Virus record (IMG/VR): IMGVR_UViG_3300044511_000013
Location: 1 to 64,000 of that record
DNA from: a virus
DNA: 64,000 bases
Direction: 5' to 3' (one strand)
Part shown: piece by piece, positions 1 to 64,000 of the stretch
How positions within the stretch are numbered: the stretch's first letter is position 1
Layout of the letters: each line of letters starts with the position of its first letter
The notes under the pieces: generated by a model
What the model was told of the DNA's origin: nothing
The model's database searches: none
The model's input: only the letters and a program-made list of their open reading frames with translations
Position numbers and translations under genes: made by a program

Positions 1-166
1 ACAAGTAACACCGAGAATTCGGAAACATTCCTCCCGCTGCCCTTGGGCTAGAGGTAACCGGCCGGAGCGGATAGCGCAGGCCGGAACCTTAAGTGATCTG
101 TGTAGGGGGGGGTTGCAAGGGGGGGATCGGAGCGATCGGGGAGCCTAATCACACCCTCCAAATCGA

Positions 167-1591
167 GTGCAAGCCCAGGTCAACATACGAAGCGCAATTC
201 CTGTATTGCCTGGTCCTTGTGGTGATCGCTCAACCGGCGTACAGTGCGGCTTCCCGTGGTGCGAACACCACCACGGCGACAACCGAACCGCACCCCCGAC
301 GAAGGGCCTCTCTGTGTCTGTGCACCCCGAACTTGCCTTGATCTCTGCCGTCCTCCGTACGAAAGACGTGTTCACCGCCATCGAGAAGGGGGTGACCGAT
401 CAGGTGATGCTCGACTTCACCGACGAGTGGCGTTGGATCACGAGTTACGCCGCCAGCCACGGTCGCTGTCCCGACAAGTTGACCTTCAGGACCAAGTGGC
501 CCGGCGTCACCATCAAGAACGTGGACGACGTGGGCCACTGGTCCGAGGAGGTGATCGCTGCCTGGGTGGTCGACCGCACCAGCACGGCCATGGAGCACAC
601 GCTCGATGAGCTGACCGCAGGCCGCAACCCCAGCGTGGTCGTAGACGAACTCCAGCGCCAGCTCGTGACCATCCGGGCCGTCACCGACCGAGCCTGTGAC
701 CACGAGGTGATCGCCACCGTCAACGGCGCACTGACCGAGGTCACCCAGCGAGCTGAACGTCGTCGTGAGCGTGGTCTGCCGGGTGTGCCGACGGGCTGGC
801 CCACGCTCGACACGGCACTCGGCGGTTGGCTGCCGGGCTGTATCTACGTGGTCGGGGCTCGTCCCGGCGTCGGCAAGTCCTGGTTGCTCGTCAAGTCGGC
901 TGCGCAGGCCGTCATGGCCGGGCACACCGTGCAGTACAACGCTCTGGAGCAATCAAGCAACCAAATCGCCTTCCGAGCCCACCACTTGCTGGCCGAGATG
1001 ACCGGCCAGAACCTGGTCGAGGCGCATGACCTGATGACCGGCCGAGCTGATCCCGAGGGCTACCGGCTGTTGCTCGACCACCTCAGCTCCGAGGTCCCTG
1101 GACGGCTGTGGGTCAACGACACGACCCGAGGTCGGGTCTCGCCCATGTCGATCGCAGCGCAAATAGAACGCAACCAACCCGATGTGGTGTTCGTGGACTA
1201 CTTGCAACTAATGGACCTGACCCGAGACTGGCAGGCCCTCGGTGCCGTCGTCGGTGAGCTGAAGCTGATCGCCGAGCGGTACCAGGTGCCGATCGTGGCG
1301 GCGAGCCAGCTCAACCGAGCGCTCGGTACGTCCCGTGAGCCACCCGGTTCCGAGGCGTTCTCGGGCTCGGACTCGATCGGTCAGGACGCCGACGGCCTCG
1401 TGACGCTGACCAAGTGGTCCCGCCGCACGCTGAAACTCAGGCTCGCCAAGCACCGCCACGGTCCCGACGGCCACCGCTGGTGGGCTGCCTTCGAGCTGAC
1501 CAAGGGGCGCATCGCCGAAATCACTGCCGATGAGGCCCAGCGCCTGGTCGATGCTGACCGTGACGACGATGACGAAGTGGAGGTGTCCTGA
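167..1591 (+). CDS. dnaB: Replicative DNA helicase, DnaB-like
   Basis: Hexameric SF4 helicase expected to unwind the phage replication fork together with the primase encoded two genes downstream. Walker A (GARPGVGKS, residues 230-238), Walker B (VFVDYLQLM, 341-349) and a following ASQLNRA strand lie in the order of the RecA-like core of DnaB; residues 53-130 resemble its helical N-domain. The start is uncertain. GTG 167 gives 474 residues but has no ribosome binding site. GTG 314 sits 7 bases after GAAGGG and fits the usual DnaB N-terminus. I kept 167 because codons from about 227 onward are G/C-rich at third positions and encode a Cys/His cluster (CGFPWCEHHH, 27-36) that could bind zinc. The gene opens a translationally coupled run of three genes. 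Bases 1-166 hold no gene I can support. Confidence 0.92.
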   Translation: MQAQVNIRSAIPVLPGPCGDRSTGVQCGFPWCEHHHGDNRTAPPTKGLSVSVHPELALISAVLRTKDVFTAIEKGVTDQVMLDFTDEWRWITSYAASHGRCPDKLTFRTKWPGVTIKNVDDVGHWSEEVIAAWVVDRTSTAMEHTLDELTAGRNPSVVVDELQRQLVTIRAVTDRACDHEVIATVNGALTEVTQRAERRRERGLPGVPTGWPTLDTALGGWLPGCIYVVGARPGVGKSWLLVKSAAQAVMAGHTVQYNALEQSSNQIAFRAHHLLAEMTGQNLVEAHDLMTGRADPEGYRLLLDHLSSEVPGRLWVNDTTRGRVSPMSIAAQIERNQPDVVFVDYLQLMDLTRDWQALGAVVGELKLIAERYQVPIVAASQLNRALGTSREPPGSEAFSGSDSIGQDADGLVTLTKWSRRTLKLRLAKHRHGPDGHRWWAAFELTKGRIAEITADEAQRLVDADRDDDDEVEVS

Positions 1592-1992
1592 TGAGCATTC
1601 TCGACGACGACTGCTACGACAAGGACGGCAACCCGATCACGTACGCCGAGTATCACCGGCTGCGCTGGCTGGACTACGAGCCCGGCTCCTCCGAGGGCTA
1701 CTACCGGGTCGCACTCACGTGCTTCCCCGACGGTACGGATCGCAAGACCGCCGATTGGTGGGTGAGCACGGTGTGGCTCGGCCTCGACCACAGCTTCGGC
1801 ATCGGGCGGAGGAAGCCGCTGATCTTCGAGACGAAGGTCTTCGGTAAGGGAGTGCCCGATGGCCTTGATGACCCGATGTGGCGCTACACCACGCTCGATG
1901 AGGCCATCCAAGGGCATCAGGATGTCGTCAGCCTCGTCCAGGCCACGCTGGAGGCATCAGAGGTCCGTAGCAAGCTCCCGGAGCCCTCGTGA
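1591..1992 (+). CDS. Conserved small phage protein between helicase and primase
   Basis: 133 residues, soluble, no signal peptide or membrane segment. The start ATG overlaps the helicase stop (TGATG), and its own stop overlaps the primase GTG, so it is co-translated with both. The central part (residues about 50-105) alternates WVSTVWLGLDHSFG, IFETKVFG and WRYTTLDEAIQGH, a pattern I recall from small proteins of unknown function in actinobacteriophages, where it appears to form one compact alpha/beta domain. Its place inside the replication operon suggests an accessory role, but no catalytic motif is visible and the function is unknown. Confidence 0.8.
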   Translation: MSILDDDCYDKDGNPITYAEYHRLRWLDYEPGSSEGYYRVALTCFPDGTDRKTADWWVSTVWLGLDHSFGIGRRKPLIFETKVFGKGVPDGLDDPMWRYTTLDEAIQGHQDVVSLVQATLEASEVRSKLPEPS

Positions 1993-2864
1993 ACTTCCCC
2001 GACTGGGTGTCGAGTCACCTCGAAGTGAGCGCCCGCCAGGAGGACGGCGAGTGGACCGTGCGCTGCCCGTGGCACGGCGGGGTGTCGATGCGGGTCAACG
2101 TGCACAAGGGGCTGTTCCTGTGCAACGGCTGCGGGGTCAGCGGCAACCACAAGGTGCTGGTGCAGTCATTCGGGTCCGAGATGGCCGTGCTGAATCGTGC
2201 CGAGGCACTCAAGGCCAAGCTCGGCAACCTTCACAGCCACGAAACCATCCGGGTCTACCCGAAGTCGTGGCTGGCCCGGTTCGCATCCGGCAAGCCCCAC
2301 GAGTACTGGTCCGAGCGTGGTCTCTCCGACGAGATTGTGGCCGAGCACATGCTCGGCTGTGATCCCGCCACCAACAGCATGACGATCCCGCTCTGGCACC
2401 TCAACGGCAACCCCATCGGGGTGATCCGGCGTCGCCTCGATCCCGAGGCCAAGCCCAAGTACCTGTACCCGAGCGGCTTCAAGCTCCGCACCCACGTGTG
2501 GAACCTCCACCGCCACCTCGCCTCGAAGCAGGTCGCCCTTGTCGAGGGGTCGCTCGATGCCGTGGCCATGGAGGATGCCGGGGTCCCTGCGATCGCTCTG
2601 CTGGGCTCTCGGCTCTCCGATCTCCAGGCCAAGGCGATCCGTCAGTCGGGCATCACCGAGGTGGTGATCTGCACCGACTGCGATGCCGCTGGCGAGAAGG
2701 TCATGGCCGACGTGGGAATGCTCGGCCGCATCAAGGTGTCGGTCGGTCTGTACGGCGACTGGAAGGGCAACGACCCCGGCAGCCTGACTCCCGACGAACG
2801 GATGCAGCTGTTCTTGGACCGGCTCCCGCTGCGCATGTACCTCTCCTCCGTCTCGGGGGAATAG
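1989..2864 (+). CDS. DNA primase with zinc ribbon and TOPRIM domain
   Basis: Makes RNA primers for lagging-strand synthesis and should act with the helicase of the same operon. Residues 26-48 hold a CHCC zinc ribbon (CPWH ... CNGC). Residues 182-240 form a TOPRIM fold with the Glu motif VEGSLD (Glu186) and the Asp motif DCDAAG (230-235), which bind the catalytic metal. At 291 residues it is much shorter than bacterial DnaG and lacks the helicase-binding domain, as is usual for phage primases. GTG 1989 is chosen because it overlaps the upstream stop by 4 bases and leaves the zinc ribbon near the N-terminus. A promoter-like element lies over its 3' end. Confidence 0.9.
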   Translation: MNFPDWVSSHLEVSARQEDGEWTVRCPWHGGVSMRVNVHKGLFLCNGCGVSGNHKVLVQSFGSEMAVLNRAEALKAKLGNLHSHETIRVYPKSWLARFASGKPHEYWSERGLSDEIVAEHMLGCDPATNSMTIPLWHLNGNPIGVIRRRLDPEAKPKYLYPSGFKLRTHVWNLHRHLASKQVALVEGSLDAVAMEDAGVPAIALLGSRLSDLQAKAIRQSGITEVVICTDCDAAGEKVMADVGMLGRIKVSVGLYGDWKGNDPGSLTPDERMQLFLDRLPLRMYLSSVSGE

Positions 2865-2890
2865 ACAGGCCCCCGTCGAGGTTGTACACT
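2862..2890 (+). promoter_or_regulatory. Sigma70-like promoter for the second half of the early operon
   Basis: TAGACA at 2862-2867 and TACACT at 2885-2890 are separated by exactly 17 bases, close to a housekeeping -35/-10 pair. It starts at the primase stop and lies 25 bases before the ATG at 2915, leaving room for the strong ribosome binding site AGGAAGGGGG (2901-2910). It could give separate expression of the small genes downstream. This is read by eye only. Confidence 0.5.
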
Positions 2891-2914
2891 ATGCCACGAC
2901 AGGAAGGGGGCGAC

Positions 2915-3565
2915 ATGGCCAAGCCGATGAGCGACAAGCAGGAAGCCTTCCTGCGCAAGCTGGCCAGCGAGCGTCTGGCACCCGGCACTGACCGCTCGAT
3001 CGTAGAGGCGAACGGTGCCGAGTGGCTGGAGCGGATGCTCGGGCAGCTCAACATCGTCAGCGCTTCTCCCATCATCGACGCATGGCTCAAGCTGCCGAAG
3101 GTGGTCAAGACGAAGCCGGTCCACGTTCCGCTTGACCTCGATGACATCCCGCTGGGGATGCACGTCGGGATGGACGGCGAGTTCTACAAGGTCGGCAAGA
3201 CCCGTAAGGGCCACGTCGTCGCCAAGCGTCTCGACCCGAGGCTCGTCGCCTCGACGGGCAACAAGCGTGGAGCCTTCCTGTACGTCGGACAGACTCCGTT
3301 CCGCAGCAAGATCATCACCGTCGACACCGTGATGACGGCGGCGCAGGCGGCTCAGTTCGGTGGGACGTGGGGGTTCTGCGTCAACTGTGCGGCCCAGCTC
3401 GATGACCCTCGCAGCGTGGCAGCGGGCTACGGCCCGGTCTGCGCTCGCAACAACGGCTGGCCGTGGGGGAACCAGAAGACGACTCGCCGCAAGGCGGCGG
3501 GCGACCAGGTGACTCGCCGCACGGCAGCCCCCAATGCAGTGATCATCAGCAACGTGATGCAGTGA
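2915..3565 (+). CDS. Hypothetical protein with DUF6011-like C4 zinc motif
   Basis: 216 residues. ATG 2915 is chosen over upstream in-frame starts because AGGAAGGGGG lies 4 bases before it and the reading frame upstream runs antiphase through the primase gene. The C-terminal third contains FCVNCAAQLDDP followed by SVAAGYGPVCAR, a four-cysteine-type pattern I recognise as DUF6011-like (Cys-x2-Cys ... GxGPxC), common in small phage and actinobacterial proteins and assumed to bind zinc. The N-terminus (MSDKQEAFLRKL) is helical. The last 35 residues are basic (KTTRRKA, TRRTA), suggesting nucleic-acid contact. Function unknown. Confidence 0.8.
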   Translation: MAKPMSDKQEAFLRKLASERLAPGTDRSIVEANGAEWLERMLGQLNIVSASPIIDAWLKLPKVVKTKPVHVPLDLDDIPLGMHVGMDGEFYKVGKTRKGHVVAKRLDPRLVASTGNKRGAFLYVGQTPFRSKIITVDTVMTAAQAAQFGGTWGFCVNCAAQLDDPRSVAAGYGPVCARNNGWPWGNQKTTRRKAAGDQVTRRTAAPNAVIISNVMQ

Positions 3566-3583
3566 TCCAAGGAAGGAGGCACC

Positions 3584-3865
3584 ATGCTCAGCGACAAACG
3601 CCAGCACGTGGTGATCGTGTTGACAGGCAGCCGAGCGAGCCCCGGCCGTTCGGAGCGCTACCTGTTCGGCCCGATGCCGGAACTGCACGCCGTGCTGTTG
3701 GCGCAGATGACCGAACTCTCCTGGAAGAAGAAATACTCGCACCAGGACCGCTGGGTGGCCGCTGTGGCCGTCCCGGTCGAAGACGGCAACCTCTCGGCGA
3801 GGGACGTGCTGGCCCACGTCGGCATTGACATCACTGACGTGAAGAAGAAGGAGGAGACGGTATGA
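3584..3865 (+). CDS. Small hypothetical protein (93 aa)
   Basis: Preceded by AAGGAAGGAGG, one of the best ribosome binding sites in the window, 5 bases before ATG. The product is an alpha/beta-like small soluble protein (VVIVLTGSR strand near the N-terminus, charged KKKEE C-terminus) with no membrane segment or recognisable motif. Its ATGA overlap with the next gene implies coupled translation. I do not recognise the family. Confidence 0.7.
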   Translation: MLSDKRQHVVIVLTGSRASPGRSERYLFGPMPELHAVLLAQMTELSWKKKYSHQDRWVAAVAVPVEDGNLSARDVLAHVGIDITDVKKKEETV

Positions 3866-4083
3866 CCGTGCACCCCGATGACCGCTGGCTGGTCACGATC
3901 GGATACGGCACCGACCCGCCGTTCAGCCACGAACGGGTGATGGTCGAGACCGAGGCCGACGCCATGCGGCTGGCCAAGGAAGCGATCGACCGCTCGGGCG
4001 TTGCCTGGGCCTGGGTCGACTGGGTTCCGGGCTACGAGCTGGAACAACCGTACGAGCAATTGGTGTTGGCTGTCCAAGTGTGA
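3862..4083 (+). CDS. Small hypothetical protein (73 aa)
   Basis: The start overlaps the previous stop (ATGA, 3862-3865). The protein has a strand-helix-strand look (WLVTIGYG, ETEADAMRLAKEAI, AWAWVDWVPG), like many small phage proteins that carry one EADAMRLAKE helix between strands, and contains no catalytic residues I can identify. Unknown function; probably expressed with its upstream partner. Confidence 0.65.
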   Translation: MTVHPDDRWLVTIGYGTDPPFSHERVMVETEADAMRLAKEAIDRSGVAWAWVDWVPGYELEQPYEQLVLAVQV

Positions 4084-4094
4084 TAGGCTAGCTA
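4060..4094 (+). promoter_or_regulatory. Possible promoter upstream of the last early gene
   Basis: Two alternative readings: TTGGTG (4060-4065) with TAGGCT (4084-4089) at an 18-base spacing, or TTGGCT (4066-4071) with TAGCTA (4089-4094) at 17. The TTGGCTGTCC string also occurs upstream of the RuvC-like gene on the other strand, with the same 12-base distance to a TA...T hexamer. A leader with AGGAAGG (4104-4110) precedes ATG 4118. Confidence 0.35.
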
Positions 4095-4117
4095 CGCCGC
4101 TACAGGAAGGGGCCAAC

Positions 4118-4876
4118 ATGAGTTTCTTGCGAACGCAAGGTGAGTTCGGGGCGATCGTTGACTATCTCCGGTCCCTCGGGCCGAGGGAACACCGGGGGCT
4201 GATCTGGTCTCACGGCGAACCCCTCATCACCAACGTCATCGGGTACTTGACGGGGGTGGACACAGAGCCGAGGCCACGAAGCGGAAAGACCCGTGCCGAC
4301 GTGGCCATGCAACAGCACATCGCCTACCTGATGTCCGAAGGCCAGCGTCAAGGGCACTTCGAGGTCGTCAAACCCACCAAGAAGTCGGCCATCCAAATCC
4401 TTCGGCTGCCGGGTGCCACCGAGCCCATCTCGGTGACCCAAGCGCTCGCCCGAAAGCGATCGTTGGAGCGCTACGAGGCCGAGCCCGAACCCGAAGTCAA
4501 GGAGGCCGTCGGCCCGCTGATCCCGGTGAGCTTCACGTTCCGTGACCCCGGTCCCGAGGACGCCGAGTGGATGGCCGAGCTTCAGCCGGAACCCGAGGTC
4601 TCGGACGACTCGCCCATCGACTACCGCAAGCTGGCCGATGAGTTGCTGATGCAAGTCCTCGGGATCGTGGCGGCAGACGGCGGTCAGGCCGAAGCCTTCC
4701 GCCAGCTTCGACTCGACCACGAACAGCTCCTCGGCGAGCGAGCTGAACTGGAGCGCAACTTCGAGCGGGCTCTCGCCGAGATTCGCCGACTCAAGGCATC
4801 TGGCAAGACGGTCGGTGACCGCATCTCGCCCGAGCAACTGGCTGCGCTCAAGGGCGTGGTCGACCGCACCACCTAG
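4118..4876 (+). CDS. Hypothetical protein with C-terminal coiled coil
   Basis: 252 residues. ATG 4118 follows AGGAAGG by 7 bases; upstream in-frame codons run through the previous gene in another frame. Residues 1-110 look like a folded domain with a winged-helix flavour (LRTQGEFGAIVDYLRSL ... GKTRADVAMQQHIAYLM), then a Glu/Pro-rich linker, then a long heptad-like helix (about 190-235, with ERAELERNFERALAEIRRL). The combination of a possible DNA-binding head and a dimerising coiled coil would suit a transcriptional regulator or chromatin-type protein, but that is inference. Last gene of the plus-strand operon, followed directly by hairpins. Confidence 0.75.
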   Translation: MSFLRTQGEFGAIVDYLRSLGPREHRGLIWSHGEPLITNVIGYLTGVDTEPRPRSGKTRADVAMQQHIAYLMSEGQRQGHFEVVKPTKKSAIQILRLPGATEPISVTQALARKRSLERYEAEPEPEVKEAVGPLIPVSFTFRDPGPEDAEWMAELQPEPEVSDDSPIDYRKLADELLMQVLGIVAADGGQAEAFRQLRLDHEQLLGERAELERNFERALAEIRRLKASGKTVGDRISPEQLAALKGVVDRTT

Positions 4877-4896
4877 CTCTCCCTCCCCGAGGGAGT

Positions 4897-4931
4897 GAGG
4901 CCCCCGGTCTTGGGTTCTGGCCGGGGGCCTC
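4897..4931. terminator. Strong inverted repeat after the early operon
   Basis: GAGGCCCCCGG (4897-4907) pairs perfectly with CCGGGGGCCTC (4921-4931) around a 13-base loop. It begins 20 bases after the last plus-strand stop. There is no T-run on the plus strand, so it may be a factor-assisted or high-GC-type terminator. A weaker hairpin (AGAGGCCCCT with AGGGGTCTCT) follows near 4951-4986. Confidence 0.55.
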
Positions 4932-5040
4932 GCCATGTCCTCAGACGCCCGTAGAGGCCCCTCTGAGCGCCGCTAGGGGTCTCTCCGGTATCTGGTACCG
5001 GAAGGGGGTCTGCGGGGCTAATGCAACGGATTTGCTGGTC

Positions 5041-5085
5041 TTCGGGGGCAGCTCCGCAGGAAGGGGGTGCGGAACTACCCCCGAA
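5041..5085. terminator. Long bipartite hairpin between convergent operons
   Basis: An outer stem TTCGGGGG (5041-5048) with CCCCCGAA (5078-5085) encloses an inner stem AGCTCCGCA (5050-5058) with TGCGGAACT (5068-5076), one mismatch. It lies 13 bases past the stop of the last minus-strand gene (holin) and about 165 bases past the plus-strand operon, so it could stop transcription from both sides. The remaining intergenic bases 4932-5040 show no open reading frame I can support. Confidence 0.5.
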
Positions 5086-5098
5086 GCCTCGGTGGCCC

Positions 5099-5305
5099 CT
5101 ACTCGTCCGAGGGCCGATTCCCAATCGGCGTCTTATTGGCCAGCACCGAGAGCACAACGGCGAGCGCCGGTGCTCCTACTGCCCACCCGGCGTCTTCCAT
5201 CGCATCGAGGACCTGTGTCCCGATTGCGACGAGCGCAGCCAGTGCGGCGATTACCATGCGGAAATTCCGGCCGACTGATGCGTCGAGTACCCAGCGAGGG
5301 TTCAT
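5099..5305 (-). CDS. Putative holin
   Basis: 68-residue membrane protein. ATG 5305 is chosen because AAGGAG lies 8 bases upstream and the nuclease-like gene's stop overlaps it (ATGA). A hydrophobic segment (MVIAALAALVAIGTQVL, about residues 17-33) is followed by a short charged stretch and a second hydrophobic stretch (AVGAPALAVVLSVLAN). Size, two membrane spans, charged C-terminal tail and location at the end of the amidase operon fit a class II-type holin that would open the membrane for the endolysin. Family assignment rests on these features, not on a recognised motif. Confidence 0.7.
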   Translation of the reverse strand: MNPRWVLDASVGRNFRMVIAALAALVAIGTQVLDAMEDAGWAVGAPALAVVLSVLANKTPIGNRPSDE

Positions 5306-5658
5306 TTGCTTGCTCCTTGGTAGGGAACGGCGTGCCCAGCGTCCAGCAGCGCCTGACCGAGCGAGGCTGGCGGGGTCGTGTTGCGGTCCCTGACCTCGGC
5401 GAGCCAACGCCCGTACTTGTCCCTTCCGATGCACCACACGACGATGCTGTCCTCGTGGGTGAGCAACCAGTCCTTGGTGAAGCCGGTGGCGTCGACGTAG
5501 CCGTCCTCGCCCCGCTCCGGTGTGTTGACGTAGAGCACCCGGAACCGCTCGGTGATCGTGAGCCGGAAACCGATGTCGATGGTCGCCTCGATCGTGTCCC
5601 CGTCGATGGCCTTGGCCGAGAAGACCGGGAACTCCCGTGGCGTGAACTTGACGGTCAT
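5302..5658 (-). CDS. Staphylococcal-nuclease-like (SNase) domain protein
   Basis: 118 residues covering almost exactly one SNase (thermonuclease) OB-fold domain. IDGDT at residues 18-22, RVLYVNTPE at 40-48 and DKYGR at 80-84 match the three active-site blocks; by family knowledge Arg40, Glu48 and Arg84 correspond to the catalytic Arg35/Glu43/Arg87. One calcium ligand (Asp40 of SNase) is Asn45 here, so activity may be altered. No signal peptide, so it would act in the cytoplasm, presumably on host DNA or RNA late in infection. It lies inside the lysis cassette, with 4-base overlaps to both neighbours. Confidence 0.85.
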   Translation of the reverse strand: MTVKFTPREFPVFSAKAIDGDTIEATIDIGFRLTITERFRVLYVNTPERGEDGYVDATGFTKDWLLTHEDSIVVWCIGRDKYGRWLAEVRDRNTTPPASLGQALLDAGHAVPYQGASK

Positions 5659-5747
5659 GGCTCCCCCGTGAGCCAAACCAACCAGATCAGGACGCACAGC
5701 ACCACTGCCACACACCACCCGAGGCGCACGAGTTGGCGCTCGCTCAC
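5655..5747 (-). CDS. 30-residue single-span membrane peptide
   Basis: GTG 5747 to TGA 5655 encodes a short charged N-terminus (VSERQLVRLG) and then one hydrophobic span, WCVAVVLCVLIWLVWL, ending TGEP. Both ends overlap neighbours by exactly 4 bases (GTGA with the DUF2746-like gene, ATGA with the SNase gene), the same spacing as confirmed genes in this operon. It could be a second small holin, an antiholin or a spanin-like accessory factor; no lipobox is present. Confidence 0.65.
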   Translation of the reverse strand: MSERQLVRLGWCVAVVLCVLIWLVWLTGEP

Positions 5748-6112
5748 GGGGCCAGCCCTTCCTCAAGCTGTTGCTGGATGTTGCTCAGGTGCAACTCGAT
5801 CTTGGCGAACTGTTCCCGGTCCTCGGAGATGTGCTGCGTGACGGTGCTGAACACCTCCGTCTGCGTCTCGGCCATCTTCTTGGTCCGGTCCACCAGGCTC
5901 TCCCCGCCGTTCCCCGTCTCGAACTCCTTGACCACCTGTTCGAGCTTGGGTGCCAGGTCGGCGAGCTGATCGAGGGTGTGGGCCGTCCGACCCATTGCCA
6001 CCAGGCCCTTGCCGAACGGCATGATGATCTTTTTCACGATGACACCGATGGCCGTGAGCGAAGCGGCGATCGCCGTGATGATCGCAGCGAAGTGGACAAT
6101 GGGTTCCTCCAC
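5744..6112 (-). CDS. DUF2746-like membrane-anchored coiled-coil protein
   Basis: 122 residues from GTG 6112, chosen because AAGGAA lies 5 bases before it. One N-terminal membrane span (FAAIITAIAASLTAIGVIV, residues about 7-25) is followed by a long amphipathic region (LDQLADLAPKLEQVVKEFE; VTQHISEDREQFAKIELHL) likely to form coiled coil. This layout matches DUF2746-type proteins that actinobacteriophages often encode beside their endolysins. I infer a lysis-accessory role; no enzymatic motif is present. Confidence 0.65.
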   Translation of the reverse strand: MEEPIVHFAAIITAIAASLTAIGVIVKKIIMPFGKGLVAMGRTAHTLDQLADLAPKLEQVVKEFETGNGGESLVDRTKKMAETQTEVFSTVTQHISEDREQFAKIELHLSNIQQQLEEGLAP

Positions 6113-6140
6113 GTCGGTTCCTTCCGGCCACCACGGGCCA

Positions 6141-7025
6141 TTACGCAAACCTCAGTCCTTGGGTGCGCTTGCCGCCCTTCTCGGCAGCGAGGAACACGTT
6201 CGTGGCGGTCGGGTGGGGACCGATGGCCTCGGCCTCGAACGGCAGCACGACTTCCCTACCCGGTGTGCCGGTGGCCCCGAGGCGGATCATCGCCCCGTTG
6301 ACGCCCCGCACCGTGCGGTTGTCGGGCAGCAGCCTGGCGAACATGCCGGTGGCCGGGTTGGTACCGATGTCGGGATGCCAGACGATGCGCATGGCATGAA
6401 CCTCCTGAGCTGATCCGGGGAGGTGCGATGCCACCTCGTTGATGAACCACGTCCACGGGAAGTTGGGACCTGGGTCCCAGTGGCCCTCGTTGGGCAGGCC
6501 GAGGCGCTGGGCAGCGAGGGTCACGTCGATGTGACCGAGGAGCCCGCCTTGGCGCTTCACGTCGAAGGACGCAGAGGTCCTGGAGAGCACGTAGTCGTCG
6601 ACACTGGCCCGACGCACCGGGATGCCGGTCACGAGGCTCAGAGCGGCGTACAGCGGCGCTGACTGGGTGGTCAGCATCTTCTTGCTGAACGGGTCCAACC
6701 AGTCCGCACTGGTCTGCGCCGCCCGACCGGTGTGCTCCACCCCGACCGTGTTCCGGTTGCCCGAGGCGCAGTGGTAGGCGGTGTCCGTGATGTGCACGCA
6801 CGATCTGGTCGAGTCGTCATCGACCCCGAAGTTGACCGAGCTGATCCGGTCCCAAGTGGCCGTGGCCGCCTGCCATTGCTCGGCCATCATGCTGTGTTCA
6901 CTCGACTCCATCGAGTGGACCACGGCGAACTGCACCGGCATAAGCCGCCCGACCCGGTAGTGCGCAGCCTGGCGGTATGGGATGGCGTCGAGATACGCCT
7001 TGGCCTCGGTCACGTCAGCGAACAC
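6141..7025 (-). CDS. Endolysin, N-acetylmuramoyl-L-alanine amidase (Amidase_2 type)
   Basis: Cleaves the bond between MurNAc and the stem peptide at the end of infection. Residues 30-190 form an Amidase_2-like domain: FAVVHSMES (His37), VEHTG (His98), LLGHIDV (His165) and GHWDPGPNFPW (His182, Asp184), of which His37, His165 and Asp184 are the likely zinc ligands. The C-terminal 80 residues are unrelated and may bind cell wall. No signal peptide, so holin-dependent. Start: TTG 7034 would overlap a -10-like TAGCCT, so I prefer GTG 7025 (294 residues), which lies 8 bases after that hexamer and has no ribosome binding site, suggesting a leaderless transcript. Confidence 0.85.
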   Translation of the reverse strand: MFADVTEAKAYLDAIPYRQAAHYRVGRLMPVQFAVVHSMESSEHSMMAEQWQAATATWDRISSVNFGVDDDSTRSCVHITDTAYHCASGNRNTVGVEHTGRAAQTSADWLDPFSKKMLTTQSAPLYAALSLVTGIPVRRASVDDYVLSRTSASFDVKRQGGLLGHIDVTLAAQRLGLPNEGHWDPGPNFPWTWFINEVASHLPGSAQEVHAMRIVWHPDIGTNPATGMFARLLPDNRTVRGVNGAMIRLGATGTPGREVVLPFEAEAIGPHPTATNVFLAAEKGGKRTQGLRFA

Positions 7026-7033
7026 AGGCCCCA

Positions 7034-7067
7034 AGGCTAACGGGCTGCCCCTGAGGCTGGTGGCTCT
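7034..7067 (-). promoter_or_regulatory. Late promoter-like box upstream of the lysis operon
   Basis: Begins AGAGC at the A of the upstream TAG stop and ends CGTTAGCCT, with TAGCCT (7039 to 7034) 28 bases after the box start. The same geometry occurs at 27271, 28318 and 49211. The GTG start of the amidase is 8 bases past the hexamer. Confidence 0.5.
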
Positions 7068-7548
7068 AGCCCTTGACCGACCTGACCCGGACCTCGATGG
7101 TGCACTGGCTCACTGGCGCAGCGTTCGCTTTGGTGACCTTGATGGCGAGCGCCTGGTCCTTGCGCAGCGTCAGCGAGTTGAGGATCGGCCCGCCGTAGTA
7201 GCCGTCCCCGCCCAGGTCACGTGGCCCCCAGTACGTGTGCAGCCGTCCCGCTGGCAAGCGGTAAGGGGCATCGCTGCCCTCTTGGGCCACCTCATTCCAC
7301 TGCCACACACCCGGTGCCAAGTCGGCCCAACCGAGCACGAACTCGTTGTCGGCGAAGGCACCGGCCTGGCAGGTGATCGCCACCCACAGGACTTGCGAGC
7401 GCCTCGTCGGCAGCACCGGGGCCTTCCAGCCCTCGGAGAGGGTTGCCTCGGTCCACGAGTACGACACCGAGCTGATCCCCGACTTCTCCTGGGCCTTGAT
7501 GCGTTGCTCGGCGGCGAGGAAGCGACTCTTGAGGGTCTTGGGGTTCAT
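7066..7548 (-). CDS. Putative minor tail protein (160 aa)
   Basis: Starts ATG 7548 overlapping the stop of the tail-hub-like gene (ATGA). A short helical N-terminus (LKSRFLAAEQRIKAQE) is followed by a beta-rich domain with many aromatic residues (FVLGWADLAPGVWQWNE; YWGPRDLGGDGYYGG), typical of virion proteins that bind surfaces. Being the last tail gene before lysis, it is probably a minor tail component. No family recognised. Confidence 0.65.
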   Translation of the reverse strand: MNPKTLKSRFLAAEQRIKAQEKSGISSVSYSWTEATLSEGWKAPVLPTRRSQVLWVAITCQAGAFADNEFVLGWADLAPGVWQWNEVAQEGSDAPYRLPAGRLHTYWGPRDLGGDGYYGGPILNSLTLRKDQALAIKVTKANAAPVSQCTIEVRVRSVKG

Positions 7549-8681
7549 GGGTACAGACTCGTGTCGGCGAGGGTCAGCGAGGCCATCTCGGAGCTGCCTT
7601 GGACCTGAACGGACCAGGAGGTGATCCGGTAGTCACCGAAGCGGGGCACACCCCAGTGGCTCGCATAGTCCCCCAGCTCCAGCCGCAGGACCACGCCGGG
7701 GTCGATCGACGGGATCGGGAAGATCGAGCTGATCGCCATGGACAGGCTCGGTTCGATGATCGGCTGGGAGCGGAACCGGCCCTCACGCAGCGCCATCGAG
7801 GTGAGCGTCCGCTGCACGTCGATGAGGGTACGGGGGATGTAGACCTCACGCAGCGGCCGACCGAGGTTGAACGTCGGTGGGGTGAAGCCGTCGCCCTTGG
7901 GGTACTCGCCCCGGAGTGCGTCTTCGCCAGGTCCCGACCCTTGGACCACGACGTAGGTCCCCGACTCGCTGCCGTCGATCGTCAAGCCGATGTTCTGGAC
8001 CAAGGCCGAGTCGAGCGGTATCTCGAAGGCGGGGTCCCGATTGTTGAGTCGAGGTGATCCGAATGTGGCCTTGCGCCGCTCCCGGTTGTTCTGGTCCCAA
8101 GTGGACCTGATCGTGTACTCGAAGCCGAGGAAGCGGCCGTCCTCGTCGTAGTCCTGGGTGGCGATGGCCTGGATGACCTCTGCGATCGACCGGCCCTCGT
8201 AGGCCAGCAGCTCCCAGTTGTCATCAAGGGTGGCCCCGGAGCGCTGACTCGTGTCGACCTCGATGCGGTAGTTGGCATCCGGGCCATGGTGTGACGGCGA
8301 CTGGGCGTAGGCCAGCACAGTCTGCGCCGCCGTGATCGTGTCGAAGCCGCTGATGTCGAGATCGTGGCGAAAGAAGCGTGCCCCCAGCCACGTGGTCCAG
8401 CTCACGGCGTTGAACTCGGCCATCTGCCGTTGGTAGTCGACCCGTGCGGTTGACACCGGTCCTGCCCACACGATGTCGGTGCCCCGGTCATCGGTGCGCT
8501 CCACCATGAAGACATGGCGGTTCGGTGCCGGGGACATCACCCGCTCCTCGTTGAGCGACATGGCTCCGCTGGCCTGGCCCTCGTCATTCATGCCCCGGCC
8601 GTAGGACACCCCGGCGAGCGGCAGCTCGTCAAGTGTGTCGCCGGTCAGGATGTCCTGGACCAGGTAGCGGTAGGAGACCAT
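7545..8681 (-). CDS. Tail hub-like minor tail protein
   Basis: 378 residues, beta-rich. The N-terminus (SYRYLVQDILTGDTLDELPL) and the later phrases FEYTIRSTWD, LGDYASHWGVPRFGDYRITSW and SVQVQGSSEMASLTLAD resemble the hub/Gp37-type minor tail proteins of actinobacterial siphoviruses that follow Dit and connect tube to fibres. Located two genes after the Dit-like gene. The role is inferred from order and pattern. Confidence 0.65.
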   Translation of the reverse strand: MVSYRYLVQDILTGDTLDELPLAGVSYGRGMNDEGQASGAMSLNEERVMSPAPNRHVFMVERTDDRGTDIVWAGPVSTARVDYQRQMAEFNAVSWTTWLGARFFRHDLDISGFDTITAAQTVLAYAQSPSHHGPDANYRIEVDTSQRSGATLDDNWELLAYEGRSIAEVIQAIATQDYDEDGRFLGFEYTIRSTWDQNNRERRKATFGSPRLNNRDPAFEIPLDSALVQNIGLTIDGSESGTYVVVQGSGPGEDALRGEYPKGDGFTPPTFNLGRPLREVYIPRTLIDVQRTLTSMALREGRFRSQPIIEPSLSMAISSIFPIPSIDPGVVLRLELGDYASHWGVPRFGDYRITSWSVQVQGSSEMASLTLADTSLYP

Positions 8682-8684
8682 GGC

Positions 8685-9740
8685 TCAGGTCAGACCGAGG
8701 TAGACGCCTTGCATCCGAGCCGAGTTGTAGAACAGCGACGCACTGCTGTTCTGCCACACCGGCATCGAGATTCTCGGGAAGGATGCGCTGATCGAGACGA
8801 TGACCGAGCCCGAGAGCGTGGTCTCGAAGTTGGCGATGCTGGCCACACGCTGGAGCACCCGGTCGGGGGTGCTGCCACCCCACGGCGTGCCGCTGGAGTC
8901 CAGTTCGATCCCGAGCGAGCGAGCCCCGGTGCTGTTCGTGTCGAAGTCGACCGCCCCGGTGATGAGCCACAGCCCGTAGAGGTTCGATGGGACGGTGACG
9001 TACACACCTGACGCCCACATGTTGTCGGTGTCCCAGCCCTCGGACCCCCAGTTGACCTGGGTCCAAATGGCGTTGGCCACCGTGGTCTGCACGCCACGGA
9101 CGACCTCGAAGCTGGCCTGACGGCCCGCCGAGACGAGTTGCCACGTCGTGCCGGTGTGGTAGTAGATGCGGTCGGTATCGGTCTCGTAGCGCAGGTCGGC
9201 CTCGGCCGGGCTCCCCGGCAGCGCCGACGAGGTTGTCGAGGTGATCCCACCGGCCATCTGCCGTCGAGTACGACGCAGGTCCGTGATCGTCAAGGCTCCG
9301 GTGGAATAGCTCTGCGGCACAACCACCGTGGCCAGCGGAATGGACAACGCAGGAGTGGCCGGGGTGCCGCCGCCGACCGATCCTTCGACTCGCACCATCT
9401 GCCACTCGTTGGTGGCCCCGCCTTGGTCGACATCGGCGATCTGGATGACGAACAGGTCAGTGCGTTGGCCCCCGGCGTCGCCCGTGATCGTGGTGGTGCG
9501 AGCTGATGCGTTGACCGCTGCGTAGCCACCCACCGCATCGCTGCCCATGATGACGCAGCCCCCGGCAGCGATGCTGAGAGTCGATGATGTCGCTACTTGG
9601 GTGACCTTGAGCGAGGCTTCGTCGTCCACGAACCTGGTGTTGCCACACACCGCCCGGACCATCTGGCGCAGCGTGGCCGCCGTGTGTGAGTTGGCACCGA
9701 GGAACCACGCAGGTCCCGTCGTCACCGTGGTGTTGGGCAT
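8685..9740 (-). CDS. Minor tail protein, probable fibre or receptor-binding
   Basis: 351 residues from ATG 9740. Residues 1-175 form a threonine/alanine-rich beta region including LRRTRRQMAGGITSTT. A linker with YETDTDRIYYHTGTTWQLVSAG, a phrase common where phage fibres join a head domain, precedes a C-terminal beta-sandwich-like domain (SNLYGLWLITGAVDFDTNSTGAR ... SLFYNSARMQGVYLG, in parts) resembling C1q/TNF-type receptor-binding tips. Likely a virion surface protein; receptor unknown. Confidence 0.65.
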   Translation of the reverse strand: MPNTTVTTGPAWFLGANSHTAATLRQMVRAVCGNTRFVDDEASLKVTQVATSSTLSIAAGGCVIMGSDAVGGYAAVNASARTTTITGDAGGQRTDLFVIQIADVDQGGATNEWQMVRVEGSVGGGTPATPALSIPLATVVVPQSYSTGALTITDLRRTRRQMAGGITSTTSSALPGSPAEADLRYETDTDRIYYHTGTTWQLVSAGRQASFEVVRGVQTTVANAIWTQVNWGSEGWDTDNMWASGVYVTVPSNLYGLWLITGAVDFDTNSTGARSLGIELDSSGTPWGGSTPDRVLQRVASIANFETTLSGSVIVSISASFPRISMPVWQNSSASLFYNSARMQGVYLGLT

Positions 9741-9749
9741 GTCGTGCTC

Positions 9750-10661
9750 CTAGATGTAAGCGCTGCGGTAGGTCATGTACAGGCTGTTCGAGTCGGACGT
9801 GCCCGGCAGCCACAAGACGTTGGTCGTACCGGGAGGGAAGTCCCACCACTGGCTCGTGATCGTCAAGCGGCCGTAGGCCCCGTAGCGCCCATTGAACAGC
9901 ACCTGCTTGGACTGCGAGCTGATGTAGAGGTAGCTGCCGGAAGGAACCTCCCCGGCGAACTCCAGGTACTGGCCCGTGCTCGTGTTGGCGATCTTCGGCG
10001 AGGACAGTGGGCCGGAAAGCAGCGCCCACCACGGCATGTCAAAGTTGCCGTTGTTGGTCACTGCGAAGGTGGCGCTACTGCCCGAGCCACCGACCGGTGC
10101 TGATACCGGGGCCGGTCCCATCTGACCGGAGAAGGTGGGGGCACCACGCTGCACCACGGTCTGTGGGAGGGTGTAGGCGAGCGGGTCCGTGGCCACGAAC
10201 TCGGCCGAGGCCATGACCACCTTGGCGGCAGCGGAGAGGTCTGCCTGGAAGCGCCGGGGCCTGCCGAAGTAGCAACGCTTGGTGCCGTCGGGCAGCATCC
10301 AGGCCAGGCACACCAACGAGGATGTTCTCGGCTTGAACGCAGCGCTCAGCGTGTCGACCCGAGACTGGAAGTTGCTCAGGCTGGTGCGCATCGTGAAGCG
10401 CAGCCCGATCGAACGGGCAGCGAGGAAATCCGCACCGGGAACACTGCCGTGGTAGAAGGTCCGCTCGAAGTCGGCCGCCCGAGCCTGCCGGGAGCTGATG
10501 TCGGGAGGCAGCACTATGTAGTTGGTGCCGGGTCCGGTGAGCACACTCCCGATCTGCATTTGCCCCGACGTGGTGAGTAGGTCCCCGAGCCCGTCGTCGT
10601 TGCCGAACGTGCCCTCCGGTGTGGCCGTGATCGTCCCGAACGTGTTGCCGGTGAACGGCAT
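9750..10661 (-). CDS. Distal tail (Dit)-like protein
   Basis: 303 residues; ATG 10661 overlaps the preceding stop by one base (TGATG). Residues 55-140 carry a Dit/belt-type pattern: an RSIGLRFTMRT strand, CYFGRPRRFQADLSAAAKV and FVATDPLAYTLP, as in tail-tip proteins where a ring adapts the tail tube to the fibres. The C-terminal half is a separate beta domain with many aromatics (WWALLSGPL, YLYISSQSKQVLFNGRYG), comparable to Dit proteins with carbohydrate-binding-like insertions. Unusually it lies after a large spike gene rather than directly after the tape measure. Confidence 0.65.
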   Translation of the reverse strand: MPFTGNTFGTITATPEGTFGNDDGLGDLLTTSGQMQIGSVLTGPGTNYIVLPPDISSRQARAADFERTFYHGSVPGADFLAARSIGLRFTMRTSLSNFQSRVDTLSAAFKPRTSSLVCLAWMLPDGTKRCYFGRPRRFQADLSAAAKVVMASAEFVATDPLAYTLPQTVVQRGAPTFSGQMGPAPVSAPVGGSGSSATFAVTNNGNFDMPWWALLSGPLSSPKIANTSTGQYLEFAGEVPSGSYLYISSQSKQVLFNGRYGAYGRLTITSQWWDFPPGTTNVLWLPGTSDSNSLYMTYRSAYI

Positions 10662-13600
10662 CAGGCACGCACCCAGGTCAGCCGTAGGTTCGTCATCGCC
10701 GTGCAGTCGAACAGGACGCCGCCACCGGCAGGCACCTTGAGCGACACGGTGGGCTTGATGTCGAGGGCGTTGAAGGTCGTGTTGACAGCGATCGGAGTGG
10801 TGTTGGTGTTGGTTGTCGAGGATGCTGCGATGAACCCGGAGGGAGTGGTCGTCTGCGTCGGGCAAGCCGCCTGGGGGATCACCGTCATGGTGTCCTCCAG
10901 GTCCTGTCTCGGGCTGATCTTCCCGCCCCGCACCTTGATGCCGCCAGCGTTCCAGGTCACCGCTCCCACCGCCGACACGTAGCAGATGGCATCGGTGCCG
11001 TAGGGGTTGTAGGTGAGCTGGCCGTGGCGTGCGTACATCTGCTGAAGGCCGGGCTCTTGGTTGGCCAAGGAAGCCAGGTCGTACTTGTGGTTGGCCAGCA
11101 AGTTGCCGTTCCTGGGGCCACACGAATCGCCCCAGCCAACCGACATGTCGTAGACCGTCTCGCCCGAACAGTCGAAGGCCAGCCCGAGGTCGCCCCATGA
11201 GCCTGCCGACACGGTGATGGCCTGACCCGAGGTGTGCGCCGTCGTCGTGCGGTCAACCGTGACACTGGTGCCGGACACGAACGTCTTGATGATGCCTCGG
11301 ATTGAACCGGCGATGGTGAGCGAGCGGCCCACGTCGGCAGCGGTAAAGAAGTTGGCAGTGGCGGTTGTGACCGACACGTCGACGCCGTTCGACCCGGTGT
11401 TGTTCGTGGTGGCCCCGGACTTGGCAGAGCCACCCGAGCCGCTCTTGAAAAAGCTCGCACCCTTGCCGAACCAACCGCCACGCACCTTGATGAAGGTGCC
11501 GATCACGTGGCACGGGTCGTTGTTGGCCCCGCCATGGGCCTGTTCGGTCGTCACCGTGGTCCCCGAGGTGAAAGCCGAGATGCGCACGAGTGGACCCGTC
11601 CCGGCCTGCACGAACCGCCCGATGTCATCGGAAGTGAACACGCTCGATGCGGCTATGAGCGTCGTACCGGTATTGCCAGCGCTGGCCAGTTGGAAGCTCG
11701 TGGTCACCTGCGAGTTGATGGCCACCTCGTAGCCGACCGACGAACAGTTGTGCAGCTCGATCATCGGCAGGTCGCCGAGGTCACCACCGCCGACCCCTGG
11801 GCCGGAAGCTGCACCGCCCGAATGGAGGCACTGCCACGCAAATGAGATGGACGAGGGTGACCCGAAGTCACCCGTAGTGCCGGTGAGCGCCGTGTACGTC
11901 CCGATCGTCGGCACACTGGACGCCACCCGCCATCCAGCGTGGCAGTCGGTGTAGCTGATGAGCCCGAAGTTGTGCTCGACGTTGAAGACCTTACGGGTCG
12001 AGTGGCCCCAGCAACCCACGTGGTAGATGCTGCTGGACTGGTACGAGGTGAACACGGTGCCGTTCGACGCAGCACCGTTGTCGTGTGCCCGCATGTTCCA
12101 GCCACCGCAGTTGTTGTAGGTGACGAAGGTGCCGAAGTTGACCGAGTACCCGGCATTGGCAGCGCCGCCCGTCGGAGCGTTGTACGGCCCCGTGATGTAG
12201 CTCAGACAGTTCTCGTAGAAGACCCCGAGGCCGTGGTTGACCTCGAACTGGAACGCCTCGTAGTTCGGGTTGTCCCAGCACTCGTCGCCGATTGCCAGTG
12301 CGCTGGCCCCCGGCGTGCCCTTGTACGTCGCCGTCAGCGTGGTCGACCCACCACCCGAGGTGATGACGGCATGGCAGCGGACACCGCCTGCACGTACGAA
12401 CGTGATGGTCTCGCCGTCGGCAGGCCCGGCAGCGGTCTGTGTCCATGTGATCGAACCGTTGGCTCCGGCCCCGGTGTTGGTCCCGACGTTGCTGATTGTG
12501 GTCGTCGTGCCTGGTTGGGCCGTCCCCGAGCCGTTCATGCCGAAGCCATCGAAGACGTGCACGTCCTTGCAGATGACCCGCTCGGCCCGGTTGAACTCGA
12601 CGCCCTTGAAGACCCCGACTTTGGCCCCCATATTCTGACCGTTGCAGTTGTAGCGGACCCCGATCACGCCGCAGTCGGTTGTCGGAGTGCTGTTGGCACC
12701 GGCAGCATGGGTCGTCACGAAGCCGTGGCGGTTGTACGAGTTGTTGGTGTAGGTGCCGGTGTTGCTGGTGCCGTCCAGGTTGTAGCCAGAGATCATGCGG
12801 TGCTCGGCGAAGGGGGCGTAGATGACCACACCGGACATGATCACGTAGGCCCAGCGACCGTTGTTCCAGGTCCCGGATTCAACGATGGATTGGGAACCGC
12901 CGCCACCGCCTCGACCCGTGGTGAACATGTAGACCTGGTTGGGGTGGCCTGCGAGCACGAGCACTCTGGCCTGTGAGCCTTGGTTCGATGCGAGGGTGTT
13001 TGCAGCGGCGATTGCCTGCCGCATCGCATCGACATTCGCCGTGCCGTCGGTGCCGGTCCCTGCCACGAGCCCGTAGTCGTGGGCGTTGATGAAGCCGGTG
13101 TAGCCCCCGCCCGAGCCTGCCGGTGTGCCCCAAAAGCCGTCGCCCCGGTAGTAGGTCGTTGAGCTGGCGCTGCCGGGGTTGCTGGAGTTGAGCATGGCCG
13201 GGGTCACGGTGCTGGCCGGGATGACCGATGCGTTGCTGCCCGCTGCGATCGTGACGTTGCCGGTGATGGCTGCCCGGCGCAGGTTCCCGCCGCTGAACTC
13301 CAGGCTGGCATCGAGGGGGATGGCAGCGGGAGCCGCTGTGCTTCCCGTGGCGTTGCCAAGCAGGTTGTTGGCCGCCATCGTGGCCATCTTCCCGACGGTG
13401 ACACCGTTGTTGGCCAGCGCAGTGGTACCCACAGCGCCCCCGGCGAGCTTGGCAGAGGTGATAGCCCCGTCGGCGATGTCCGCCGTGGCAATCGAGAGGT
13501 CAACGATGTGGGACGAGTTGACGCTGTTGGCGCTGAGCCCGCCTTGGACCCCGACGAGCACCCACACGATGGCCGTCGTGCCGAAGGTGATCGTGGCGTT

Positions 13601-14101
13601 CGTGTTCTGTTGCCAGGTGCCGTTGGCGTTCGCCGTCCCCGCCGTGACGAAGACACTCGACTTGTAGACAAGCTCGGTGTTCTGGTCGGCGTCCGTGGCC
13701 CGTGTCAGGACGAAGGGCGCTCCGGCGCTTCCTGTGGCCGTGACGGTGTAGACGCCGTTGTGGGCCTGGGTCGCCTGGTCCTTGACGAGGATGCGGTCAC
13801 TCGTGGCCACTGCCACGCCGTCGACGGTGAGCGCAGCGTTGGCCGTGGCAGTGAGCGTGGCCCCGACGCCCGCTGATCCGTTGGCGTAGTTGCACGACGG
13901 CAGTGCCGCTGCCGTGGCGAGGCGCACCGCCGCCAAGGGGAACGTGCCGCCCGAGCCACCCCCGCCGACGTTCTCGGTCAGCCACACCTTGAGCTGATTG
14001 AGGAAGGAGTTGGCGTTGTTGTGCGCCCCGGCATGGATCGTCTGCTTGAGCGTCTCGTCGGTGTAGCTGGTCGGCAGGTCGGCAGGCAGTGAGGTCGGCA
14101 T
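10661..14101 (-). CDS. Large tail spike / fibre protein with beta-helix-like body
   Basis: 1146 residues following the tape measure. Residues 1-45 form a short anchor (LPTSYTDETLKQTIHAGAHNNAN). Residues about 85-180 contain the fibre phrase ATSDRILVKDQATQAHNGVYTVT, which recurs in the gene at 47511. The rest is a long Gly/Thr/Asn/Val-rich region with short regular turns (for example FVTYNNCGGWNMRAHDNGAAS), typical of right-handed beta-helix (pectin-lyase-like) spikes, with two similar blocks around FTSDDIGRFVQAG and FTAADVGRSLTIAG. Likely host recognition or polysaccharide digestion; no catalytic triad could be assigned by eye. Confidence 0.7.
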   Translation of the reverse strand: MPTSLPADLPTSYTDETLKQTIHAGAHNNANSFLNQLKVWLTENVGGGGSGGTFPLAAVRLATAAALPSCNYANGSAGVGATLTATANAALTVDGVAVATSDRILVKDQATQAHNGVYTVTATGSAGAPFVLTRATDADQNTELVYKSSVFVTAGTANANGTWQQNTNATITFGTTAIVWVLVGVQGGLSANSVNSSHIVDLSIATADIADGAITSAKLAGGAVGTTALANNGVTVGKMATMAANNLLGNATGSTAAPAAIPLDASLEFSGGNLRRAAITGNVTIAAGSNASVIPASTVTPAMLNSSNPGSASSTTYYRGDGFWGTPAGSGGGYTGFINAHDYGLVAGTGTDGTANVDAMRQAIAAANTLASNQGSQARVLVLAGHPNQVYMFTTGRGGGGGSQSIVESGTWNNGRWAYVIMSGVVIYAPFAEHRMISGYNLDGTSNTGTYTNNSYNRHGFVTTHAAGANSTPTTDCGVIGVRYNCNGQNMGAKVGVFKGVEFNRAERVICKDVHVFDGFGMNGSGTAQPGTTTTISNVGTNTGAGANGSITWTQTAAGPADGETITFVRAGGVRCHAVITSGGGSTTLTATYKGTPGASALAIGDECWDNPNYEAFQFEVNHGLGVFYENCLSYITGPYNAPTGGAANAGYSVNFGTFVTYNNCGGWNMRAHDNGAASNGTVFTSYQSSSIYHVGCWGHSTRKVFNVEHNFGLISYTDCHAGWRVASSVPTIGTYTALTGTTGDFGSPSSISFAWQCLHSGGAASGPGVGGGDLGDLPMIELHNCSSVGYEVAINSQVTTSFQLASAGNTGTTLIAASSVFTSDDIGRFVQAGTGPLVRISAFTSGTTVTTEQAHGGANNDPCHVIGTFIKVRGGWFGKGASFFKSGSGGSAKSGATTNNTGSNGVDVSVTTATANFFTAADVGRSLTIAGSIRGIIKTFVSGTSVTVDRTTTAHTSGQAITVSAGSWGDLGLAFDCSGETVYDMSVGWGDSCGPRNGNLLANHKYDLASLANQEPGLQQMYARHGQLTYNPYGTDAICYVSAVGAVTWNAGGIKVRGGKISPRQDLEDTMTVIPQAACPTQTTTPSGFIAASSTTNTNTTPIAVNTTFNALDIKPTVSLKVPAGGGVLFDCTAMTNLRLTWVRA

Positions 14102-14104
14102 CGG

Positions 14105-17100
14105 TCATCCTTGTGAGTGCATGATCCAGCCAAGCTCATCGAGCAGCTTGTTGAGGGTGGCTGTGTCGAGGAACCCGGCGATCTGGATGTTGTTGTTCTG
14201 GACCTTCCCGAGCATGGCCCGCTTGTCCCCGCCCCGCTTCGTGGCGTCGTACAGCGCCGGGTCCTCGTAGCGTTCGGGCTTCCACACGTCGGGCCGCATG
14301 GACGAGACCGACTCCGTGAACGCCTGCGAGCGGTTGCTGATCCGCTGCATCTGCTGGTTGACATCGGCGATCAGGTTGCGCTTCAGGATACGGCGGGCTG
14401 CACCGAGCGAGTCCGGCCCGGCCTCGATGAGCTGACGCAGCACGATCGGGGAGAGTCCCCGCTTGGCCAGCATCTCCAGCGTGTCGTACCACTCGTCGAT
14501 GCGCTCGAAGCTGCGCCCGGAAGCCAGCCTGGTGACCCCGCCGCTGGTGACGTTGGCGAAGTCCCGGCCGCTCTGGCGGATCGTGTCGGCGAACTCCAGC
14601 GCAGCGTCCTTGATCTTGTCGAACTGTTCCCCGGTGAGGGTCCAGCCCTCGATCATCTGCGTCGTGCTCTCACCGACCGAGATGGTGAGTTGCCGGTGGA
14701 TGTTGATGAGCGCACGGGCCTCAGCACGCTGTTCCTTCAGAGCGTCGGCCAGCTCCTGTTCGGCAGCGGTGAGCGCCTGGACGTGGCCCACCCGCTCCTG
14801 GAGAATCTTGAGCCGCTTCTCCTCGGCGTTGAGGTCCTTGTCGTCGTTGATGTCCTCCTTGACCCGTCGGTACTCCTCTTGCACGTCCTGGATTTGGCGT
14901 AGCGCTGCCCGAATCTCGGGGTCTTCCTTGCCGAGGCGGGCCATCGCACCCCAGTCGGTGCCCTTCGACTTGATGGCCTTGTTCAGGTCGGGGAGCTGTT
15001 CCTGGGCCTTCTTGAGTTCCCCGGCGAACGGCCGCTCCACCGCCTTCCACATCTCCTTGGCAGCGAAGGCAGCGTCTTCCATCGCCCGCTGCATGTCTCG
15101 GGTGGCCCGAGCCATCTGCTTGGCGATCTCGGCCGGGTCCATGTGGGTGGGTCCGCCACCACCGCCACCACCGCCTCCACCGCCGCCCCAGTTCGTATCG
15201 CCGGAGTCGAGACCCGGAGTGGCAGTCGGCAGGCCCTCGAACGGCGAGAGCATGTCGATGATCGGATTGAGCTGGTTGATCTGATCCTGCGCACCCTCGA
15301 CACCACGGGCGGACATACCGCCCCCGCCAGCGTTGTTGATCGCATTCTGAAGCTCGCTACGGCGTGCAAGGAGCGCCTGGAGTGTCGGCCCGATCCCGGC
15401 GTCAACGATCATCCGGGCCACCCAGCCGTCGATGCTGTTCTTGACCGACCAGGTGTAGGCAGCCCCAGCGTCGACCCCGGTGGTGTCAGTCGTCAACTGG
15501 ATGATGGCGTCAGCCTGGGCGATCGCAGCGATCTCGGTGAGCGACCCCTCGATGTCCTCCTTGTCCAACTCGACCGGGAGCCTGACCTTGCCCTTGTCGG
15601 AGTTGATGTACTTGTCCAGCGTGTCGACCATGAAGTCCTTGGTGTCGGCCGACTGAATGTCCAGTTCCCCGGTCTCCAGCTTCGGCATGGAGGAGTAGAG
15701 CTGGCCCACCACTTCCTGAAGGCCCTTCTTGCCGCCCGACTTCATCTCCTTCCTCATCGAGCTGATGAGGCTGTCCTCGATCTGCTTCGCCGTCCCGGAG
15801 AAGTCAGCGCCCTTGGCCCCCATCTCCATGAGCGTGGAGAGAGCCAGCCTGGCGTTGGCAGCGACAGGCCCTTCCTCGGGCAGGTCACGAAGCAGGCTGT
15901 TGAGGTTGCCGATGGCCTCCTCCCTGGCTGCGTTCCACTCCTTGCTCCCGATCTCCAGCCCTTGCATCGCCGAGACGGACTCGAATGCCTTGTTGGCCCG
16001 AGGCGACTGGCCATCTTGGGTCTCGACGCTGACCGTCCCGGCCAGGTCCATCACGTTGCGGGTGTCGTCCTTGATCTCGGTCTGCAAGCGGTTCTGGCTC
16101 GCTGCCACCTTGGCCAGCTCGGCCGGTGATTGGGACAGGAAGGCGTCCTGGCTGTTCTGCATCATCGTGATGAACAGACGGCGTTGCTGCGTGATCGTGG
16201 CCTGCGAGATGGCGTCGTACTGCTTGTTGATGTCCTCGATCCACTTGCCTTGGAAGTCGGGGGCCTGGAGCAACTCGTGGAGCTGCTTGCCGACGGCCTC
16301 GGGACCGGCCTTGAGCAAGTCCTGGATCGCAGCGGGGTCCAGCCCCTTGGCAGCAAGCTGGTTGATGTCGTTGAAGAAGTCCCGGACCTTGCGACCTTGG
16401 TTGGTGATGTCCTCCACCATGTCGGCCGCCGTGATCTTGCGCTTCTCCTCCTCGGCGATCTTGCCGACCCGCTGGAGCGAGCCGCTCATCGACGTGAGCT
16501 GATCCGACCACGAGTTGACGGCATCGGCCGTCTCCCGCATGGCCTCGTTGACCCGTTCGAGCTGTATGGAGGTCAGGTCGGCGTACTGAACCTCGGAGGC
16601 ACCGTGCTGGCCGAGCAACGAGTCCATCTCGGAGAACAGTGCCTCCCGGTTGCGCACCTCGGACTGCCAGGCCCGGCTGGACTCCTCCAACGCCGCCTTC
16701 ACGTCATTGACGTAGCTGGAGGTGAACTCCTTGGCTGCATTCTGAGCCACCTTGAGCCGGTCCTTGCCGTACTCGACATCGCCCATCAAGGTCTTCTCGA
16801 AGTCCTCGCCGACGCCGCCGCCACCACCGAGGTGCGGCGGGCTGATCTGAGTGCGGATGTCCTCCTGGGACCAACCGGTGTCCTTCGAGAAGGCAGCGAT
16901 GCGCTCCTGAAGCTCCGTCTGCGCCGTCTCGTCAATGTCCTGGCCGTACAGCCCTTGGCGCATGTCCCGGTCGAGCTGGCGCATCGCCCGGAACTCGGTG
17001 AGCCGGGCTTGGTACCCTTCGAGCTGGTGCCGACGGCCCCGAATCTGTGATTGGGCCTGCTTCTGTGCCTTGCTGATCCCCTCCTCCCCGCCTTGCTCCC

Positions 17101-18970
17101 GGATCGACTGGAGCCGCCCCACCTCCTCGGAGACGGCCTCACGCTCCTTCTGTTGCTCCTTGGCCTTGCCCCAGGCCCACAGACCGGTACCGACCGCAGC
17201 CACGCCGACGACCGCTGTGGCGATCGGGTGTGCCTTCGCCAGGCCCATGAGGCCCCCGGAAGCAAGGCCGCCTACGCCGCTAGCGGCCTTGCCGCCAGAG
17301 AACGCAGCCTCGTACGCAGCCGCACCCGTTGCCATCGCCTTCGACGCCGCACCCGCCTTGAGGAAGGAGCTGGCCATGCCGAGGACGCCCGTGGTGACGT
17401 TGGCGACCCACCCCAGCAACGGCGACATGGTGATCGCCTTGATGATGAGGCTCAGCCCGGACATCTTCAGCGCCAGCCCGCCTCCGATGGCATAGGCGAG
17501 CACATCGGTGAGCGGACCCAGCTTGGTGAGCATGTCGATGAGCGGGGTCACGACTTCCAGCAAGGCAGTGATGGCAGTGGCGAGCGTCATCATCACCTGG
17601 ACCATCGCCTCGAACACGGTCGGCGAGACTCGGGCGACAAGCTCACCCCATGCCTTCAGGTAGGTCTGAATCGAGTCAGCCAGCGCCGCCATGACGGTGC
17701 CGAACTTGCCCCCGGCCTTGGCGAAGGTGTCCTGGAGGGTCTTCGCCAGGCTCGCAGCGATCGGCTGAAGCCCCTTGAGGAAGTCGGCGAGCCGAGTAAG
17801 CCCGCTACTCACCACGCCAGCGCCGGTCTTGGCCATGGCCTTGCCGACCTCCAGGAACGGCTTGACCAGATCGAGCGCAGCACGGGTCACTTCGGTGATC
17901 CCGGCCCCGATGCGCTTGAAGACCTCCTCATTCTCGGGGCTCTCCAGCGCCTTGATCATGCCGGTGATCCCGCCAGTGCCGCCTTCCTGCCAGTCGAAGC
18001 CCTTGCGCATGGTGAAGACCAGCTCCCGGAAGGCCCCTTGGAACGGACCCCCGGCCAGGTGCATCAGGTTCTCCATGTCGGTCTTCATCGACCGCATGGC
18101 CTTCTCGGGCGATGTCATCGCCTCCTCGTAGGCACCCCGGAGCTTCTCGCCCTCCTCCAGCACCCCGTTGAGCGCTGCGAGGGTCTTCTCCTCCTCGGTC
18201 AGCGACCGCACGCTCTTGCCCGCAGCCTGAGCGAACTTGTTGTAGCTCTCCTCCATGCCGACGTTGAGGCCCGCTGTGCGCAGCATCTCGGTCTGCCGGG
18301 TCGTAATGGCCCACGTGATCTGGTCGAGCGTCTGAGAGCTGTTCTGGCCCCCGATGACGGCCACGTCCTGGGCGACACGGGCGAGCTTGGCGGCCTGTTC
18401 GGTGGGCAGCCGGTTCTGGAGGAACTTCGCCATCGTCTGTTGGGCGACACCGGTCTCGATGTTGAGCTTGCGGATGCCCTCGACTTGCTCCTGGATGCGG
18501 TCGAAGCCGATCCCGGCGTTGCGACCGAGCACCTGGAGCACGATGTTCATTTCCTCGGCCCGACCGGCGACGTGGATCATCTCCCGGCCGAACTCGTGCG
18601 CCTTGGCGGTCGCCCGCATGAACATCTCGGCGAGAAGGTTGCCCCCGGCGAAGTTCAGGATCATGCGGAGGTTGCCACCGGCCTCCTTGGCGGCAGCACC
18701 GAGCTGGGTCATCGAGTCACGGGAACGGTGGAGGTAGTTGAACAGGCCACCGCCCCCGAAGGCACCCCCGGCGAGGCCACGTCCTCCTCCACCGCTCCCG
18801 CCACCCCCGAAGGCCATGCCCATGGCCTGGCCTGCGGCCTTGGCGTCCCGCTCCATCGACTTGAGCGCCGACGCAACGTGCTGTGCTGATTGGACGGCCT
18901 GAGAGGCCCCAGCACGGGCCTGGGAAGCGTCGAAGCGGATGCGGGCGACAACCTCGCCGACGGTGCTCAC
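14105..18970 (-). CDS. Tape measure protein
   Basis: 1621 residues, the longest gene in the window. Sets tail length and is threaded through the tube; by the usual rule of about 0.15 nm per residue the tail would be roughly 240 nm. The N-terminus (VGEVVARIRFDASQARAGAS) and a glycine-rich hinge are typical. Helical coiled-coil segments dominate, with hydrophobic stretches at about 490-540 and 575-600 (IATAVVGVAAVGTGLWAWG) that could insert into the host membrane. A run of about a dozen glycines near residue 1262 separates a helical C-terminal part. GTG 18970 overlaps the chaperone extension stop by 4 bases. Confidence 0.93.
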   Translation of the reverse strand: MSTVGEVVARIRFDASQARAGASQAVQSAQHVASALKSMERDAKAAGQAMGMAFGGGGSGGGGRGLAGGAFGGGGLFNYLHRSRDSMTQLGAAAKEAGGNLRMILNFAGGNLLAEMFMRATAKAHEFGREMIHVAGRAEEMNIVLQVLGRNAGIGFDRIQEQVEGIRKLNIETGVAQQTMAKFLQNRLPTEQAAKLARVAQDVAVIGGQNSSQTLDQITWAITTRQTEMLRTAGLNVGMEESYNKFAQAAGKSVRSLTEEEKTLAALNGVLEEGEKLRGAYEEAMTSPEKAMRSMKTDMENLMHLAGGPFQGAFRELVFTMRKGFDWQEGGTGGITGMIKALESPENEEVFKRIGAGITEVTRAALDLVKPFLEVGKAMAKTGAGVVSSGLTRLADFLKGLQPIAASLAKTLQDTFAKAGGKFGTVMAALADSIQTYLKAWGELVARVSPTVFEAMVQVMMTLATAITALLEVVTPLIDMLTKLGPLTDVLAYAIGGGLALKMSGLSLIIKAITMSPLLGWVANVTTGVLGMASSFLKAGAASKAMATGAAAYEAAFSGGKAASGVGGLASGGLMGLAKAHPIATAVVGVAAVGTGLWAWGKAKEQQKEREAVSEEVGRLQSIREQGGEEGISKAQKQAQSQIRGRRHQLEGYQARLTEFRAMRQLDRDMRQGLYGQDIDETAQTELQERIAAFSKDTGWSQEDIRTQISPPHLGGGGGVGEDFEKTLMGDVEYGKDRLKVAQNAAKEFTSSYVNDVKAALEESSRAWQSEVRNREALFSEMDSLLGQHGASEVQYADLTSIQLERVNEAMRETADAVNSWSDQLTSMSGSLQRVGKIAEEEKRKITAADMVEDITNQGRKVRDFFNDINQLAAKGLDPAAIQDLLKAGPEAVGKQLHELLQAPDFQGKWIEDINKQYDAISQATITQQRRLFITMMQNSQDAFLSQSPAELAKVAASQNRLQTEIKDDTRNVMDLAGTVSVETQDGQSPRANKAFESVSAMQGLEIGSKEWNAAREEAIGNLNSLLRDLPEEGPVAANARLALSTLMEMGAKGADFSGTAKQIEDSLISSMRKEMKSGGKKGLQEVVGQLYSSMPKLETGELDIQSADTKDFMVDTLDKYINSDKGKVRLPVELDKEDIEGSLTEIAAIAQADAIIQLTTDTTGVDAGAAYTWSVKNSIDGWVARMIVDAGIGPTLQALLARRSELQNAINNAGGGGMSARGVEGAQDQINQLNPIIDMLSPFEGLPTATPGLDSGDTNWGGGGGGGGGGGGPTHMDPAEIAKQMARATRDMQRAMEDAAFAAKEMWKAVERPFAGELKKAQEQLPDLNKAIKSKGTDWGAMARLGKEDPEIRAALRQIQDVQEEYRRVKEDINDDKDLNAEEKRLKILQERVGHVQALTAAEQELADALKEQRAEARALINIHRQLTISVGESTTQMIEGWTLTGEQFDKIKDAALEFADTIRQSGRDFANVTSGGVTRLASGRSFERIDEWYDTLEMLAKRGLSPIVLRQLIEAGPDSLGAARRILKRNLIADVNQQMQRISNRSQAFTESVSSMRPDVWKPERYEDPALYDATKRGGDKRAMLGKVQNNNIQIAGFLDTATLNKLLDELGWIMHSQG

Positions 18971-19592
18971 ATCGCCCCCGTGAAGCGCTCGCCGCCGCCC
19001 ATGACCTCGGCGTACGGCTGTGAGCTACCGCCACGCCCGGATTCGAGCGCCTGCTCGGTGCTCTTGATGCGGAAGTAAATCCCCCACTCGGTCAGTTCTC
19101 GGGAGCTGATCTTGGCCAGCATCTCGGCAACTCCCATGTGGAGGTGTTCGGCTAGAGCGAAGTAGAAGCGTCGTTCTCCGTCGAAGGCGAGGATTTTCCC
19201 AGCTCATTCTCCACCTGCCGACCGAGCCCGGAGAGGCGCATGGCCACCTGAGCGAGCTTCTCCAGCGTCGACCCGGACTTCGAGTTGAGCATCCCGGCGT
19301 CGGCAGCGGTGAAGGCCGGTTGACCCGTCTCGGGGTCGAACACGGTCGAGATGAGCAAGCTCGGGTACATGGCCTCGTAGTCCATGCCGCCATCGTCGGT
19401 GGCGAACGTGGCCATGAAGACCGCACGGGCCTGGCCGGTCATCCCTCGAACTTGCACGGTGACATCCCACGCTTCAACGTCGACCATTTCGGAGTCGATG
19501 TCGTCGGCGAGGGCGATGCGGTCCCGAAGCGAGAGCTTGGGCTCGGGCACCTCGACGGCAGGGAGGTCGATGAGGTCTGTCTGATCGGTCAC
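18967..19592 (-). CDS. Tail assembly chaperone, long form made by -1 frameshift (GT type)
   Basis: Reading runs from GTG 19592 in frame 0 to base 19194, slips back one base on the GGGAAAA heptamer, and continues 19194 to TGA 18967. The extension reads ILAFDGERRFYFALAEHL, then KISSRELTEWGIYFRIKSTE, a strong match in style to the T part of GT-type tail chaperones (the SSRELTEW phrase is characteristic). The extension covers the otherwise empty 18967-19151 gap and ends in a GTGA overlap with the tape measure. The product keeps the tape measure soluble and recruits tube subunits. Confidence 0.88.
19152..19592 (-). CDS. Tail assembly chaperone, short form (G type)
   Basis: Unshifted product, about 146 residues, ending at TAG 19152. 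GTG 19592 is preferred over GTG 19601 because AAGGAG lies about 8 bases before it. Acidic N-terminus (LIDLPAVEVPEPKLSLRDRI), then an alpha/beta core (WDVTVQVRGMTGQARAVFM) and the phrase NSKSGSTLEKLAQVAMRLSG, typical of the G protein of siphoviruses located just before the tape measure. It is normally made in excess of the frameshifted form. Confidence 0.85.
   Translation of the reverse strand: MTDQTDLIDLPAVEVPEPKLSLRDRIALADDIDSEMVDVEAWDVTVQVRGMTGQARAVFMATFATDDGGMDYEAMYPSLLISTVFDPETGQPAFTAADAGMLNSKSGSTLEKLAQVAMRLSGLGRQVENELGKSSPSTENDASTSL
19194..19200 (-). promoter_or_regulatory. Programmed -1 ribosomal frameshift site (GGGAAAA)
   Basis: On the minus strand the frame-0 codons are CTG GGA AAA TCC, so G GGA AAA is a canonical X XXY YYZ slippery heptamer. 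Slippage gives the chaperone extension described above. No obvious downstream pseudoknot was traced by eye. Confidence 0.85.
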
Positions 19593-19622
19593 TGTGGACA
19601 CTCCTTCAGGTTTGGATGTGGC

Positions 19623-20177
19623 TTATGCAGCGTGGGTGAAGCTCGCAGCGGCAGCGACGCCGAGCCCGGTCGTCGTGTTGTTCGTGAGGCTCGAAATGGT
19701 CGACCGGCGCAAGGCCAGGTCGGTGGCATCGCTGCTGCACGGGTTCCCGGAGAACACGAACTCGACGGTAGCTGCCACCAGCTCGGTGACTGCGCCTTGC
19801 ACGCTGTAGTTCGAGATGAAGACCCGGCCGATGTAGATGACCAGGCCCGTGGCCGTCACGCCCTCCGGCATGTACTTGATCGTGAACCCCTTGCCGGTGT
19901 TCTGAGCGAACGTGTCACCCGAAGTGGGGCCGTCGCTGGCAGCCAGCCTGGAGAGCATGTAGTCGGCAGCGGCATCAAAGAACCCCGAGCACGTGAAGCG
20001 CCCGTCAGGAATGCCTTGCACGTACGTCTTCGTGGTGTTCTGGAACGTGGTGCTCTCCGGGGTGTCCATCTGCCGGGGGAAGTTGACTTCCCGCAGGTAG
20101 GTGGACAGATCGAACATGGTTCCGTCCATCTGTTCGATGTGGAGCCCGGTGCGCTTTCCGTGGCGGAACTGGGGCAT
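19623..20177 (-). CDS. Tail tube-like protein, second copy
   Basis: 184 residues from ATG 20177 behind GGGAGA. The N-terminus MPQFRHGKRTGLHIEQ parallels MPTFRHGKSTRFYVDQ of the next upstream gene, and both share TYVQGIPDGRFTCSGFFDA / SYVVGLPDGRLSLAGMFDA and SNYSVQGAVTELV / TNYQVQGAVGDLV phrases, so they are paralogues. Position directly before the chaperones is that of the major tail protein. This shorter copy lacks the C-terminal domain of its partner. Confidence 0.8.
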   Translation of the reverse strand: MPQFRHGKRTGLHIEQMDGTMFDLSTYLREVNFPRQMDTPESTTFQNTTKTYVQGIPDGRFTCSGFFDAAADYMLSRLAASDGPTSGDTFAQNTGKGFTIKYMPEGVTATGLVIYIGRVFISNYSVQGAVTELVAATVEFVFSGNPCSSDATDLALRRSTISSLTNNTTTGLGVAAAASFTHAA

Positions 20178-20195
20178 GAGGTTCTCCCTACTCGA

Positions 20196-21038
20196 TCAGA
20201 AGACGGTGGCAGTGATGGTGCCAGTGAGGGTCACGGTGCCGGTTGTCCCCGACGTGGCCATGGTGAGGCCGAGGTAACGGAGCACGGTCTGGCCGGTGAG
20301 CGACACGAACCCCGAGTACGTCCCTGAGGCGCTCATCTGCGGCAGCACCACGTGGGCGGAGGGGGTGCCGAGCGACGTGGTAGCGCTGGAGTTGATCGTG
20401 ATGGTCGTGGCGGTCACTGTGCCCAGCGTGACGTTGAGGTGATATGCCACGTACATCGTCTGGCCAGAGCCGGTCGGTGCGCTCGTCCCACGGTCGGCCG
20501 TGTAGTTGGCCGGGGTGCCTGCGCCGTTGGCGTAGGCGCTCGAAGCGATCGTGAAAGCCTGGCCATTCGCCATCGTGCCGTCCATCACGATCTGGCCGGA
20601 GCGCAGACCGACGGTGGCGGCGTTCACGAAGTCAGCGCTGACGCCCACCAGGTCGCCGACAGCACCTTGAACCTGGTAGTTGGTCAGGTACCCGGACATG
20701 CTGTACGCACGCCGGGTGGCCGTACCCGCAGACAGGGCCGTGGCCGGTGCACCCTCAGGCAGGTAGCTGATCGTGCTCGGCGTGGTCGAGTTCATCATCG
20801 GAGCGAAGATCACGTCGACACCACCGGTCTGACCCGAGACCGCCGTGGCATCGAACATGCCCGCCAAGCTCAAACGACCGTCGGGCAGGCCGACGACGTA
20901 GGACTTGACCGGTGCCAGGAAGGCCGTCGAATCGGCCGTGTCCTGCTGCATGTTCATCTGCACCGACTTGAACTGGTTGCTCATGTCGTACTGGTCGACG
21001 TAGAACCGAGTCGACTTTCCGTGGCGGAATGTGGGCAT
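20196..21038 (-). CDS. Tail tube-like (major tail) protein, first copy
   Basis: 280 residues. The N-terminal about 175 residues match the downstream paralogue. The extra C-terminal about 105 residues are a Thr/Ser/Ala-rich beta domain (TATTITINSSATTSLG, GTVTLTGTITATVF), like the Ig-type decorations found on tail tubes. AGGGGAGCACAG precedes ATG 21038. Either copy could be the main tube subunit; the longer may form a decorated tube or a terminal ring. Confidence 0.8.
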   Translation of the reverse strand: MPTFRHGKSTRFYVDQYDMSNQFKSVQMNMQQDTADSTAFLAPVKSYVVGLPDGRLSLAGMFDATAVSGQTGGVDVIFAPMMNSTTPSTISYLPEGAPATALSAGTATRRAYSMSGYLTNYQVQGAVGDLVGVSADFVNAATVGLRSGQIVMDGTMANGQAFTIASSAYANGAGTPANYTADRGTSAPTGSGQTMYVAYHLNVTLGTVTATTITINSSATTSLGTPSAHVVLPQMSASGTYSGFVSLTGQTVLRYLGLTMATSGTTGTVTLTGTITATVF

Positions 21039-21048
21039 CTGTGCTCCC

Positions 21049-21321
21049 CTACTCGATCACACCGTCTGCAAGCAGCGGTGCGGCTTCCTCGGCGCTGAGC
21101 GTGACGACGGTGCCGATGCCGATGCGGGCGAAGCCGCCCTCGACTTCGGTTACCCAGTCGCCGATGACGGTGTACGAGCCGGTCTTGGCTGGCTTGGTGG
21201 TCTCGGCGGGCACTTCCTGGTCCTCAGGCATGTGGCTCCCTACGCACACGGCCTGACCAGGCAGCCTCAGCCGGTCACAGCGGACACTCTCGGGGATGCG
21301 ATCCTCAGGCCACTCGGGCAC
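21049..21321 (-). CDS. Small head-tail region protein (60-90 aa)
   Basis: The C-terminal 60 residues (TGSYTVIGDWVTEVEGGFARIG then GTVVTLSAEEAAPLLADGVI, in parts) form a compact SH3-like or strand-rich domain. The start is uncertain: GTG 21321 overlaps the upstream TAG by one base, in keeping with the packing here, and the codons between have G/C third positions. ATG 21231 has the better ribosome binding site (AGGGAG). Located between connector and tube genes; probably a structural or assembly protein. Confidence 0.6.
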   Translation of the reverse strand: MPEWPEDRIPESVRCDRLRLPGQAVCVGSHMPEDQEVPAETTKPAKTGSYTVIGDWVTEVEGGFARIGIGTVVTLSAEEAAPLLADGVIE

Positions 21322-21608
21322 TACTCGGTTGTGCGAGTCACGGTACGAGGTCTGAGGGCCTGGGTGTTGTTCTTCCAACTGGTCGGCGGCCAGTCGGGTG
21401 GCGGGTGCTCCCCGATGTCCCGGTCGATGCGCTCAGCCAGCCACTTCGGCAGCCTGCCGTGCTGATTCCACGCCTTGCAGCGCTGGCACTTGATGGCCCA
21501 CGGCCTCGACACGAAGGTGGCGAGCAAGTTCTGGCAGCGGGAGCACCTCGGCATCTCGTCGCACGTCAGTTCGACGGAGGTGGGGCCGTAGGCGTCACCC
21601 GTGCTCAC
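21321..21608 (-). CDS. Com-like zinc-ribbon protein
   Basis: 95 residues. Residues 19-49 read MPRCSRCQNLLATF ... AIKCQRCKAWN, a C-x2-C ... C-x2-C ribbon that resembles the Mu Com family (zinc-binding translational activator), including the IKCxRCxxxN end. The rest is basic and Pro-rich. GTG 21608 overlaps the upstream stop (GTGA). In other phages Com-like proteins sit in late operons; a regulatory RNA-binding role here is inference. Confidence 0.7.
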   Translation of the reverse strand: MSTGDAYGPTSVELTCDEMPRCSRCQNLLATFVSRPWAIKCQRCKAWNQHGRLPKWLAERIDRDIGEHPPPDWPPTSWKNNTQALRPRTVTRTTE

Positions 21609-21817
21609 GTGTGTCCCAGTCGCTCCTGCACCAGCCGAGCCAGGTCCTCCTCGCTGGTCTCGGGCTGACCCATCGTCTCCACCTGGTACTCGGGCTGCGT
21701 CTCGGGCATCGTGACGTACAGGTCCTCGATGAGCGCATCCAGCATGGTCAGGTGAGCCCGCTGGGCATCACGAAGTGCGATCAAGCGCCTGCCGAACTGG
21801 TCAGCGGTGAGCGGCAT
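21605..21817 (-). CDS. Small helical protein (70 aa)
   Basis: ATG 21817 follows GGAGGAAATCTG and overlaps the previous stop by one base. Helical (FGRRLIALRDAQRAHLTMLDAL) with an acidic C-terminus (ETSEEDLARLVQERLGHT). No motif recognised. It is packed between connector genes and the Com-like gene and is probably a small assembly factor. Confidence 0.65.
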   Translation of the reverse strand: MPLTADQFGRRLIALRDAQRAHLTMLDALIEDLYVTMPETQPEYQVETMGQPETSEEDLARLVQERLGHT

Positions 21818-22053
21818 CAGATTTCCTCCCAGCGGCCCTCGAACAGCCAGCCGTGCCACGAGTACTCAGGGTGGTTCGGGAAGGTACCCGGCATGACCAG
21901 GATGGCGGGGGAAATGCTGATCGAGCCGTTCGCCTCGACGGTGACCTTGTGCTTGGACTCGTGGATCAGGATGGCCTTCGGACACCCCGGTGGACGCACG
22001 ATCCAGCGGCCGTCGGCCCGCTGCCGCCAGAAGCCACGGTCCTGTCCGGCCAT
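21817..22053 (-). CDS. Small hypothetical protein, DUF6527-like pattern
   Basis: 78 residues. The phrases GRWIVRPPGCPKAILIHES, GSISISPAIL and HGWLFEGRWEEI follow the spacing of small DUF6527-type domains (strand-rich, ending in a H-G-x-L-x-x-G-x-W hairpin), usually found near phage tail or head genes. Only one cysteine remains, so zinc binding is doubtful. Assignment is tentative. Confidence 0.6.
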   Translation of the reverse strand: MAGQDRGFWRQRADGRWIVRPPGCPKAILIHESKHKVTVEANGSISISPAILVMPGTFPNHPEYSWHGWLFEGRWEEI

Positions 22054-22054
22054 C

Positions 22055-22453
22055 TCACACTTCGGCTATGAAGTTGGCCGTGAACTCAGGCCGTTCGTTG
22101 GTATCCCTTCCCAGGTACATCGGCGAACTGACCGGCACGATCACGTGGTAGACGGTGCTGTTGATCGTGCGGGAACTGACCAGGCCCAGGTCGCTCCAGA
22201 TGTTCTCGATGAGGGTCCGGGCAGCCTGGGCACCCGTGATGGCCCCTCGGACCCGGACCTGAAGCCCGTAGCTGCGCAGCACCGGGGGCTGGCTCCCACC
22301 GAGTGAGTACTCGGGAGCTGATCCGCCCGTCTCGGTGAGCACCACGACGGCATCCGGGGTCTCCGGCATCCAGTTGATGAAGCAGTCGGTACCGAGCGCC
22401 GTGATGCGGCCGGTGGAGACCAAGTGGGAGGCAACGTCCTCGGGCATCCCCAT
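22055..22453 (-). CDS. Tail terminator / minor capsid-type connector protein
   Basis: 132 residues with an alpha/beta pattern: GTDCFINWMPETPDAVVVL strand, YSLGGSQPPVLRSYGLQVRVRG, then the helix ARTLIENIWSDLGL and the strand YHVIVPV. This matches the minor capsid/tail-terminator family of siphovirus head-tail joints, and the gene follows the HK97-gp10-like gene as expected. Likely caps the tail tube and joins the connector. Confidence 0.72.
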   Translation of the reverse strand: MGMPEDVASHLVSTGRITALGTDCFINWMPETPDAVVVLTETGGSAPEYSLGGSQPPVLRSYGLQVRVRGAITGAQAARTLIENIWSDLGLVSSRTINSTVYHVIVPVSSPMYLGRDTNERPEFTANFIAEV

Positions 22454-22457
22454 GGCG

Positions 22458-22958
22458 CTACTTCAGTGCTCGCTTGATGACGGCCTCGGCGATGGCCACG
22501 ACGTTCTTGGTCTCCGCCTTGAGCGGGTCCTCCAGGAACTTGGCCTTCGTCGGGTGCTTGTGCGCCATGTACAAGTCCTCGTGCACGTGCAGAGCGTAGG
22601 GAGTCGCCGGGCCACCGAAGCCCATCTCGACGCTGAGCTGGCCGTTGCTCCAGATGGGTGCCCGCACGAAACCGGAGCCACGTAGCGCCCCGGTGCGTAC
22701 CGGCACCTGGAGCTTGGCCTTGGTCATCACGTGCTCGGCAGCCATTGCGATCCCGGACCCGGCAGCCGCCAGCGTGGATGCGGTGGCCTCGACCAGTGCC
22801 TTGGCCAGCTCCTGGGCTCCCGTCACGTCCATCGTGTCGGGGATGGCCGGGACCCTGACCCAGGCCCCGCCGCTGATCTGTTGCCTCAGGTCCTGGGCGT
22901 CGGGCCGTGCTCTGGGTGTGGCGAAGTAGGCCACACGTTTCGGCGGTGCGGTAGCCAT
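22458..22958 (-). CDS. HK97 gp10-like head-tail joining protein
   Basis: 166 residues. The VPVRTGALRGSGFV phrase (residues about 85-98) followed by YALHVHEDL and HPTKAKFLEDPL is the signature order of HK97 gp10-type tail-completion proteins. The N-terminal 42 residues are extra compared with the family; a start at the internal ATG (MDVTGAQELA) would remove them but lacks a ribosome binding site, so ATG 22958 is kept. Confidence 0.8.
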   Translation of the reverse strand: MATAPPKRVAYFATPRARPDAQDLRQQISGGAWVRVPAIPDTMDVTGAQELAKALVEATASTLAAAGSGIAMAAEHVMTKAKLQVPVRTGALRGSGFVRAPIWSNGQLSVEMGFGGPATPYALHVHEDLYMAHKHPTKAKFLEDPLKAETKNVVAIAEAVIKRALK

Positions 22959-22959
22959 C

Positions 22960-23289
22960 TCACGATCCCGGTGCGATCACGAGTTCCTGGTGGTGTACCC
23001 CCGCCTCGTCGTACTCGGTGCGCAGGTCCTCGATGACGTAGTTGGCCCCGCCGTAGACGATCCGGTCCAGGATCGTGATGGTGGTCGCCTCGGTGATGAT
23101 CCGGTGGCGCTGGACCGACTCCCGGCCACTGTCACTCACCTGGCGTCTCGTGTCGGGTTCGATCCGGGCCTTGTAGGTGCCCCGTGCCGTCGAGGAGTAG
23201 CCCGACTGGCCGTAAGCGTCGACCGCCGACCTCGGATAGGCGGTGATCGTCACCGGCATCAGGTCGAGCCAAGCCTGGTCCAGTGTCAT
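22960..23289 (-). CDS. Head-closure / head-tail connector protein
   Basis: 109 residues, SH3-like beta barrel pattern typical of head-closure proteins: PVTITAYPRSAVDAYGQSGY, TYKARIEPDTRRQV, TITILDRIVYGGANYVIEDL and HHQELVIAPG. ATG 23289 is in a 4-base overlap with the preceding gene. Order (adaptor, closure, gp10-like, terminator) is standard for siphoviruses. Confidence 0.75.
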   Translation of the reverse strand: MTLDQAWLDLMPVTITAYPRSAVDAYGQSGYSSTARGTYKARIEPDTRRQVSDSGRESVQRHRIITEATTITILDRIVYGGANYVIEDLRTEYDEAGVHHQELVIAPGS

Positions 23290-23552
23290 GGAGCCAGAGC
23301 CGGGGCGATGAGGAGTTGGCTGGTACCCGTGCCTGTGGAGACGATGCCGTACAGGTCGCTGTTGACCTGGATACGAATGCTGGCCGCCGCCGCCACGCTG
23401 TACCCGGTCCCGAACGTGACCGTCGAGGGTCCCAACTCGATCGCCACGCCCGAGGTGTTCGAGAACAGCACGTCTGCGCCGTACCTGGCGTCCACAGCGG
23501 CGTCATACAGCTTGGTGGCAGTGGCATTGACGGTGATCCGCTTGGCAAGCAT
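23286..23552 (-). CDS. Small beta-rich virion protein (88 aa)
   Basis: Residues such as ADVLFSNTSGVAIELGPSTVTFGTGYSV and SIRIQVNSDLYGIVSTG describe a small all-beta domain. AGGAG lies 9 bases before ATG 23552. Similar small proteins sit among connector genes of many siphoviruses and can decorate the capsid or neck. No family recognised. Confidence 0.65.
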   Translation of the reverse strand: MLAKRITVNATATKLYDAAVDARYGADVLFSNTSGVAIELGPSTVTFGTGYSVAAAASIRIQVNSDLYGIVSTGTGTSQLLIAPALAP

Positions 23553-23561
23553 GTGGGGCTC

Positions 23562-24011
23562 CTACGGGCCTGTGAGAGCGCCTGTGCCCGTGGGGGCTGC
23601 GCTGGACTGGCGGGGGTTGCGGTGCAAGTCGATCTCGATGCCACGGTTGACCGAGTACAGGTCGTCGTCGCCGCCGTCCTTCTCGGACTTGGTGACCCCG
23701 AAGGTGAGCACGGTGCCGGGAGCCATACGGTCGGCCTGGCGTTGCAGCTCATCGGCCAGTTGGGCGTAGTTCCTCGCCCTCGTGGCGTAGTCGAGGTGCA
23801 GCGACCCGACAGTGCGGGAGAGCTGATTCGAGTACCGGGCAGAGAGCTGGCGTGCCGCCTGGGCCGCCGCTCGCAGCGCCGTGCCGTGCTCAACGATCAG
23901 GTAGTTGATCTCGGCGTCGCTGAACTGCCATGGGCTCGCCGTGTCGCCGATACGGAACCTGACGGCATCCTTGTCGCTCGCCATCGGGTCGTTGGCGTAC
24001 GTCGCCGACAT
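23562..24011 (-). CDS. Head-tail adaptor (gp6-like) protein
   Basis: 149 residues. DAVRFRIGDTASPWQFSDAEIN at the N-terminus is the typical opening of adaptor/connector proteins that bind the portal ring, followed by long helices (ALRAAAQAARQLSARYSNQLS; YAQLADELQRQADRM). No ribosome binding site is evident before ATG 24011, so coupling to the upstream gene is likely. First of the connector series after the capsid genes. Confidence 0.78.
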   Translation of the reverse strand: MSATYANDPMASDKDAVRFRIGDTASPWQFSDAEINYLIVEHGTALRAAAQAARQLSARYSNQLSRTVGSLHLDYATRARNYAQLADELQRQADRMAPGTVLTFGVTKSEKDGGDDDLYSVNRGIEIDLHRNPRQSSAAPTGTGALTGP

Positions 24012-24016
24012 GGGAG

Positions 24017-24598
24017 CTAGCCGTCGTCAGAAGCGAGTCGAGCCTCGATGGCCTCGGTGACCGTGACTCTGGCCTTGCCGTTCGTCTCGGCCTCAAGCGC
24101 ATCGAGTAGCTCGGCCTCGGTGCGGTCCTCGGACTCCGCCCACTCGATTGCCTCGCTGGCCTTCAGGCTGGTGATCGAGAACGGTTCGACGCCTTCTGCC
24201 TCGGCGGCTGCTTCGGCCTCTGCCGCTGCTTCTGCCTCAGCGGCCTCAGCGGCATCCTTGGCTGCCAGCGCCTCCAGCGCTTCCTCTTGGTTGTGCTCGT
24301 CGGCGAACTCGACCTCGGGTTCGACGGGCTCCTCGGCAGCTGCCTCGAAGACTTCGTGGTAGCGACCACGCTCCAGGCCCCGGATGACCTCGATCGACTG
24401 CGCCCTCATCCAATTCGGCGCACCACCGAAGGCACGGAGCGCCTGCTGAAGCTCGCCGGGCTCAAACGACACGACGATGTGGCCTTGATCGACCCACGCC
24501 GTCAGGTTCGACCAGTCTCCGGCCTCGGGGATTTCGTCGCCGGGCTGGCAGACCTGATCGCCAACCTGCATTGCTCGGCCTGCGAAGTAGCGGGGCAT
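24017..24598 (-). CDS. Acidic Ala/Glu-rich head-region protein
   Basis: 193 residues. Residues 1-50 form a small strand-rich domain (YFAGRAMQVGDQVCQPGDEIP) of the kind found in small head-fibre or connector proteins. Residues 85-135 are a highly charged Ala/Glu helix. The C-terminus (SLKASEAIEWAESEDRTEAELL) looks like a short helical Rho-N/SAP-like unit (LKASEAIEWAES ... LLDALEAETNGKARVTVTEAI, in parts). Function unknown. Confidence 0.65.
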   Translation of the reverse strand: MPRYFAGRAMQVGDQVCQPGDEIPEAGDWSNLTAWVDQGHIVVSFEPGELQQALRAFGGAPNWMRAQSIEVIRGLERGRYHEVFEAAAEEPVEPEVEFADEHNQEEALEALAAKDAAEAAEAEAAAEAEAAAEAEGVEPFSITSLKASEAIEWAESEDRTEAELLDALEAETNGKARVTVTEAIEARLASDDG

Positions 24599-24599
24599 G

Positions 24600-25142
24600 T
24601 CAACCTCGGGACATCATCGTGGTGAGCAAGTCGGTGTTGACGGGAGTATCCCGGACCCCGAGCTGCGCCATCGGGTTGCGGTCCACCACCGGGGCCGTGG
24701 TGGTCGAAGGCGTCAGCGTAGGGGCAGTGCCGCCCAAGCTGTTGCCAATCGTCACCTGCGGCACGTTGCCCCGGTTGACGAAGGTGAGCGTGATGTTCGC
24801 ATGACCGGCCCCGCCCCCGGTGACGGTGATGTCACCGACACCGACCTTCCCGAGCGCCTCCAACGCCGTCGTGATGGTTGCCGCCGTGGCGTCGTGGTCG
24901 ATCGCCCCCGTCGTCTCGCCGTCGAAGGTGATCGTGTAGGACCCGGCGTTGACCGTGCCACCCCACGTGAGCGTCTGCACCTCGGTCACGTCGCCATGCG
25001 TGACGATCACGTGCCCGGCCTGGATGAGCGCCGGGAGCGCCCGACCAAGGAAGGTGATGTCGCTGCCGATGAGCGTGTAACCCACAGCACGGGTCGTCCC
25101 GTCGATCGGGCCTGGCCGGTTGAGGGTGTAGACGAGCGCCAC
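24600..25142 (-). CDS. Virion protein with Ig-like beta repeat
   Basis: 180 residues. The stretch VQTLTWGGTVNAGSYTITF, DGETTGAIDHDATAATI, ALEALGKVGVGDITVTGG and ITLTFVNRGNVPQVTI is a repeat-type beta unit that I recall from many phage and environmental surface proteins (GTFTLTFDGQTT-like). Placed right after the major capsid gene, it is likely a head decoration or spike. GTG 25142. Confidence 0.65.
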   Translation of the reverse strand: MALVYTLNRPGPIDGTTRAVGYTLIGSDITFLGRALPALIQAGHVIVTHGDVTEVQTLTWGGTVNAGSYTITFDGETTGAIDHDATAATITTALEALGKVGVGDITVTGGGAGHANITLTFVNRGNVPQVTIGNSLGGTAPTLTPSTTTAPVVDRNPMAQLGVRDTPVNTDLLTTMMSRG

Positions 25143-25154
25143 GAGGGTCGCCCC

Positions 25155-26153
25155 CTACTGCACGATCGTGTTGAAAAAGATTCCGCAGTCGGCTGCCACA
25201 ACCTTGTGGTCGTACGCCATCTCCATCTCGATCCGGTCGGACTCCAGGTGCTCCATGCGCATCCGCTTCGTGCGGGTGCCCATCGCCCCGGCACCGTAGA
25301 GCCCGCTCCACGAGAACGTGTACCCGGCGCTCGGCATCATGATGCTCGGAGTCGGGTTGACGTAGAGGAGCAACGCCCCCTTGGTGGAGGCGACGTAGCT
25401 CATGGTCGCCGTGGCCGCTTCCTGAGCTGTGTTCTGTGTGGCACGGGCAACGAGCACCCGCTCCACGTTGAACAGCTGCGCCAGGAGCTGAAGCGTCGGG
25501 ATGGCAGGACCTTGGGTGTACTTGATGCGGTCGAGGATGACCGGGTGCACCAGGAGCTTTTGCTCCACGTACGGCGTGATGACGAGCGTGTTCGGCCGGA
25601 AGCCGGTCTGCTCATCCATCCGCATGGCGTAGGTCGTGACATCGTTGATCGGGTCAGACCCGGCACGGTCCCACTGGATGACCTGGTTGGCAGCCGCCGT
25701 GGCAGCACCGGTCACGTCGAGCGGAGCGCCCGTGATCCCGGCCCAAATGCCGGTGGTGAAGTACTTCGTCACCCACAGTTGGTCCTTCCTGAGGAGCATC
25801 TGCTGGGTGCAGAAGATCGTGGCGTCCCGGTCCATGTCGAGCGGGGTGTCCGTGTTGGCTCGGGTCTGGTCGTCCACGTCCTTGTGGACTGCGAACACCC
25901 GACAGAAGTACGTCGGGGTCGAGTCCACAGCCCAGCCGGAACCTGCCGACTCGGTGCTCGGGGCTCGCTCCTGAGCCTGGGTACGGAACCAATACGACTT
26001 GTCGTACGTGAAGTACCGGTTCGACTGCTTGTCGCTCGGGACAACCGGGAACACCTTGTCGGCGATGAACCGGTCTTCTCGCTGGATGTAAGCCACCGAG
26101 ATGTTCGTGAGCGGCACGTTGACGTGAACGTCGCTCCGTGTGGGCTGCGGCAT
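25155..26153 (-). CDS. Major capsid protein
   Basis: 332 residues, full length for an HK97-fold coat protein of the lambda gpE/encapsulin-like branch. It begins DVHVNVPLTNISVAYIQREDRFIADKVFP, in parts, the usual N-arm, and contains PNTLVITPYVEQKLLVHPVILDRIKY (P-domain helix and strand, in parts) and a C-terminal YDHKVVAADCGIFF strand. GGAGCACACG precedes ATG 26153. It follows scaffold and decoration genes in the expected order. No separate N-terminal delta domain, consistent with an external scaffold. Confidence 0.92.
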   Translation of the reverse strand: MPQPTRSDVHVNVPLTNISVAYIQREDRFIADKVFPVVPSDKQSNRYFTYDKSYWFRTQAQERAPSTESAGSGWAVDSTPTYFCRVFAVHKDVDDQTRANTDTPLDMDRDATIFCTQQMLLRKDQLWVTKYFTTGIWAGITGAPLDVTGAATAAANQVIQWDRAGSDPINDVTTYAMRMDEQTGFRPNTLVITPYVEQKLLVHPVILDRIKYTQGPAIPTLQLLAQLFNVERVLVARATQNTAQEAATATMSYVASTKGALLLYVNPTPSIMMPSAGYTFSWSGLYGAGAMGTRTKRMRMEHLESDRIEMEMAYDHKVVAADCGIFFNTIVQ

Positions 26154-26180
26154 CGTGTGCTCCTACTCCGGTGATCCGGC

Positions 26181-26606
26181 TTAGACCTGGATTTGGTTGC
26201 GACGGGGGTTCATGCAGTCGATCATCACCGTGATGAGTTCATTCACGGCTCCACCGACGATGCAGGTGCCGATGACCCACAGGAAGTCAGTGGCGGCTCC
26301 ACGCTCCACAACCTTGCCTGCGGTGTCGACACCGACCGACTTCCCGGTGGTCACCGTGCCGCCAGCTACGGCCTTGGTGATCCCCGAGACCATGATCTCG
26401 ACTGCGCCGAACGTGCCGTCTGCCAGCGCCGATGCCGGGGTCTTCTCCTGAAGCACCCCGACCGGACGCAGCGTGTCGTTGTTGGCCCCGGTCACGTCCA
26501 TCAACTCGCAGCGACCGTCCGATCGCAGCGTGACCACGACGAACGGCGTGGTGAGCGCCTCATTGGCAACAAGGGTCATCTTGTAGCCAGGAACTTCGTA
26601 CGCCAT
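26181..26606 (-). CDS. Capsid decoration protein (DUF2190-like)
   Basis: 141 residues. The alternation PFVVVTLRSDGRCELMD, RPVGVLQEKTPA, FGAVEIMVSGITKAVAGGTVTTG and SVGVDTAGKVVE is the pattern of DUF2190/trimeric decoration proteins encoded next to the major capsid gene. Likely binds the capsid threefold positions and stabilises the expanded head. Confidence 0.75.
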   Translation of the reverse strand: MAYEVPGYKMTLVANEALTTPFVVVTLRSDGRCELMDVTGANNDTLRPVGVLQEKTPASALADGTFGAVEIMVSGITKAVAGGTVTTGKSVGVDTAGKVVERGAATDFLWVIGTCIVGGAVNELITVMIDCMNPRRNQIQV

Positions 26607-26610
26607 CTCG

Positions 26611-27207
26611 TCACGCTCCCTGCTGGCTGTTGATGTACTGCTCGTACGACTCCGGCGTCAGCGCTTGCACGTACGCCTCCTCGCTGGTGAGCAACGGGTT
26701 CTGGTCCCGGAGGCTCTTGGCGATGGTGTCGATCTGCTGGGTGATCTCGCCGCCCGGCATGGCCGAGCCGATCTCCTCGAACAGCCTCGACTCCTTGACC
26801 GCCGTCGACGCCTTGGTGAGCGCCTCGACGGTCTTGTCGTAGGCCCCGGTGCCGTGCACCGCCTTGAGGGTCTCGACAATCTCGGCCTCGGGCATCGCCA
26901 GCCCGGAGAGGCCCTTGGCGATGTCGGTGATCTCCCGGTCGATCCGGGCCTGGCGCTCGGCCTTGGCAACCTCGGTGGCCTGTTCGGCTACCGCACGGGC
27001 CTGGGCCAGCTCGCCGTAGAGGCTCTTGACGATCGTCTGTGCTGCCGGGTCGAGCGACTTGAAGACGGTCTCCAGGTCGCTGTCATCGAACTTGGTCACG
27101 GGCTCGGGGTCCTCCTCGTGCTTGAGAATCTCGTCCTCCAGCTTGGTGATGTACTCCTGGACCCAATCGTCGAGGGCCTCGAAGTCGCCCTTTGCGGTTC
27201 CGGTCAT
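26611..27207 (-). CDS. Capsid scaffold protein
   Basis: 198 residues, acidic and almost entirely helical (EALDDWVQEYITKLEDEIL; ELAQARAVAEQATEVAKAE), ending in a short basic/polar tail, as expected for a scaffold that fills the prohead and is removed at maturation. ATG 27207 follows GAGAGGAA and a promoter-like box (27271-27238). Lies immediately before the decoration and coat genes. It does not carry the GHPFRGNQ tag found in the preceding genes. Confidence 0.75.
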   Translation of the reverse strand: MTGTAKGDFEALDDWVQEYITKLEDEILKHEEDPEPVTKFDDSDLETVFKSLDPAAQTIVKSLYGELAQARAVAEQATEVAKAERQARIDREITDIAKGLSGLAMPEAEIVETLKAVHGTGAYDKTVEALTKASTAVKESRLFEEIGSAMPGGEITQQIDTIAKSLRDQNPLLTSEEAYVQALTPESYEQYINSQQGA

Positions 27208-27237
27208 CGTGATTCCTCTCGATGCGTGTTGGTCTGC

Positions 27238-27271
27238 ACGGTACAGAGGCCGTCGGGCCAAGTGTTGTTCT
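27238..27271 (-). promoter_or_regulatory. Late promoter-like box upstream of scaffold/capsid genes
   Basis: Starts AGAACAACACTTGGCCC and, 28 bases from its start, has TACCGT (27243 to 27238). It overlaps the TAG of the upstream gene. The scaffold ATG is 30 bases after the hexamer with a ribosome binding site between. Strong alignment with the boxes at 49211 and 28318. Confidence 0.5.
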
Positions 27272-28277
27272 ACGAGCCCCTGTAGCCCTCTTGCCACCAT
27301 GCGGGGTTGTCCCGTACCCCGAGGGTGCCCCAGTTGATGTTGCTGTTGGTGCTGTTGCGCCACCACTCGGAGTCGTTGAGGTCCGTTGCCTTCTCGCCCA
27401 GCAACCGGTCCAACAGGCTCTTGCGCTTGGGCTTGGCGGGCTTCGGTGGCTCGGCCATCTTGCGGTCCCTCAGCGCCTTGCGCTTGGCCGCCGACGATGC
27501 TGCCGTGAGGGCGATCGCCGTCTTGTCGGTGTCCCAGTTGGCGTCCGCTGCCTCGACGGTGTTGCCGGTCAGCTTGCGCCAAGCGTCCTGCGAGAAGCCG
27601 TACTGGTTGCGCACACCGTCGCCAGTGTCCTCGGCCAACGCCTTGAACCAATCGGCCGGGGTCTTGTTGTAGCGCTTCGCCTGGTCCCGCCAGTCCGAAC
27701 CCGGCATCCCCTCGTCCGGTGCGTTGTCCCCGCCCAACCCCTTGACGTGCTGATTGCCCCGGAAGGGGTGGCCCGCCTCGCCGCTTGGGCCTGATCCACC
27801 GCCGCCCACCTTGACGTACTGGTTCCCACGGAACGGGTGTCCGGGGAAGTCACCCTTGGTGATCTTGGGCTTGGTGGGGTTCGGGTCGTCCTTCTTGGGA
27901 GGCTCCTCGCCGTCGACCATGAGCTTCTGGCGCAGCTTGGACCGCTTGTCGGTCGGCTTCTTGCGCTCAGGTATCTCCGGCTTCTCGTCCTCGGGCTCCT
28001 CGGCCTCACGGTCCTCGTCGAGTTCGTCCTTCTCGTCCTCGTCGAGGTCGGCTTCCTCGGTCCTGGGCTCGGGCTCGTCCTTCCCTGCAAACGGCTTCTT
28101 TTTGCCCTTGGGCTTCTCCGAACCGAGCGGCCGGTCGACATGGGTGTCGCCCCCGTCGGGTTCGGCCTTGGACACATCCCGCTTGAAGATCATCACTTCG
28201 GCACCGGGCTCAGCGGGTCGGTCGACCAGCGACACCCGACGCAAGCGGACCTTGCGGAGACGAGACACCCGAGCCAT
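27270..28277 (-). CDS. Tagged head protein with VSLVDRPA motif and acidic region
   Basis: 335 residues. The N-terminus LRRVSLVDRPAEPGAEV (residues 12-28) matches the C-terminal strand motif of prohead proteases. Residues 60-135 are highly charged (Glu/Asp/Lys). The GHPFRGNQ tag occurs twice, at 141-157 (KGDFPGHPFRGNQYVKV) and 169-180. A C-terminal part (195-250) has a small helical unit, SLLDRLLGE at 287-295, and a Trp-rich end (WWRNSTN, NPAWWQEGY). It may be part of the protease/scaffold core. ATG 28277 lies 7 bases after TACGCT without a ribosome binding site. Confidence 0.8.
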   Translation of the reverse strand: MARVSRLRKVRLRRVSLVDRPAEPGAEVMIFKRDVSKAEPDGGDTHVDRPLGSEKPKGKKKPFAGKDEPEPRTEEADLDEDEKDELDEDREAEEPEDEKPEIPERKKPTDKRSKLRQKLMVDGEEPPKKDDPNPTKPKITKGDFPGHPFRGNQYVKVGGGGSGPSGEAGHPFRGNQHVKGLGGDNAPDEGMPGSDWRDQAKRYNKTPADWFKALAEDTGDGVRNQYGFSQDAWRKLTGNTVEAADANWDTDKTAIALTAASSAAKRKALRDRKMAEPPKPAKPKRKSLLDRLLGEKATDLNDSEWWRNSTNSNINWGTLGVRDNPAWWQEGYRGS

Positions 28278-28284
28278 CCCGGCC

Positions 28285-28318
28285 AGCGTACGAGTGTGCG
28301 CCGTGCAGGTGTTGCTCT
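28285..28318 (-). promoter_or_regulatory. Late promoter-like box upstream of the 335-aa tagged gene
   Basis: Starts AGAGCAACACCTG at the A of the upstream TAG stop; TACGCT (28290 to 28285) begins 28 bases later. The ATG at 28277 is only 7 bases downstream of the hexamer and has no ribosome binding site, which points to a leaderless mRNA. Confidence 0.5.
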
Positions 28319-29573
28319 AGCCGAGCAAGCGGAACCGGAGCTGATCCCGAGCCTCGTCGTTGCAACCGAGGCACGGTGTGCGCTTCTTCAGGTCCGCCCC
28401 GATGCCCACTCCGGGGATGCCCCAGTCCTCGGTGAACTGGTTGGCCTCCACGAGCACGTCGAGGATGCTGGCGTTCACCCGGCGTATCGGCAACTTGATG
28501 TCGCCTTCCTTGTTGTCCTCAAGGTCCACCGCCACGGCAGCCGCCCAACGGTGGTGGCCGTCGATCACGTAGTTGTCGGCCGACACGAAGATGGAGCCCG
28601 AGCCCAGGTCCATCGAGCCGTCCTTGATGCTCGCCACCATCCCGGCGACGTTGGCACCGTCCAGCTCATTCTGCGTGGCCTTCAGGTAGCTCGCCAGCTC
28701 GGACCCCTCGGACACGTCGATGCCCTTTGACTCCATGTGCTGGACGAACTGTTCGGCGAGGTTGACCCGGCCCTTGTTGTCCCGAGGCTGCTTGTCGGCC
28801 TCAGACCCCTCGACCGGCGTCTTGGTGGTGAACTGCGGCATCTTGAGCCTGGGGATGCCCTTCGATTCGGTGCAGAACAAGTTGGTCCCCGGCACCGACA
28901 CCTTGCACAGGTCGTAGGTGGGGGCCTTCTCGCCCTTGGCCACGGCGTCGTCCACTATCTCCTTGAGCTTGCTCAGCAACGTGCTGACTTCCCGCTTCGA
29001 GGAGAGTTCGACGTGGTACCCCTCGGCCAGCGCCTTGACGGCCTCGTCGACCGTCTTGGCCCGCACGGTCTCGCCCTTCTTGGGCTTGCGGCCTCCGTAC
29101 GCCTCCAGCTCGGCCTTGGCCTCCGCCTTGCCCGGAGACTGGCCTTGCTCCGCCCACCTCGCTGCATCGAGCGTGTCGAGCCGAGGCCGGGAGAGACGGC
29201 TGCGCAACCGGTCCCGGAGGGTGGAGCGCTGCTTCGTCTTCTTCGGGCCGCCGCCACCGATGCCCCCGGTGTGCTGATTGCCCCGGAACTTGTGGCCTAC
29301 GGCCTCGCCCTTGGCCAACTTCTGCTTGCGGTACTCATCGAGCACCTCGTAGTACTGCTCTCGGGTGAAGGCACCCCGGTCGTTGGCAGCGTCCACGGCA
29401 AACCACGTGTGTGACCGATCAACCTCAAAGGCGTAGCCGTCCCAGCCGTTCTGCCAGTTCCGGCGCACCGAGTAGGGCACTTCCTCGTGCCGCACAAAGG
29501 GGTACGAGAGGATGAGCGCCTTCTGCGCTGGCCAGTCGCCCTTCAGATCGAGCAGGTCGGTTTCGAGGCTCAT
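28317..29573 (-). CDS. Tagged head protein with ParB/Srx-like DGHHR domain
   Basis: 418 residues from ATG 29573 (ATGA overlap with the protease/kinase gene). Residues 1-85 form an N-terminal domain rich in aromatics. The tag KGEAVGHKFRGNQHTGG is at 88-104, followed by basic repeats LRDRLRSRL. A middle domain (LPRLKMPQ-type phrase GIPRLKMPQF, then ELASYLKATQNELDGANVAGM) leads into VSADNYVIDGHHRWAAAVAV, the ParB/sulfiredoxin-like DGHHR motif that in relatives binds nucleotide and can act as nuclease or NTPase. Two cysteines in PCLGCND near the C-terminus. Ends LRFRLLG. Likely head-packaged; substrate unknown. Confidence 0.82.
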   Translation of the reverse strand: MSLETDLLDLKGDWPAQKALILSYPFVRHEEVPYSVRRNWQNGWDGYAFEVDRSHTWFAVDAANDRGAFTREQYYEVLDEYRKQKLAKGEAVGHKFRGNQHTGGIGGGGPKKTKQRSTLRDRLRSRLSRPRLDTLDAARWAEQGQSPGKAEAKAELEAYGGRKPKKGETVRAKTVDEAVKALAEGYHVELSSKREVSTLLSKLKEIVDDAVAKGEKAPTYDLCKVSVPGTNLFCTESKGIPRLKMPQFTTKTPVEGSEADKQPRDNKGRVNLAEQFVQHMESKGIDVSEGSELASYLKATQNELDGANVAGMVASIKDGSMDLGSGSIFVSADNYVIDGHHRWAAAVAVDLEDNKEGDIKLPIRRVNASILDVLVEANQFTEDWGIPGVGIGADLKKRTPCLGCNDEARDQLRFRLLG

Positions 29574-31009
29574 CCCGCCGCCACCAGTCGACCACCTTGC
29601 GTGCCATCCCACACCTGCCAGCCTCGATCGGCGAGGTGCTTGACCTCCTCGAAGGCACGCCGGTTCACGCTCGAATACACCGGGTCCCGTGACTCCTCGA
29701 CCACGCTCTCGGGCACATAGCGCCCGCCAAGGGGCGTCAACAGCGAGTCCATGTAGCGCTTCCTGATCCGCTGCTTCGACACCTCCACCGGCACGTCCAT
29801 GAACAACAACCGGAGCTTGTACTTCGGGCCGTTGTCATCGAGGAGCGGCTTGAGCCGCTTGTGAACCTGGCCGGGGTTGCTCATGGTGATGTCCCAGATG
29901 AAGTTCACACCAACCTCGCTGGCTGCGTCAGCGAGCCTCTTGGACAAGTCGGCAGCCTCCTCGTGGTACAGCTCGGCCAGCTCCATGGGCTTGAAGTAGT
30001 CAAGCTCCTCGAACTCATCGGGCAGCCCCGCTCGCTCCGCCAAGATGACCTTGAGGTCGTCGTTGCTGATGTTGAGGTACAGCTCCTTGGGCAGCCCCGC
30101 CCTCGGGTCCTTGAGCATCGTTGACTTCCCGGCACCAGGCAGGCCACCGGTCATGGCCACCTCGGCCTGGCGAGGCACGTTGGCGGCTTCCGCCATGATC
30201 TCGTCGATGATCTCGTCGTGGAGCTTGCGGCGCTCAGCGATGTAGCCACCGGTCTCGGGGTCGGTGTAGTACCCCTTCGTGTCGAGTCCGGCGTCCATGT
30301 AGCGCTTGTTGGTTGCGGTCACGAGTTCGAGGTGATCCAGGACCGCCTCGGTCAGCTCGCCAGTGGCGTCGTAGTGCGCCACGGCCTCCTTCACCCACGG
30401 CTCATCGTTGGTCCACGGTTCGACGGGCCTGCCGGGCTTCGAGGTAACCCGGCTGAGTGCGTGGGATGCGGTCGGTGGGGTCTTCCCCCGTGACGGCACC
30501 TTGACGTACTGATTCCCACGGAAGGGATGACCCTCGAAGTCACCCTTGGCCAGGTCGTCGGCGTCGAGGTACTCACGGTGCCCCGAACCGCCGACCGAGA
30601 AGCCCTTGTAGCGCCCCGACTTGACCTCTTGCCACACCCGGTCGTCCCGGACCTTGAAGCCGACCCACCAGGCCATCGGCAGCGTGCCGTCGGGCACGCC
30701 CATCTTGGCCAACTTCTCCGGTGTGAAGGCCATGGACTCCACCAGGTCGGCCACCGGCACGTCGTAGTGCATCTCGTCGCCGAGGCGTGACTCCAGAGCG
30801 AAGTGGTACGCCATGTCCTCCAGCTCGGCCGGGTCGTCGATGAAGTCGCCTTGCTTGTCGATGCGCAGCGAGCCGTCCGGGTTGGTCGCTCGGTAGGCCC
30901 AGCCGAACACGAGCCTGCGGTCCTCATCGAGCTTGAGCACGTCGTCAGTGGCGTCGGCGAACTCGGTCTCACCGAGCAACCGTTGACGGAGCATGGCCCG
31001 AGATGTCAT
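29570..31009 (-). CDS. XkdF-type prohead protease fused through a tag to a zeta-toxin-like kinase
   Basis: 479 residues with two domains. Residues 32-145 match XkdF-type phage serine proteases: VFGWAYRATNPDG, DKQGDFIDDPAELE, GDEMHYD (His81), LVESMAFTPEKL, WWVGFKV and YKGFSVGGSG (Ser138 as likely nucleophile). The tag spans 155-171. Residues 283-400 are a P-loop kinase of the zeta-toxin/AAA type: TGGLPGAGKST (Walker A, 287-297), LNISNDDLK and IWDITMS. Zeta kinases phosphorylate UDP-sugars or other small molecules. Near its N-terminus it has LRQRLLGE. The protease would cut scaffold and perhaps tags; the kinase could be released by self-cleavage. That step is inference. Confidence 0.88.
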   Translation of the reverse strand: MTSRAMLRQRLLGETEFADATDDVLKLDEDRRLVFGWAYRATNPDGSLRIDKQGDFIDDPAELEDMAYHFALESRLGDEMHYDVPVADLVESMAFTPEKLAKMGVPDGTLPMAWWVGFKVRDDRVWQEVKSGRYKGFSVGGSGHREYLDADDLAKGDFEGHPFRGNQYVKVPSRGKTPPTASHALSRVTSKPGRPVEPWTNDEPWVKEAVAHYDATGELTEAVLDHLELVTATNKRYMDAGLDTKGYYTDPETGGYIAERRKLHDEIIDEIMAEAANVPRQAEVAMTGGLPGAGKSTMLKDPRAGLPKELYLNISNDDLKVILAERAGLPDEFEELDYFKPMELAELYHEEAADLSKRLADAASEVGVNFIWDITMSNPGQVHKRLKPLLDDNGPKYKLRLLFMDVPVEVSKQRIRKRYMDSLLTPLGGRYVPESVVEESRDPVYSSVNRRAFEEVKHLADRGWQVWDGTQGGRLVAAG

Positions 31010-31953
31010 TGGTCCAGTATCGCCTTGCGGAGCCGGTCACGGGCGCTCTTGGGGCCGATGTGAAACACCCGGCCGAGCGACGCATGGTGCGAGCCGGTCA
31101 CGTCGTAGGCGTTGTCTGCGTCCGAGCTGGCCTGGGCCATGGCAGGTCGCTGCCGCCGTGCCTTGAGCAGTCGGACGAGCGCAGCCAGCCGCTTGCGCAG
31201 CTCCTCGGGCAGTAGCAGCACCTTCTGTGGGCCGAAGTAGCCCCGCTGGATCAGGAAGGCGTTCTGGCCCCGCAGCTCGGTGGCCGCAGCCTTGGCGGCC
31301 TCGGTGCTGAACATCGACAAGTGAGCCTGGTAGGCGGCCTCCTCACCGTGCCGGTCGAACGCACGGCCGGTCCCGAGGTGGCCGAAGGCATCGTGCACCG
31401 CCCGGAACTTGTCATTCTGTTCGTTGGTGAGGTACGGGTGACCCCCGGTGGCCTCCGTCTTCAGAATCTTGAGCCGGTTGTGGCTAAGGAAGTCATCGAG
31501 CATCTCGGCGTAGTTCGCATACGGGTCGTCGTCGGTGTACTCGATCTTGATGCCGAGCTGATCGGTCAGGATCGAATACTGCTTGTCCAGCTCGCCGATC
31601 AGTGCCTCGTAGGCCCGCCGAACCTCTGCATCCGGCACGGCGTCCTCGGGGGCCTCCTCGTAGAACTTGGCGATGGCCTCCCGCCGCTCCGGCGTGATCG
31701 CCCGTGTAGCGCTCCAGTCACGCTGATCGCCGTGGAACTTCTTGAGGGCCTTGACCGGCGTGGCCATGACCATCTCGACGCCATCGTGCGACGTGATGGA
31801 TCGGACCTGGCCCGAGACCTTGACGTACTGATTCCCCCGGAAGGGATGACCCTCGTAGTCGCCCTTCTTGATCCGTGCGAGTTGCCGCTCGTCGTCGTCC
31901 TCACTCGTGTCGAACGGCCACACGCTGATCTCGTCCAGCCCGAGGTACTTCAT
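31006..31953 (-). CDS. Tagged head protein with conserved VHDxFGH domain
   Basis: 315 residues; ATG 31953 overlaps the upstream stop (ATGA). The tag KGDYEGHPFRGNQYVKV is at 30-46. Residues 170-235 contain FRAVHDAFGHLGTG (His187, His192), a GEEAAYQAH motif (Glu204, Glu205, His211) and TELRGQNAFL, a set I recall from phage head-fusion and polyvalent proteins without a described function; the His/Glu pattern suggests metal binding. A C-terminal helical part is basic (LRKRLAALVRLLKARRQR) and ends DRLRKAILDQ. Unknown activity. Confidence 0.8.
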   Translation of the reverse strand: MKYLGLDEISVWPFDTSEDDDERQLARIKKGDYEGHPFRGNQYVKVSGQVRSITSHDGVEMVMATPVKALKKFHGDQRDWSATRAITPERREAIAKFYEEAPEDAVPDAEVRRAYEALIGELDKQYSILTDQLGIKIEYTDDDPYANYAEMLDDFLSHNRLKILKTEATGGHPYLTNEQNDKFRAVHDAFGHLGTGRAFDRHGEEAAYQAHLSMFSTEAAKAAATELRGQNAFLIQRGYFGPQKVLLLPEELRKRLAALVRLLKARRQRPAMAQASSDADNAYDVTGSHHASLGRVFHIGPKSARDRLRKAILDQ

Positions 31954-34900
31954 GCGCTGCCTCCCGGTGCGAGTGTGGCGTCCAGGTCGGTCTCCAGCTC
32001 CTTCTCCAGGTACCAATGCCAGGAGTTCAGGCCGGTACTGACATGCCGCCACTTCCAGCCCTCCGGTGGAGGCGTCTTGGGGTGGAAGCCAGCAACCTTC
32101 TCGCTGGTGCTAGTGACGATCATCTCGTGCACCAGGCTCTTGTACGCCATCTTGAGCTTGTGGGCCACATTGAGCGGGCCTTGGAACACCGCCTTGTCGT
32201 ACTCGTTTAGCGCATACCCCATCGTGATGGCCGCCTGGGCTTCTACGGAATCGGAGGACCAGCCGCCCGTCTCGGTGAAGTGCTCCGAGGCTACCAAGGC
32301 CGGGGGCAGCAGAGCTTTCGTGGCAGGGATGCGCTCCAGGTACCACTGGTTCTGGACTATGCCGCTGCCGAGGTACCGCCACCTCCAGCCCTTCGGTGTC
32401 GCCACCTTGGTCAGATCGGGTCCGGCTGTGGTCCAGGAGGCGTGAAGTTCGTTGTAGGCATTCCACGCCGCCGCCAGCGTCATGCCCCAGTTGTCGTAGA
32501 GGTAGTTGGGGTCGACGGACCAGGCATCCGATGCCGTGTCCCATGAGCTGTAGCCGAACGTGGCCGCCGCTTTCGCCTTGGCCCCCCCGACCTTCCATCC
32601 TGACTGGGTGAGCTGACCGGTCAATGTGAGGTAGTGCGGAAGTTCGTGGGGCTTCGCAGCGCTCGGACCACTGGGATCGGGCTTCTCGGCAACCGGCCCG
32701 TCGGGGTCGTAGTCGAGGAACCACTGCCTCGCCACCAGGCCCGTACCGATGTGACGCCACGCCCAGCCTTTCGGCGTGACGAGCTGGGCAACGGCGTCTT
32801 GCTTGATCCAGCCGCCCGGCGAGTCCTCCGAGAGGTTCGTCATGGCGGTGTAGGCATCTGCAATCTCATTCGGGCTCACGTTTCCGCTCCCGTCCAGCGG
32901 TGCGTTGGGCGTGAACACCTCACTCCAGTCGGCCCAGCCGAGCGTGATCGCAGCCTTGTCCTCGTCCTCGATGGTGTGAAGCCAACCGATCTCGTCCGGG
33001 TAATCCACGTCGTCTGCCACCCACTGCCAGGCACCCGATTCGGTGATCCACTTGGGCACCTTGTCGGCAGGACCTGGCAGAAGCTGAGGATGGTCGGGTT
33101 GATCGGGTTGATCTATCGGAACCGGGTTCTCGGTGGCGATCTTGAGCCCGTAGTTATACGCCATGGCTCTGTGGGCATCTCCCGCCATGACCGACCAAGC
33201 AAACCCCGGTGGGGCGATCGGCAAGGGGTTCCCGGCCACGACGGCAACGGGGTGCACGAACTCCCCCTCCACTGTGCTGCCGTCGCCCCAGGTGATCCAG
33301 CTCCCGGCAACCGGTTGGCTCAGAGTGCTGCCGTAGCCCTCCTGGTAGTAGCTACTCACGAAGTCTTTGTGGACTTCGGAGAACTGGTTGGCGAACTCGG
33401 CGATGCTCTTGGGCGGCGAGTACGTCTTCCCGTTCCACTCGATCCCCAGCTCCTGAGCCAGCGGCTTCTCCGGGGCCTCCGGGGTCTCGGTCGAAGCCGC
33501 CAGCGCCGCTCCCATCACCGTGTCGGGGTCGGCCAACCGCTCGGGTATCTTCTGCGCCAGCCACTTGCTGTGGGAGATGTAGGGCTTGCTGGAGGTGGGC
33601 AAGGCCACGAACTCAGGACTGGTGGTCTGGACCGTGCGCCCAGGACCGGTCGAGAGGTTCGTGGGCACCAGCACCCAGTCTTGCGGCATCGCCCGGTAGT
33701 CGTCCAATGAGGCCCATTCGGTCCTGGCCCACTTGTACCCCTCGGGCGGATCGAAGTCGTACGGGTGGCCCAAGGTGTCCAGCTCGGTCGGGTGGATCAC
33801 AAAGTCGGTCCCCGGATAGGTCAAGGTGGACGCAGGCAGGTCGACTCCGGGCTTCAGGTCGGGCTTCTGAATCCACATCTTGGTACCCAACTCGTAGGTC
33901 TTGGGGACCTTGAGCTGCCATCGCATTCCTTGCACCGGCAGCAGGTTCGGTATGTCACTGCTGCACTGCTGCCACCTGTTGTCGGCGACCAGCTCGGGGT
34001 TGCGAGCCACGCCCTTCTCGGCCTGGGACCACGCTGGCGCACGGATACCCGAGGAGAGAAGGGGCCTGCTGGCCAAGCGGCTGGCCTGCGCCTCCACCGC
34101 CGACGATTGGGTCACGCCCTTGAAGGGGTCGATCACACCGACCTGGCGGATGTCGACAACCCACGCACCTGAGAACTCGCTGTTCGAGTCGTGCCTCGGC
34201 GTGATCGCAGTGACCTCGTAGCGACCGCCCGTGGCCCACTCGTGTTCGGAGACGAATGCGGGGGACTGGCCGACATCCTTCCAGTGCTGATTGAACTTGA
34301 ACGCCTTGGCTCCCGGAGCCAGCCGGAAGATGATCGAGTGCGGGTTGTTGCCCGCATAGCTACGAGCCATGGACTTCGATGTCGTGAAGCCCCAGGCAGG
34401 CACGTCGATGACCGCACCGGGAAACAGGTTGGCCTTCTCCCGGAGCGTGTCGAGGTCGGTCACGTCCCCGATCTTCAGCTTGGCCTTGCCCCGGTACAAC
34501 GGCTGCGTCGTCGGAGCGCTCACCTTGATCCGCTCCAGCATGGCCAAGGCCGGGGCCAGGTCAACCTGGTCGTACCTGAACTGGCGTACGACCGGCTTGT
34601 AGCCGGTGACCGCCTCGATGGCCTTGCGGATGGCGGTCGGGCTGCCTTGCCAACTGTGGATGGCGTAGTCGAGTGCCTTCCCTTCCGACCCGCCCCACTG
34701 CGTCTCTTGCAGCAACGCCCGGTACTGCCCCAGGCTGAGCGGCATCCCGGTCTTGTGGCTGGGGCCGTAGACCTTGAGCTTCTTAGCGGCCGCCTTCTTG
34801 GCTGCCTTCTTGGCAGTGGCCGCCCACTGGGTGAGCATGTTGCCGTCATCGAGCTGATCCCGGCCACCTCGTGAAGGCACCTTGACGTACTGATTGCCCC

Positions 34901-34958
34901 GGAACGGGTGTCCTTCGTAGTCGCCCTTCTCGAACTCGACGACCTCGGTCAGTTCCAC
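31950..34958 (-). CDS. Tagged ADP-ribosyltransferase with Trp-rich C-terminal repeats
   Basis: 1002 residues. The tag is at 11-27, next to the N-terminus. A Lys/Ala helix (43-62) precedes an R-S-E class ADP-ribosyltransferase at about 75-260: PLYRG (Arg156), WGFTTSKSMARSYAG (Thr-Thr-Ser 192-194) and SEHEW (Glu238, Glu240) supply the three NAD-binding/catalytic blocks. The 740-residue rest has repeated modules with TPKGWAWRHIGTGLVARQW, TPKGWRWRYLGSGIVQNQW and PPEGWKWRHVSTGL, each followed by about 60-90 residues. By analogy with T4 Alt, it could modify host RNA polymerase or other proteins after ejection; the target is unknown. Start GTG 34958. Confidence 0.85.
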   Translation of the reverse strand: MELTEVVEFEKGDYEGHPFRGNQYVKVPSRGGRDQLDDGNMLTQWAATAKKAAKKAAAKKLKVYGPSHKTGMPLSLGQYRALLQETQWGGSEGKALDYAIHSWQGSPTAIRKAIEAVTGYKPVVRQFRYDQVDLAPALAMLERIKVSAPTTQPLYRGKAKLKIGDVTDLDTLREKANLFPGAVIDVPAWGFTTSKSMARSYAGNNPHSIIFRLAPGAKAFKFNQHWKDVGQSPAFVSEHEWATGGRYEVTAITPRHDSNSEFSGAWVVDIRQVGVIDPFKGVTQSSAVEAQASRLASRPLLSSGIRAPAWSQAEKGVARNPELVADNRWQQCSSDIPNLLPVQGMRWQLKVPKTYELGTKMWIQKPDLKPGVDLPASTLTYPGTDFVIHPTELDTLGHPYDFDPPEGYKWARTEWASLDDYRAMPQDWVLVPTNLSTGPGRTVQTTSPEFVALPTSSKPYISHSKWLAQKIPERLADPDTVMGAALAASTETPEAPEKPLAQELGIEWNGKTYSPPKSIAEFANQFSEVHKDFVSSYYQEGYGSTLSQPVAGSWITWGDGSTVEGEFVHPVAVVAGNPLPIAPPGFAWSVMAGDAHRAMAYNYGLKIATENPVPIDQPDQPDHPQLLPGPADKVPKWITESGAWQWVADDVDYPDEIGWLHTIEDEDKAAITLGWADWSEVFTPNAPLDGSGNVSPNEIADAYTAMTNLSEDSPGGWIKQDAVAQLVTPKGWAWRHIGTGLVARQWFLDYDPDGPVAEKPDPSGPSAAKPHELPHYLTLTGQLTQSGWKVGGAKAKAAATFGYSSWDTASDAWSVDPNYLYDNWGMTLAAAWNAYNELHASWTTAGPDLTKVATPKGWRWRYLGSGIVQNQWYLERIPATKALLPPALVASEHFTETGGWSSDSVEAQAAITMGYALNEYDKAVFQGPLNVAHKLKMAYKSLVHEMIVTSTSEKVAGFHPKTPPPEGWKWRHVSTGLNSWHWYLEKELETDLDATLAPGGSA

Positions 34959-34962
34959 CAGG

Positions 34963-36972
34963 TCATTCTGGCAGGAGCCGGTCCCGAAGTGACGCTCTGC
35001 GCTCGGCGTCCTCGACGGTCTCGTCGTCCAGTGCAGGGTCGTGCGGATACCCGGAACAGGACTGCTCGAACTCGACGATGGCGATGATCTTCGGCTTCTC
35101 AGCCTTGGTCACGGGGGCATCGTGCTCGGCCATGGCCACCACCTTCGTCACCATGTTCATCATGTACGGGTTGAGCTTGCGTTCCTTGCCCTTGGTGACC
35201 TTGTACTTGTCGGCGTACATGTAGGCGAAGGTCTCGGCGAAGTGCTCCGCCCCGGAATCCTTGGCGTACTCGCTTGGGGTCGGGGCTGAATGAGCACCGG
35301 GGAACCCCAGCGACTGGTCGAGGCCCTCGTGCAGCACCGTGCCGTTGAACTGCCACAGCTCTCCGGCCTCGGGCAGCTTGAGGTTCTCGGTCAGCCACCG
35401 CTGCCTGGCTCGGTTGTAGATGGCGTGCCCCATCTCATGCAAGAGGATGCCCGACAACCCCGAGTCGGTGGCCAGCCAACCCGTCTTCATGCTCTGGTCG
35501 CTGGAGGCCGGGGAGTGCTGTGAATTGAGCCCGATCCCGTGCACAAAGCGGTACTTGGAGTCGGCTTGCTGAGCTATGCCCATCGTGGTCGCCCCGCCAC
35601 ATTCTGCGCCGAGAGTGGCGTTGTACTCCCCGAGCCGGAAGGCATCGAGGCCCCGGAGCGTCTCGGGGAAGTCCTGAGCGACCTTGCGCAGTGTCTTGGC
35701 CATCGCCTCGATGTCGGCTTCAGTGACCCCTTCGGTGGCCCCGGTCACTTGCCACCCAGGAGGCCATTTGGAGGGATCGGATTTGAGCTGAACCTTGGCG
35801 TTGGGCATGTAGCGCTGGAACTCCTGCGTCAGGCGTTTCGTCGTCGGTGAGTCGCCGCCGCTCACGTGATCAAAGAACAACTGGTTGACGTACTTCGGGT
35901 GCTTGGCCGTCTGGTGGAAGCCATGGACCCCCGGCATCGGGTTGTTCCCGGCGCTCGGCACCTTGATGTACTGGTTGCCTCTGAAGGGGTGACCGGGGTA
36001 GTCGCCCTTGATGAGCCACTCGGACGGCTTGGTCTTGCGTGCCCGCCGCCGTGCCCGCTCTGCGATGAAGTTCTCCCGCCAGGCATCGAGCGACTCTCGG
36101 GCTCGGTCCTCGGCCTCCCGCCGTTGTTCCTGGTAGGTCTTCTGGCGTGGCTTCCGCCGTCTGCCGAACAACGGGTCGATGTCCCAGTTGGGTCCCAAGC
36201 CCATCGACGGCACCTTGAGCTGCCGTGACTCCAGCACCATGCGCCAGCGTGATGCGTTCGATGGGCTGATCCCGGCCTTGAGCCAAGCCCGCTCCACCTC
36301 GTCCACGTCGACATCGAGTATCCGCCTCAGCGAACTGAGTGCCTGATCGTCGGTCATCCGGCCGTACATGAGCTTGCCTTGATTGGACGTGCGCATCGTC
36401 TCGGGCTCAACCCACGGCCCGATGCTGAAGCTGTCCTTGGTACCGCCCATCGCCCGGAAGGCCATCGCCCCACCGGACTCGATGCGCACCGGCATCCCGG
36501 CCTCGTCCACGAGCGTGTTGTCTTGCTCCAGCCCGTGCACGTCCCAGTGCGAGAGCCAAGCGTCGATCCCGAAGTCCCGAGCGGCCCGCTCCTGGAGCGT
36601 GGCGTTGCTGGCCCACTCGGAGGCGCTCGCCTGGCGGAGTCCCTCGATCTTCTTGCTGATGATGACCGGACGGCCCGAGTCGTCGTGGTCGAACCTCGTC
36701 AGAGGGAAGTGCACCCCCGCCATGCGGTAGACGATGCCCCCGGCGATCTCATTCTGCACGTGGTCTTCGCTCTTGCCCGGCTTGACCAGGTAGCGCTGGC
36801 CCTCGGCGTCCTCGTACCACTGGCCGCCTTGGCTGCCGAGCGGACCCTTGACCTTTTTCATCCGCTTGATCGTGTCGTAGCCGGGAATGCCGCCCGTGTG
36901 CTGATTGCCACGGAACGGGTGCCCCTCGGCTTCGCCCTTGAGCAACCGGTAGCGCAGGCCAACCCTTGTCAT
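34963..36972 (-). CDS. Tagged kinase-like domain fused to HExGH metallopeptidase
   Basis: 669 residues; ATG 36972 overlaps the MuF gene stop. Tag copy one is at 12-28. Residues 45-215 resemble a HipA/PI-kinase-like fold: GGQWYEDAEGQRYLVKPG, HVQNEIAGGIVYRMAG, then HWDVHGLEQDNTLVDEAG and VRIESGGAMAFRA; the usual metal-binding Asp before the glycines is Glu165. Tag copy two is at 322-342. Residues 355-625 are a metallopeptidase with LLHEMGHAIYNRA (zinc His512, His516, catalytic Glu513) and AEHFAETFAYMYADKY (Glu576 or Glu580 as third ligand), paralogous to the MuF gene's domain. Ends LRDRLLPE. Confidence 0.83.
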   Translation of the reverse strand: MTRVGLRYRLLKGEAEGHPFRGNQHTGGIPGYDTIKRMKKVKGPLGSQGGQWYEDAEGQRYLVKPGKSEDHVQNEIAGGIVYRMAGVHFPLTRFDHDDSGRPVIISKKIEGLRQASASEWASNATLQERAARDFGIDAWLSHWDVHGLEQDNTLVDEAGMPVRIESGGAMAFRAMGGTKDSFSIGPWVEPETMRTSNQGKLMYGRMTDDQALSSLRRILDVDVDEVERAWLKAGISPSNASRWRMVLESRQLKVPSMGLGPNWDIDPLFGRRRKPRQKTYQEQRREAEDRARESLDAWRENFIAERARRRARKTKPSEWLIKGDYPGHPFRGNQYIKVPSAGNNPMPGVHGFHQTAKHPKYVNQLFFDHVSGGDSPTTKRLTQEFQRYMPNAKVQLKSDPSKWPPGWQVTGATEGVTEADIEAMAKTLRKVAQDFPETLRGLDAFRLGEYNATLGAECGGATTMGIAQQADSKYRFVHGIGLNSQHSPASSDQSMKTGWLATDSGLSGILLHEMGHAIYNRARQRWLTENLKLPEAGELWQFNGTVLHEGLDQSLGFPGAHSAPTPSEYAKDSGAEHFAETFAYMYADKYKVTKGKERKLNPYMMNMVTKVVAMAEHDAPVTKAEKPKIIAIVEFEQSCSGYPHDPALDDETVEDAERRASLRDRLLPE

Positions 36973-39620
36973 GTGCCGACCTCCAGCAAGCGGCTGCGCA
37001 GGTCCGTTCGGGCCTTGGCAACCCACCACTCGCCCGGCTTGTCCAACTCCACCACGGCATCGACAAGCTCGAATGGGATGGGCTGCCGGTTCTTGGCGTA
37101 CTCGTCGGTGGCGAAGTACCACTCGGCGTTGGGATCGACTTTGATGCGCACGATCACAGCATCGGTCGCCTTCGTCTTCTCCATCGGGAAGTAGAAGGCC
37201 CCGGTGCTCCGGGTCGAAGCCACCGTACCCTCGTTGCCGATGTTCTCCTCGCCCTTGGTCTGAATGAAGCCACGGGCCTGGGCCTCGTCGTACTCCCGCC
37301 GATCCATCACTCTGAACACGTGCTGAAGCTGCCGGGGAGGCCCGACCTTGACGAACGGCCTTAGGCCGTAACCCGGTCGCATCTCGCTCTGGTCGTAATC
37401 GGCGACGGTCTTGTCCATGGGCATCGGTGTCCAGTACTGGTACTCCAAGCCCATGCGGCCGACGATGTGGCCCTCGTCATCCCAGGCCACGACCATCCTG
37501 GCCTCGATCTCACCTTCCTTGAGGTGAACGCCGCCGCCCACCTTGTTGGGTGCGTACCGCTCCGGGTAGAACCGCTTGGGGTCTTGGAGCAACTTGGCCT
37601 CGTCGGTGAGGATGGCGTCCCAGGCCGCCGAGGTATTGCCTCCCGGCACGCTGATCTTTTTCGGCTGGTGGACGGCCGTCGGTTGGCTCCGGCTGCCCAC
37701 CTTGACGTACTGGTTGCCCCGGAAGGGGTGGCCCTCGAAGTCGCCCTTCTCGATGAGCGCAGGATCGGCCGGGTACCCGGAACAAGACTGCTGAACCTCG
37801 ATGATGGCCCCGATCTCCAGCTCGCTCTTGACAACCTTGTCGTACCGGAGAGGTGCGTCGTGCTCGGCCAAGGCGACCACCTCGGTCACGAAGCTCACCA
37901 TGTCCGGGTTGAGCTGACGGTCCTTGCCCTTCCTGACGCCGTACTTGTCGGCGAACATGTACGCAAACGTCTCGGCGAAGTGCTCATCGAAGTGCTCTTT
38001 GGCGTACCGACTCGGGTAGACGGGCGACCAGAGGTTGTCGACTCCCATCACCCACCGGAACGTGGTGTTGGTAACGAGACCCTCGAACTGGAAGCGGTCC
38101 CCCGGTTCCCTCGGCTTCGTGAACCCGTTGGTGAGCCAGCCGTGCTTGGCCCGGTTGTACACAGCGTGCCCCATCTCGTGCAGGAACGTGCCCGAGAGCC
38201 CCGAGTCGGTGGTGAGGTAACCCGAGTCCACGCTCGCATCGTGAAGGCTGGGCTTGGACGCTGCATTGAACCCGATCCCGTGGATGAAACGGACCTTGGT
38301 GGAGTTGGCAAGTTGAGCGATGGCGAACGTCGTAGCCCCACCAGCCGTCTCGCCAAGCTCGCCGCCGTAGTACCCGAAACGAAATGCGTCGAGTCCCCGC
38401 AATGTCTCGGGAAAGTCCTGAGCAACCTTGCGCACCGTCTTGGCCAGCGCCTCGATGTCTGCCTCGGAGACTCCTCGGCCGGGGTCCCCCGGCATGAGCG
38501 AGACCTTGGCATTCGGCATGTAGCGCCGGAACTCCTTCTCCAGACGGTCCATCGTCGGCGTGATAGGGGGGATCGGGTCGCTGATGAACACGTGCGATAG
38601 GTACGCCGAAACCGGATGGTCCTGATAGCCCAACTGCCTTGCCGGGTCCGGTGTCCCGGCACTGGGCACCTTGACGTATTGGTTCCCACGGAAGGGATGA
38701 CCTGGGTAGTCGCCCTTCTGTAGCTCCTCGATGAAGCTGGCGGCTGCCGGTGCGAACACGAGCCCCATCGTGCAGCGGCACTGGGGGTGCGCAGCCGGTC
38801 GCTCGAACACGCCGTACTTGCCCTCGAAGCTCTTGCCGATCGCCGCCAGCCTGCCGTGCAGGTCGGCGCATATCTCGCAGCGCTTCTCGTCCTTGGCGGT
38901 GATCCACACCCGCTTCGTGAACTCGGGGTCGGGGTCGATCATCCCGGCGTCCACTCCCGCTACCCAAGCGTCATCGAGACCGAGGTTCTGAGCGTGCATG
39001 ATCTCGGTCCTGGCGATGTTCCACGCCCGGTAGGTGCGGAGCCGTGTCGAGTAGGCCGCCACCTGAGCCCGGCGTGCCGCAGTGTTGACGCCCCGCTTGC
39101 GCAGCCCGGCATCGAAGTTGGCGACCGCCTGAGCGTGCTGGGGGAGCAACCCCACGAGACGCCGGATGAGCGGCACGGCGTCGTCGATGGCCCCGCCGCC
39201 CCGGACGATCGTGTCGAGGACCTGGCGAATAGACTCCTGGGTCGGCGATGTCGTCGCCACCAACCGGTGCGAAAGCTGCGACATGGACTCAACCGCCCAC
39301 GGGTTCGTGGCGTTGAAGGTCAACTTGGCCGGAACCATCGCCGAGACAGCCGCAGAGCCCGCCTGAGCGGCGTGGAGGTACGCCTGGGCCACCAGAGCCC
39401 GGATTTGCTCCAGGTCCAGCCACAGGCCCTCTAGCGCTGAGGCACTGGGATAGACGCCCCGCTCCATCTCGGTGAGGACCTTGCGCAGCGCATCGGAGCG
39501 ATTGAGCCGCCCCACTGAGCGCAGGAAGGCACGGGCGATCTGAGGCTCAAGCTGATTCGAGACGAGCCGCAGCACCCCCGCCAGCCTGGCCCCGTCGATC
39601 TGGACGTTGGCACCGGCCAC
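36969..39620 (-). CDS. MuF-like head morphogenesis protein fused to metallopeptidase and a third, ART-like domain
   Basis: 883 residues. Residues 150-290 are a Phage_Mu_F domain (ARTEIMHAQNLG, KRVWITAKDEKRCEICADLHG, AAHPQCRCTMGLV with Cys248, Cys251, Cys281 and Cys283), which binds portal inside the head. Tag one (302-322) leads to a metallopeptidase domain with FLHEMGHAVYNRA (His481, Glu482, His485) and DEHFAETFAYMFADKY. Tag two (625-641) leads to a C-terminal domain with VFRVMDRREYDEAQARGF, GTVASTRSTGAFYF and a PIPFELVDAV strand, resembling small ADP-ribosyltransferase-like folds. Ends LRSRLLEVGT. Start GTG 39620, 4 bases after the portal-side gene's neighbour. MuF plus enzyme fusions are known as phage-borne toxins. 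Confidence 0.85.
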   Translation of the reverse strand: MAGANVQIDGARLAGVLRLVSNQLEPQIARAFLRSVGRLNRSDALRKVLTEMERGVYPSASALEGLWLDLEQIRALVAQAYLHAAQAGSAAVSAMVPAKLTFNATNPWAVESMSQLSHRLVATTSPTQESIRQVLDTIVRGGGAIDDAVPLIRRLVGLLPQHAQAVANFDAGLRKRGVNTAARRAQVAAYSTRLRTYRAWNIARTEIMHAQNLGLDDAWVAGVDAGMIDPDPEFTKRVWITAKDEKRCEICADLHGRLAAIGKSFEGKYGVFERPAAHPQCRCTMGLVFAPAAASFIEELQKGDYPGHPFRGNQYVKVPSAGTPDPARQLGYQDHPVSAYLSHVFISDPIPPITPTMDRLEKEFRRYMPNAKVSLMPGDPGRGVSEADIEALAKTVRKVAQDFPETLRGLDAFRFGYYGGELGETAGGATTFAIAQLANSTKVRFIHGIGFNAASKPSLHDASVDSGYLTTDSGLSGTFLHEMGHAVYNRAKHGWLTNGFTKPREPGDRFQFEGLVTNTTFRWVMGVDNLWSPVYPSRYAKEHFDEHFAETFAYMFADKYGVRKGKDRQLNPDMVSFVTEVVALAEHDAPLRYDKVVKSELEIGAIIEVQQSCSGYPADPALIEKGDFEGHPFRGNQYVKVGSRSQPTAVHQPKKISVPGGNTSAAWDAILTDEAKLLQDPKRFYPERYAPNKVGGGVHLKEGEIEARMVVAWDDEGHIVGRMGLEYQYWTPMPMDKTVADYDQSEMRPGYGLRPFVKVGPPRQLQHVFRVMDRREYDEAQARGFIQTKGEENIGNEGTVASTRSTGAFYFPMEKTKATDAVIVRIKVDPNAEWYFATDEYAKNRQPIPFELVDAVVELDKPGEWWVAKARTDLRSRLLEVGT

Positions 39621-39623
39621 GGG

Positions 39624-41297
39624 TCACCGCTGCTTCTTGGCAGGCACCGGACGCCTGCCCGGAGGGGTAGGCGGAGGCGTCGGTGGAGGCATGGGCGGAG
39701 GTGCGTTGCCCATCGGCCCCGGAGGTGGCTGCTGCTTGTCCTTCTCGTCGTCGTCCTTCTTGCCCTTCTCGTCCTCGTCCTCGTCGTCGGGCAACTGGTA
39801 CCCGGCACCGGCCAGCATCCCGGCCCCGGTCTCCATGCCGCCCTCCGCCATGAGCATCTGCTGATCCCGCATCTGCGATTCCAGCTCGGCCGACTCGATC
39901 TCGTTCTGGCGGGCCAGCTCGGCCATCTCCTCTCGGTGGGCCAGGTCCTCGTCGGTCATCTCCGGGAGCTTGGCCGCTGCCCGCAGGTACTTCTCCAGCT
40001 CGGGGTCCGGGAAGAACGGCACGCCCGCTGCACTGAGCTTGCTGATGAAGTCGGAGAGCTGGGTCAGGTCCGGCTGCTCGATGTCGCCAGGCACGATCTC
40101 AGGGTGGTCCTCCAGCTCCATGCCGTTGACTTCGAGCAAGCGTGGGATGGCGTGGCGGTTGATGACCCCGGCGATCGTCTTGAGCAAGCTGCCGAGGCTC
40201 AAGCTGAAGATGTTGGTCTTGTCGGAACTGAGGGCGTAGCTGCCCACGTCCTTGTGCCCGAGAAGCACGAAGTCGGCCAGCACGGTCATGGCGATGTGCT
40301 CGGCGTAGCGCCGGATGATCGGGTCGGTCGGAAACTGGCGGGTCCCCGCACTGGCGAGCAACTGGAACTCGTACACCAGGTTGTTGTTCTGGTCGTAGAC
40401 CCGAGGGAAGACCACGCCCTCCTGCTGATCCCGGCGCACGTTCTTGACCAGCTTCTCGATCGACGTGCGCATGGCCACGTCGCCCGCCGCTGCATCGGGA
40501 CTCAAGATGGCCGGGTCCACGTAGGCGATCGGCAGACCGGCCAGGTCCCGCTCGACGCCGATGGCCTCGATCTCCTCGATGCGCTTCTTGAAGTACCACG
40601 GCCGGTAGGCGTTGCGCAGGATCGACCGGCCCTCGGGACTGTTCTTGTACGTCGTGGTGCGGAACAGGAGTGCCTTCTCGATGGGGATGTAGACCAGGTT
40701 GTTCCTGGGGATGGCGTACTGCCAGAAGCCCCGGATGCCGCCGTGGTCATCGAAGACCCACTTGGCGAGCGTGTCCTGTGCCCGCAGTGCGAACTTGCGC
40801 CATGCGATCCGGTCGTCGTCGTAGCGAGACCGAAGTTGGGGCGTCTCGGCCTGCGGACCCCTGCGCAGCTTGTAGACGATCTCGAAGAAGCTCCAGCCGT
40901 ACGGCAGCATCGACATGACCTCGGAGATGAAGTCCTCCCAGGTGTGGCTCATGTCGTCGATGCACTGCTGGAGGAACTCGACCCGGCCGTCGTCCTCCTT
41001 GCCGGGGGACTCGACCCGCCACTCGACCTGGCGCACGAGCGTGTCGATCGCCTGGAGGATGGCCCCGATGATCGGGTCGTTGTCCCGCATCTCCCGGTAG
41101 ACCTGGACCCCACGGGTCCCTTGGAGGTGCTGAAGGAACTCCTCGTTGACGTACCCGGACCATCTGCGCAGGCCCGACTGGCCCAGTTCGAGGTAGCCGA
41201 GGCCGTCGATCTCGACAACAACCCCGTCGGGAATCTCCGGTGCAGCGAAGGGGTGCTGGCCGTTGGGGCCGTTGGGGAGGTTGTCGACGAAGGTCAT
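39624..41297 (-). CDS. Portal protein
   Basis: 557 residues. Twelve copies form the ring through which DNA is packaged. Conserved portal phrases are present: YREMRDNDPIIGAILQAIDTLVRQVEW, in parts, MLPYGWSFFEIVYKLR, PEGRSILRNAYRPWYFKK, and a wing/stem region with FVLLGHKDVGSYALSSDKTNIF, in parts (DUF935/gp29-like style). The last 90 residues are acidic then Pro-rich (PPPMPPPTPPPTPP) and probably disordered. ATG 41297 overlaps the upstream stop (ATGA). Confidence 0.9.
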   Translation of the reverse strand: MTFVDNLPNGPNGQHPFAAPEIPDGVVVEIDGLGYLELGQSGLRRWSGYVNEEFLQHLQGTRGVQVYREMRDNDPIIGAILQAIDTLVRQVEWRVESPGKEDDGRVEFLQQCIDDMSHTWEDFISEVMSMLPYGWSFFEIVYKLRRGPQAETPQLRSRYDDDRIAWRKFALRAQDTLAKWVFDDHGGIRGFWQYAIPRNNLVYIPIEKALLFRTTTYKNSPEGRSILRNAYRPWYFKKRIEEIEAIGVERDLAGLPIAYVDPAILSPDAAAGDVAMRTSIEKLVKNVRRDQQEGVVFPRVYDQNNNLVYEFQLLASAGTRQFPTDPIIRRYAEHIAMTVLADFVLLGHKDVGSYALSSDKTNIFSLSLGSLLKTIAGVINRHAIPRLLEVNGMELEDHPEIVPGDIEQPDLTQLSDFISKLSAAGVPFFPDPELEKYLRAAAKLPEMTDEDLAHREEMAELARQNEIESAELESQMRDQQMLMAEGGMETGAGMLAGAGYQLPDDEDEDEKGKKDDDEKDKQQPPPGPMGNAPPPMPPPTPPPTPPGRRPVPAKKQR

Positions 41298-41623
41298 GCC
41301 AACGCCGCCATGATCTGGATGACGTTGTGGCCGTCATTCGGGAAGGTCGCCGTCTTGGTGTCGGGGAAGGTCACTTCCCACTCGGCGTAGTAGTGCCCGG
41401 CTGTGTCGACATCGTTGGCCGCCCAGTCGTAGCGCACCGTGTGCAGCGTGGCGTCCACGATGGCAGCAACCTGCCGGTTGACCTTGATGACGTTGGTAAG
41501 CACGTTGGTCATGGTGAACCGCACCGTGCTACCGGTGAGAGACCACGTGACCCCCGAGCTATCGCTCAGAGTGGCGTAGATGCTCGGGGACCGATCCCCG
41601 ACCTTGAGCGAGAAGTCGGCCAT
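41294..41623 (-). CDS. BppU-like N-terminal Ig domain protein (109 aa)
   Basis: FSLKVGDRSPSIYATLSDS, WSLTGSTVRFTMTN and HYYAEWEVTFPDTKTATFP, in order, follow the pattern of the small Ig-like domain at the N-terminus of baseplate upper proteins (BppU) and of stand-alone neck/fibre proteins. ATG 41623 overlaps the repeat-gene stop (TGATG); a TTG one codon earlier is possible. Probably a virion surface adaptor. Confidence 0.72.
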   Translation of the reverse strand: MADFSLKVGDRSPSIYATLSDSSGVTWSLTGSTVRFTMTNVLTNVIKVNRQVAAIVDATLHTVRYDWAANDVDTAGHYYAEWEVTFPDTKTATFPNDGHNVIQIMAALA

Positions 41624-42945
41624 CAACCAATTGTGGCACGGGTACCACCGCTGACGGTGGCCTTGCCCGCACCGACCACGGCTGCACCAGTGTGGCCGCC
41701 GTTGACAGTGGCGTAGGTCGGGTACTTGATGGCGAAGTTGACCGTGGCAAGGAACCCGGCGATGGCGAGCGCCGTGTCGTGCTCGACCGACACCGTGATG
41801 GCCTTGGCCTTGACCCCGGTGAGCGCCAGGCCCAGGTCGTGCTCGATGGCCACCGTGAGCGTCTTCGCCTTGCTGTGCCCCAGCCCCAGCGCAGTATCGG
41901 CCTCGGTGCTGATCCCGAGGCTCTTGGCCTTGAGCTTGCCGAGGCCCAGCGCCGTGTCACGTTCGCTGCCGATGCCGAGTGCGTTCGACCCCGTGATGCC
42001 AAGCCCCAGGTCCCGTTCGGCTGCGAGCGTGGACCCCTTCGCCTTGGACTTGCTGATAGCCAAGCCAAGGTCGACCTCGGAAGCCAGCGTGAAGGTCTTG
42101 GACTTGGCCTTGCCGAGACCCAACGCAGTATCGGCCTCACTGGCCAGCGTGAATGCCTTCGCCTTGGCCTTGCCTACACCGAGCGCCGTATCGGCTTCGC
42201 TGGCCAGCGTGAAGCCCTTGGCCTTCGCCGTGGTCTCTGCCAGGCCCAGGTCGATCTCAGTGGCGAGCGTGAACGCCTTGGCCTTCGCCTTGGTCAGGCC
42301 GAGCGCCGTGTCGGCCTCGGTGGCAACCGTGAACGCCTTGGACTTGGCCTTGGTCGGAGCCAACGCCGTGTCGTGCTCCGTGGCAGTGCCGATGATGCCG
42401 CCAGCGGAGATGGCCAAAGCAAGATCACGCTCGGAGGCGAGGGTGAAGCTCTTGGCCTTGGACTGGCCCACCGCCAGGCCCAGGTCCACTTCGCTGGCGA
42501 GCGTTTCCGACTTCGCCTTGGCCTTGCCGATGGCCAGGCCCAGGTCCACTTCGCTGGCAAGCGTGAACGCCTTCGCCTTCGCCTTGCCGACCGCCAGCGC
42601 CAGGTCGTGCTCGGTGGCCGTGACCGGTGCAACGCCGAATGAGAGCGCCAGGTCCCGTTCGGAGCCGAGTGTGAACGCCTTGGCCTTCGCCTTGCCAATA
42701 GCCAGCGCCAGATCGACCTCGGTAGCGATCCCGAACGCCTTGGCCTTGGCCTTCCCGGTGGCCAGTGCCAGGTCGACTTCGGTGGCGAGCGTGGGGGTAG
42801 CGGCCTTCGCCTTGCCCGTGGCAATCGCCAGGTCGACCTCGGTGGCGATCCCGATGTTCGATGAGAGACCGCCCGCCGCCTGTCCACGCAGCGTGTCCCC
42901 ACCCCGAAGGGTGGAGGCAGCTTTGCGTAGGACAAGCGTGGCCAT
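41623..42945 (-). CDS. Nineteen-repeat (about 20-aa) structural protein
   Basis: 440 residues: a short N-terminus, then 19 tandem units of 16-20 residues with the core ATE[VH]DxALxxGKAKAKAFT (residues about 33-402), then a 38-residue Gly/Thr-rich end (TYATVNGGHTGAAVV). Each unit has a conserved Glu-x-Asp and a Lys-Ala-Lys-Ala patch, giving alternating acidic and basic faces, as in a solenoid or stacked beta-helix fibre. Similar ATETDTA repeats occur in fibre regions of other actinobacterial and marine phages. I infer a rod-like virion component. Confidence 0.8.
   Translation of the reverse strand: MATLVLRKAASTLRGGDTLRGQAAGGLSSNIGIATEVDLAIATGKAKAATPTLATEVDLALATGKAKAKAFGIATEVDLALAIGKAKAKAFTLGSERDLALSFGVAPVTATEHDLALAVGKAKAKAFTLASEVDLGLAIGKAKAKSETLASEVDLGLAVGQSKAKSFTLASERDLALAISAGGIIGTATEHDTALAPTKAKSKAFTVATEADTALGLTKAKAKAFTLATEIDLGLAETTAKAKGFTLASEADTALGVGKAKAKAFTLASEADTALGLGKAKSKTFTLASEVDLGLAISKSKAKGSTLAAERDLGLGITGSNALGIGSERDTALGLGKLKAKSLGISTEADTALGLGHSKAKTLTVAIEHDLGLALTGVKAKAITVSVEHDTALAIAGFLATVNFAIKYPTYATVNGGHTGAAVVGAGKATVSGGTRATIG
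41740..42849 (-). repeat. Tandem 60-bp coding repeats
   Basis: Nineteen units of about 60 bases in the gene above. Several adjacent units are nearly identical at the DNA level around the KAKAKAFT codons, so unit number may vary by recombination or polymerase slippage. Three units are short (16-18 codons), roughly at repeats 4, 8 and 15, which may mark kinks. Confidence 0.8.
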
Positions 42946-42954
42946 GCTGATCCC

Positions 42955-43632
42955 CTAGTTCGGGAGCACCGTGTCGAGTGTGGACTTGATCAAGTCGGCG
43001 TAACCGGCGTAGCCACTGGGGCTGTAGTGAATGCCGTCAGGATCGAACCAGGCCGGGTAGTTCGCCTCGGCCACATTGCGCCACTGCACGAAGACCAGGT
43101 TCGGCCAGCGAGCCCGAGCGTTCCAGAGCGATTGGTTGATCGTCAGGCAGCCTTGCGTACGGTCGGCAGGGACATGGGTGCAGGTCAGGTTGCTCCACAA
43201 GACCGGCTTGCCGCCGAGTTGCGCCATGAGCCAGTCGATCTTCTGGCTCCACCATGCGTATCCGTGCGTCGTCGCCGTCCCGGCCGTCTTGCTGTCGACC
43301 ACGCCGAGGTTGACCACGTAGGCATCGGCGAGGGGAAGGTCCCGCAACCGCTGCGCCCAGTAGTCGGTCGCCGCTGGGTTCGGGCACGCCTGGCCGGGGT
43401 CACAGCCGTTCCAGTAGAGGCCCGCACCGTGCCGCACTGCGAACGTGCCGACATAGCCGACCTGACTCGGCGAGAGCACCGTGATGAGCTGGGAGGCCCC
43501 GTTGCTGATGTTCGAGTCGCCCAGGAACGTGACCTTGGCCTTGACATCCCCGGCAGGTGCGCCCGTGAACCCGAGCGCCACCGTCGCCGAGAGAAAGGCC
43601 AGCACGGCCCCGCAAAGGACCGCTCGCCTCAC
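42955..43632 (-). CDS. Secreted SGNH/GDSL-type esterase
   Basis: 225 residues. Signal peptide: basic MRRA, hydrophobic VLCGAVLAFLSATVALGF, then a small-residue cleavage region (residues about 20-28). The SGNH blocks follow: TFLGDSN with Ser40, VVNLGVV, and DPDGIHYSPSGYAGY with Asp199 and His202 as the likely Asp-x-x-His pair. Such enzymes deacetylate or deacylate polysaccharides and lipids. The signal peptide is unusual in the middle of a virion operon and suggests export or membrane association rather than simple incorporation in the tail. GTG 43632 overlaps the upstream stop. Confidence 0.8.
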   Translation of the reverse strand: MRRAVLCGAVLAFLSATVALGFTGAPAGDVKAKVTFLGDSNISNGASQLITVLSPSQVGYVGTFAVRHGAGLYWNGCDPGQACPNPAATDYWAQRLRDLPLADAYVVNLGVVDSKTAGTATTHGYAWWSQKIDWLMAQLGGKPVLWSNLTCTHVPADRTQGCLTINQSLWNARARWPNLVFVQWRNVAEANYPAWFDPDGIHYSPSGYAGYADLIKSTLDTVLPN

Positions 43633-44834
43633 AGGTACGTCCAGATGATCGCCCGGCCTCGACGGCCGGTGCCGCCAGCACCCGAGTTGCCAACCGAGTT
43701 GGTAGCTGCGCCACCACCGCCACCACCGGACCCGTAGAGGCCGCCGAGAGCGCCCGCACCGCCGTTGCCCGAGGTTGCCGTCGAACCTGCGCCACCACCG
43801 CCGCCACCGGAGCCACCTTGCACAGACGTAGTGTCGGATGGCTGTGAACCTGCGGTACCCGCTACCCCGGCACCTGTCGAGGCTACGCCTGGTGCGCCGC
43901 CACCGCCTTCGGTGATCGAGACCGCTACACCGCCATATTCGCCGTCGTACTTGACATCGGCGGCGTCGATCGAACCGCCAGCGCCCCCGCCAGCGGGACC
44001 GAACCCGGTTGCCTTGCCACCGACAATCGTGCCTGGAGCACTGAGAACGGCGGTCCCGCCGTAGCCCAGGCCAGCAGCAGTTGTCCCGACGGCAGCAGAC
44101 GGAAAGGCGTAGGCAACCCCGGCGTCCCCGCCCGTCCCGGTCGAGGCACCGCCAGGACCGCCGCTCCCGCCCGCTGCGCTGTAGTTCCAGAACGTCGTCG
44201 CCGTGCCTGAGTTGCCTGCGTTGCCGTTCGTGCTGTTCCCCGAGACTGCGGCACCTCCGGTGCCACCGTTGCCGATCGTTACAGTCATCTCGGCACTGAG
44301 CTGCAACCGGTCGAGGATGGCATAGACAAGCCCGCCAGGACCGCCTCCCCCGCCGCCTTTGCGGTCAGTGCCGTTCGCCCCCTTGCGACCGCTGGCACCG
44401 CCGCCGCCGCCACCGATCAGGAGGATCGTGATGAACCGTGTCTCCGGGTGCATGTACCACGTGTAGTTGCCTGCGGCCCCGGTGTAGTCGTTGACGGTCG
44501 TCGGCGTCTGCGCCGTGACCATCCACTTGGTCCCGCCGTCGGAGCGCAACCGGATCGTGGCGTACGGACGAATCAACGGCCAGTAGGTCGTGCTCGCCAC
44601 GCCGTTGATCGCATCGCCGGTCTGACACCAGACCTTGAGCGGGTACGACAGGTTGAAGTAGCCGCCTGCGTCGAGAATGGTGATCTCGTCGCCGGGGTTC
44701 ATGCTGCTTGCGAGCGGCAGCGTCCAGTTCCTGATGGCTGTCCAGGCCACTGAGGTGACCACCGTCCGGTCGACGTTGAGAATCTGGTAGTCCTCGTCAC
44801 CGACCGTGGCCAGATCGCCGTTCCATGTGGGCAT
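43629..44834 (-). CDS. Glycine-rich fibre-tip protein A
   Basis: 401 residues. Residues 1-110 form a conserved head domain (VGDEDYQILNVDRTVV, PYATIRLRSDGGTKWMVTAQ) shared with the protein at 50650. Next comes HPETRFITILLIGGGGGGASGRKG, in parts, and then over 230 residues of Gly-rich polyglycine-II-like sequence (GGTGGAAVSG, GGSGGPGGAS), ending RAIIWTYL. Gly-rich tips of this kind are receptor-binding adhesins in tail fibres of several phages. Confidence 0.78.
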   Translation of the reverse strand: MPTWNGDLATVGDEDYQILNVDRTVVTSVAWTAIRNWTLPLASSMNPGDEITILDAGGYFNLSYPLKVWCQTGDAINGVASTTYWPLIRPYATIRLRSDGGTKWMVTAQTPTTVNDYTGAAGNYTWYMHPETRFITILLIGGGGGGASGRKGANGTDRKGGGGGGPGGLVYAILDRLQLSAEMTVTIGNGGTGGAAVSGNSTNGNAGNSGTATTFWNYSAAGGSGGPGGASTGTGGDAGVAYAFPSAAVGTTAAGLGYGGTAVLSAPGTIVGGKATGFGPAGGGAGGSIDAADVKYDGEYGGVAVSITEGGGGAPGVASTGAGVAGTAGSQPSDTTSVQGGSGGGGGGAGSTATSGNGGAGALGGLYGSGGGGGGAATNSVGNSGAGGTGRRGRAIIWTYL

Positions 44835-44849
44835 GAGCTGATCCTTCCG

Positions 44850-45797
44850 CTACCAACAAACAAAGACTGCGTAGCCGGGTCCGCCCCTGCCGCCTGCCCC
44901 GCCTGCCGAGGTACCTGCGCCGCCCCCACCGCCCCCGCAACCGGGAGCCCCTATCCCACCGGCGAACCCGGTGCCCGTAGTGCTGCCCCCGCCGATCCCG
45001 CCGTAGCCGATCCAACCGCCGTACGACGATCCAGGCTCGAACCACAACCCGTCCGAGCCCTTGGCCGCTGCCACGCCGTTGAGCGACGGCAGTGGCCCCG
45101 CCCCGGTGATGCTGCCGCCCGCCTGGTTCGCTGTGTCACGGCCGCCGCCGCCAGTGCCGCCGCACGTCCACGAGGTCGCCAGGATGCTGACACTGGTACC
45201 GGGGTTGTCTCTGCCGCCACCTTTCGTGCCTGCGCCACCGGCCACTCCGATTTGGGCTCCGTCGACAAGACCTGGGCACACCAGGCCGCCGAGCCAACCC
45301 GACAATTGGGCGTTCGCCACCACGAGGCTGCCTACCCCGCCGTCCCCACCGGAGGTGGTGTTTCCCCCGGTCTGCCCGCCTTGCCCACCTGCCGCCTGAG
45401 TGGCCGTGCTGACCACGAAGCTGTACCCCAGCGTGCTGTTGGGCTCGAACCCGACAACCCTCGTGGCGATCCCGCCACCACCGTTCGTCCCGGCTGCGCT
45501 CGACCCGCCCGCACCACCGGTACCGCCGATCCCGGCCGTCACGTAGCACTGGGCTGGCACCGCCACACCCGGAAACAGTTTCGAGTGCACCGCTCCAGCG
45601 CCGCCCCCACCGCCGCCTGCGGGCCGAGACGCTTGGCCGTTGCCGCCCCCACCGCCTGCGCCAGCGCCAACCGCCACCATGTAGACCCAACGTGCCCAGC
45701 TCGGCTTGGACCACGGTTGTTGCTCAGTCGTGGTGTTCGTGACGCCGATGATCGTGGAGACGCTCGTGGCGTTGTCGAGAGTGAGAAAGGTGGTCAT
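44850..45797 (-). CDS. Glycine-rich fibre protein B
   Basis: 315 residues. A short N-terminus (WSKPSWARWVYMVAVGAGAGGGG) is followed by Gly-rich sequence with Cys residues (QCYVTAGIGGTGGAGG, SWTCGGTGGGGRD) and a C-terminal GGRGGPGYAVFVCW strand. Related in architecture to the proteins at 43629, 45801 and 50650. Likely an alternative or accompanying adhesin. No enzymatic motif. Confidence 0.75.
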   Translation of the reverse strand: MTTFLTLDNATSVSTIIGVTNTTTEQQPWSKPSWARWVYMVAVGAGAGGGGGNGQASRPAGGGGGGAGAVHSKLFPGVAVPAQCYVTAGIGGTGGAGGSSAAGTNGGGGIATRVVGFEPNSTLGYSFVVSTATQAAGGQGGQTGGNTTSGGDGGVGSLVVANAQLSGWLGGLVCPGLVDGAQIGVAGGAGTKGGGRDNPGTSVSILATSWTCGGTGGGGRDTANQAGGSITGAGPLPSLNGVAAAKGSDGLWFEPGSSYGGWIGYGGIGGGSTTGTGFAGGIGAPGCGGGGGGAGTSAGGAGGRGGPGYAVFVCW

Positions 45798-45800
45798 CGC

Positions 45801-46994
45801 TCACATCGCACCGATGAGAATGAGACCTGCCCCGCCTCGGCCACCGTCCCCGCCTGTGTGCGCCGTCACGGCTGCGTTGGTCCCGCCCAGTGTCACCGCC
45901 GTACCGTTCGGCGTCAGGCTCACCTGGAACGTGTTCGTCTGCACGTTGACCACGTAGTACTCCAGGCCCGTACCGGGAGGCACGGCAGTCGTCGTGAGCC
46001 CCGTGACCGTGCCGACTGCGCTGAACGTGATCGGCGTGTTGAGGGTCAGACCATGCGCCGTGAGCGAGAAGTCGCTGGTGGACACCTGGCCCGTCGGTGC
46101 GATCTGGAGCCCGGCCCCACCGCCACCGCCGCCACAGCCGTAGGCACCGTTGCCGCCACGCCCCGCAAAGGCCGTGTTGGCGCTCCCGCCACCGGTCCCG
46201 CCGTAGTTGACCAGTGGGAGCTGCCACGCCCCCGTGAACATGTGGCCGTCGGGTCCGTTCGCCGCCGCTACCCCGCCCGAAGTCGAGGGGAACGGCCCGG
46301 CCCCGGTGATCCCACCGCCTGCCGATGTGCCGTTGCCGCTCGTCAGGCCACCGCCGCCGCCCCCACCACAGCACCACTGGCCGCCCGACCCGAACAGTCC
46401 CGCTGCGATCCCGGCCCCGGTCGCCCCACCGTTGCCGCCAGTGCCACCAGGAACGCCGCCCCACAGACCGAGCAAACCGAGCGTTGCCTGCGATGACAAC
46501 GGGGCGGATGCACCGCTCCCGGCAGTGCCGCCGAGAGTGGCCGAACCGGTCCCACCGCCCAGCCCGCCCGCTGATCCCGACGCCAGCACGGTCGCCGCCG
46601 CTGCACTCGATGACGGATCGGTCACAATCTTCGCTGCCCCGCCCGTGTAGCCACTGCGCCTCGCCGTGCCGCCCGTGCCACCGTAAGGCACCACGAGATA
46701 GAGCACTCGTGGCAGAGCGTCTGCGGGCATGATCCGCCACGAAAGCGAGGCCCCGCCGCCTGCGCCCCCGCCGCCACGTGCAGCACCCGCCCCCGACTGG
46801 AAACCGCCTGCGCCTCCACCACCGCTGCCCACAGCGAGCATCCACAAGCAAGCCGTCCCTCGGGGCATCGGCCACTCGTAGACAACCGTTTCGGGTACCG
46901 AGGCCGCCGACGCTGAAACCTTGGGTGCGCTGGAACCCTCACCGCCGACCGTGAAGGTCTGAAGGCGCTCGGGGTCGCCAGGGAACCAGAACAT
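45801..46994 (-). CDS. Glycine-rich fibre protein C with insertion
   Basis: 397 residues. The N-terminal 65 residues include TVVYEWPMPRGTACLWMLAVGSGGGG; the Gly-rich body is similar to protein B (both contain GGxITGAGPxPS). A non-Gly insert at about 295-375 (STSDFSLTAHGLTLNTPITF, LEYYVVNVQTNTFQVSLT) is a small beta domain, before a GGDGGRGGAGLILIG end. AGGGGACCAC precedes ATG 46994. Confidence 0.75.
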   Translation of the reverse strand: MFWFPGDPERLQTFTVGGEGSSAPKVSASAASVPETVVYEWPMPRGTACLWMLAVGSGGGGAGGFQSGAGAARGGGGAGGGASLSWRIMPADALPRVLYLVVPYGGTGGTARRSGYTGGAAKIVTDPSSSAAAATVLASGSAGGLGGGTGSATLGGTAGSGASAPLSSQATLGLLGLWGGVPGGTGGNGGATGAGIAAGLFGSGGQWCCGGGGGGGLTSGNGTSAGGGITGAGPFPSTSGGVAAANGPDGHMFTGAWQLPLVNYGGTGGGSANTAFAGRGGNGAYGCGGGGGGAGLQIAPTGQVSTSDFSLTAHGLTLNTPITFSAVGTVTGLTTTAVPPGTGLEYYVVNVQTNTFQVSLTPNGTAVTLGGTNAAVTAHTGGDGGRGGAGLILIGAM

Positions 46995-47003
46995 GTGGTC
47001 CCC

Positions 47004-47510
47004 CTAGTACTGGCCGCCGAAGCCCGTCAGGTGATAGCCGCCGTTCGTCGTAGTGCCGATGACGGCCCCGAACGTGACGTAGACCCGGTAGTTGGCCTTG
47101 ATCGGCTTGTTGATGGGGAAGTCCTGCCACGGCGTGGCCAAGGTCGTACTGAACGTCATCGCCGGAACGTTGTACTCGGCGAAGATGCTCGTGTTGGCCG
47201 ACGTTGTGACCGCACTGCCGTTGTTGAGCCACACACGCATGACCGCCGCCGAGCTGCTGACCGTGGAAGCCAACGTGACCCGGATGCTGCCCAGCAAGCT
47301 GCCGTTCGCACCCGAAGTCCACACCAGGAACGCCGTCGGAGCCGTGTTCACGCCGTCGCCGACCAGGAAGGCAGGGCTGGAACCCGCAGAGTGGAAGTGG
47401 GTGTAGGCAGTCGTCCCGGCCCTCGACACGTTGGCGGTGCCGCCGCCCTCGGTGACGTTGGCGATCTGAGAGTCCGGCGTGGGCCAAACAGGCAACGTAT
47501 TGGCAGGCAC
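47004..47510 (-). CDS. Beta-rich virion protein (168 aa)
   Basis: All-beta composition with Thr/Ser/Asn-rich strands (AFLVWTSGANGSLLGSIRVTL, in parts; YRVYVTFGAVIGTTTNGGYH). GTG 47510 follows the preceding gene without a gap. Position in the fibre module suggests a fibre or collar protein. No family recognised. Confidence 0.65.
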   Translation of the reverse strand: MPANTLPVWPTPDSQIANVTEGGGTANVSRAGTTAYTHFHSAGSSPAFLVGDGVNTAPTAFLVWTSGANGSLLGSIRVTLASTVSSSAAVMRVWLNNGSAVTTSANTSIFAEYNVPAMTFSTTLATPWQDFPINKPIKANYRVYVTFGAVIGTTTNGGYHLTGFGGQY

Positions 47511-48422
47511 CTAGCTCACCCCCGTGAAGTAGCGGCCCGACCCCGACCCGAGCATCGGGCTGAGCCATTGGCTGATGAGAATGCGCCGGTCGGCGATCAT
47601 CCCGTCGTTGGCCCCCGGCGAGGCCGTCGGGTTGACGATGGCCGTGTCGTTGTTGCCGATGAACACGGCTGCGAGCACGCACACGGTGAGGTTGCCGTCG
47701 GCATCCACAGGAAGCGCAGGGTAAGCCGGGCTGGCCGCCGCCGTCCCCGGAAGCACCCACACTGCGCCACTCTCGGTGTGCTGCCGCCACGTCATCGTCG
47801 TGGTGCCGATCGTGATGGTGCCGACATTGGTCAACCAGAACTTGAGGCCCTTGTTCGTGGTCCCGGCGATCACAGGCACACTGTCCCCGGTGAGCAACTC
47901 GCCGGTCGCATCGGCATCGGTGGCCCTCGTCGGCGCACCCGAGCTGTTCACGGTGTAGATGCCGTTGTCGGAATTCCCTTGGTCCTTGATGAGGATGCGG
48001 TCCCCCGTGATGAGCGTGACGCCATCGACCACAGAGTTGTTGGCGAAAGACGAGTTCATCGTGCCTGAAGTGGTTGTCGCCACTCTGACCGCCATGAGCG
48101 CACGGGTCGGAGCCGCCACCACGAGGTCGAGCCGGTGCAGCGAGGCGTGAGAACCGCCGATGACCAAGGCCGTCGAGCTGTTGGCGATCGCATCGAGGCC
48201 CGCCGACTGGCCTTGGACCATGAACTGGCCCGTGTCCAGGTCGAGCGTCATGTTGGCCCCCGCCGCACGGGCCTTGACCTTGCACCCGGAGATGACCCCG
48301 GTGAGCGCAAAGGGCGCTGAAAGGATCAGGAAGTCGCCCGAGTCCAGCCCGGAGAGCGCTACGAAGCCCGATGGCGCTGGGTCAACGGCAGCGCCTGCGT
48401 CGTTGAGCAGGTCGAAGGCCAT
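47511..48422 (-). CDS. Fibre-region protein with DRILIKDQ motif
   Basis: 303 residues. The N-terminal about 125 residues are a beta domain (SGFVALSGLDSGDFLILSAP, in parts). Residues about 135-180 hold ITGDRILIKDQGNSDNGIYTV with RATDADATGEL, a widespread phage fibre module also found in the tail spike at 10661. C-terminal strands end PMLGSGSGRYFTGVS. A structural role is likely. Confidence 0.7.
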   Translation of the reverse strand: MAFDLLNDAGAAVDPAPSGFVALSGLDSGDFLILSAPFALTGVISGCKVKARAAGANMTLDLDTGQFMVQGQSAGLDAIANSSTALVIGGSHASLHRLDLVVAAPTRALMAVRVATTTSGTMNSSFANNSVVDGVTLITGDRILIKDQGNSDNGIYTVNSSGAPTRATDADATGELLTGDSVPVIAGTTNKGLKFWLTNVGTITIGTTTMTWRQHTESGAVWVLPGTAAASPAYPALPVDADGNLTVCVLAAVFIGNNDTAIVNPTASPGANDGMIADRRILISQWLSPMLGSGSGRYFTGVS

Positions 48423-48425
48423 GCA

Positions 48426-48662
48426 TCAGTCCTGCACCGAGTCGTTGCGGGCCGTGTCGAGCAACGTGGCTGCGATCAGGTCGTATGCATCGGCCTTGGC
48501 CAGCGTGGCCGCCACTGCGAGCATCGCCGCCTGGGCCGTGCCCTCAGGATCATCCGACAGGTCCGCCATGAGCTTGCCGAAGTCGGCTTCGAGCTTGGCA
48601 GCCTCCCGAAGGTGCGCCGCCAGGCCGTGCCAATCGAACGCCGCAAGTGTCTGCTGATCCAT
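48426..48662 (-). CDS. Small helical protein (78 aa)
   Basis: Helical throughout (HGLAAHLREAAKLEADFGKLM; QAAMLAVAATLAKADAYDLI, in parts). AGGGGACC precedes ATG 48662. It sits between two fibre-module genes; could be an assembly chaperone for them, but this rests on position only. Confidence 0.65.
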   Translation of the reverse strand: MDQQTLAAFDWHGLAAHLREAAKLEADFGKLMADLSDDPEGTAQAAMLAVAATLAKADAYDLIAATLLDTARNDSVQD

Positions 48663-48670
48663 CGGTCCCC

Positions 48671-49147
48671 TTAGTCCGTGGCCCGGAAGAACACACCGGA
48701 GTTGGCCGTCACGTCGGAGCCGTCCGGCGTGATCGCAAAGTCGTTGAACGTGAGCGGCGTGATGTTGGCATCGGTGCCCGCCCCCGTGTCGGCGTCGTAA
48801 CAGACCACCAGGTGCGTGCTCGCCCCGCCGCCCGAAGCCACTGCGCTCCAGGTCATGGCCGGAAGGCTCACGTCGTAGCGGTTGTTCGTGTCATCCGGCG
48901 CTGGCAGGTTCGCCAACTCGACATCGGTAAGCGTCTTGCGTGCCCAGTTGTTCGTGTTGCGCTCCACCACGCCCGAAATGGCCAGGAGGGCCGTGAGCGT
49001 GTCGGCGTCCTTCATCGAGTCGTCGGTGGCGGCCCCTTGCGTGATGACCACAACGATCAGTGCGCTCGCACTCGGGTCGTTGTTCTCAACCCGGTTGTAG
49101 TACTCGACAACCCGGCCCTTGGCGATGTTGGCGACAAACGATGCCAC
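48671..49147 (-). CDS. Putative virion protein (158 aa)
   Basis: Alpha/beta to beta composition (GRVVEYYNRVENNDPSASALIVVVI, in parts; THLVVCYDADTGAGTDANI). GTG 49147 follows GAGGAGACC. This is the first gene after the large terminase and the first downstream of the late promoter-like box at 49211-49178, so it probably opens the fibre transcription unit. The pattern resembles small phage tail proteins beginning ASFVANIAKG. Confidence 0.68.
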   Translation of the reverse strand: MASFVANIAKGRVVEYYNRVENNDPSASALIVVVITQGAATDDSMKDADTLTALLAISGVVERNTNNWARKTLTDVELANLPAPDDTNNRYDVSLPAMTWSAVASGGGASTHLVVCYDADTGAGTDANITPLTFNDFAITPDGSDVTANSGVFFRATD

Positions 49148-49177
49148 GGAGGTCTCCTCGGCTTGGTTCTAGGGCCG

Positions 49178-49211
49178 AGGGTAACGGGGCCGCTGGGCCA
49201 GGTGGTGCTCT
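49178..49211 (-). promoter_or_regulatory. Late promoter-like box upstream of the fibre module
   Basis: Starts AGAGCACCACCTGGCCC; TACCCT (49183 to 49178) begins 28 bases after the box start. It lies 4 bases past the large-terminase stop. The first downstream start (GTG 49147) is 30 bases further with a ribosome binding site in between. Confidence 0.5.
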
Positions 49212-49214
49212 TGC

Positions 49215-50669
49215 TCACTGGATGATCCACGGGGAGTCTCTGGTGAACTGGTCGACCATGGGCAGTGCAAAGGGCCTGATCCCGGTGCGTACCCGCCATG
49301 CGAGCGCATCCGCCACCACGCTGTCAGGAGGATGGCCCCGGCCCGACCTTGATCCCGAGCCGTAGCCGCCAAACAGGTCGATCTGCCGGGTGTACAGATG
49401 CTCCTTGTACACGAACTCGATCATCGGGCTGCGCAACTCGTCGGCCTCGATCGCAGCGACGTACTCGGCGAAGATGGCCTCCCGCTCCCGGCCGACCATC
49501 ACAACGTCGTGCACAGGGTGCCGTAGCCGCACCCCGAGGTCCGTGAGCATGTCGCCGACCACGTTGCCGATCCCGGTCGCATCATGGGCGAGCGGTCCTG
49601 GGTAGCGGTCCAGCCGGTCGACCACTTTGCGCACCATGACCGGCCACGGGAGCTTGTTGGTGCGCTCCCATGCGACCCGCTGCCATGGCCGCTGGGTTGT
49701 GTCCCAGGTGCTGATGACGGTCCAGTCCTGTTCCTTGGCCCAGTCGACCCCGGTGGCGTACTTGCGGCCCGCCCTCGGCTGCCTGATGATGAGCTGCTTG
49801 TCGGGCAGGCCCGCCCAGGACCCCTCCTCGGCATCGAACATGCGGGCCAGCGCATCCCCGTCGATCGCCCGGTCGCCGATGCTGGGTTCCTGAAGGTCGT
49901 ACTCCACCCGCCACATGGCCTCGGAAACCTCGGCCCGCTTCAGGTCCATCATCTCCTGGGTGAGCCACCCGTCGATCGGGTTCGAGGTCTCCCGGTAGCA
50001 CCACTCCCGCACCGGCCAGCCCTTCTGCACCGCTCTGCGCAGCATCTCGGCCATCGTGGCGTCCGGGTACTGGTGGGTACTCGACATGCACGTCATCTGA
50101 CGGATGCCCCGCTTCGACATCGGCTGGCCTTGCGCCGCCTCCAGGATCGGCAGGTCCATCTCGTCGATCTCGTCCAGGAGCAACCATTGGGGGTGCGGGC
50201 CACGAACGCTGCGCTGGCTGGCCATGAGCGCCCGGATCGAACCCCGGTTGATGAGCTTGGTCTCCATGACCGTGGGTTCCTGCTTCAGGAGGAACCTCGG
50301 AGCCCGGCTGCTGAACCACGCCTCGGTCATGATGTTGTGCACACTCTGGCTCTGCGCAGCACTGCCGCCGAGCAACGTGATGCCGCACCCGAAGACGGCC
50401 GCCCCCGTGATGCCCAGAAGGGCGAGGGTCTGGCTCTTGCCCCCGAAGCCCCGGCTGGCCTTCCACAAGATGACCGGGTAGCGCATGAAAAAGGCATCGG
50501 CGAACGCCTGGAACGGGGTGCAATGGTCAGGGCAGACCGGGGTCCTCGGGATGTTGACGCCCCAGAGAAGCTGCACCGCTGCGTGCAACTCGTCGTCGTC
50601 CTGCGGCAACGGAATCTGGTAGTGCTGATTCTGCTGCCAGTCGGCCCGGTCAACGGTAGGCGTAGACAT
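49215..50669 (-). CDS. terL: Terminase large subunit
   Basis: 484 residues. DNA-packaging motor: the ATPase domain has a Walker A-like ASRGFGGKSQ (71-80) and Walker B WLLLDEIDEM (162-171); the RNase H-like nuclease domain has GVDWAKEQDW (307-316), then HDATGIGN (362-369) and a late DSVVADALAW (449-458) supplying metal-binding acids. ATG 50669 is chosen because GGGGAA lies 6 bases upstream; this start overlaps the glycine-rich gene by 20 bases. The gene is separated from the small terminase by eight genes, unlike the usual adjacent arrangement. Confidence 0.93.
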   Translation of the reverse strand: MSTPTVDRADWQQNQHYQIPLPQDDDELHAAVQLLWGVNIPRTPVCPDHCTPFQAFADAFFMRYPVILWKASRGFGGKSQTLALLGITGAAVFGCGITLLGGSAAQSQSVHNIMTEAWFSSRAPRFLLKQEPTVMETKLINRGSIRALMASQRSVRGPHPQWLLLDEIDEMDLPILEAAQGQPMSKRGIRQMTCMSSTHQYPDATMAEMLRRAVQKGWPVREWCYRETSNPIDGWLTQEMMDLKRAEVSEAMWRVEYDLQEPSIGDRAIDGDALARMFDAEEGSWAGLPDKQLIIRQPRAGRKYATGVDWAKEQDWTVISTWDTTQRPWQRVAWERTNKLPWPVMVRKVVDRLDRYPGPLAHDATGIGNVVGDMLTDLGVRLRHPVHDVVMVGREREAIFAEYVAAIEADELRSPMIEFVYKEHLYTRQIDLFGGYGSGSRSGRGHPPDSVVADALAWRVRTGIRPFALPMVDQFTRDSPWIIQ

Positions 50670-51816
50670 GCACTTCCCCTCGGCCTCCTGCGCCGCCTGC
50701 GCCACTGTTGGTCCCGTTCGCACTGGCACCCCCGCCGCCACCGCTGCCGCCTCGTGCACCGCCTGCCCCACCGGCATAGCCGCCCCCACCGCCTCCAGCG
50801 CCCCCACAGCCGCCTCCGGTCGTACCTGCGGCCCCAGCGCCTCCTGCGCCGCCACTCCCGCCTGCGGGGCCGGTAAGAGCCGTTCCTGCGCCCCCAGCGC
50901 CCCCGTCGAGGTTCGTATCGCCCGTGGTGATGCTGCCCCCAGCGCCTCCGGCCGCCCCAGTGGTCCAGGAAAGCGCATTGCGGCCCACAATGCCGCCCAA
51001 TGCGGTCGCCCCCGAAGGGCTCGCCCCAGGAATCACGTTCGGCCAGGCTGTGATGTCGCTCCCGGCCCCACCAAGGCCCCCGCCTGCGGCTTGGCCGCCT
51101 TTGCCCCCGAGACCGCCCGCCACGCTCAAGTGGGTGCCGAAACTCGTGGTGCCGCCGTTGCCCCCGTCGCTGCCGTTCGTGTCATTGGACGTGACCGCTG
51201 CGCCTGCGGTCCCGCCTGCGCCGATCGTGATGGCCACCGTGGTCCCTAAGGACCCTGCCGGTATCCGTATCCAGCCGCCTCCACCGGCCCCACCAGAACC
51301 TCCGCCTCTGCGATCGGTCCCCGCAGCGCCACGCCTGCCAGATGCGCCCCCTCCCGCAGCGCCCCATACGAACACGTCCACGTACCTCGTGCTGGGGTGC
51401 TTGATCCAGGTACCCGTCGCCGTGAACTGCTGAAGGTCCGCCTGGTCCTGCGCCACGATGGTCCAGGTCGTAGCCCCGTCAGTGCGCAGCCGCAGATAGG
51501 ACCTCGGGTTCAGGAGCGGAAACGCAGTCGTGTTGCTGAAGCCCCCGATCTGGTCCCCGGCATAGGGGTCGTCAGGATCGCCGGTAAGCCCTTCTGCAAC
51601 GACCTGCACATAGGTCCCGGCCACGGCATTGCAGGCCCCGTACTCGTCCACGAGCATCATCTCGAAGCCCTCGGGCAACATGCCCGCCCGAGGCAGCTTC
51701 CACGTGCGCACGGCCGTCAGGCTGGCCGCAGTGCGCACCACGCAAAAGTTGTCGCCGTAAGGCGCTTCTGGCGCTACGTGCCGGTCGTAGTCCCCAACGG
51801 ACAGTGTGGCGCTCAT
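50650..51816 (-). CDS. Glycine-rich fibre protein D (paralogue of protein A)
   Basis: 388 residues; ATG 51816 overlaps the upstream stop (ATGA). The head domain (VRTWKLPRAGMLPEGFEMML, PRSYLRLRTDGATTWTIVAQ) and the junction HPSTRYVDVFVWGAAGGGASG, in parts, match protein A at 43629 closely, followed by a Gly-rich body and the end GRGEVHVYAYR. Lies between small and large terminase genes, an odd place for a fibre gene, and so is probably a duplicated and translocated copy. Confidence 0.78.
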   Translation of the reverse strand: MSATLSVGDYDRHVAPEAPYGDNFCVVRTAASLTAVRTWKLPRAGMLPEGFEMMLVDEYGACNAVAGTYVQVVAEGLTGDPDDPYAGDQIGGFSNTTAFPLLNPRSYLRLRTDGATTWTIVAQDQADLQQFTATGTWIKHPSTRYVDVFVWGAAGGGASGRRGAAGTDRRGGGSGGAGGGGWIRIPAGSLGTTVAITIGAGGTAGAAVTSNDTNGSDGGNGGTTSFGTHLSVAGGLGGKGGQAAGGGLGGAGSDITAWPNVIPGASPSGATALGGIVGRNALSWTTGAAGGAGGSITTGDTNLDGGAGGAGTALTGPAGGSGGAGGAGAAGTTGGGCGGAGGGGGGYAGGAGGARGGSGGGGGASANGTNSGAGGAGGRGEVHVYAYR

Positions 51817-52028
51817 CCCCGGAACTTGACCCCGAACTGTTCCCACGCCACCAACACGAGCGCCTCGTTGCGCTCGAAGCCCGCCGCCACCAGTGCGTTG
51901 AACTGCAACCGCAGCCACTCGGCCCGCATCGTGTAGGTCTCCACCGGCATATCGTCGAGGAGCCGCTTGATGGCCTCCGCCTCCGGCTTGCTGATGGGCT
52001 CGAAATCGTCCATGTCGTCGTCCGTCAC
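51813..52028 (-). CDS. Small acidic protein (71 aa)
   Basis: GTG 52028 overlaps the upstream stop (GTGA) and follows GGAGGGGGACCA; an internal ATG (MDDFEPIS) is an alternative. Helical, with RAEWLRLQFNALVAAGFERNEALVLV, in parts, and a C-terminal WEQFGVKFRG. This helical pattern (AGFxxxEALxLV) is common in small phage proteins next to structural genes. Function unknown. Confidence 0.65.
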   Translation of the reverse strand: MTDDDMDDFEPISKPEAEAIKRLLDDMPVETYTMRAEWLRLQFNALVAAGFERNEALVLVAWEQFGVKFRG

Positions 52029-52177
52029 TGGTCCCCCTCCGTCATCTCCCGTAGGTCCCGCATACGGCGCTCCCATTGGCCGATCGAGTCCCCAGGAAGG
52101 CCCCGATGGCGAGCCCGGCCTATGGCCAGGATGAAAAAGGCCGCCCGTGCCGCCACAAGCGCTGCGAGCACGATCAT
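52025..52177 (-). CDS. Single-span membrane protein (50 aa)
   Basis: ATG 52177 overlaps the upstream stop (ATGA). Residues 1-19 (MIVLAALVAARAAFFILAI) form a membrane segment; the rest is a basic then acidic cytoplasmic tail (GRARHRGLPGDSIGQWERRM, in parts). Both junctions are 4-base overlaps. Role unknown. Confidence 0.62.
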   Translation of the reverse strand: MIVLAALVAARAAFFILAIGRARHRGLPGDSIGQWERRMRDLREMTEGDQ

Positions 52178-52464
52178 GCATACCCTGCCTGTGCCTGCTG
52201 TTGCTGCTGCCTGAGCACTGCCAGCCGCTGCTGCGAGTAGCGCCTCGACTTCTCGTCGGCCGCCTGCGCTGCGTGCAGCTCCCATTCGATGGTCTCGCAC
52301 GTCTCGACATGGCGCACCCGCTCACGGCGATGTAGCCAAGCCCCGCAGTAGGGGCACGAGCCTCGCACCGGCACCACCAATTGGTCCATCCCGGCCATCG
52401 AAGCAGATTGGCCCGGTGCGGGGTGGCTCCTGCCTGCGAGCGGGAAGCAATCGGGTCCCCGCAC
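52174..52464 (-). CDS. Small zinc-finger-like protein
   Basis: 96 residues from GTG 52464, with GAAGGG 7 bases upstream; ATG starts at residues 23 and 26 are alternatives. SCPYCGAWLHRRERVRHVETC is a C-x2-C ... H-x3-C pattern like C2HC zinc fingers (positions about 36-56). The C-terminus is a helix rich in Arg and Gln ending RQQQQQAQAGYA. Possibly nucleic-acid binding. Confidence 0.62.
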   Translation of the reverse strand: MRGPDCFPLAGRSHPAPGQSASMAGMDQLVVPVRGSCPYCGAWLHRRERVRHVETCETIEWELHAAQAADEKSRRYSQQRLAVLRQQQQQAQAGYA

Positions 52465-52475
52465 CGGACGCCCTT

Positions 52476-52718
52476 CTATGCACGAGCCAGGTTCGACCTG
52501 CGTACATCGACGATCTCCGCCTGGCTCATCACGATGTCCCGGATGAGCTGTGCGCCCGCCTCCTTGGATTCGACCTCCATGACCTTGCGCTCATTGCCCC
52601 CCGTCCTGAGCAAGACCCATAGCTCGCCCTCCGTCCTCATGCCGACCTCCAGCAACGTGACCATGCCGAGGTTGGCCGCAGTGCCGTCGTAACAGATCAA
52701 CCACTTCCACGGACGCAT
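52476..52718 (-). CDS. Small hypothetical protein (80 aa)
   Basis: ATG 52718 lies behind GGAAGGGAGCGAC. Strand-strand-helix layout: PWKWLICYDGTAANLGMVTLL, in parts, GELWVLLRTGGNERKVMEV, then AGAQLIRDIVMSQAEIV. No recognised motif. Confidence 0.62.
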   Translation of the reverse strand: MRPWKWLICYDGTAANLGMVTLLEVGMRTEGELWVLLRTGGNERKVMEVESKEAGAQLIRDIVMSQAEIVDVRRSNLARA

Positions 52719-52731
52719 GTCGCTCCCTTCC

Positions 52732-53112
52732 TCACGGGCCTTGGTGACCGTTGCCCCGGATGAAGTCGAACACGTTGGGCACGGTGGGCTGCCGGACCCC
52801 TTGCAGAAGCTTGCTCTGGCGCACCTGGGGGATGACATCGAGCAACATACGGGCCACAAGGGTCTCGTATTCGACCTCCCATCGCTCCCGCAGTGTCATC
52901 CCGACCTCGTACTCGACATCGAGGGGTGCATCGAGCACGTTCACGAGCGCCTCGATCCTGAGGTTCACGATGCTTGCCCCGTCGATCTGAGCCCCACTCG
53001 CTTGGAGCACGGTGGCGTAGTGGCCGTTGTGGGCAATCAGGGCGGCATGGCGCTCCCGCCTGTCAGGTATGCCCACGATGGCGTCGATGTCGGGCTGGTA
53101 CTGGTCGGCCAT
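52732..53112 (-). CDS. Hypothetical helical protein (126 aa)
   Basis: ATG 53112 follows AGGAGGGGAC. Helix-rich, with ERHAALIAHNGHYATVLQ, VNLRIEALVNVLDAPLD, and TLRERWEVEYETLVARMLLDV, in parts. Position just after the small terminase group hints at a packaging or head-assembly accessory, but no family is recognised. Confidence 0.62.
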   Translation of the reverse strand: MADQYQPDIDAIVGIPDRRERHAALIAHNGHYATVLQASGAQIDGASIVNLRIEALVNVLDAPLDVEYEVGMTLRERWEVEYETLVARMLLDVIPQVRQSKLLQGVRQPTVPNVFDFIRGNGHQGP

Positions 53113-53120
53113 GTCCCCTC

Positions 53121-53429
53121 CTACAACTCCACGAACTCGGTGACGCTTGTCCCGCACTCCCGGCACGTTGTGAGCACGTCCATTCTGGCGACCCCTTCGC
53201 CCGCCACGAGCCCATGGCCCCCGGTGCTGATCCCTCTCGCTGCAAGACCTCGGTCGTACTGCCCGTTGGGGCACCCGTACGCATGGCCTGCGTGCAACCC
53301 GAACCTGCGCAGCTTCACGTTCTCGGTCCAGCCCAGTAGGTCGGCCTCGGTGTAGGTCAGGTTGACCAGGTGCAGGTCCCCCGTGAGCTTCAACGGCACC
53401 TTGCGCCTCGTGGTCCCTGGTATGCCCAT
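53121..53429 (-). CDS. Hypothetical protein with CxxC motif (102 aa)
   Basis: ATG 53429 overlaps the terminase small subunit stop by one base; GTG 53432 is an equal alternative with a 4-base overlap. Strand-rich, with NLTYTEADLLGWTENVKLRR, in parts, GHAYGCPNGQYD and a C-terminal TTCRECGTSVTEF. The three cysteines may hold zinc. Function unknown. Confidence 0.62.
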   Translation of the reverse strand: MGIPGTTRRKVPLKLTGDLHLVNLTYTEADLLGWTENVKLRRFGLHAGHAYGCPNGQYDRGLAARGISTGGHGLVAGEGVARMDVLTTCRECGTSVTEFVEL

Positions 53430-54052
53430 CACACGCTCCCGTTCTTGTGGCCGTTCTGGTGTCCGTTCCTGTGGCCGTTGGTCGGTGGAGGTGGCATCTC
53501 GATGGTCCCGCTGCCTACCTCGATGACATCCCGGCTGCGGTCCTGGCGCTCCACCAGTGCCTTGACCTGTTCGACAAAGCTGGCCTCATCGTCCCCGCCG
53601 ATCACAAGGGTCCCAGTGACTGCCTCGTCTGCGAGCTTGGTGACGTGCTCTGCGATCGCACCCGCCAGGAGGTTCTCCTGGCGCTGCATGATGTTGAGGA
53701 AGCGGTCCATGAAGGGCAACGCATCGTTGGCGAGCATCATGAGGGGGTTCCCGTCCCGGTCGGTGATCGGGTTCCCTTGGGAGTCGGTGAGTGCCTCCCG
53801 GCGTGTCGCTCTGGTCCAGAGGAGCGCCTGAAAGGTCGAGTACTGCTGCATGTGGATGGCGAGGACCATCTTGGCCGAGTCCCCGTGCAGTGCCGTCAAC
53901 GCCTCGTAGACCGAAGTCTGTGCTGATCCCTCACTGGCGTACCCGAGCATCTCGGCGATCTGCCGGTACGTGAGTCCCGCCTTGCGTAGCTCCACGGCCT
54001 CACGTTGCCGTTGGCGATGGTTGATCGTGGCGGTCGTACTGCGCTTGGCCAT
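53429..54052 (-). CDS. terS: Terminase small subunit-like protein with helix-turn-helix
   Basis: 207 residues. Residues 12-55 (NHRQRQREAVELRKAGLTYR, then QIAEMLGYASEGSAQTSVYE) form a helix-turn-helix like those by which small terminases bind packaging sites. The central helices (MQRQENLLAGAIAEHVTKLA) fit oligomerisation, and the C-terminus has a His/Asn/Gly tail (NGHRNGHQNGHKNG). ATG 54052 has GGAGG 8 bases upstream. It heads the structural gene block behind a long leader with hairpin. Assignment relies on HTH plus position; a plain regulator cannot be excluded. Confidence 0.7.
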   Translation of the reverse strand: MAKRSTTATINHRQRQREAVELRKAGLTYRQIAEMLGYASEGSAQTSVYEALTALHGDSAKMVLAIHMQQYSTFQALLWTRATRREALTDSQGNPITDRDGNPLMMLANDALPFMDRFLNIMQRQENLLAGAIAEHVTKLADEAVTGTLVIGGDDEASFVEQVKALVERQDRSRDVIEVGSGTIEMPPPPTNGHRNGHQNGHKNGSV

Positions 54053-54176
54053 TTCCCGGCCTCCTAGTGGTCCCGGCTTCGCAGCCATGTCCCACCCGAG
54101 CGTAGCCTTGGCCGGTTGGTCGAGCGGGGTCTCTAGGCCGGGAGTCCCCGCTCCCAACACATTGGTTGGCCAATAT

Positions 54177-54227
54177 GAAACGCCCCCCGCACCAGCGGAT
54201 GGGGTCGCTGATCACGAGGGGCGTTTC
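54177..54227. terminator. Large hairpin before the terminase operon
   Basis: GAAACGCCCC (54177-54186) pairs perfectly with GGGGCGTTTC (54218-54227). The 31-base loop contains a smaller CAGCG/CGCTG stem. It follows the stop of the gene at 54267 and precedes the small terminase, so on the minus strand it can separate the two units. The rest of 54053-54266 has no gene; a TGGCCAATA string is at 54167-54175. Confidence 0.6.
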
Positions 54228-54266
54228 TTGCTCTCTTGGAGATGAGCACCGGAAGGGTAAGGGCCT

Positions 54267-54455
54267 CTACTCCGCCACGTCCGGTGTGCTGATACTAGGA
54301 CTATTGGTACTGGTTGGCAAGTCGGGAGGTTGGTTGGCCTGTTGGGCCCGCTCCCACTCGTGGAGTGCACCACGTAGGGCCAGTGTCTCCCGCTGATAGT
54401 CCCGCCGTGCTGCCATCGCCCGGTCCCATGCCTCGATCACGTAGTCGGGGATCAC
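54267..54455 (-). CDS. Small helical hypothetical protein (62 aa)
   Basis: GTG 54455 overlaps the stop of the 27-residue membrane peptide (GTGA). One long charged helix (YVIEAWDRAMAARRDYQRET) and a Pro/Ser-rich tail (PPDLPTSTNSPSISTPDVAE). Last gene before the hairpin. Function unknown. Confidence 0.55.
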   Translation of the reverse strand: MIPDYVIEAWDRAMAARRDYQRETLALRGALHEWERAQQANQPPDLPTSTNSPSISTPDVAE

Positions 54456-54535
54456 AATGTCACCCCCGCCACGTACCACAACGCCAGGAACACGATGGCA
54501 CCCGCCAGCCACTGGATGATCCGCTTACCACGCAT
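54452..54535 (-). CDS. 27-residue membrane peptide
   Basis: ATG 54535 to TGA 54452. MRGKRIIQWL gives a basic start, then AGAIVFLALWYVAGVTL is one membrane span. AGGTAGGTG lies 8 bases before the ATG. It overlaps the secreted-protein gene by 11 bases and the next gene by 4. Gene reality rests on spacing and composition. Confidence 0.55.
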   Translation of the reverse strand: MRGKRIIQWLAGAIVFLALWYVAGVTL

Positions 54536-55034
54536 CGTGGGCACCTACCTGTGTGTTGTCAAAGTGGACGGCCATCCCGACCTTGGTGAACACCTGTTGA
54601 GTGCACCCGATCCGGGCAAGACATCTACCAAAGATGCCATAGGCCAGGTACCTGTACCCGCCGTAGGGACGCTGCCAGTGGTAGTAGCCCCGCACGGTTG
54701 GTTGGTGTCTCCCGTCGAAGGTCCAGCCGAGTGCTGCACCGATGGCGGTGACATCCGGCCGTTCACTGGTCGACTGGTGGTACACCCGTGATCCCGTGCA
54801 CCAGTGCATGGTGACGCTGTGGGACCACATCGTGCCCAGTAGTGCCCGGCCCTTGACTCGCTGTGTCCACACCCAACACGGCGTACCTGTGGCTGTGGTT
54901 GCTTGCATGACTGGACGTGTGCTGATGACCTCGATGGCCACGAGTGCCCCGCCGTCGTCGGCCGCATGGGCCTGCGTAGGCACTGCGTTGAAGCCCCCGA
55001 GCGCCAGTAGCGCCACGAGGATGACTCTGCGCAT
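54525..55034 (-). CDS. Secreted Trp/Tyr-rich hypothetical protein
   Basis: 169 residues. Signal peptide MRRVILVALLALGGFNAVPT with an AHAA cleavage site near residue 24. The mature part has four cysteines (CWVWTQ, MHWCTG, FGRCLARIGCTQQ) likely forming disulfides, and aromatic-rich strands (YYHWQRPYGGYRYLAYG). Small secreted proteins of this look occur in actinobacteria and their phages; a role in superinfection or host-surface modification is possible. Ribosome binding site GGAAGGAGAG upstream. Confidence 0.72.
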   Translation of the reverse strand: MRRVILVALLALGGFNAVPTQAHAADDGGALVAIEVISTRPVMQATTATGTPCWVWTQRVKGRALLGTMWSHSVTMHWCTGSRVYHQSTSERPDVTAIGAALGWTFDGRHQPTVRGYYHWQRPYGGYRYLAYGIFGRCLARIGCTQQVFTKVGMAVHFDNTQVGAHDAW

Positions 55035-55100
55035 CCTGCTCTCCTTCCTGTCCTGTTGCCACCTACATCGGCAGCTTGGACAGAAACTTGAGCTGATTCG

Positions 55101-55469
55101 CTACTTCTTCTTGGCCTTCTGTGCCCCGACCTTGGCGGCCTTGGCTGCCTGCTGCGCCGCTGCCTTGGCTGCGATCCCGGCGTTGGCCAGTGCGGTCTTC
55201 TTGGTGGCCTTGAACGCCTTGGCGGGCTTGGCGATGTTGGTGATCGCTCCCGCTGGCTTCGGTCCCCCGGTCGACTTGAGCGCCACCCCGGCCTTCTTGG
55301 CCGGTGCTGCCGTGCTGCCTGTCTTGTTACGTGCCGGTGCGTACTTGCCCGGCTGTGCGTTCCTCGGGTTCCTCGACGCTGGCCTCGGTGGCGTGAAGGG
55401 CGGCTTCTTGTTGCCGCCCGCCCCCATCGCAGCGGAGATGGCCCGTCGTTTCTGTCCAGCAGGCTTCAT
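55101..55469 (-). CDS. Histone H1-like basic protein
   Basis: 122 residues, extremely Lys/Ala/Pro-rich with no acidic residues visible in the sequence. It has an N-terminal KPAGQKRRAISAAMGAGGNKK, in parts, and a C-terminal AKAAAQQAAKAAKVGAQKAKKK, in parts, resembling the tails of bacterial H1-like proteins. Expected to bind DNA non-specifically, perhaps condensing phage DNA or competing with host nucleoid proteins. GGGAG lies 9 bases before ATG 55469. Confidence 0.7.
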   Translation of the reverse strand: MKPAGQKRRAISAAMGAGGNKKPPFTPPRPASRNPRNAQPGKYAPARNKTGSTAAPAKKAGVALKSTGGPKPAGAITNIAKPAKAFKATKKTALANAGIAAKAAAQQAAKAAKVGAQKAKKK

Positions 55470-55495
55470 GGCACCAGTCTCCCACCTCGATGGGG

Positions 55496-56782
55496 CTACT
55501 TGGTGATCTTCCACTCCCGCTTCAGGTGGCTCCACCGTGTCGTGCGGTTCTCGACGTACACGGTCTCGATCCCGAGCTTGGCGTCCACCACGATGCGGTC
55601 GTAGGTCTCCGGCGTGCCGTACACGAGCAACGTGCCGATGTCGTGCTGCCTCGCTACGTGCTTGAGCCACCGATGGTGTCGAGCCCGAGCTGCCCTCTCC
55701 CTGGCCTCGCCGCTGTGCGTCTGCACCTGCGTGGCGCACACGGGAATCTCTTTCGGCCATCCCGACAGCGCCCACTCGGCGTGTGCCGTGTCCGTGAACC
55801 ACGGCAGGTTGGGGATCACGCTGATCCCCGCCTCCTGAGCGAACCTCGCCAGCCACCTCGTGCGGTACATGTTCCACAGCCACACGGCCTGCGGATGCCC
55901 GTCGTAGGGACTGAAGTCGTGCTCCACCATGGCCATGATCCCGGCGTCCACCAACCGCATCACGTACCTGGCCGGGTCCTGCCACCAGCTCTCGAACCGC
56001 TCATCGTTGATGTAGAAGCACAGCGCCGTACGGTCCCACGGCATCTCCCGTGTCGAGTCGGTGCTGTAGACGTACATGTAGCTGCCGTTGTGTTGCTCGC
56101 TGCCCGATGGTCCGACCCACGTGGTGATCGGTCTCGGCAGGTCGTCGAGCAACAGGTCGCTGCGCAGCTCGGGCATGTTCCACTGCCCGGCACCTGGCAT
56201 GAAGTGCACGTCGGCGTTGAGCATGACCACTCGGTGCTGATCGTCCTCGAAGACCTGTTGGGCATCGTGCTCATCCGCCAGCACGTCCTCGTCGGCGTTG
56301 AGCACCCTCGCCGTGGTGATGTCCTCCTCGGGTCCCGCCTGCCTCGTGATGTCGTCGGCCTGGTGGGCCAGCATCGTGCTGATCGCTCGCTCACGTTCGG
56401 TGGCCTCGTCGAGGAGCGCCTGCGCCTCCCGGTCGGTGTACCCGGTGCCTGCGTAGTCACCGTCGAATGAGACGATGAGCTGGGTCAGTGCCTCGGGGTC
56501 GTAGCCACCGTGGTCGGTTGCCTTGTTGTCGACCGCCAGTATCTCCTTGGCCTGCCTGTCGTCCACGTCGATCAGGTCGACCACTGCCTCGGTCCAGCCG
56601 AGGTAGCGCATCGCTTCGAGCGTGCCATTGCCCGCCAGCACGTGCTTGGTGCGCTTCTGCACCACGAGTGGCCGGTACTGGCCATGGCGCTCCAGGCTCT
56701 CCACGAGGAGCCCGATGTCGTGGGTCCGTGCGTTGTCAGGATGGAAGTGCAGCGTGCTGATCCTGAGCGTCTTGCGGTCCAT
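55496..56782 (-). CDS. ParB-like nuclease domain fused to DUF4417-like domain
   Basis: 428 residues from ATG 56782 (TGATG overlap with whiB). Residues 5-105 form a ParB N-terminal-like domain: LHFHPDNARTHD, SLERHGQYRPLVV and VLAGNGTLEAMRYLGW, with GNGTLEA in place of the usual GHRRxxA. Residues 230-420 match DUF4417: WDRTALCFYINDERFESWW, in parts, MVEHDFSPYDG, WNMYRTRWLARFAQEAGI and VIPNLPWFTD. DUF4417 is of unknown function. In phages the pair lies in early or DNA-modification regions, so a DNA-targeting role is plausible. Confidence 0.8.
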   Translation of the reverse strand: MDRKTLRISTLHFHPDNARTHDIGLLVESLERHGQYRPLVVQKRTKHVLAGNGTLEAMRYLGWTEAVVDLIDVDDRQAKEILAVDNKATDHGGYDPEALTQLIVSFDGDYAGTGYTDREAQALLDEATERERAISTMLAHQADDITRQAGPEEDITTARVLNADEDVLADEHDAQQVFEDDQHRVVMLNADVHFMPGAGQWNMPELRSDLLLDDLPRPITTWVGPSGSEQHNGSYMYVYSTDSTREMPWDRTALCFYINDERFESWWQDPARYVMRLVDAGIMAMVEHDFSPYDGHPQAVWLWNMYRTRWLARFAQEAGISVIPNLPWFTDTAHAEWALSGWPKEIPVCATQVQTHSGEARERAARARHHRWLKHVARQHDIGTLLVYGTPETYDRIVVDAKLGIETVYVENRTTRWSHLKREWKITK

Positions 56783-57123
56783 CACGATGTCAGCGGCGTC
56801 ACCTTGAACCACCCCTTTGCCCGCCGCTCGGTTGCGGTCAGACCGGCGAGTATCCCGTGGGCCAGCCTTGAGTCTTTCGCCCATTGCTCACACTCCTCGA
56901 AGACAGCGCAGCTTGCGCACACGGCCTTGGCCTTGGCGATGCGCTCCCGCCGCCCCGGTTCGAGCTTGGGGAAGTCATCCCACTCCTGAGGTGAAAAGAA
57001 CAGGTGCCCGAGGCCCTTGCACTCGGCGTCATCCTGCCATGCGAGCGCTTCGGGCGAGAATGGCTGCCCCGTAGAGGGCAAGGCAGGCAGCGTCGGTGAG
57101 GTCTTGGCTTCGCCCACAAGCAT
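56782..57123 (-). CDS. whiB: WhiB-family iron-sulfur regulator
   Basis: 113 residues. Four cysteines (35, 69, 72, 78) in the WhiB order C ... CxxC ... C (AECKGLG, VCASCAVFEEC) should bind a 4Fe-4S cluster, followed by the turn GILAGLTATERR that corresponds to the WhiB G[VI]WGG loop for sigma-factor contact and a basic end. WhiB proteins are specific to actinobacteria and their phages. The start is unclear: ATG 57123 overlaps the RuvC-like gene by 95 bases, ATG 57180 by more, TTG 57081 by 53. No good ribosome binding site is seen. It may control late transcription or host genes. Confidence 0.85.
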   Translation of the reverse strand: MLVGEAKTSPTLPALPSTGQPFSPEALAWQDDAECKGLGHLFFSPQEWDDFPKLEPGRRERIAKAKAVCASCAVFEECEQWAKDSRLAHGILAGLTATERRAKGWFKVTPLTS

Positions 57124-57544
57124 CTGCAAGTCGGGGGTGTTTGGACCTGAGCCAAGAGGCGACGGTTGGCTTGTCGACATTGCCACGGCCGATGGTCTCC
57201 TTTTTCCACGTGGCAGGGGCCACCAGGAGCATCTCGTACCCGCCCATCCCGACGGCGGCCTGCACGGCCCCGTTGCAGAAGCTCTGGAGGATGGTCGACC
57301 GAGGTGAAACTCCCATGGCTGGGGCCTCAATGGCGACAAGGCGCACTCGCTGAGGATCGGGCAACTTCTCGGTGGTGGCCACGGCTGCACGTAGCGCTTG
57401 GACCGGACCTTGCGGTCCACGGTCGAGGGGCACGTGCCAGGTGGCGACGGCTTCGAGGGAGCCCGTGTCAATGGCCACAGCGGCATAGAGGCGTGACGAC
57501 ACATCGACACCGACGGTCACCTCGTGACTCTGACGCCTGACCAT
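57029..57544 (-). CDS. ruvC: RuvC-like Holliday junction resolvase
   Basis: 171 residues with a RuvC/RNase H fold: VTVGVDVSS (Asp14), LVAIEAPAMG (Glu73) and SQDLTDAACLALYGA (Asp148, Asp151) give the four metal-binding acids; APATWKKETIGRGNVDKPTV is the usual lysine-rich block before them. It would resolve branched DNA before packaging. ATG 57544 has no ribosome binding site but lies 9 bases after TACCGT (57559 to 57554), so a leaderless transcript is likely. Confidence 0.85.
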   Translation of the reverse strand: MVRRQSHEVTVGVDVSSRLYAAVAIDTGSLEAVATWHVPLDRGPQGPVQALRAAVATTEKLPDPQRVRLVAIEAPAMGVSPRSTILQSFCNGAVQAAVGMGGYEMLLVAPATWKKETIGRGNVDKPTVASWLRSKHPRLADACGRSQDLTDAACLALYGAAILARSARMAG

Positions 57545-57553
57545 TGGCGGTTC

Positions 57554-57577
57554 ACGGTACACGGACAGGACAGCCAA
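57554..57577 (-). promoter_or_regulatory. Promoter-like element before ruvC
   Basis: TTGGCT, a 12-base spacer, then TACCGT ending 9 bases before the ATG. The TTGGCTGTCC string and spacing recur upstream of the plus-strand gene at 4118. The YTGGC-N13-TA part also matches the late boxes at 27271 and 49211. Confidence 0.4.
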
Positions 57578-57596
57578 CAGGGTGACCCCGCACAAA

Positions 57597-57629
57597 GAGA
57601 AACCCCGGAGGGCGGCTCCGGGGTCTCTC
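57597..57629 (-). terminator. Rho-independent terminator after the Rpf-like gene
   Basis: On the minus strand GAGAGACCCCGGAG pairs with CTCCGGGGTTTCTC around a 5-base loop (one mismatch), and the transcript then continues CTTTG after TTTCTC. It lies about 80 bases after the stop at 57709 and just before the ruvC promoter-like element. This is the clearest intrinsic terminator in the window; the rest of 57545-57708 holds no gene. Confidence 0.7.
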
Positions 57630-57708
57630 GGGAGGTTGTTGCTGCCAGCGGCTAGTGGGTCCGGCCGTGGGGGGGCCGTGTGGGAAGCCGCTGTGGTGAT
57701 CGTACTCG

Positions 57709-58275
57709 CTAGCCACCCCAATGCGAAGCACCACGGCCGTGGTCCCACAACCACAACGCCACCGCATCCTGGATGTACTCGGGTGCCATCCCCGCCGTGG
57801 TGTCCGCCCAACGTGGGTGCCCGGCTCCTCGTGCTGCCACACGCCAGGTACGGGTCTCGAACTGGTACTTGCCCTCGGCAGTGCCGTGAGGGTTGCGCAC
57901 GTCGATGAGCCACGCCTCCCGGTTGCAGATGTACACCGGCAGTGCGCATGGTCTGCGTGGCTTGATCCCGCCACGCACACACACGTAGCCCGAGGGGCAT
58001 CCCGTCGGTGGGTTGTCCACGTGGCCACCGAGCCAGTTGATCAAGCGTTGGCACTGCTGATCGCACTGAATCTCGGGTGCCGGTGGAGGTGCGTGCGAAG
58101 GACGGGCCGAGAGCTGGGTCGACACGAGCACGGCTTCCACCGCCCGGTCTTCGGCCCGTGGTGATCCACTGGTCACGAGCGACCACGCTCCCATACCGAG
58201 GGCGAGTGTCGCCACAAGGGCTGCGTATTGGTGTCTCCGGGCAGTACGAAACTCCCGGCGTTCACGTCGATTCAT
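57709..58275 (-). CDS. Membrane-anchored Rpf/transglycosylase-like protein
   Basis: 188 residues. Basic N-terminus, membrane anchor or signal (YAALVATLALGMGAWSLVTSG, residues 17-37, in parts), Pro-rich linker, a Cys-containing segment (CDQQCQRLINWL, CPSGYVCV), and a C-terminal lysozyme-like fold: CNREAWLIDV (Glu120 as probable acid), PHGTAEGKYQFETRTW and QDAVALWLWDHGRGASHWG, the order seen in resuscitation-promoting factors. It would cut peptidoglycan outside the membrane, perhaps for release or host-wall remodelling. ATG 58275; GAAAGGG upstream. Confidence 0.78.
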   Translation of the reverse strand: MNRRERREFRTARRHQYAALVATLALGMGAWSLVTSGSPRAEDRAVEAVLVSTQLSARPSHAPPPAPEIQCDQQCQRLINWLGGHVDNPPTGCPSGYVCVRGGIKPRRPCALPVYICNREAWLIDVRNPHGTAEGKYQFETRTWRVAARGAGHPRWADTTAGMAPEYIQDAVALWLWDHGRGASHWGG

Positions 58276-58322
58276 GGAGAGGCCCTTTCTGATAGCCACG
58301 TCCATCGTGGCTGGCCAATAGG

Positions 58323-58520
58323 CTACTTGGCTACGATGCGATCGCAAGTCATGCAGTACCACCGGGTGTGATCCCAGCGCACCAGCTCTTGCTGATCGCA
58401 GAGCGGACACGTGCTCAAGGCCACCGTGCCCACGTGGCAATCCTGGCGCTTGTGCTGCCCTCGGCAGATGTTGCAGTAGGCCGTCCTGTGCTGCTTGTCA
58501 GAACGCCATCCCGATGTCAC
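58323..58520 (-). CDS. Small double zinc-ribbon protein (65 aa)
   Basis: GTG 58520 overlaps the previous stop (GTGA). Seven cysteines: YCNICRGQHKRQDC, STCPLCDQQ and YCMTCDRIVAK, likely two zinc sites. Typical of small phage nucleic-acid-binding or adaptor proteins. After it, 58276-58322 contains a hairpin AGCCACG/CGTGGCT (58294-58312) and TGGCCAATA (58312-58320). Confidence 0.7.
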   Translation of the reverse strand: MTSGWRSDKQHRTAYCNICRGQHKRQDCHVGTVALSTCPLCDQQELVRWDHTRWYCMTCDRIVAK

Positions 58521-58957
58521 CGCCGCCCAGCTAGATCGAACTCAAGCTGGATGGCGCTGATGCGCCGACTGCCCAGCTCGGTTGCCGCCTTGGCCAACTC
58601 GGTGAACGTCCGTAGCTCGCCCGTACGAAACTTGTAGTGCGCACTCGTCTTGGTGATCACTGCGCCCGTCGCCTCCAACCGCTGAATGATGCCGGTGATC
58701 TCAAGCGCCCTTGTGTAGTAGGCGCTCGCCACTTCCATCAGTGTGGCAGTTCCGACATCGGTAGGTGGTGGGGTCCGGCCCATGAGCACGTCGGTCATCT
58801 CGTCAAGCTCGGCACGCAACTCGGTCAGGTCCGGTGCGCCCTCACCGACCTTGAAAAACCTCGTGCCGACTCTCGCCTGCGTGGCGTAGCGCCGAGCGAT
58901 GTCGTCGTCAGCGCCGTCGAATGCGGCTGACTCGCTCGGTGGCACCGGCTTGGTCAT
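58517..58957 (-). CDS. Helical hypothetical protein (146 aa)
   Basis: ATG 58957 lies within the 3' end of the Cas4-like gene (50-base overlap). Helix-rich, with a DLTELRAELDEMTDVLMGR helix and ALEITGIIQRLEATGAVI, then RTFTELAKAATELGSRRI. No motif recognised. Co-transcribed with the nuclease gene. Confidence 0.65.
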   Translation of the reverse strand: MTKPVPPSESAAFDGADDDIARRYATQARVGTRFFKVGEGAPDLTELRAELDEMTDVLMGRTPPPTDVGTATLMEVASAYYTRALEITGIIQRLEATGAVITKTSAHYKFRTGELRTFTELAKAATELGSRRISAIQLEFDLAGRR

Positions 58958-59711
58958 AGCTCTCGTAGCCGAGGCAGATGCCCGAGTAGGCGCACCTGCG
59001 GAAGGTCGGGGAGGCACCTTGCTCACACTCCTTGAGGATCGGCGGTAGCTCCCGCCTGATTCGGTAGCCGTCGAGGGTCTCCAGGTCTTCGAGCGCCTCT
59101 GCGATCGGGGCCTCGTCCCGCTCAACGACAAACTCTCGGTACTCCTGCGAGCCCTTCTCGTCGTAGACGATGCTGAACCGCTCCAGCGTGGGCATCGCTG
59201 CGAAATAGACCGCCACTTGGCGTTGGTGTGGCGGCAGTGGCCCCTCATCGACCCAGGAGAGGCTCCTGATGCCCTTCAGCTCGAAGCCGAAGGCCATCGG
59301 GTCATTCACCCCGTCGAGGGTGCCACGGGCCACCAGAAGGCCGTCAGAGGGCCTGTGCAGCTTGGTCGGCACCTCGATCCTGGTGAGGAACCCGGACTCC
59401 AGGCCCGCCGCCTGCCACGCCAGGTGACGCCACTGGCCGTCGATGAAGATGCGGGTCAGCGTGGTGTCGACCAACGGCTTGGCGGGTGCGCCGAGCACAC
59501 CGAACACCTGCGCTCGGTGACACGTGGTCTGAGCGCTGGCGCTGAAGCTGCCCGAGCGCACCCTCGGTGGCTTCATCATCTCGATGTTGAGGCGGTCGAC
59601 CGTCTCCTGGCTGAACACGGGGTTGCCGTTCGAGCGCAGCAACCACTCCTCGTACACCGGGGTCACGAGCCCCGGCCTACGGAGCTTGCGCACCAGTCCG
59701 GTCAGGCTCAC
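58908..59711 (-). CDS. Cas4-like PD-(D/E)XK exonuclease with Fe-S cysteines
   Basis: 267 residues from GTG 59711 (GTGA overlap). The nuclease core has GTLDG (Asp133), FELKG (Glu144, Lys146) and HQRQVAVYF (the Q-x-x-x-Y motif). One cysteine before the core (TTCHR, Cys64) and three after (Cys229, Cys240, Cys246 in CAYSGIC) form the set that in Cas4/AddB-type nucleases holds a 4Fe-4S cluster. Likely a recombination 5'-exonuclease working with RecA and RuvC here. No CRISPR array is seen. Confidence 0.82.
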   Translation of the reverse strand: MSLTGLVRKLRRPGLVTPVYEEWLLRSNGNPVFSQETVDRLNIEMMKPPRVRSGSFSASAQTTCHRAQVFGVLGAPAKPLVDTTLTRIFIDGQWRHLAWQAAGLESGFLTRIEVPTKLHRPSDGLLVARGTLDGVNDPMAFGFELKGIRSLSWVDEGPLPPHQRQVAVYFAAMPTLERFSIVYDEKGSQEYREFVVERDEAPIAEALEDLETLDGYRIRRELPPILKECEQGASPTFRRCAYSGICLGYESYDQAGATERVSRIRRR

Positions 59712-59896
59712 CCCCACATCTCCGGGAACCACCAACTGCGATCGACGTGGGTGAGACGCCGCCCACCGAGAGCGTCCAGCACCTCGTCAAGGTGCGCACG
59801 CATCCAGTCGGCGAGGTGATCGTCGTGGTGTTCGGGTTCGCACTCCAGGTCGTGCTGCGCACGGTCGAGCAAGTCGGCGAGCGGGTCGTCACTCAT
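59708..59896 (-). CDS. Small protein ending in a W-x-FP-E motif (62 aa)
   Basis: ATG 59896 behind AAGGAGCCCCCG. DPLADLLDRAQHDLE, then HLDEVLDALGGRRL and the end WWFPEMWG. Shares the helix + LGG + W-x-FP ending with its upstream neighbours, so it is probably a paralogue. Function unknown. Confidence 0.65.
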   Translation of the reverse strand: MSDDPLADLLDRAQHDLECEPEHHDDHLADWMRAHLDEVLDALGGRRLTHVDRSWWFPEMWG

Positions 59897-60105
59897 CGGG
59901 GGCTCCTTTCGACCGGAAACGACCACGCCATCTCAGGAATAACGGTCAGCCCGAACACCAAGCTGAACGTCTTCTCCATTTCGGGGTTCACCTCACGGAC
60001 GTGCTGCATCGCATTCTCTAGCGTGTCGGCGACGACGAGCGCCTCGTGTTCCTCTGTGCCAGCGGTCCAGCGGACCACCCAAGTCTTGCGTTGGCCGTCA
60101 CTCAT
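59893..60105 (-). CDS. Small hypothetical protein (70 aa)
   Basis: ATG 60105 behind GGAGGGGGCGGGAG, overlapping the preceding gene by 8 bases and the next by 4. Strand-helix-strand (TWVVRWTAGTEEHEALVVA, DTLENAMQHVREVNPEM) with the end MAWSFPVERSPR. Function unknown. Confidence 0.63.
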   Translation of the reverse strand: MSDGQRKTWVVRWTAGTEEHEALVVADTLENAMQHVREVNPEMEKTFSLVFGLTVIPEMAWSFPVERSPR

Positions 60106-60331
60106 CTCCCGCCCCCTCCATCGGGAACGCCCAGGTGCGCCCGGAGTTGAGCGAACGTCGGCACCAGTCGTAGCCGCAGTCACCCGGCGCTCGCTCGCTG
60201 TCCCAACTCGACGTGCAGTCGTGGAACCAGCCATAGGGTTCGCCACCGAGCGCTGCCAGCACCTCGTCACGGCGCTCCCGCAGATGGTCGGCGATGATCT
60301 TGGCCACCACGGATGCGTCGTTGTCACTCAT
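60098..60331 (-). CDS. Small protein ending in a W-x-FP-x-E motif (77 aa)
   Basis: Starts MSDNDASVVAKIIADHLRER, then DEVLAALGGEPYGW, a Cys-containing insert (FHDCTSSWDS, DCGYDWCRRS) and RTWAFPMEGAGDE. Clearly related to the 62-residue protein at 59708 (shared DEVLxALGG and W-x-FP-x-E). Function unknown. Confidence 0.63.
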   Translation of the reverse strand: MSDNDASVVAKIIADHLRERRDEVLAALGGEPYGWFHDCTSSWDSERAPGDCGYDWCRRSLNSGRTWAFPMEGAGDE

Positions 60332-60574
60332 CGTCGTCCTCCCTCTCCACGAGCCCGATCGAAAGCAGCTCGGCCCACACTGCCCCGGCGATTATCTCCC
60401 GTTCAGGCCCGAGGTGCTTGTACACGGCGTCCAGCGGGTAGGTGCCCCGACTCGTAGACCCGACGGGTCTCGGCATCCTTGATGGAACTTCGCAGCCTCC
60501 CGGTCCAGGAGCGCCCCAGCCGCCCGCACGTCCTTGCCGAGACGGCCGATTGGATCGAATGGTGTTGTGGTCAT
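60324..60574 (-). pseudogene. Small gene with two apparent frame disruptions
   Basis: ATG 60574 behind GGGAGGG starts TTTPFDPIGRLGKDVRAAGA, but that frame becomes unlike coding sequence after about residue 28 and stops at 60392. Codon third positions and residue patterns continue in a second frame (RSSIKDAETRRVYESGH, about 60495-60450) and then a third (TYPLDAVYKHLGPERE ... LLSIGLVEREDDE) ending TGA 60324, which overlaps the next gene by 8 bases as a real stop would. Both shifts go in the same direction, by one base each. Either assembly errors near 60438-60450 and 60481-60500 or a decayed gene; a 49-residue ORF from ATG near 60474 is a weaker alternative. Confidence 0.55.
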
Positions 60575-60575
60575 G

Positions 60576-60902
60576 TCATGCCCTCCCTTTTTTCCCACGG
60601 CCCGGCAGCACTTCGCCTTCGAGTCTCAGCCCGAGGCTGTCAAAGAACACGATCAGCCGAGCCCGCTTGTTGGTCCTGGAGGCAGCCAACCACAACTGTT
60701 GGATGTCTATTCCCTTCAGCACCACCGTCGAGTTGACCGTCTTGATCTGGATGATCTCCTCGTCGGTGCTGCCGTCCTCCTTGATCTGACCGCTGCCCGA
60801 GCCGGGGTGCTGCCTCGCCCCGTGCAGCTTCAGGATGATGGCTTCCTCTTGGAGCCCGACTTCTTGGCGGGTAGGGGTGCGCCACGGCAACTCGATTGCC
60901 AT
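60576..60902 (-). CDS. PD-(D/E)XK-like nuclease, resolvase type
   Basis: 108 residues. LQEEAIILKLHGARQHPGSG (Glu20), IKEDGS (Asp43) and IIQIKTVN (Gln52, Lys54) follow the order of small PD-(D/E)XK nucleases of the archaeal-Hjc/VRR type, then LIVFFDSLG and a basic tail (GRGKKGRA). The E-x-K position is Q-x-K, seen in some active relatives. ATG 60902 overlaps the recA 3' end by 73 bases; ribosome binding site weak. Confidence 0.65.
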   Translation of the reverse strand: MAIELPWRTPTRQEVGLQEEAIILKLHGARQHPGSGSGQIKEDGSTDEEIIQIKTVNSTVVLKGIDIQQLWLAASRTNKRARLIVFFDSLGLRLEGEVLPGRGKKGRA

Positions 60903-61900
60903 ACCTGGTCGATCGCCTTCGTCTTCAGCTTCGGGTCCGACCGGATCGTCGCCTCCAGGCCCTTGCGGCCTCTGCCGCTTGCCACGCTTGGCCATTCCCA
61001 GGTTCCTCTCCCGGCATCGAGCACCACACCGTTGACGAGTGCCCACCCCACGGCGTACCCCACCTCATCGACCTCGGCGTGCTCCAGGTCGAAGGTGAAG
61101 TGTTGCTCGGTGTGCGGTGCGGTGAGCTTGGACTTCTCCAGCGTGGCCTTGATGTTCTGGCCCACCACCGACTTGACCGCTTGGCGCTTGTAGCCGTCAC
61201 TCGTGCGCACCGTGGTCGGGTCGGCGTCGCTGTAGAGCTTGCCGGTCTTGCGCAAGCTGATCCGGTGGCTGGCGTAGAAGGGGAGGGCCTTGCCTCCCGG
61301 CACGGCCTCGGGTGAGCCGAAGGTGATCCCGACGTTGGTGCGCACCTGGTTGATGAACAGCAACGCCGTGGCGTGGTTCGCCGTGTTGAGCTTGCGCAGG
61401 CTGCGTGACATGAACTCGGCGAGTCGGGCCGGTTGCACCGTGTCGCTCGCCATCTTCCCGTGCTCGGTCTTGGGCAGTGTCGCCGCCACGCTGTCCCACA
61501 CGATCAGGTCGACCTCGTAGGACCGCAGGAACGTCTCGGTGACATCGACCGCTGCCTCGCCGTGCTCCGGGTGCCACACGATCAGGTCGTCGGTGTTCAC
61601 GCCCAGCGTCCTCGCCCACTCGGCATCGAAGGCGTGCTCGGTGTCCACGAGCACAGCGATGCCACCGGCCCGCTGGGTCTCGGCTGCGCAGCGCAGAGCG
61701 ATGTAGGACTTGAGGGAGCTGAAGTTGCCGTACATCTCGGTGATGCGCCCCTTGGGGATGCCCCCACCGAGCAACACGTCGATCGGCAGCACCCCGGTCG
61801 GCAGAAGCACCGGCTGGAACTCGGGGTCGCTGGCCAGCTTCACGGCGTCGGTCTTGAGCGTGCTGTTGACCATCGCCGCCAGCTCTCTGGCACGGGTCAC
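60830..61900 (-). CDS. recA: RecA-like recombinase
   Basis: 356 residues from GTG 61900, 7 bases after GGAGG and overlapping the upstream stop (GTGA). LPTGVLPIDVLLGGGIPKGR, VLVDTEHAFDAEW (Glu88), LIVWDSVAATLPKTE (Asp136) and a FINQVRTNVGITFGSPE stretch are the RecA core in order. The P-loop reads GNFSSLKS (58-65), where the canonical motif has Gly before Lys; Leu there is atypical. The basic C-terminus (AKKSGSKRKPSS) overlaps the next gene. Promotes strand exchange and repair with the nucleases nearby. Confidence 0.88.
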   Translation of the reverse strand: MTRARELAAMVNSTLKTDAVKLASDPEFQPVLLPTGVLPIDVLLGGGIPKGRITEMYGNFSSLKSYIALRCAAETQRAGGIAVLVDTEHAFDAEWARTLGVNTDDLIVWHPEHGEAAVDVTETFLRSYEVDLIVWDSVAATLPKTEHGKMASDTVQPARLAEFMSRSLRKLNTANHATALLFINQVRTNVGITFGSPEAVPGGKALPFYASHRISLRKTGKLYSDADPTTVRTSDGYKRQAVKSVVGQNIKATLEKSKLTAPHTEQHFTFDLEHAEVDEVGYAVGWALVNGVVLDAGRGTWEWPSVASGRGRKGLEATIRSDPKLKTKAIDQVWQSSCRGAPLPAKKSGSKRKPSS

Positions 61901-62088
61901 CGTGTCGGCCTCCGCAGTCGATGGCGCAGCCCGGTCAGGACGACCACGCCGACCATCAGGACAGTGAACCCGACCCATGCCGTGCCAAGGTCCGATCCCG
62001 TGTCAGGGTGCCGGGGAGGGTCGGTCGGGTCAGGAAGCGTCGTGCTGGGCGGGTCGGGGTCGCCGTACACAACCGGTGTCGATGCCAT
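61897..62088 (-). CDS. Small membrane protein (63 aa)
   Basis: A Pro/Asp/Thr-rich extracellular-type N-terminus (DPDPPSTTLPDPTDPPRHP) followed by one membrane span (AWVGFTVLMVGVVVLTGL) and a basic cytoplasmic end (RHRLRRPTR). Topology N-out by the positive-inside rule. Function unknown; possibly acts at the host envelope. Confidence 0.62.
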   Translation of the reverse strand: MASTPVVYGDPDPPSTTLPDPTDPPRHPDTGSDLGTAWVGFTVLMVGVVVLTGLRHRLRRPTR

Positions 62089-62091
62089 GTG

Positions 62092-62778
62092 TCACGCTCT
62101 CTTTCGTTTGGTGATCTTGGTGCCCGGCACCTGGCGGATGACGAGCTGATCGGGTTCAGGTTCGGGTTCAGGTTCGGGCTCGGGTGGCTGTAGCGGTCCA
62201 GGAGAGGCCGGGCCTCCCGACCACCCAGGACACGTCTGAAGGACCCAGTTCGTGATGGGGATGACGAGGCAGTCCTTGTGGTGCGGGTCGTACATCGCCC
62301 CCAGCGCATGACGCACGAGCGTCTCGCACTGATCGGCGATCATCGCATTGGACTGAGGGCGAAACGAGGCGCTCCTGTTCTGCCCGTTCGTGCTGCACCA
62401 ACTCGCAGTGATCTGAGGATGCAGACCACCGAGGAAGGACACTGAAACGGTGCCCACGCTGCCATCGGTGAGGTGGCCGCAATGGAACACGGCATGTTGC
62501 TGAATCGGCCCCGTTGTCGTGGACACGAAGCCACCGGCTCCTCCGGTCATCACGAAGCCACCGGCTGATCCTCCGGTCCCGCCCGAGCTGAATGCTCTAG
62601 CGCTGCCGCCGCCTCCATGCCCAACCGTCATCACCGTCACAGTTGATCCGCCGCCGCTTCCTCCCCAGGTGGTGGTGGGGTCGACGTGCTGATCGTTGCC
62701 GGTCAGGTCGAGAACCCGCACGCCCGGAGGCAAGTCCTTGGCTTCCTCGTCCTCGTCCCGCTGCTTACGCCATCTCAT
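62092..62778 (-). CDS. Hypothetical protein with Gly-rich and Glu-Pro repeat regions
   Basis: 228 residues. Charged N-terminus, Gly/Thr/Val-rich middle (WGGSGGGSTVTVMTVGHGG), then a compact part with four cysteines (FHCGHLTDG, SWCSTNGQNR, DQCETLVRHAL, KDCLVIP) and a PEPEPEPEPEP linker before a basic end (ITKRKRA). The repeat GGT/GAG stretches resemble surface proteins, but there is no signal peptide. Overlaps the preceding gene by 14 bases. Confidence 0.62.
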   Translation of the reverse strand: MRWRKQRDEDEEAKDLPPGVRVLDLTGNDQHVDPTTTWGGSGGGSTVTVMTVGHGGGGSARAFSSGGTGGSAGGFVMTGGAGGFVSTTTGPIQQHAVFHCGHLTDGSVGTVSVSFLGGLHPQITASWCSTNGQNRSASFRPQSNAMIADQCETLVRHALGAMYDPHHKDCLVIPITNWVLQTCPGWSGGPASPGPLQPPEPEPEPEPEPDQLVIRQVPGTKITKRKRA

Positions 62779-63103
62779 CGTGCTGTTGCTTTCTGGCCTC
62801 GATGAAGTCCATCAGGATGGCGTTCACCCGGTCGGTGTTGTCGGCGGTCATCCGAGCCATGCGGGCCGTGGTGCGGAACTGCTTCAACTCGTGCAGCGCC
62901 TCACCGCTCCACTCCACCTCGTCGCCGAGGTCCTGGAGGAATGCATCGAGCACGTTCTCGACACCATTGCAGAAGGTCCGCAACAGCTCAAGGTGATCCG
63001 ACATGCTGCCCAGCAAGTCGATCACAGCGGTCTGCTGGGTGCTCAGAGTCCCGTAGAACTCCTCCCATGCCTCCATGAACTCCTCCCACGTCGGCGTTTC
63101 CAT
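62765..63103 (-). CDS. Helical hypothetical protein (112 aa)
   Basis: ATG 63103 sits behind GAAGGGAGGGG. Almost all helix: TWEEFMEAWEEFYGTLSTQQ, LLGSMSDHLELLRTFCNGVE and RVNAILMDFIEARKQQHDEM. Likely a small coiled-coil protein expressed with DnaE. No motif recognised. Confidence 0.65.
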   Translation of the reverse strand: METPTWEEFMEAWEEFYGTLSTQQTAVIDLLGSMSDHLELLRTFCNGVENVLDAFLQDLGDEVEWSGEALHELKQFRTTARMARMTADNTDRVNAILMDFIEARKQQHDEMA

Positions 63104-63116
63104 AGCCCCTCCCTTC

Positions 63117-64000
63117 CTAGTGCAGCGATCCCAGTGCACCACCGCTGCGCAGCTTCTCGATCCTCGATGCGTTCACGATGCGCTTGGCCGTCCTGGATTG
63201 TAGGTCAGCCAGGTCGGTGTAGGGAGCGTGCTGCGCCACCTCCTCGGCCACCGCTCGGCCGATGCCGTCGATCGTGGTCAGGCCCTTGCGGATGGCCCGC
63301 CGCTGCCGGTCGATGGTCCACACCGGCCCCGACACGTTCACGTCGGCCTTGAGCAACCTGATGCCCGCCGCCCGTGCCGCCCGCATGTAGGCCACCTCCT
63401 TCTTGCTCCCCGCCGTGGTCGCCAACGCTGCCGTCCAGAACTCCAGCGGATGGTGAAAGCGGAACCAGGCCATCCGGTAGGCAAGCAACCCGTAGGCCGT
63501 GGCGTGGGCTCGGTTGAAGCCGTAGGCAGCGAACCCCTCGACACTGGCCCAGCCCAGCTCCCTCGACTCGGCGCTCATGCCGTAGGGCTGGCAGAGCTGA
63601 TCGAACTCGGCCCGTGCCTGGCGGAACATGCACTCACTGGTTGCGTTGCGGCCATGCTTGGAGTGCTTGACCTTGACGGCCTTGAGGATGCTGTTCAGCG
63701 TCTCGATGTCCATGCCCATGTCGGACATCGTGCTGATGACTTGCTCCTGGAACACCGCCACCCCGTAGGTGCGGCGCATGTGCTTCTTGAACACCTCGTT
63801 GGGGTACACCACCGGCACCTTGCGGCCTCGCCGGGCCAGGAACAGGTCCTTGTACCCGGAGTCGATCGTCGCCGTCCGGTACAGCGCCATCACCAGGATG
63901 ATGTCGTGGATGCTCTTGACCGCCAGCTCCTTGGCCCCGTTCCTCGCCGTGAAGCCTTCGAGCTGAAACACCCCCGTCGTGTCACCCGACCGCAGGCTCT
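63117..64000 (-). CDS. dnaE: DNA polymerase III alpha subunit (DnaE), C-terminal part
   Basis: Incomplete: the reading frame stays open to the window edge, where it reads SLRSGDTTGVFQLEG, the DnaE fingers phrase. Further family phrases are the TYGVAVFQEQVI stretch, the YGFNRAHATAYGLLAYRMAW motif that contacts the primer end, and IRKGLTTIDGIGRAVAEE (helix-hairpin-helix). It ends soon after the hairpin-helix, without the OB and tau-binding C-terminal domains of bacterial DnaE, as in many phage versions. This would be the phage replicase, used with the plus-strand helicase and primase. Confidence 0.9.
   Translation of the reverse strand, partial: SLRSGDTTGVFQLEGFTARNGAKELAVKSIHDIILVMALYRTATIDSGYKDLFLARRGRKVPVVYPNEVFKKHMRRTYGVAVFQEQVISTMSDMGMDIETLNSILKAVKVKHSKHGRNATSECMFRQARAEFDQLCQPYGMSAESRELGWASVEGFAAYGFNRAHATAYGLLAYRMAWFRFHHPLEFWTAALATTAGSKKEVAYMRAARAAGIRLLKADVNVSGPVWTIDRQRRAIRKGLTTIDGIGRAVAEEVAQHAPYTDLADLQSRTAKRIVNASRIEKLRSGGALGSLH

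Follow-up and report, generated by a model that had tools for sequence, protein, structure and literature searches.

Polyvalent proteins of phages are multi-domain proteins linked to the head operon, with effectors that include zeta-type kinases, ARTs, ParB-like nucleases and metallopeptidases; such domains are believed to be ejected with the DNA and to do their work in the next host (Iyer 2017, PMC5512222). The same study reports zeta kinases fused to MuF, places assemblin-like peptidases always at the C-termini, and records the proposal that the metallopeptidases are processing enzymes. Head proteases that trim packed proteins are known from several phages. Phage T4 internal cargo bears a capsid-targeting sequence, and gp21 takes short N-terminal peptides off the internal proteins and Alt (PMC9958956), Pro of phage P1 cuts DarA (PMC12810830), and gp245 of SPN3US removes propeptides of 20-254 residues (PMC10052503).

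The DNA analysed here, referred to below as the window, is a 64-kb stretch of a 72,437-base record from an uncultured virus. Its head operon encodes a fusion protein that consists, in this order, of an XkdF-type prohead protease, a tag of 17 residues and a P-loop kinase of the zeta type. The ORF starts with ATG and runs uninterrupted for 479 codons, so that the three parts form a single chain:

29570 to 31009, minus strand: XkdF prohead protease-tag-zeta-type kinase fusion, 479 aa (ORF; Pfam PF14550 and PF06414; identical in the contig L008)
30578 to 30940, minus strand: XkdF/Peptidase_S78_2 domain, residues 24-144, with His81 and Ser138 (Pfam, 1.4e-18; conservation; model)
30497 to 30547, minus strand: the tag KGDFEGHPFRGNQYVKV, residues 155-171 (motif search; model pLDDT below 50 in residues 156-179)
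29573 to 30292, minus strand: modelled extent of the zeta-type P-loop kinase, residues 240-479 (Pfam; model; fold match; PDB profile)

As in polyvalent proteins, effector domains at this locus share a chain with, or adjoin, virion structural domains. Unlike the arrangement reported for those proteins (PMC5512222), the assemblin-like XkdF domain is N-terminal here and the kinase lies behind it.

The initial annotation had placed protease and kinase in one chain, and the 479-aa ORF bears this out, with both Pfam domains above their curated cut-offs: PF14550 (Peptidase_S78_2/XkdF) matches residues 24-144 with 67.5 bits (1.4e-18; cut-off 24 bits) and PF06414 (Zeta_toxin) matches residues 283-450 with 60.5 bits (1.9e-16; cut-off 22.3 bits). 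A split-gene or frameshift artefact was ruled out by the continuous ORF together with L008, another contig from this virus. L008 carries the whole fusion with 100% identity over 5184 bp, so that a break in a single assembly does not account for it.

The His/Ser pair assigned to the protease in that annotation is present, and the positions are correct. His81 and Ser138 are invariant in five XkdF proteins (alignment A1). A larger alignment (A3) has 61 rows, of which 56 keep each of the two residues; the other five are misaligned kinase-only sequences. The annotation had also called for structure prediction of both domains, which gave a clear zeta fold for the kinase (see below) and a less decisive result for the protease. 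The protease part was modelled confidently, with a pLDDT of about 90 across much of residues 30-135; its PDB matches to cytomegalovirus (HCMV) proteases were weak (Z 3.5-3.7, 85-91 residues) and tied with unrelated folds. A direct sequence search of the PDB with the fusion returned nothing significant.

The fusion shares the domain, the His/Ser pair and the operon position, between portal/MuF and scaffold/MCP, with XkdF/Peptidase_S78_2 prohead proteases, and differs from them in its C-terminal tag and kinase. Among XkdF relatives we found either no cargo, or ParB-like, ferritin or NUDIX cargo, or ART and 2H domains upstream. Since the bare, stand-alone relatives stop just past the FS.GG motif, the tag and kinase represent an addition to XkdF. 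We consider it an even proposition that the fusion protein is this phage's XkdF-type prohead protease carrying a head-packaged effector at its C-terminus.

The P-loop kinase noted from the sequence GLPGAGKST (Walker A, residues 289-297) has the predicted fold. Modelled alone with 66 sequences, the domain reached a pLDDT of 95.3 and a pTM of 0.90, and its best PDB match was a substrate-bound zeta toxin (3q8x, Z 17.4, 204 residues, 2.8 A), followed by 1gvn (Z 17.0) and PezT (Z 16.6). A profile of the kinase matched 1gvn in the PDB at 1.1e-21, and zeta and PezT ranked above polynucleotide kinases among the profile matches. In the 66 sequences, aligned with 1gvn, the Walker A Lys and the catalytic Asp are invariant and the two lid Arg are kept at 90% or more; the roles of these residues are presumably those they have in zeta toxin. 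The domain thus resembles the toxin kinases of the epsilon/zeta and PezAT systems in its P-loop kinase fold, Walker A motif, catalytic Asp and two lid arginines, and differs from them in belonging to a phage head protein; no epsilon-type antitoxin was noticed. The label 'toxin' is unproven for the modelled kinase: AvrRxo1, an NAD kinase, almost equals zeta toxin as a fold match (Z 16.5), and polynucleotide kinases also match, less well (Z 13.7).

The resemblance of the fold to polynucleotide kinases and other small-molecule kinases could be taken to mean that the fusion is incidental and that the kinase serves nucleotide or RNA metabolism of the producing cell, not the head. We hold this to be very improbable, as the profile fits zeta and PezT better than polynucleotide kinases and as the 68 viral zeta-type ORFs examined, the fusion included, are partnered with MuF in 7 cases, portal in 6 and XkdF in 2.

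The fusion is one of several tagged proteins in the operon. The gene order is MuF, three cargo genes, fusion, ParB-like cargo, an ORF opening with RVSLVDRPAEPGAEV, scaffold, cement and major head protein:

36969 to 39620, minus strand: head protein of MuF type, tagged twice, at 38679-38702 and at 37710-37733 (phrog_3517, 3.4e-25)
34963 to 37122, minus strand: two-tag cargo protein, its second cargo domain metallopeptidase-like with HEMGH (weak Pfam)
31950 to 34958, minus strand: large cargo protein of 1002 aa with an N-terminal tag (ORF; tag; no family match in Pfam or phrog)
31006 to 32052, minus strand: cargo protein with an N-terminal tag (phrog_3170, 6.5e-45)
28317 to 29612, minus strand: tagged ParB-like protein with GHHRWAA (phrog_2859, 1.6e-18; phrog_1033, ParB-like, 9e-4; tag)
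27270 to 28277, minus strand: ORF opening with RVSLVDRPAEPGAEV, then an acidic stretch, two tags and a C-terminal extension (motif, alignment)
26611 to 27207, minus strand: scaffold-like protein starting with MTGTAKGDFEALDD (by eye, similar to the C-terminal part of the scaffold ORF in L125)
25155 to 26153, minus strand: major head protein (phrog_1005, 3.1e-83)

In the MuF-type protein each tag precedes a further domain, one HExxH metallopeptidase-like and the other, C-terminal, without assignment. Both this protein and its neighbour at 34963-37122 carry a tagged HExxH (HEMGHA.YNRA) metallopeptidase-like domain, with Pfam matches below cut-off. The start of the scaffold-like protein contains AKGDFE, the first half of the fusion's tag, without GHPFRGNQ. 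L008 and the window differ at 27958-28071, in the acidic stretch of the ORF at 27270-28277, by a gap some 115 bases (39 codons) long.

The cargo genes of the window phage sit between MuF and scaffold. The gut phage L125 has the order portal-MuF-XkdF-scaffold-cement-MCP, with a bare XkdF of 156 residues and no cargo. In relatives the RVSLVDRPAEPGAEV element stands at the start of the ORF that follows XkdF, and a VSLVD-like element does so also in L125 and CRP-6. Because these two show the same split, the separation of protease and VSLVD element is ordinary and the kinase is the new part. An insertion of cargo that had split the protease from VSLVDRPA was considered and set aside, as L125 and CRP-6 are split without cargo there.

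The tag that joins protease and kinase is not peculiar to the fusion gene, its motif occurring ten times in seven head-operon proteins of the 64-kb window. Its consensus is [VLI]xKGDxxGHxFxGNQ[YWH]T, followed by a Gly-rich stretch. A pattern scan of viral contigs, matching at least 116 stretches, yielded at least 252 distinct copies on about 85 viral contigs among the matches listed. The tag also occurs in gp56 of the cultured Xanthomonas phage Rb1. Search and filter both demanded the GHxFxGNQ core. They did not demand the conservation of its flanks, and in the 252 tags from the matches listed the flanks comprise a hydrophobic residue at -7, K at -5 (65%), G at -4 (94%), D at -3 (85%) and Y/W/H/F at +8.

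Such a sequence could be a neutral flexible linker, or a recombination joint for the swapping of cargo, its conservation reflecting reuse of a cassette. The extreme diversity of the cargo, the variation of tags and cargo between phages, and the low model confidence of tag and linker, as in disordered stretches, would all agree with this. However, of the core codon pairs that encode the same residue within single phages, 26-53% differ synonymously, which implies that selection acts on the tag peptide and that the copies do not stem from recent DNA copying; a recent DNA repeat was ruled out on the same ground. Together with the conservation between unrelated phages these differences require selection on the peptide, and a neutral linker would not keep the pattern K-G-D-x-x-G-H-x-F-x-G-N-Q-[YWH], so that we regard a linker or joint as improbable.

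In prokaryote genomes the long form of the tag pattern had 0 matches and the short form 21, with about 15 chance matches expected for the short form by a hand estimate; by eye, 7 of the 21 lie in real tag contexts. Searches of open papers, with subscription papers mostly outside their reach, found none for GHPFRGNQ, none relevant for FRGNQ and nothing on an XkdF-zeta fusion. The tag was likewise not found by term search or in the available passages of the polyvalent-protein study (Iyer 2017, PMC5512222), and it bears no resemblance to the SPN3US cleavage motif. The tag is potentially a new signal, and the fusion a variation on the already known polyvalent proteins.

Tagged proteins have a fixed order: N-terminal part, tag, linker (usually Gly-rich) and domain. 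The part before the tag is a portal, MuF, XkdF, DUF2213 protease, DarA_N or scaffold domain, or a short leader; leaders such as M.NPFS..L.P.W..A.EILKGD and F(T/S)..ELLYPLTKGD are common to unrelated cargo of a phage. Behind the tag, 245 non-redundant segments fell into 143 similarity groups, 109 of them singletons, and the largest group was the ParB-like nuclease, both among the matches listed. As many as seven tags occur per chain among these matches. We conclude from these sequence features that the tagged proteins are probably phage-head cargo of the polyvalent kind, bearing a sorting or processing tag and handed to the next host.

A search for other XkdF-kinase fusions, which the initial annotation had suggested, found one in another phage (L261), where XkdF is followed by FNPYHDARGRFASANG and then zeta: the same design with a different tag. 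XkdF is combined with the tag and a ParB-like domain in L012 and L039, and with NUDIX cargo in L177. In addition, an XkdF protease-ferritin-like domain fusion with a degenerate tag near its C-terminus was observed in L143 (5815-7251, plus strand), and in L163 (4828-6441, plus strand) an ART-PolyVal domain and a 2H phosphoesterase (weakly Acb1-like) lie upstream of an XkdF protease in one chain. Of 45 records that bear the tag (22 kb or longer), 20 contained XkdF, compared with 1 of 10 unselected ones, a small control sample. Among the 45, S78 occurred in 3 and DUF2213 in 2, and any of XkdF, S78 or DUF2213 in about 25. The link between tag and protease is suggestive, not absolute; the other records may be incomplete or use other proteases.

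Taken as a whole, the explanation that we put forward is of a head-packaged kinase whose tag junction would be cut by the prohead protease, followed by ejection and action in the host; we judge its chances to be balanced. The protease part would carry the chain along with the scaffold into the prohead, as its family and operon position suggest. Tag and linker would form the junction between the head-resident N-terminal part and the cargo domain, an anatomy seen here and in many phages. During maturation the prohead protease would most likely cut at or beside the tag, in cis or in trans, leaving the kinase in the head. The kinase might then be ejected with the DNA and phosphorylate a host small molecule early in infection, with UDP-N-acetylglucosamine as the default guess for the substrate from the zeta family.

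The initial annotation had gone further, proposing that cleavage at the tag arms a toxin only in maturing virions. This is unsupported as such. In L032 the kinase is linked by this tag to a portal (Phage_portal PF04860), and in L024 and L041 to N-termini that are not proteases, so that 'arming' of the kinase does not depend on a protease in cis. Domains of this kind are believed to work in the next host (PMC5512222), not to be turned on as toxins while virions mature. As the tag also marks this phage's other cargo, the fusion would be one slot of a cargo system, as opposed to a switch dedicated to a toxin.

That the protease cuts at the tag is plausible. Such cleavage is favoured by the position of the tag between domains even in head-resident chains, by the occurrence of several tags in one chain and by the trimming of packed proteins by head proteases in T4, P1 and SPN3US. 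Alternatively, the tag could be an uncleaved docking or encapsidation signal for the scaffold, the capsid lining or the packaged DNA, so that kinase and protease travel whole. The strong aromatic/Asn/Gln/His core resembles a binding motif as much as a cut site, the short leader and tag that open small proteins look like a targeting signal, and a capsid-targeting sequence exists in T4 (PMC9958956). Against this, such a signal would be redundant where the chain already is a portal, MuF or protease, and up to seven tags per chain exceed the need for targeting. We consider docking rather unlikely, though less so than a linker. The redundancy of a targeting signal where the N-terminal part is itself a head protein favours a role in processing.

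In T4 a short N-terminal head-targeting leader precedes packing into the prohead, trimming by gp21 and ejection of the internal proteins and Alt. In relatives short leaders are seen on unrelated cargo, and in the fusion the protease occupies the position of the leader. Leader and tag differ from those of T4, and here whole structural proteins, too, are linked to cargo by the tag. The fusion suggests that a prohead protease is able to double as a cargo carrier. If the tag is a packaging or processing signal, it would offer a sequence handle on phage-injected proteins, many of them unannotated, and possibly a genetic tag with which phage heads could be loaded with proteins. It would also make an old question testable, namely how head-borne effector chains separate into working parts.

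Other tags occur in comparable positions. A second type, NPYHDxxGRF[AT], was found before cargo domains in L039, L064, L175, L177 and L261, and sometimes shares a locus with the GHxFxGNQ tag. A third, KHxxGxHDQxxHG, lies ahead of ParB-like and zeta domains in L132, L148, L275 and L283. Tag-like motifs ahead of zeta or ParB domains were found in L283, L295 and L277. Tentatively, and with somewhat less than even confidence, we propose that the GHxFxGNQ, NPYHDxxGRFA, KHxxGxHDQxxHG, AGRKAAxARWG and GGFxPGNxC tags act as a general head-cargo signal at which the prohead protease would free effectors inside the head. If the tags are general, a hidden class of phage-delivered effectors could be listed by tag search alone. 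Tag dialects mix within one locus (D1 with D2 or D3), which would speak against cleavage, since one sequence-specific protease must then accept tags of different type. D1 occurs mostly with FSVHG proteases and D2 mostly with FSIEG, a pairing that kinship could equally explain. Finally, gp114 of Halovirus HCTV-5 (L126), a zeta and ParB-like protein encoded near MuF, has a repeated motif, DPTE[EQ]AP[DN]RWTHTETGEHRYQETKP, between its domains; in archaeal viruses this motif may correspond to the tag.

What the first reader, a model, noticed from the sequence alone, without database searches (positions are those of the whole stretch)
31950..34958. ADP-ribosyltransferase with an N-terminal tag and a long Trp-rich repeat tail
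Arg156, TTS 192-194 and EHE 238-240 give a plausible R-S-E transferase. The 740-residue tail contains modules marked by PKGWxWRxxGTGL...W phrases with no family I know. Large packaged transferases that modify host proteins on entry are known (T4 Alt), but this architecture is unfamiliar.
Basis: partly seen in the sequence, partly recalled or inferred. Interest (0 to 1): 0.75.

Follow-up and report, generated by a model that had tools for sequence, protein, structure and literature searches.

The report
Tagged, head-packaged phage ADP-ribosyltransferase
A virus of bacteria makes an enzyme that probably rides inside the virus head into the new host cell and chemically marks host proteins, and it carries a short peptide tag that many other uncultured viruses put on very different cargo proteins, which looks like an undescribed packaging or cutting label.

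Summary
The 1002-aa ORF is real (GTG 34958, 4 nt behind the upstream stop). Residues 61-290 most likely form an R-S-E ADP-ribosyltransferase (ART): Arg156, TTS192-194 and EHE238-240 fall into register with 21 phage ARTs, and a model built on that alignment matches only ARTs among its 50 listed PDB hits. The sequence alone is an orphan, so this rests partly on a helped model. The tail holds three real Trp-rich repeats (residues 634-992), not a repeated 740 residues. The tag is the larger result. KGDYEGHPFRGNQYVKV-type tags occur 10 times in 7 consecutive genes between portal and major capsid protein, on MuF, XkdF protease, zeta kinase, HExxH and ART domains. The same peptide recurs in at least 116 stretches of uncultured-virus DNA but in only 7 in-frame places in 257 Gb of prokaryote genomes. 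It sits beside portal/MuF/protease genes and between domains. Unrelated cargo in one phage can share a ~20-aa leader plus the tag, like T4 capsid-targeting propeptides. Two further tag families exist. No paper in the held library contains the tag strings searched. Best reading: a co-ejected host-modifying ART bearing a portable package-and-process tag; packaging and cleavage are inferred.

The parts
31950..34958 (-). tagged ART protein, 1002 aa, GTG start
   Evidence: the ORF listing; starts 4 nt after the stop of the upstream tagged gene (sequence)
34878..34928 (-). tag KGDYEGHPFRGNQYVKV, residues 11-27, behind a 10-residue leader
34134..34736 (-). ADP-ribosyltransferase domain, about residues 75-275
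   Evidence: alignment A8 with 21 phage ARTs, model, Foldseek and VIA-align
34491..34493 (-). Arg156 of LYRG (R of R-S-E)
   Evidence: on strand 92-97 of the model
34377..34385 (-). TTS 192-194 (S block of R-S-E)
   Evidence: between strand 129-132 and helix 135-142 of the model
34239..34247 (-). EHE 238-240 (ExE block)
   Evidence: at strand 180-182 of the model
33060..34103 (-). middle region, residues 286-633, no relative and no supported repeat
32688..33059 (-). Trp-rich repeat 1 of 3, residues 634-757
32319..32651 (-). Trp-rich repeat 2 of 3, residues 770-880
31983..32309 (-). Trp-rich repeat 3 of 3, residues 884-992
36969..39620 (-). MuF head protein + tag (38679-38702) + HExxH region + tag (37710-37733) + C-terminal domain
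   Evidence: Phage_Mu_F 3.4e-6, just below its cut-off, phrog_3517 3.4e-25, tags
34963..37122 (-). two-tag protein (36901-36924, 35971-35994) with a C-terminal HExxH region
   Evidence: weak, below-cutoff metallopeptidase-type matches
31006..32052 (-). tagged protein of phrog_3170 (tag core 31828-31851)
29570..31009 (-). XkdF-type protease (24-144) + tag (160-167; 30509-30532) + zeta-toxin-like kinase (283-450)
   Evidence: PF14550 1.4e-18, PF06414 1.9e-16
28317..29612 (-). tagged protein (GHKFRGNQ, 29274-29297), weak ParB-like match
27270..28277 (-). protein with two tags 23 residues apart (27819-27842, 27750-27773)
39624..41297 (-). portal protein, upstream border of the tagged block
   Evidence: PF06074 6.2e-36, phrog_113 2.4e-85
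25155..26153 (-). major capsid protein, downstream border
   Evidence: phrog_1005 3.1e-83

Best explanation
The gene encodes an ADP-ribosyltransferase effector made late, with the head proteins, packed inside the capsid and ejected with the DNA, where it would mono-ADP-ribosylate host protein (arginine is likely from the ExE motif; the target is unknown). The GHPFRGNQ tag behind a short leader is a portable signal of the head-assembly pathway. It marks a segment as virion cargo and most likely serves as the exposed junction at which leaders and head domains are separated from effector domains, much as T4 uses N-terminal targeting propeptides. Shown: the ORF, the motif register, the tag in 7 contiguous head-module genes, its spread and gene context, leader sharing by unrelated cargo in other phages. 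Inferred: catalytic activity, packaging, ejection, cleavage, target, and any binding role of the Trp-rich repeats.
For: ART: MAFFT aligns LYRG, GFTTS and EHE with the R, STS and ExE blocks of 21 viral ARTs. The model on that alignment has pLDDT 62.2, pTM 0.58, about 73 over P0001 residues 71-220. Foldseek gives 64 PDB matches at E<=0.001 and the 50 listed are all ARTs; VIA-align Z is up to 8.8. Of 2150 ORFs of 150 aa or more, 4 match an R-STS-ExE pattern: three independent profile ARTs and this one; 0 of 10750 shuffled ORFs match (pattern chosen after seeing this sequence). Packaging: all 10 tags of the window lie between portal and major capsid genes. Over 111 non-redundant neighbours of tagged ORFs the leading PHROGs are portal (8, 5, 4 members), head morphogenesis (7, 6, 5) and head maturation protease (5, 5, 5); 111 ORFs at least four genes away are led by tail, major head and connector families with at most 3 members each. 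The best cultured-phage match is an 'internal head protein' of Xanthomonas phage Rb1 with a DarA_N domain; P1 DarA is found in the virion head by mass spectrometry (PMC9024508, passages). Signal: 11 of 30 same-locus pairs share a leader without body similarity (bodies cut at 300 aa; 10 if the L112 pair, related beyond that, is removed), against 15 of 300 different-locus pairs. In the window, codon positions 1-2 of the tags are 96% identical and position 3 only 54%, as codon usage alone predicts (53%), so the peptide is what is kept. Tags lie a median of 258 aa apart.
Against: No virion proteome, cleavage or enzyme data. The ART model leans on ARTs in its alignment; alone it failed, and sequence-only tests are weak (hhalign P 0.0085, probability 4.7%; 16 of 2000 shuffles reach its score). 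Of 30 same-locus leader pairs, 17 share neither leader nor body. The tag also sits in portal and MuF proteins that need no targeting signal. I know of no protease that cuts at KG[DE]xxGHPFRGNQ.
Confidence: 0.62

Rival explanations
1. The tag is a docking motif only: it binds a scaffold, portal or chaperone partner and recruits each segment, and is never cut.
For: High invariance of the core residues, and repeated copies in one chain (up to 8 plus 2 of another tag family), fit multivalent binding.
Against: It would be redundant in portal and MuF fusions, and it lies at junctions with Gly-rich sequence behind it, as cut sites often do.
Confidence: 0.25
2. The tag is a neutral flexible linker or a recombination joint left by domain shuffling.
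For: It sits between domains and is followed by glycines.
Against: The core residues are nearly invariant while third codon positions are as varied as codon usage predicts; a linker or DNA joint would not behave so.
Confidence: 0.07
3. The domain is a degenerate or non-catalytic ART, used for binding.
For: TTS in place of STS, two residues missing after EHE in the alignment, and no close relative.
Against: All three catalytic blocks are kept in a sequence that has otherwise diverged beyond recognition.
Confidence: 0.15
4. The domain is not an ART; the motifs are coincidence and the model copies its alignment.
For: Single-sequence model uninformative; no Pfam match.
Against: Three blocks in order and spacing, plus helix and strand pattern.
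Confidence: 0.12

Closest known systems
T4 Alt and the internal proteins IPI-IPIII with capsid-targeting propeptides (PMC9026906, passages)
   Same: ART or small cargo encoded with head genes; a short N-terminal leader shared by cargo with different bodies; in T4 packaged, cut by the head protease and ejected.
   Different: Fixed GHPFRGNQ tag, also used inside proteins and behind portal, MuF and protease domains; no sequence match to Alt.
Polyvalent proteins (Iyer et al. 2017, PMC5512222, passages)
   Same: Other tagged ORFs carry the same domain set: ART-PolyVal, DarA, PBECR, zeta kinase, InPase, LPD3, MuF, portal.
   Different: No shared tag was found in that paper ('signature motif', 'linker' and 'GHPF' each 0 occurrences). 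In the window the effectors are spread over several separate tagged genes.
MuF polymorphic toxins (PMC5576092, passages)
   Same: MuF head domain joined to ART, peptidase and other effectors; the nearby gene 36969-39620 is MuF + tag + HExxH region + tag.
   Different: The ART protein itself has no MuF domain. 'motif', 'linker' and 'cleav' occur 0 times in that paper.
P1 DarA/DarB internal head proteins (PMC9024508, passages)
   Same: The N-terminal 30 residues of DarB suffice for capsid targeting; a tagged Rb1 protein has a DarA_N domain.
   Different: The tag in the Rb1 protein is internal (about residue 763 of the open frame), not N-terminal.

Membership tests
R-S-E ADP-ribosyltransferases (C3/VIP2/ADPrib_exo_Tox-like) | Arg, S-T-S and ExE blocks in order and register | tested here: met
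   the second block is TTS.
R-S-E ADP-ribosyltransferases (C3/VIP2/ADPrib_exo_Tox-like) | Pfam or PHROG profile match | tested here: not met
   0 families. This is a test of detectable similarity, not of the fold.
R-S-E ADP-ribosyltransferases (C3/VIP2/ADPrib_exo_Tox-like) | split-beta ART fold | tested here: inconclusive
   Model on an ART alignment matches ARTs, but the single-sequence model failed.
R-S-E ADP-ribosyltransferases (C3/VIP2/ADPrib_exo_Tox-like) | NAD-dependent transferase activity | not testable with these tools
   Needs protein.
T4 Alt family | sequence relation to Alt | tested here: not met
   No PHROG or Pfam match of any kind; a very distant relation is not excluded.
T4-type capsid-targeting propeptides | short N-terminal leader shared by unrelated cargo | tested here: met
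   For the tag system in other phages, 10-11 of 30 same-locus pairs; not shown for the window's own 10-residue leader.
T4-type capsid-targeting propeptides | cut by the head protease | not testable with these tools
   An XkdF-type protease is encoded two genes downstream; no cleavage data.
Polyvalent proteins | virion-gene context and polyvalent domain repertoire | tested here: met
   Between portal and capsid genes; tagged ORFs of other phages carry the repertoire.
MuF polymorphic toxins | N-terminal MuF domain in the same protein | tested here: not met
   No MuF match in this ORF.

The most novel reading that the evidence does not exclude
Uncultured tailed phages use a small set of conserved peptide tags (GHPFRGNQ, GNFGHAGRPGEVGGS, GKHDQKTHG) as an interchangeable code that marks any domain as capsid cargo and is cut during head maturation, turning head proteins and effector chains into free injected enzymes.
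Probability: 0.4. Interest if true: 0.88.

Novelty: new variant of a known kind. Interest (0 to 1): 0.74.

Why it matters
Which phage proteins travel inside the head is known for few model phages. A tag that can be read from sequence alone would let anyone list probable injected cargo across uncultured viruses, including proteins with no known domain, and gives a concrete peptide whose deletion or transfer to a reporter tests capsid targeting and processing.

Tried and rejected
No close relative of the protein was found: INPHARED tblastn none; viral contigs only a near-identical contig of the same phage, L001/L155; ART part alone none; PDB phmmer none. Single-sequence AlphaFold2 gave pLDDT 35.8. 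Tag queries in plasmids found none and in INPHARED only Rb1 and one weak faecal record (E 4, 52% identity); short queries and BLAST's filter make these counts lower bounds. The tag as a DNA element was rejected on third-position diversity. The stretches 325-440 and 500-620 as members of the repeat family were rejected. None of four tag-bearing peptides (two with tag 1, one each with tags 2 and 3) matches Pfam even at E 10. Papers: no hit for GHPFRGNQ or for six tag fragments. Of 158 non-redundant tag-1 ORFs, reduced from 204, all were scanned (A1 48, A2 110). Of 89 non-redundant tag-2 ORFs 79 were scanned; the 7 longest and 3 shortest were left out. Tag-3 ORFs were not scanned for domains. Of 21 pattern places in genome contigs only 7 are in-frame tags in long ORFs; about 15 chance hits are expected from the pattern's degeneracy alone (my arithmetic at uniform base composition, no call). 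The pattern also admits Ser for Arg.
Full report
What is there. The window is part of a 72,437-base virus record. On its - strand a run of seven genes lies between the portal gene (39624-41297; PF06074, phrog_113) and the major capsid gene (25155-26153; phrog_1005). All seven carry GHPFRGNQ (one as GHKFRGNQ), ten copies in all; the exact pattern occurs nowhere else in the whole record. The reported ORF is one of them: GTG at 34958, 1002 aa, starting 4 nt after the upstream stop, with a 10-residue leader and then KGDYEGHPFRGNQYVKV. Its neighbours are MuF + tag + HExxH region + tag + C-terminal domain; a two-tag protein with HExxH; phrog_3170 + tag; XkdF-type protease + tag + zeta kinase; and two more tagged proteins.

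The ART domain. By sequence the domain is an orphan: no Pfam, PHROG, INPHARED or PDB match. Profile tests against phage ARTs are weak but favourable: hhalign P 0.0085 with probability 4.7%; the iterated profile gives 2.9 bits, reached by 16 of 2000 shuffles. A strict R-STS-ExE pattern, written after seeing this sequence, matches 4 of 2150 ORFs: three profile ARTs and this ORF; 0 of 10750 shuffles match. It misses most profile ARTs, so it is specific rather than sensitive. Aligned with 21 viral ARTs the three blocks fall into register. A single-sequence model failed (pLDDT 35.8). The model on the 22-row alignment reaches 62.2, about 73 over P0001 residues 71-220, with R156 on a strand, TTS between strand and helix, and EHE at the next strand. 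Its 50 listed Foldseek matches and its 50 VIA-align rows are ARTs of the C3, iota-type, VIP2, ExoS and related kinds; the best VIA-align row has Z 8.8, rmsd 3.7 over 161 residues. Because the alignment was made of ARTs this is consistency, not independent proof. An ExE rather than QxE motif points to arginine as acceptor (general knowledge of ARTs, not tested).

The tail. Residues 634-757, 770-880 and 884-992 are repeats by a held-out test: 31.6-42.5 bits against at most 12.2 in 2000 shuffles. The stretches 325-440 and 500-620 are not members; they resemble each other only slightly (22 and 14 of 2000 shuffles reach the score). No relative was found in viral contigs except the same phage. Its role is unknown; binding to the target or to DNA is a guess.

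The tag is widespread and viral. Over 227 copies the consensus is [VLI]-x-K-G-[DE]-x-x-G-H-P-F-[RH]-G-N-Q-[YWH]-T-x-G followed by glycines; G, H, F, G, N and Q are 99-100% (the regular expression used there fixed or restricted several of these). In 257 Gb of bacterial and archaeal genomes the pattern occurs in 21 stretches, of which 7 are in-frame tags in long ORFs, in Ideonella, Rhodocyclaceae, Hydromonas, Comamonadaceae and three Akkermansia-group bins. In cultured phages the only good match is the 'internal head protein' of Xanthomonas phage Rb1, which has InPase and DarA_N domains.

What it is attached to. Of 158 non-redundant tagged ORFs (all scanned), 7 match MuF, 6 the XkdF protease family, 5 zeta kinase, 4 ADPrib_exo_Tox, 3 ART-PolyVal, 3 DarA_N, 3 a portal family, and 1-2 each PBECR1, InPase, DarA_C, topoisomerase IB, GNAT, HipA and LPD3; most match nothing. 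Two Akkermansia-group ORFs read portal - tag - PBECR nuclease. In the 7 tag-1 ORFs with an XkdF match at E below 1e-3 the tag always follows the protease domain; MuF may lie before or after the tag; no tag falls inside a matched MuF or XkdF segment in the rows listed. In 55 multi-tag ORFs (tags 1 and 2) the 92 intervals have a median of 258 aa, quartiles 165 and 329, only one under 60: beads of domain size.

Gene context. The nearest non-tag neighbours (111 non-redundant) are led by portal, MuF-type and head-protease PHROGs. 111 ORFs at least four genes away, from the same loci, are led by major head, major tail and connector families with at most 3 members each. The control is drawn from stretches around tags, so it too is rich in structural genes, and only the top 25 families of each scan are shown.

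Signal-like behaviour. In locus L014 three tagged proteins with unrelated bodies begin with nearly the same leader (MxGFTTNELLYPLTK or close to it) before the tag; L093 has three more of another kind. Counted over all 30 same-locus pairs of N-terminally tagged ORFs, 11 share the leader without body similarity, 1 shares both, 1 shares the body only and 17 share neither; of 300 sampled different-locus pairs 15 share the leader only. One of the 11 (L112) has related bodies when the full bodies are compared. This is the anatomy of T4 internal proteins, whose 10-19-residue propeptides target them to the core and are then cut off, with IPII and IPIII sharing one propeptide (PMC9026906, passages), and recalls P1 DarB, whose first 30 residues suffice for capsid targeting (PMC9024508, passages).

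More than one tag. A second tag, GGPGSGNFGHAGRPGEVGGS, occurs in 89 stretches, 137 copies in 108 ORFs of 80 loci. Five ORFs carry both tags, and one open frame of 3054 codons (L195) holds eight of the first and two of the second. Of 79 scanned, 9 match MuF, 6 and 3 two portal families, 6 ADPrib_exo_Tox, 4 ART-PolyVal, 4 zeta kinase, 3 topoisomerase IB. No paper in the held library contains the strings searched.

How it most likely works. ARTs fused to or encoded beside head proteins are an established theme: about 44% of phage ARTs in one survey lie in contexts suggesting head packaging (PMC9503650, passages). The new part is the tag. Targeting alone does not explain why portal and MuF proteins, which enter the head anyway, carry it at the border to the effector domain; a cutting or release site explains both that and the N-terminal leaders. 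I put packaging-plus-processing first and docking-only second. Neither step has been seen.

Noticed in passing
L195:679-9840 (- strand): One open frame of 3054 codons with eight copies of tag 1 and two of tag 2 and a MuF-like region in the middle: apparently a chain of tagged domains.
   Followed up: partly
L040, L070, L082, L168-L244: Second tag family GGxGSGNFGHAGRPGxxGGS on the same domain repertoire (MuF, portal, ARTs, zeta kinase).
   Followed up: partly
L047, L086 and loci: Third tag family KHxxGKHDQKTHGxWA, at least 120 stretches; domains of its ORFs not scanned.
   Followed up: partly
window 27954-28070 versus L001 near 5184: The near-identical contig L001 lacks about 117 nt (39 codons, in frame) of an acidic linker in the double-tag gene 27270-28277.
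   Followed up: no
window 41623-42945 (- strand): 440-aa protein made of roughly 20-residue repeats (such as KAKAFTLASEVDLAL) a little upstream of the portal gene; no function known to me.
   Followed up: no
window 36972-37763 (- strand): C-terminal part behind the second tag of the MuF protein has no Pfam match; by eye it might be another ART-like domain.
   Followed up: no
L151, L153 (Akkermansia-group bins): Portal_Mu protein, then the tag, then a PBECR-type nuclease domain in one chain; possible prophages in a culturable genus.
   Followed up: partly
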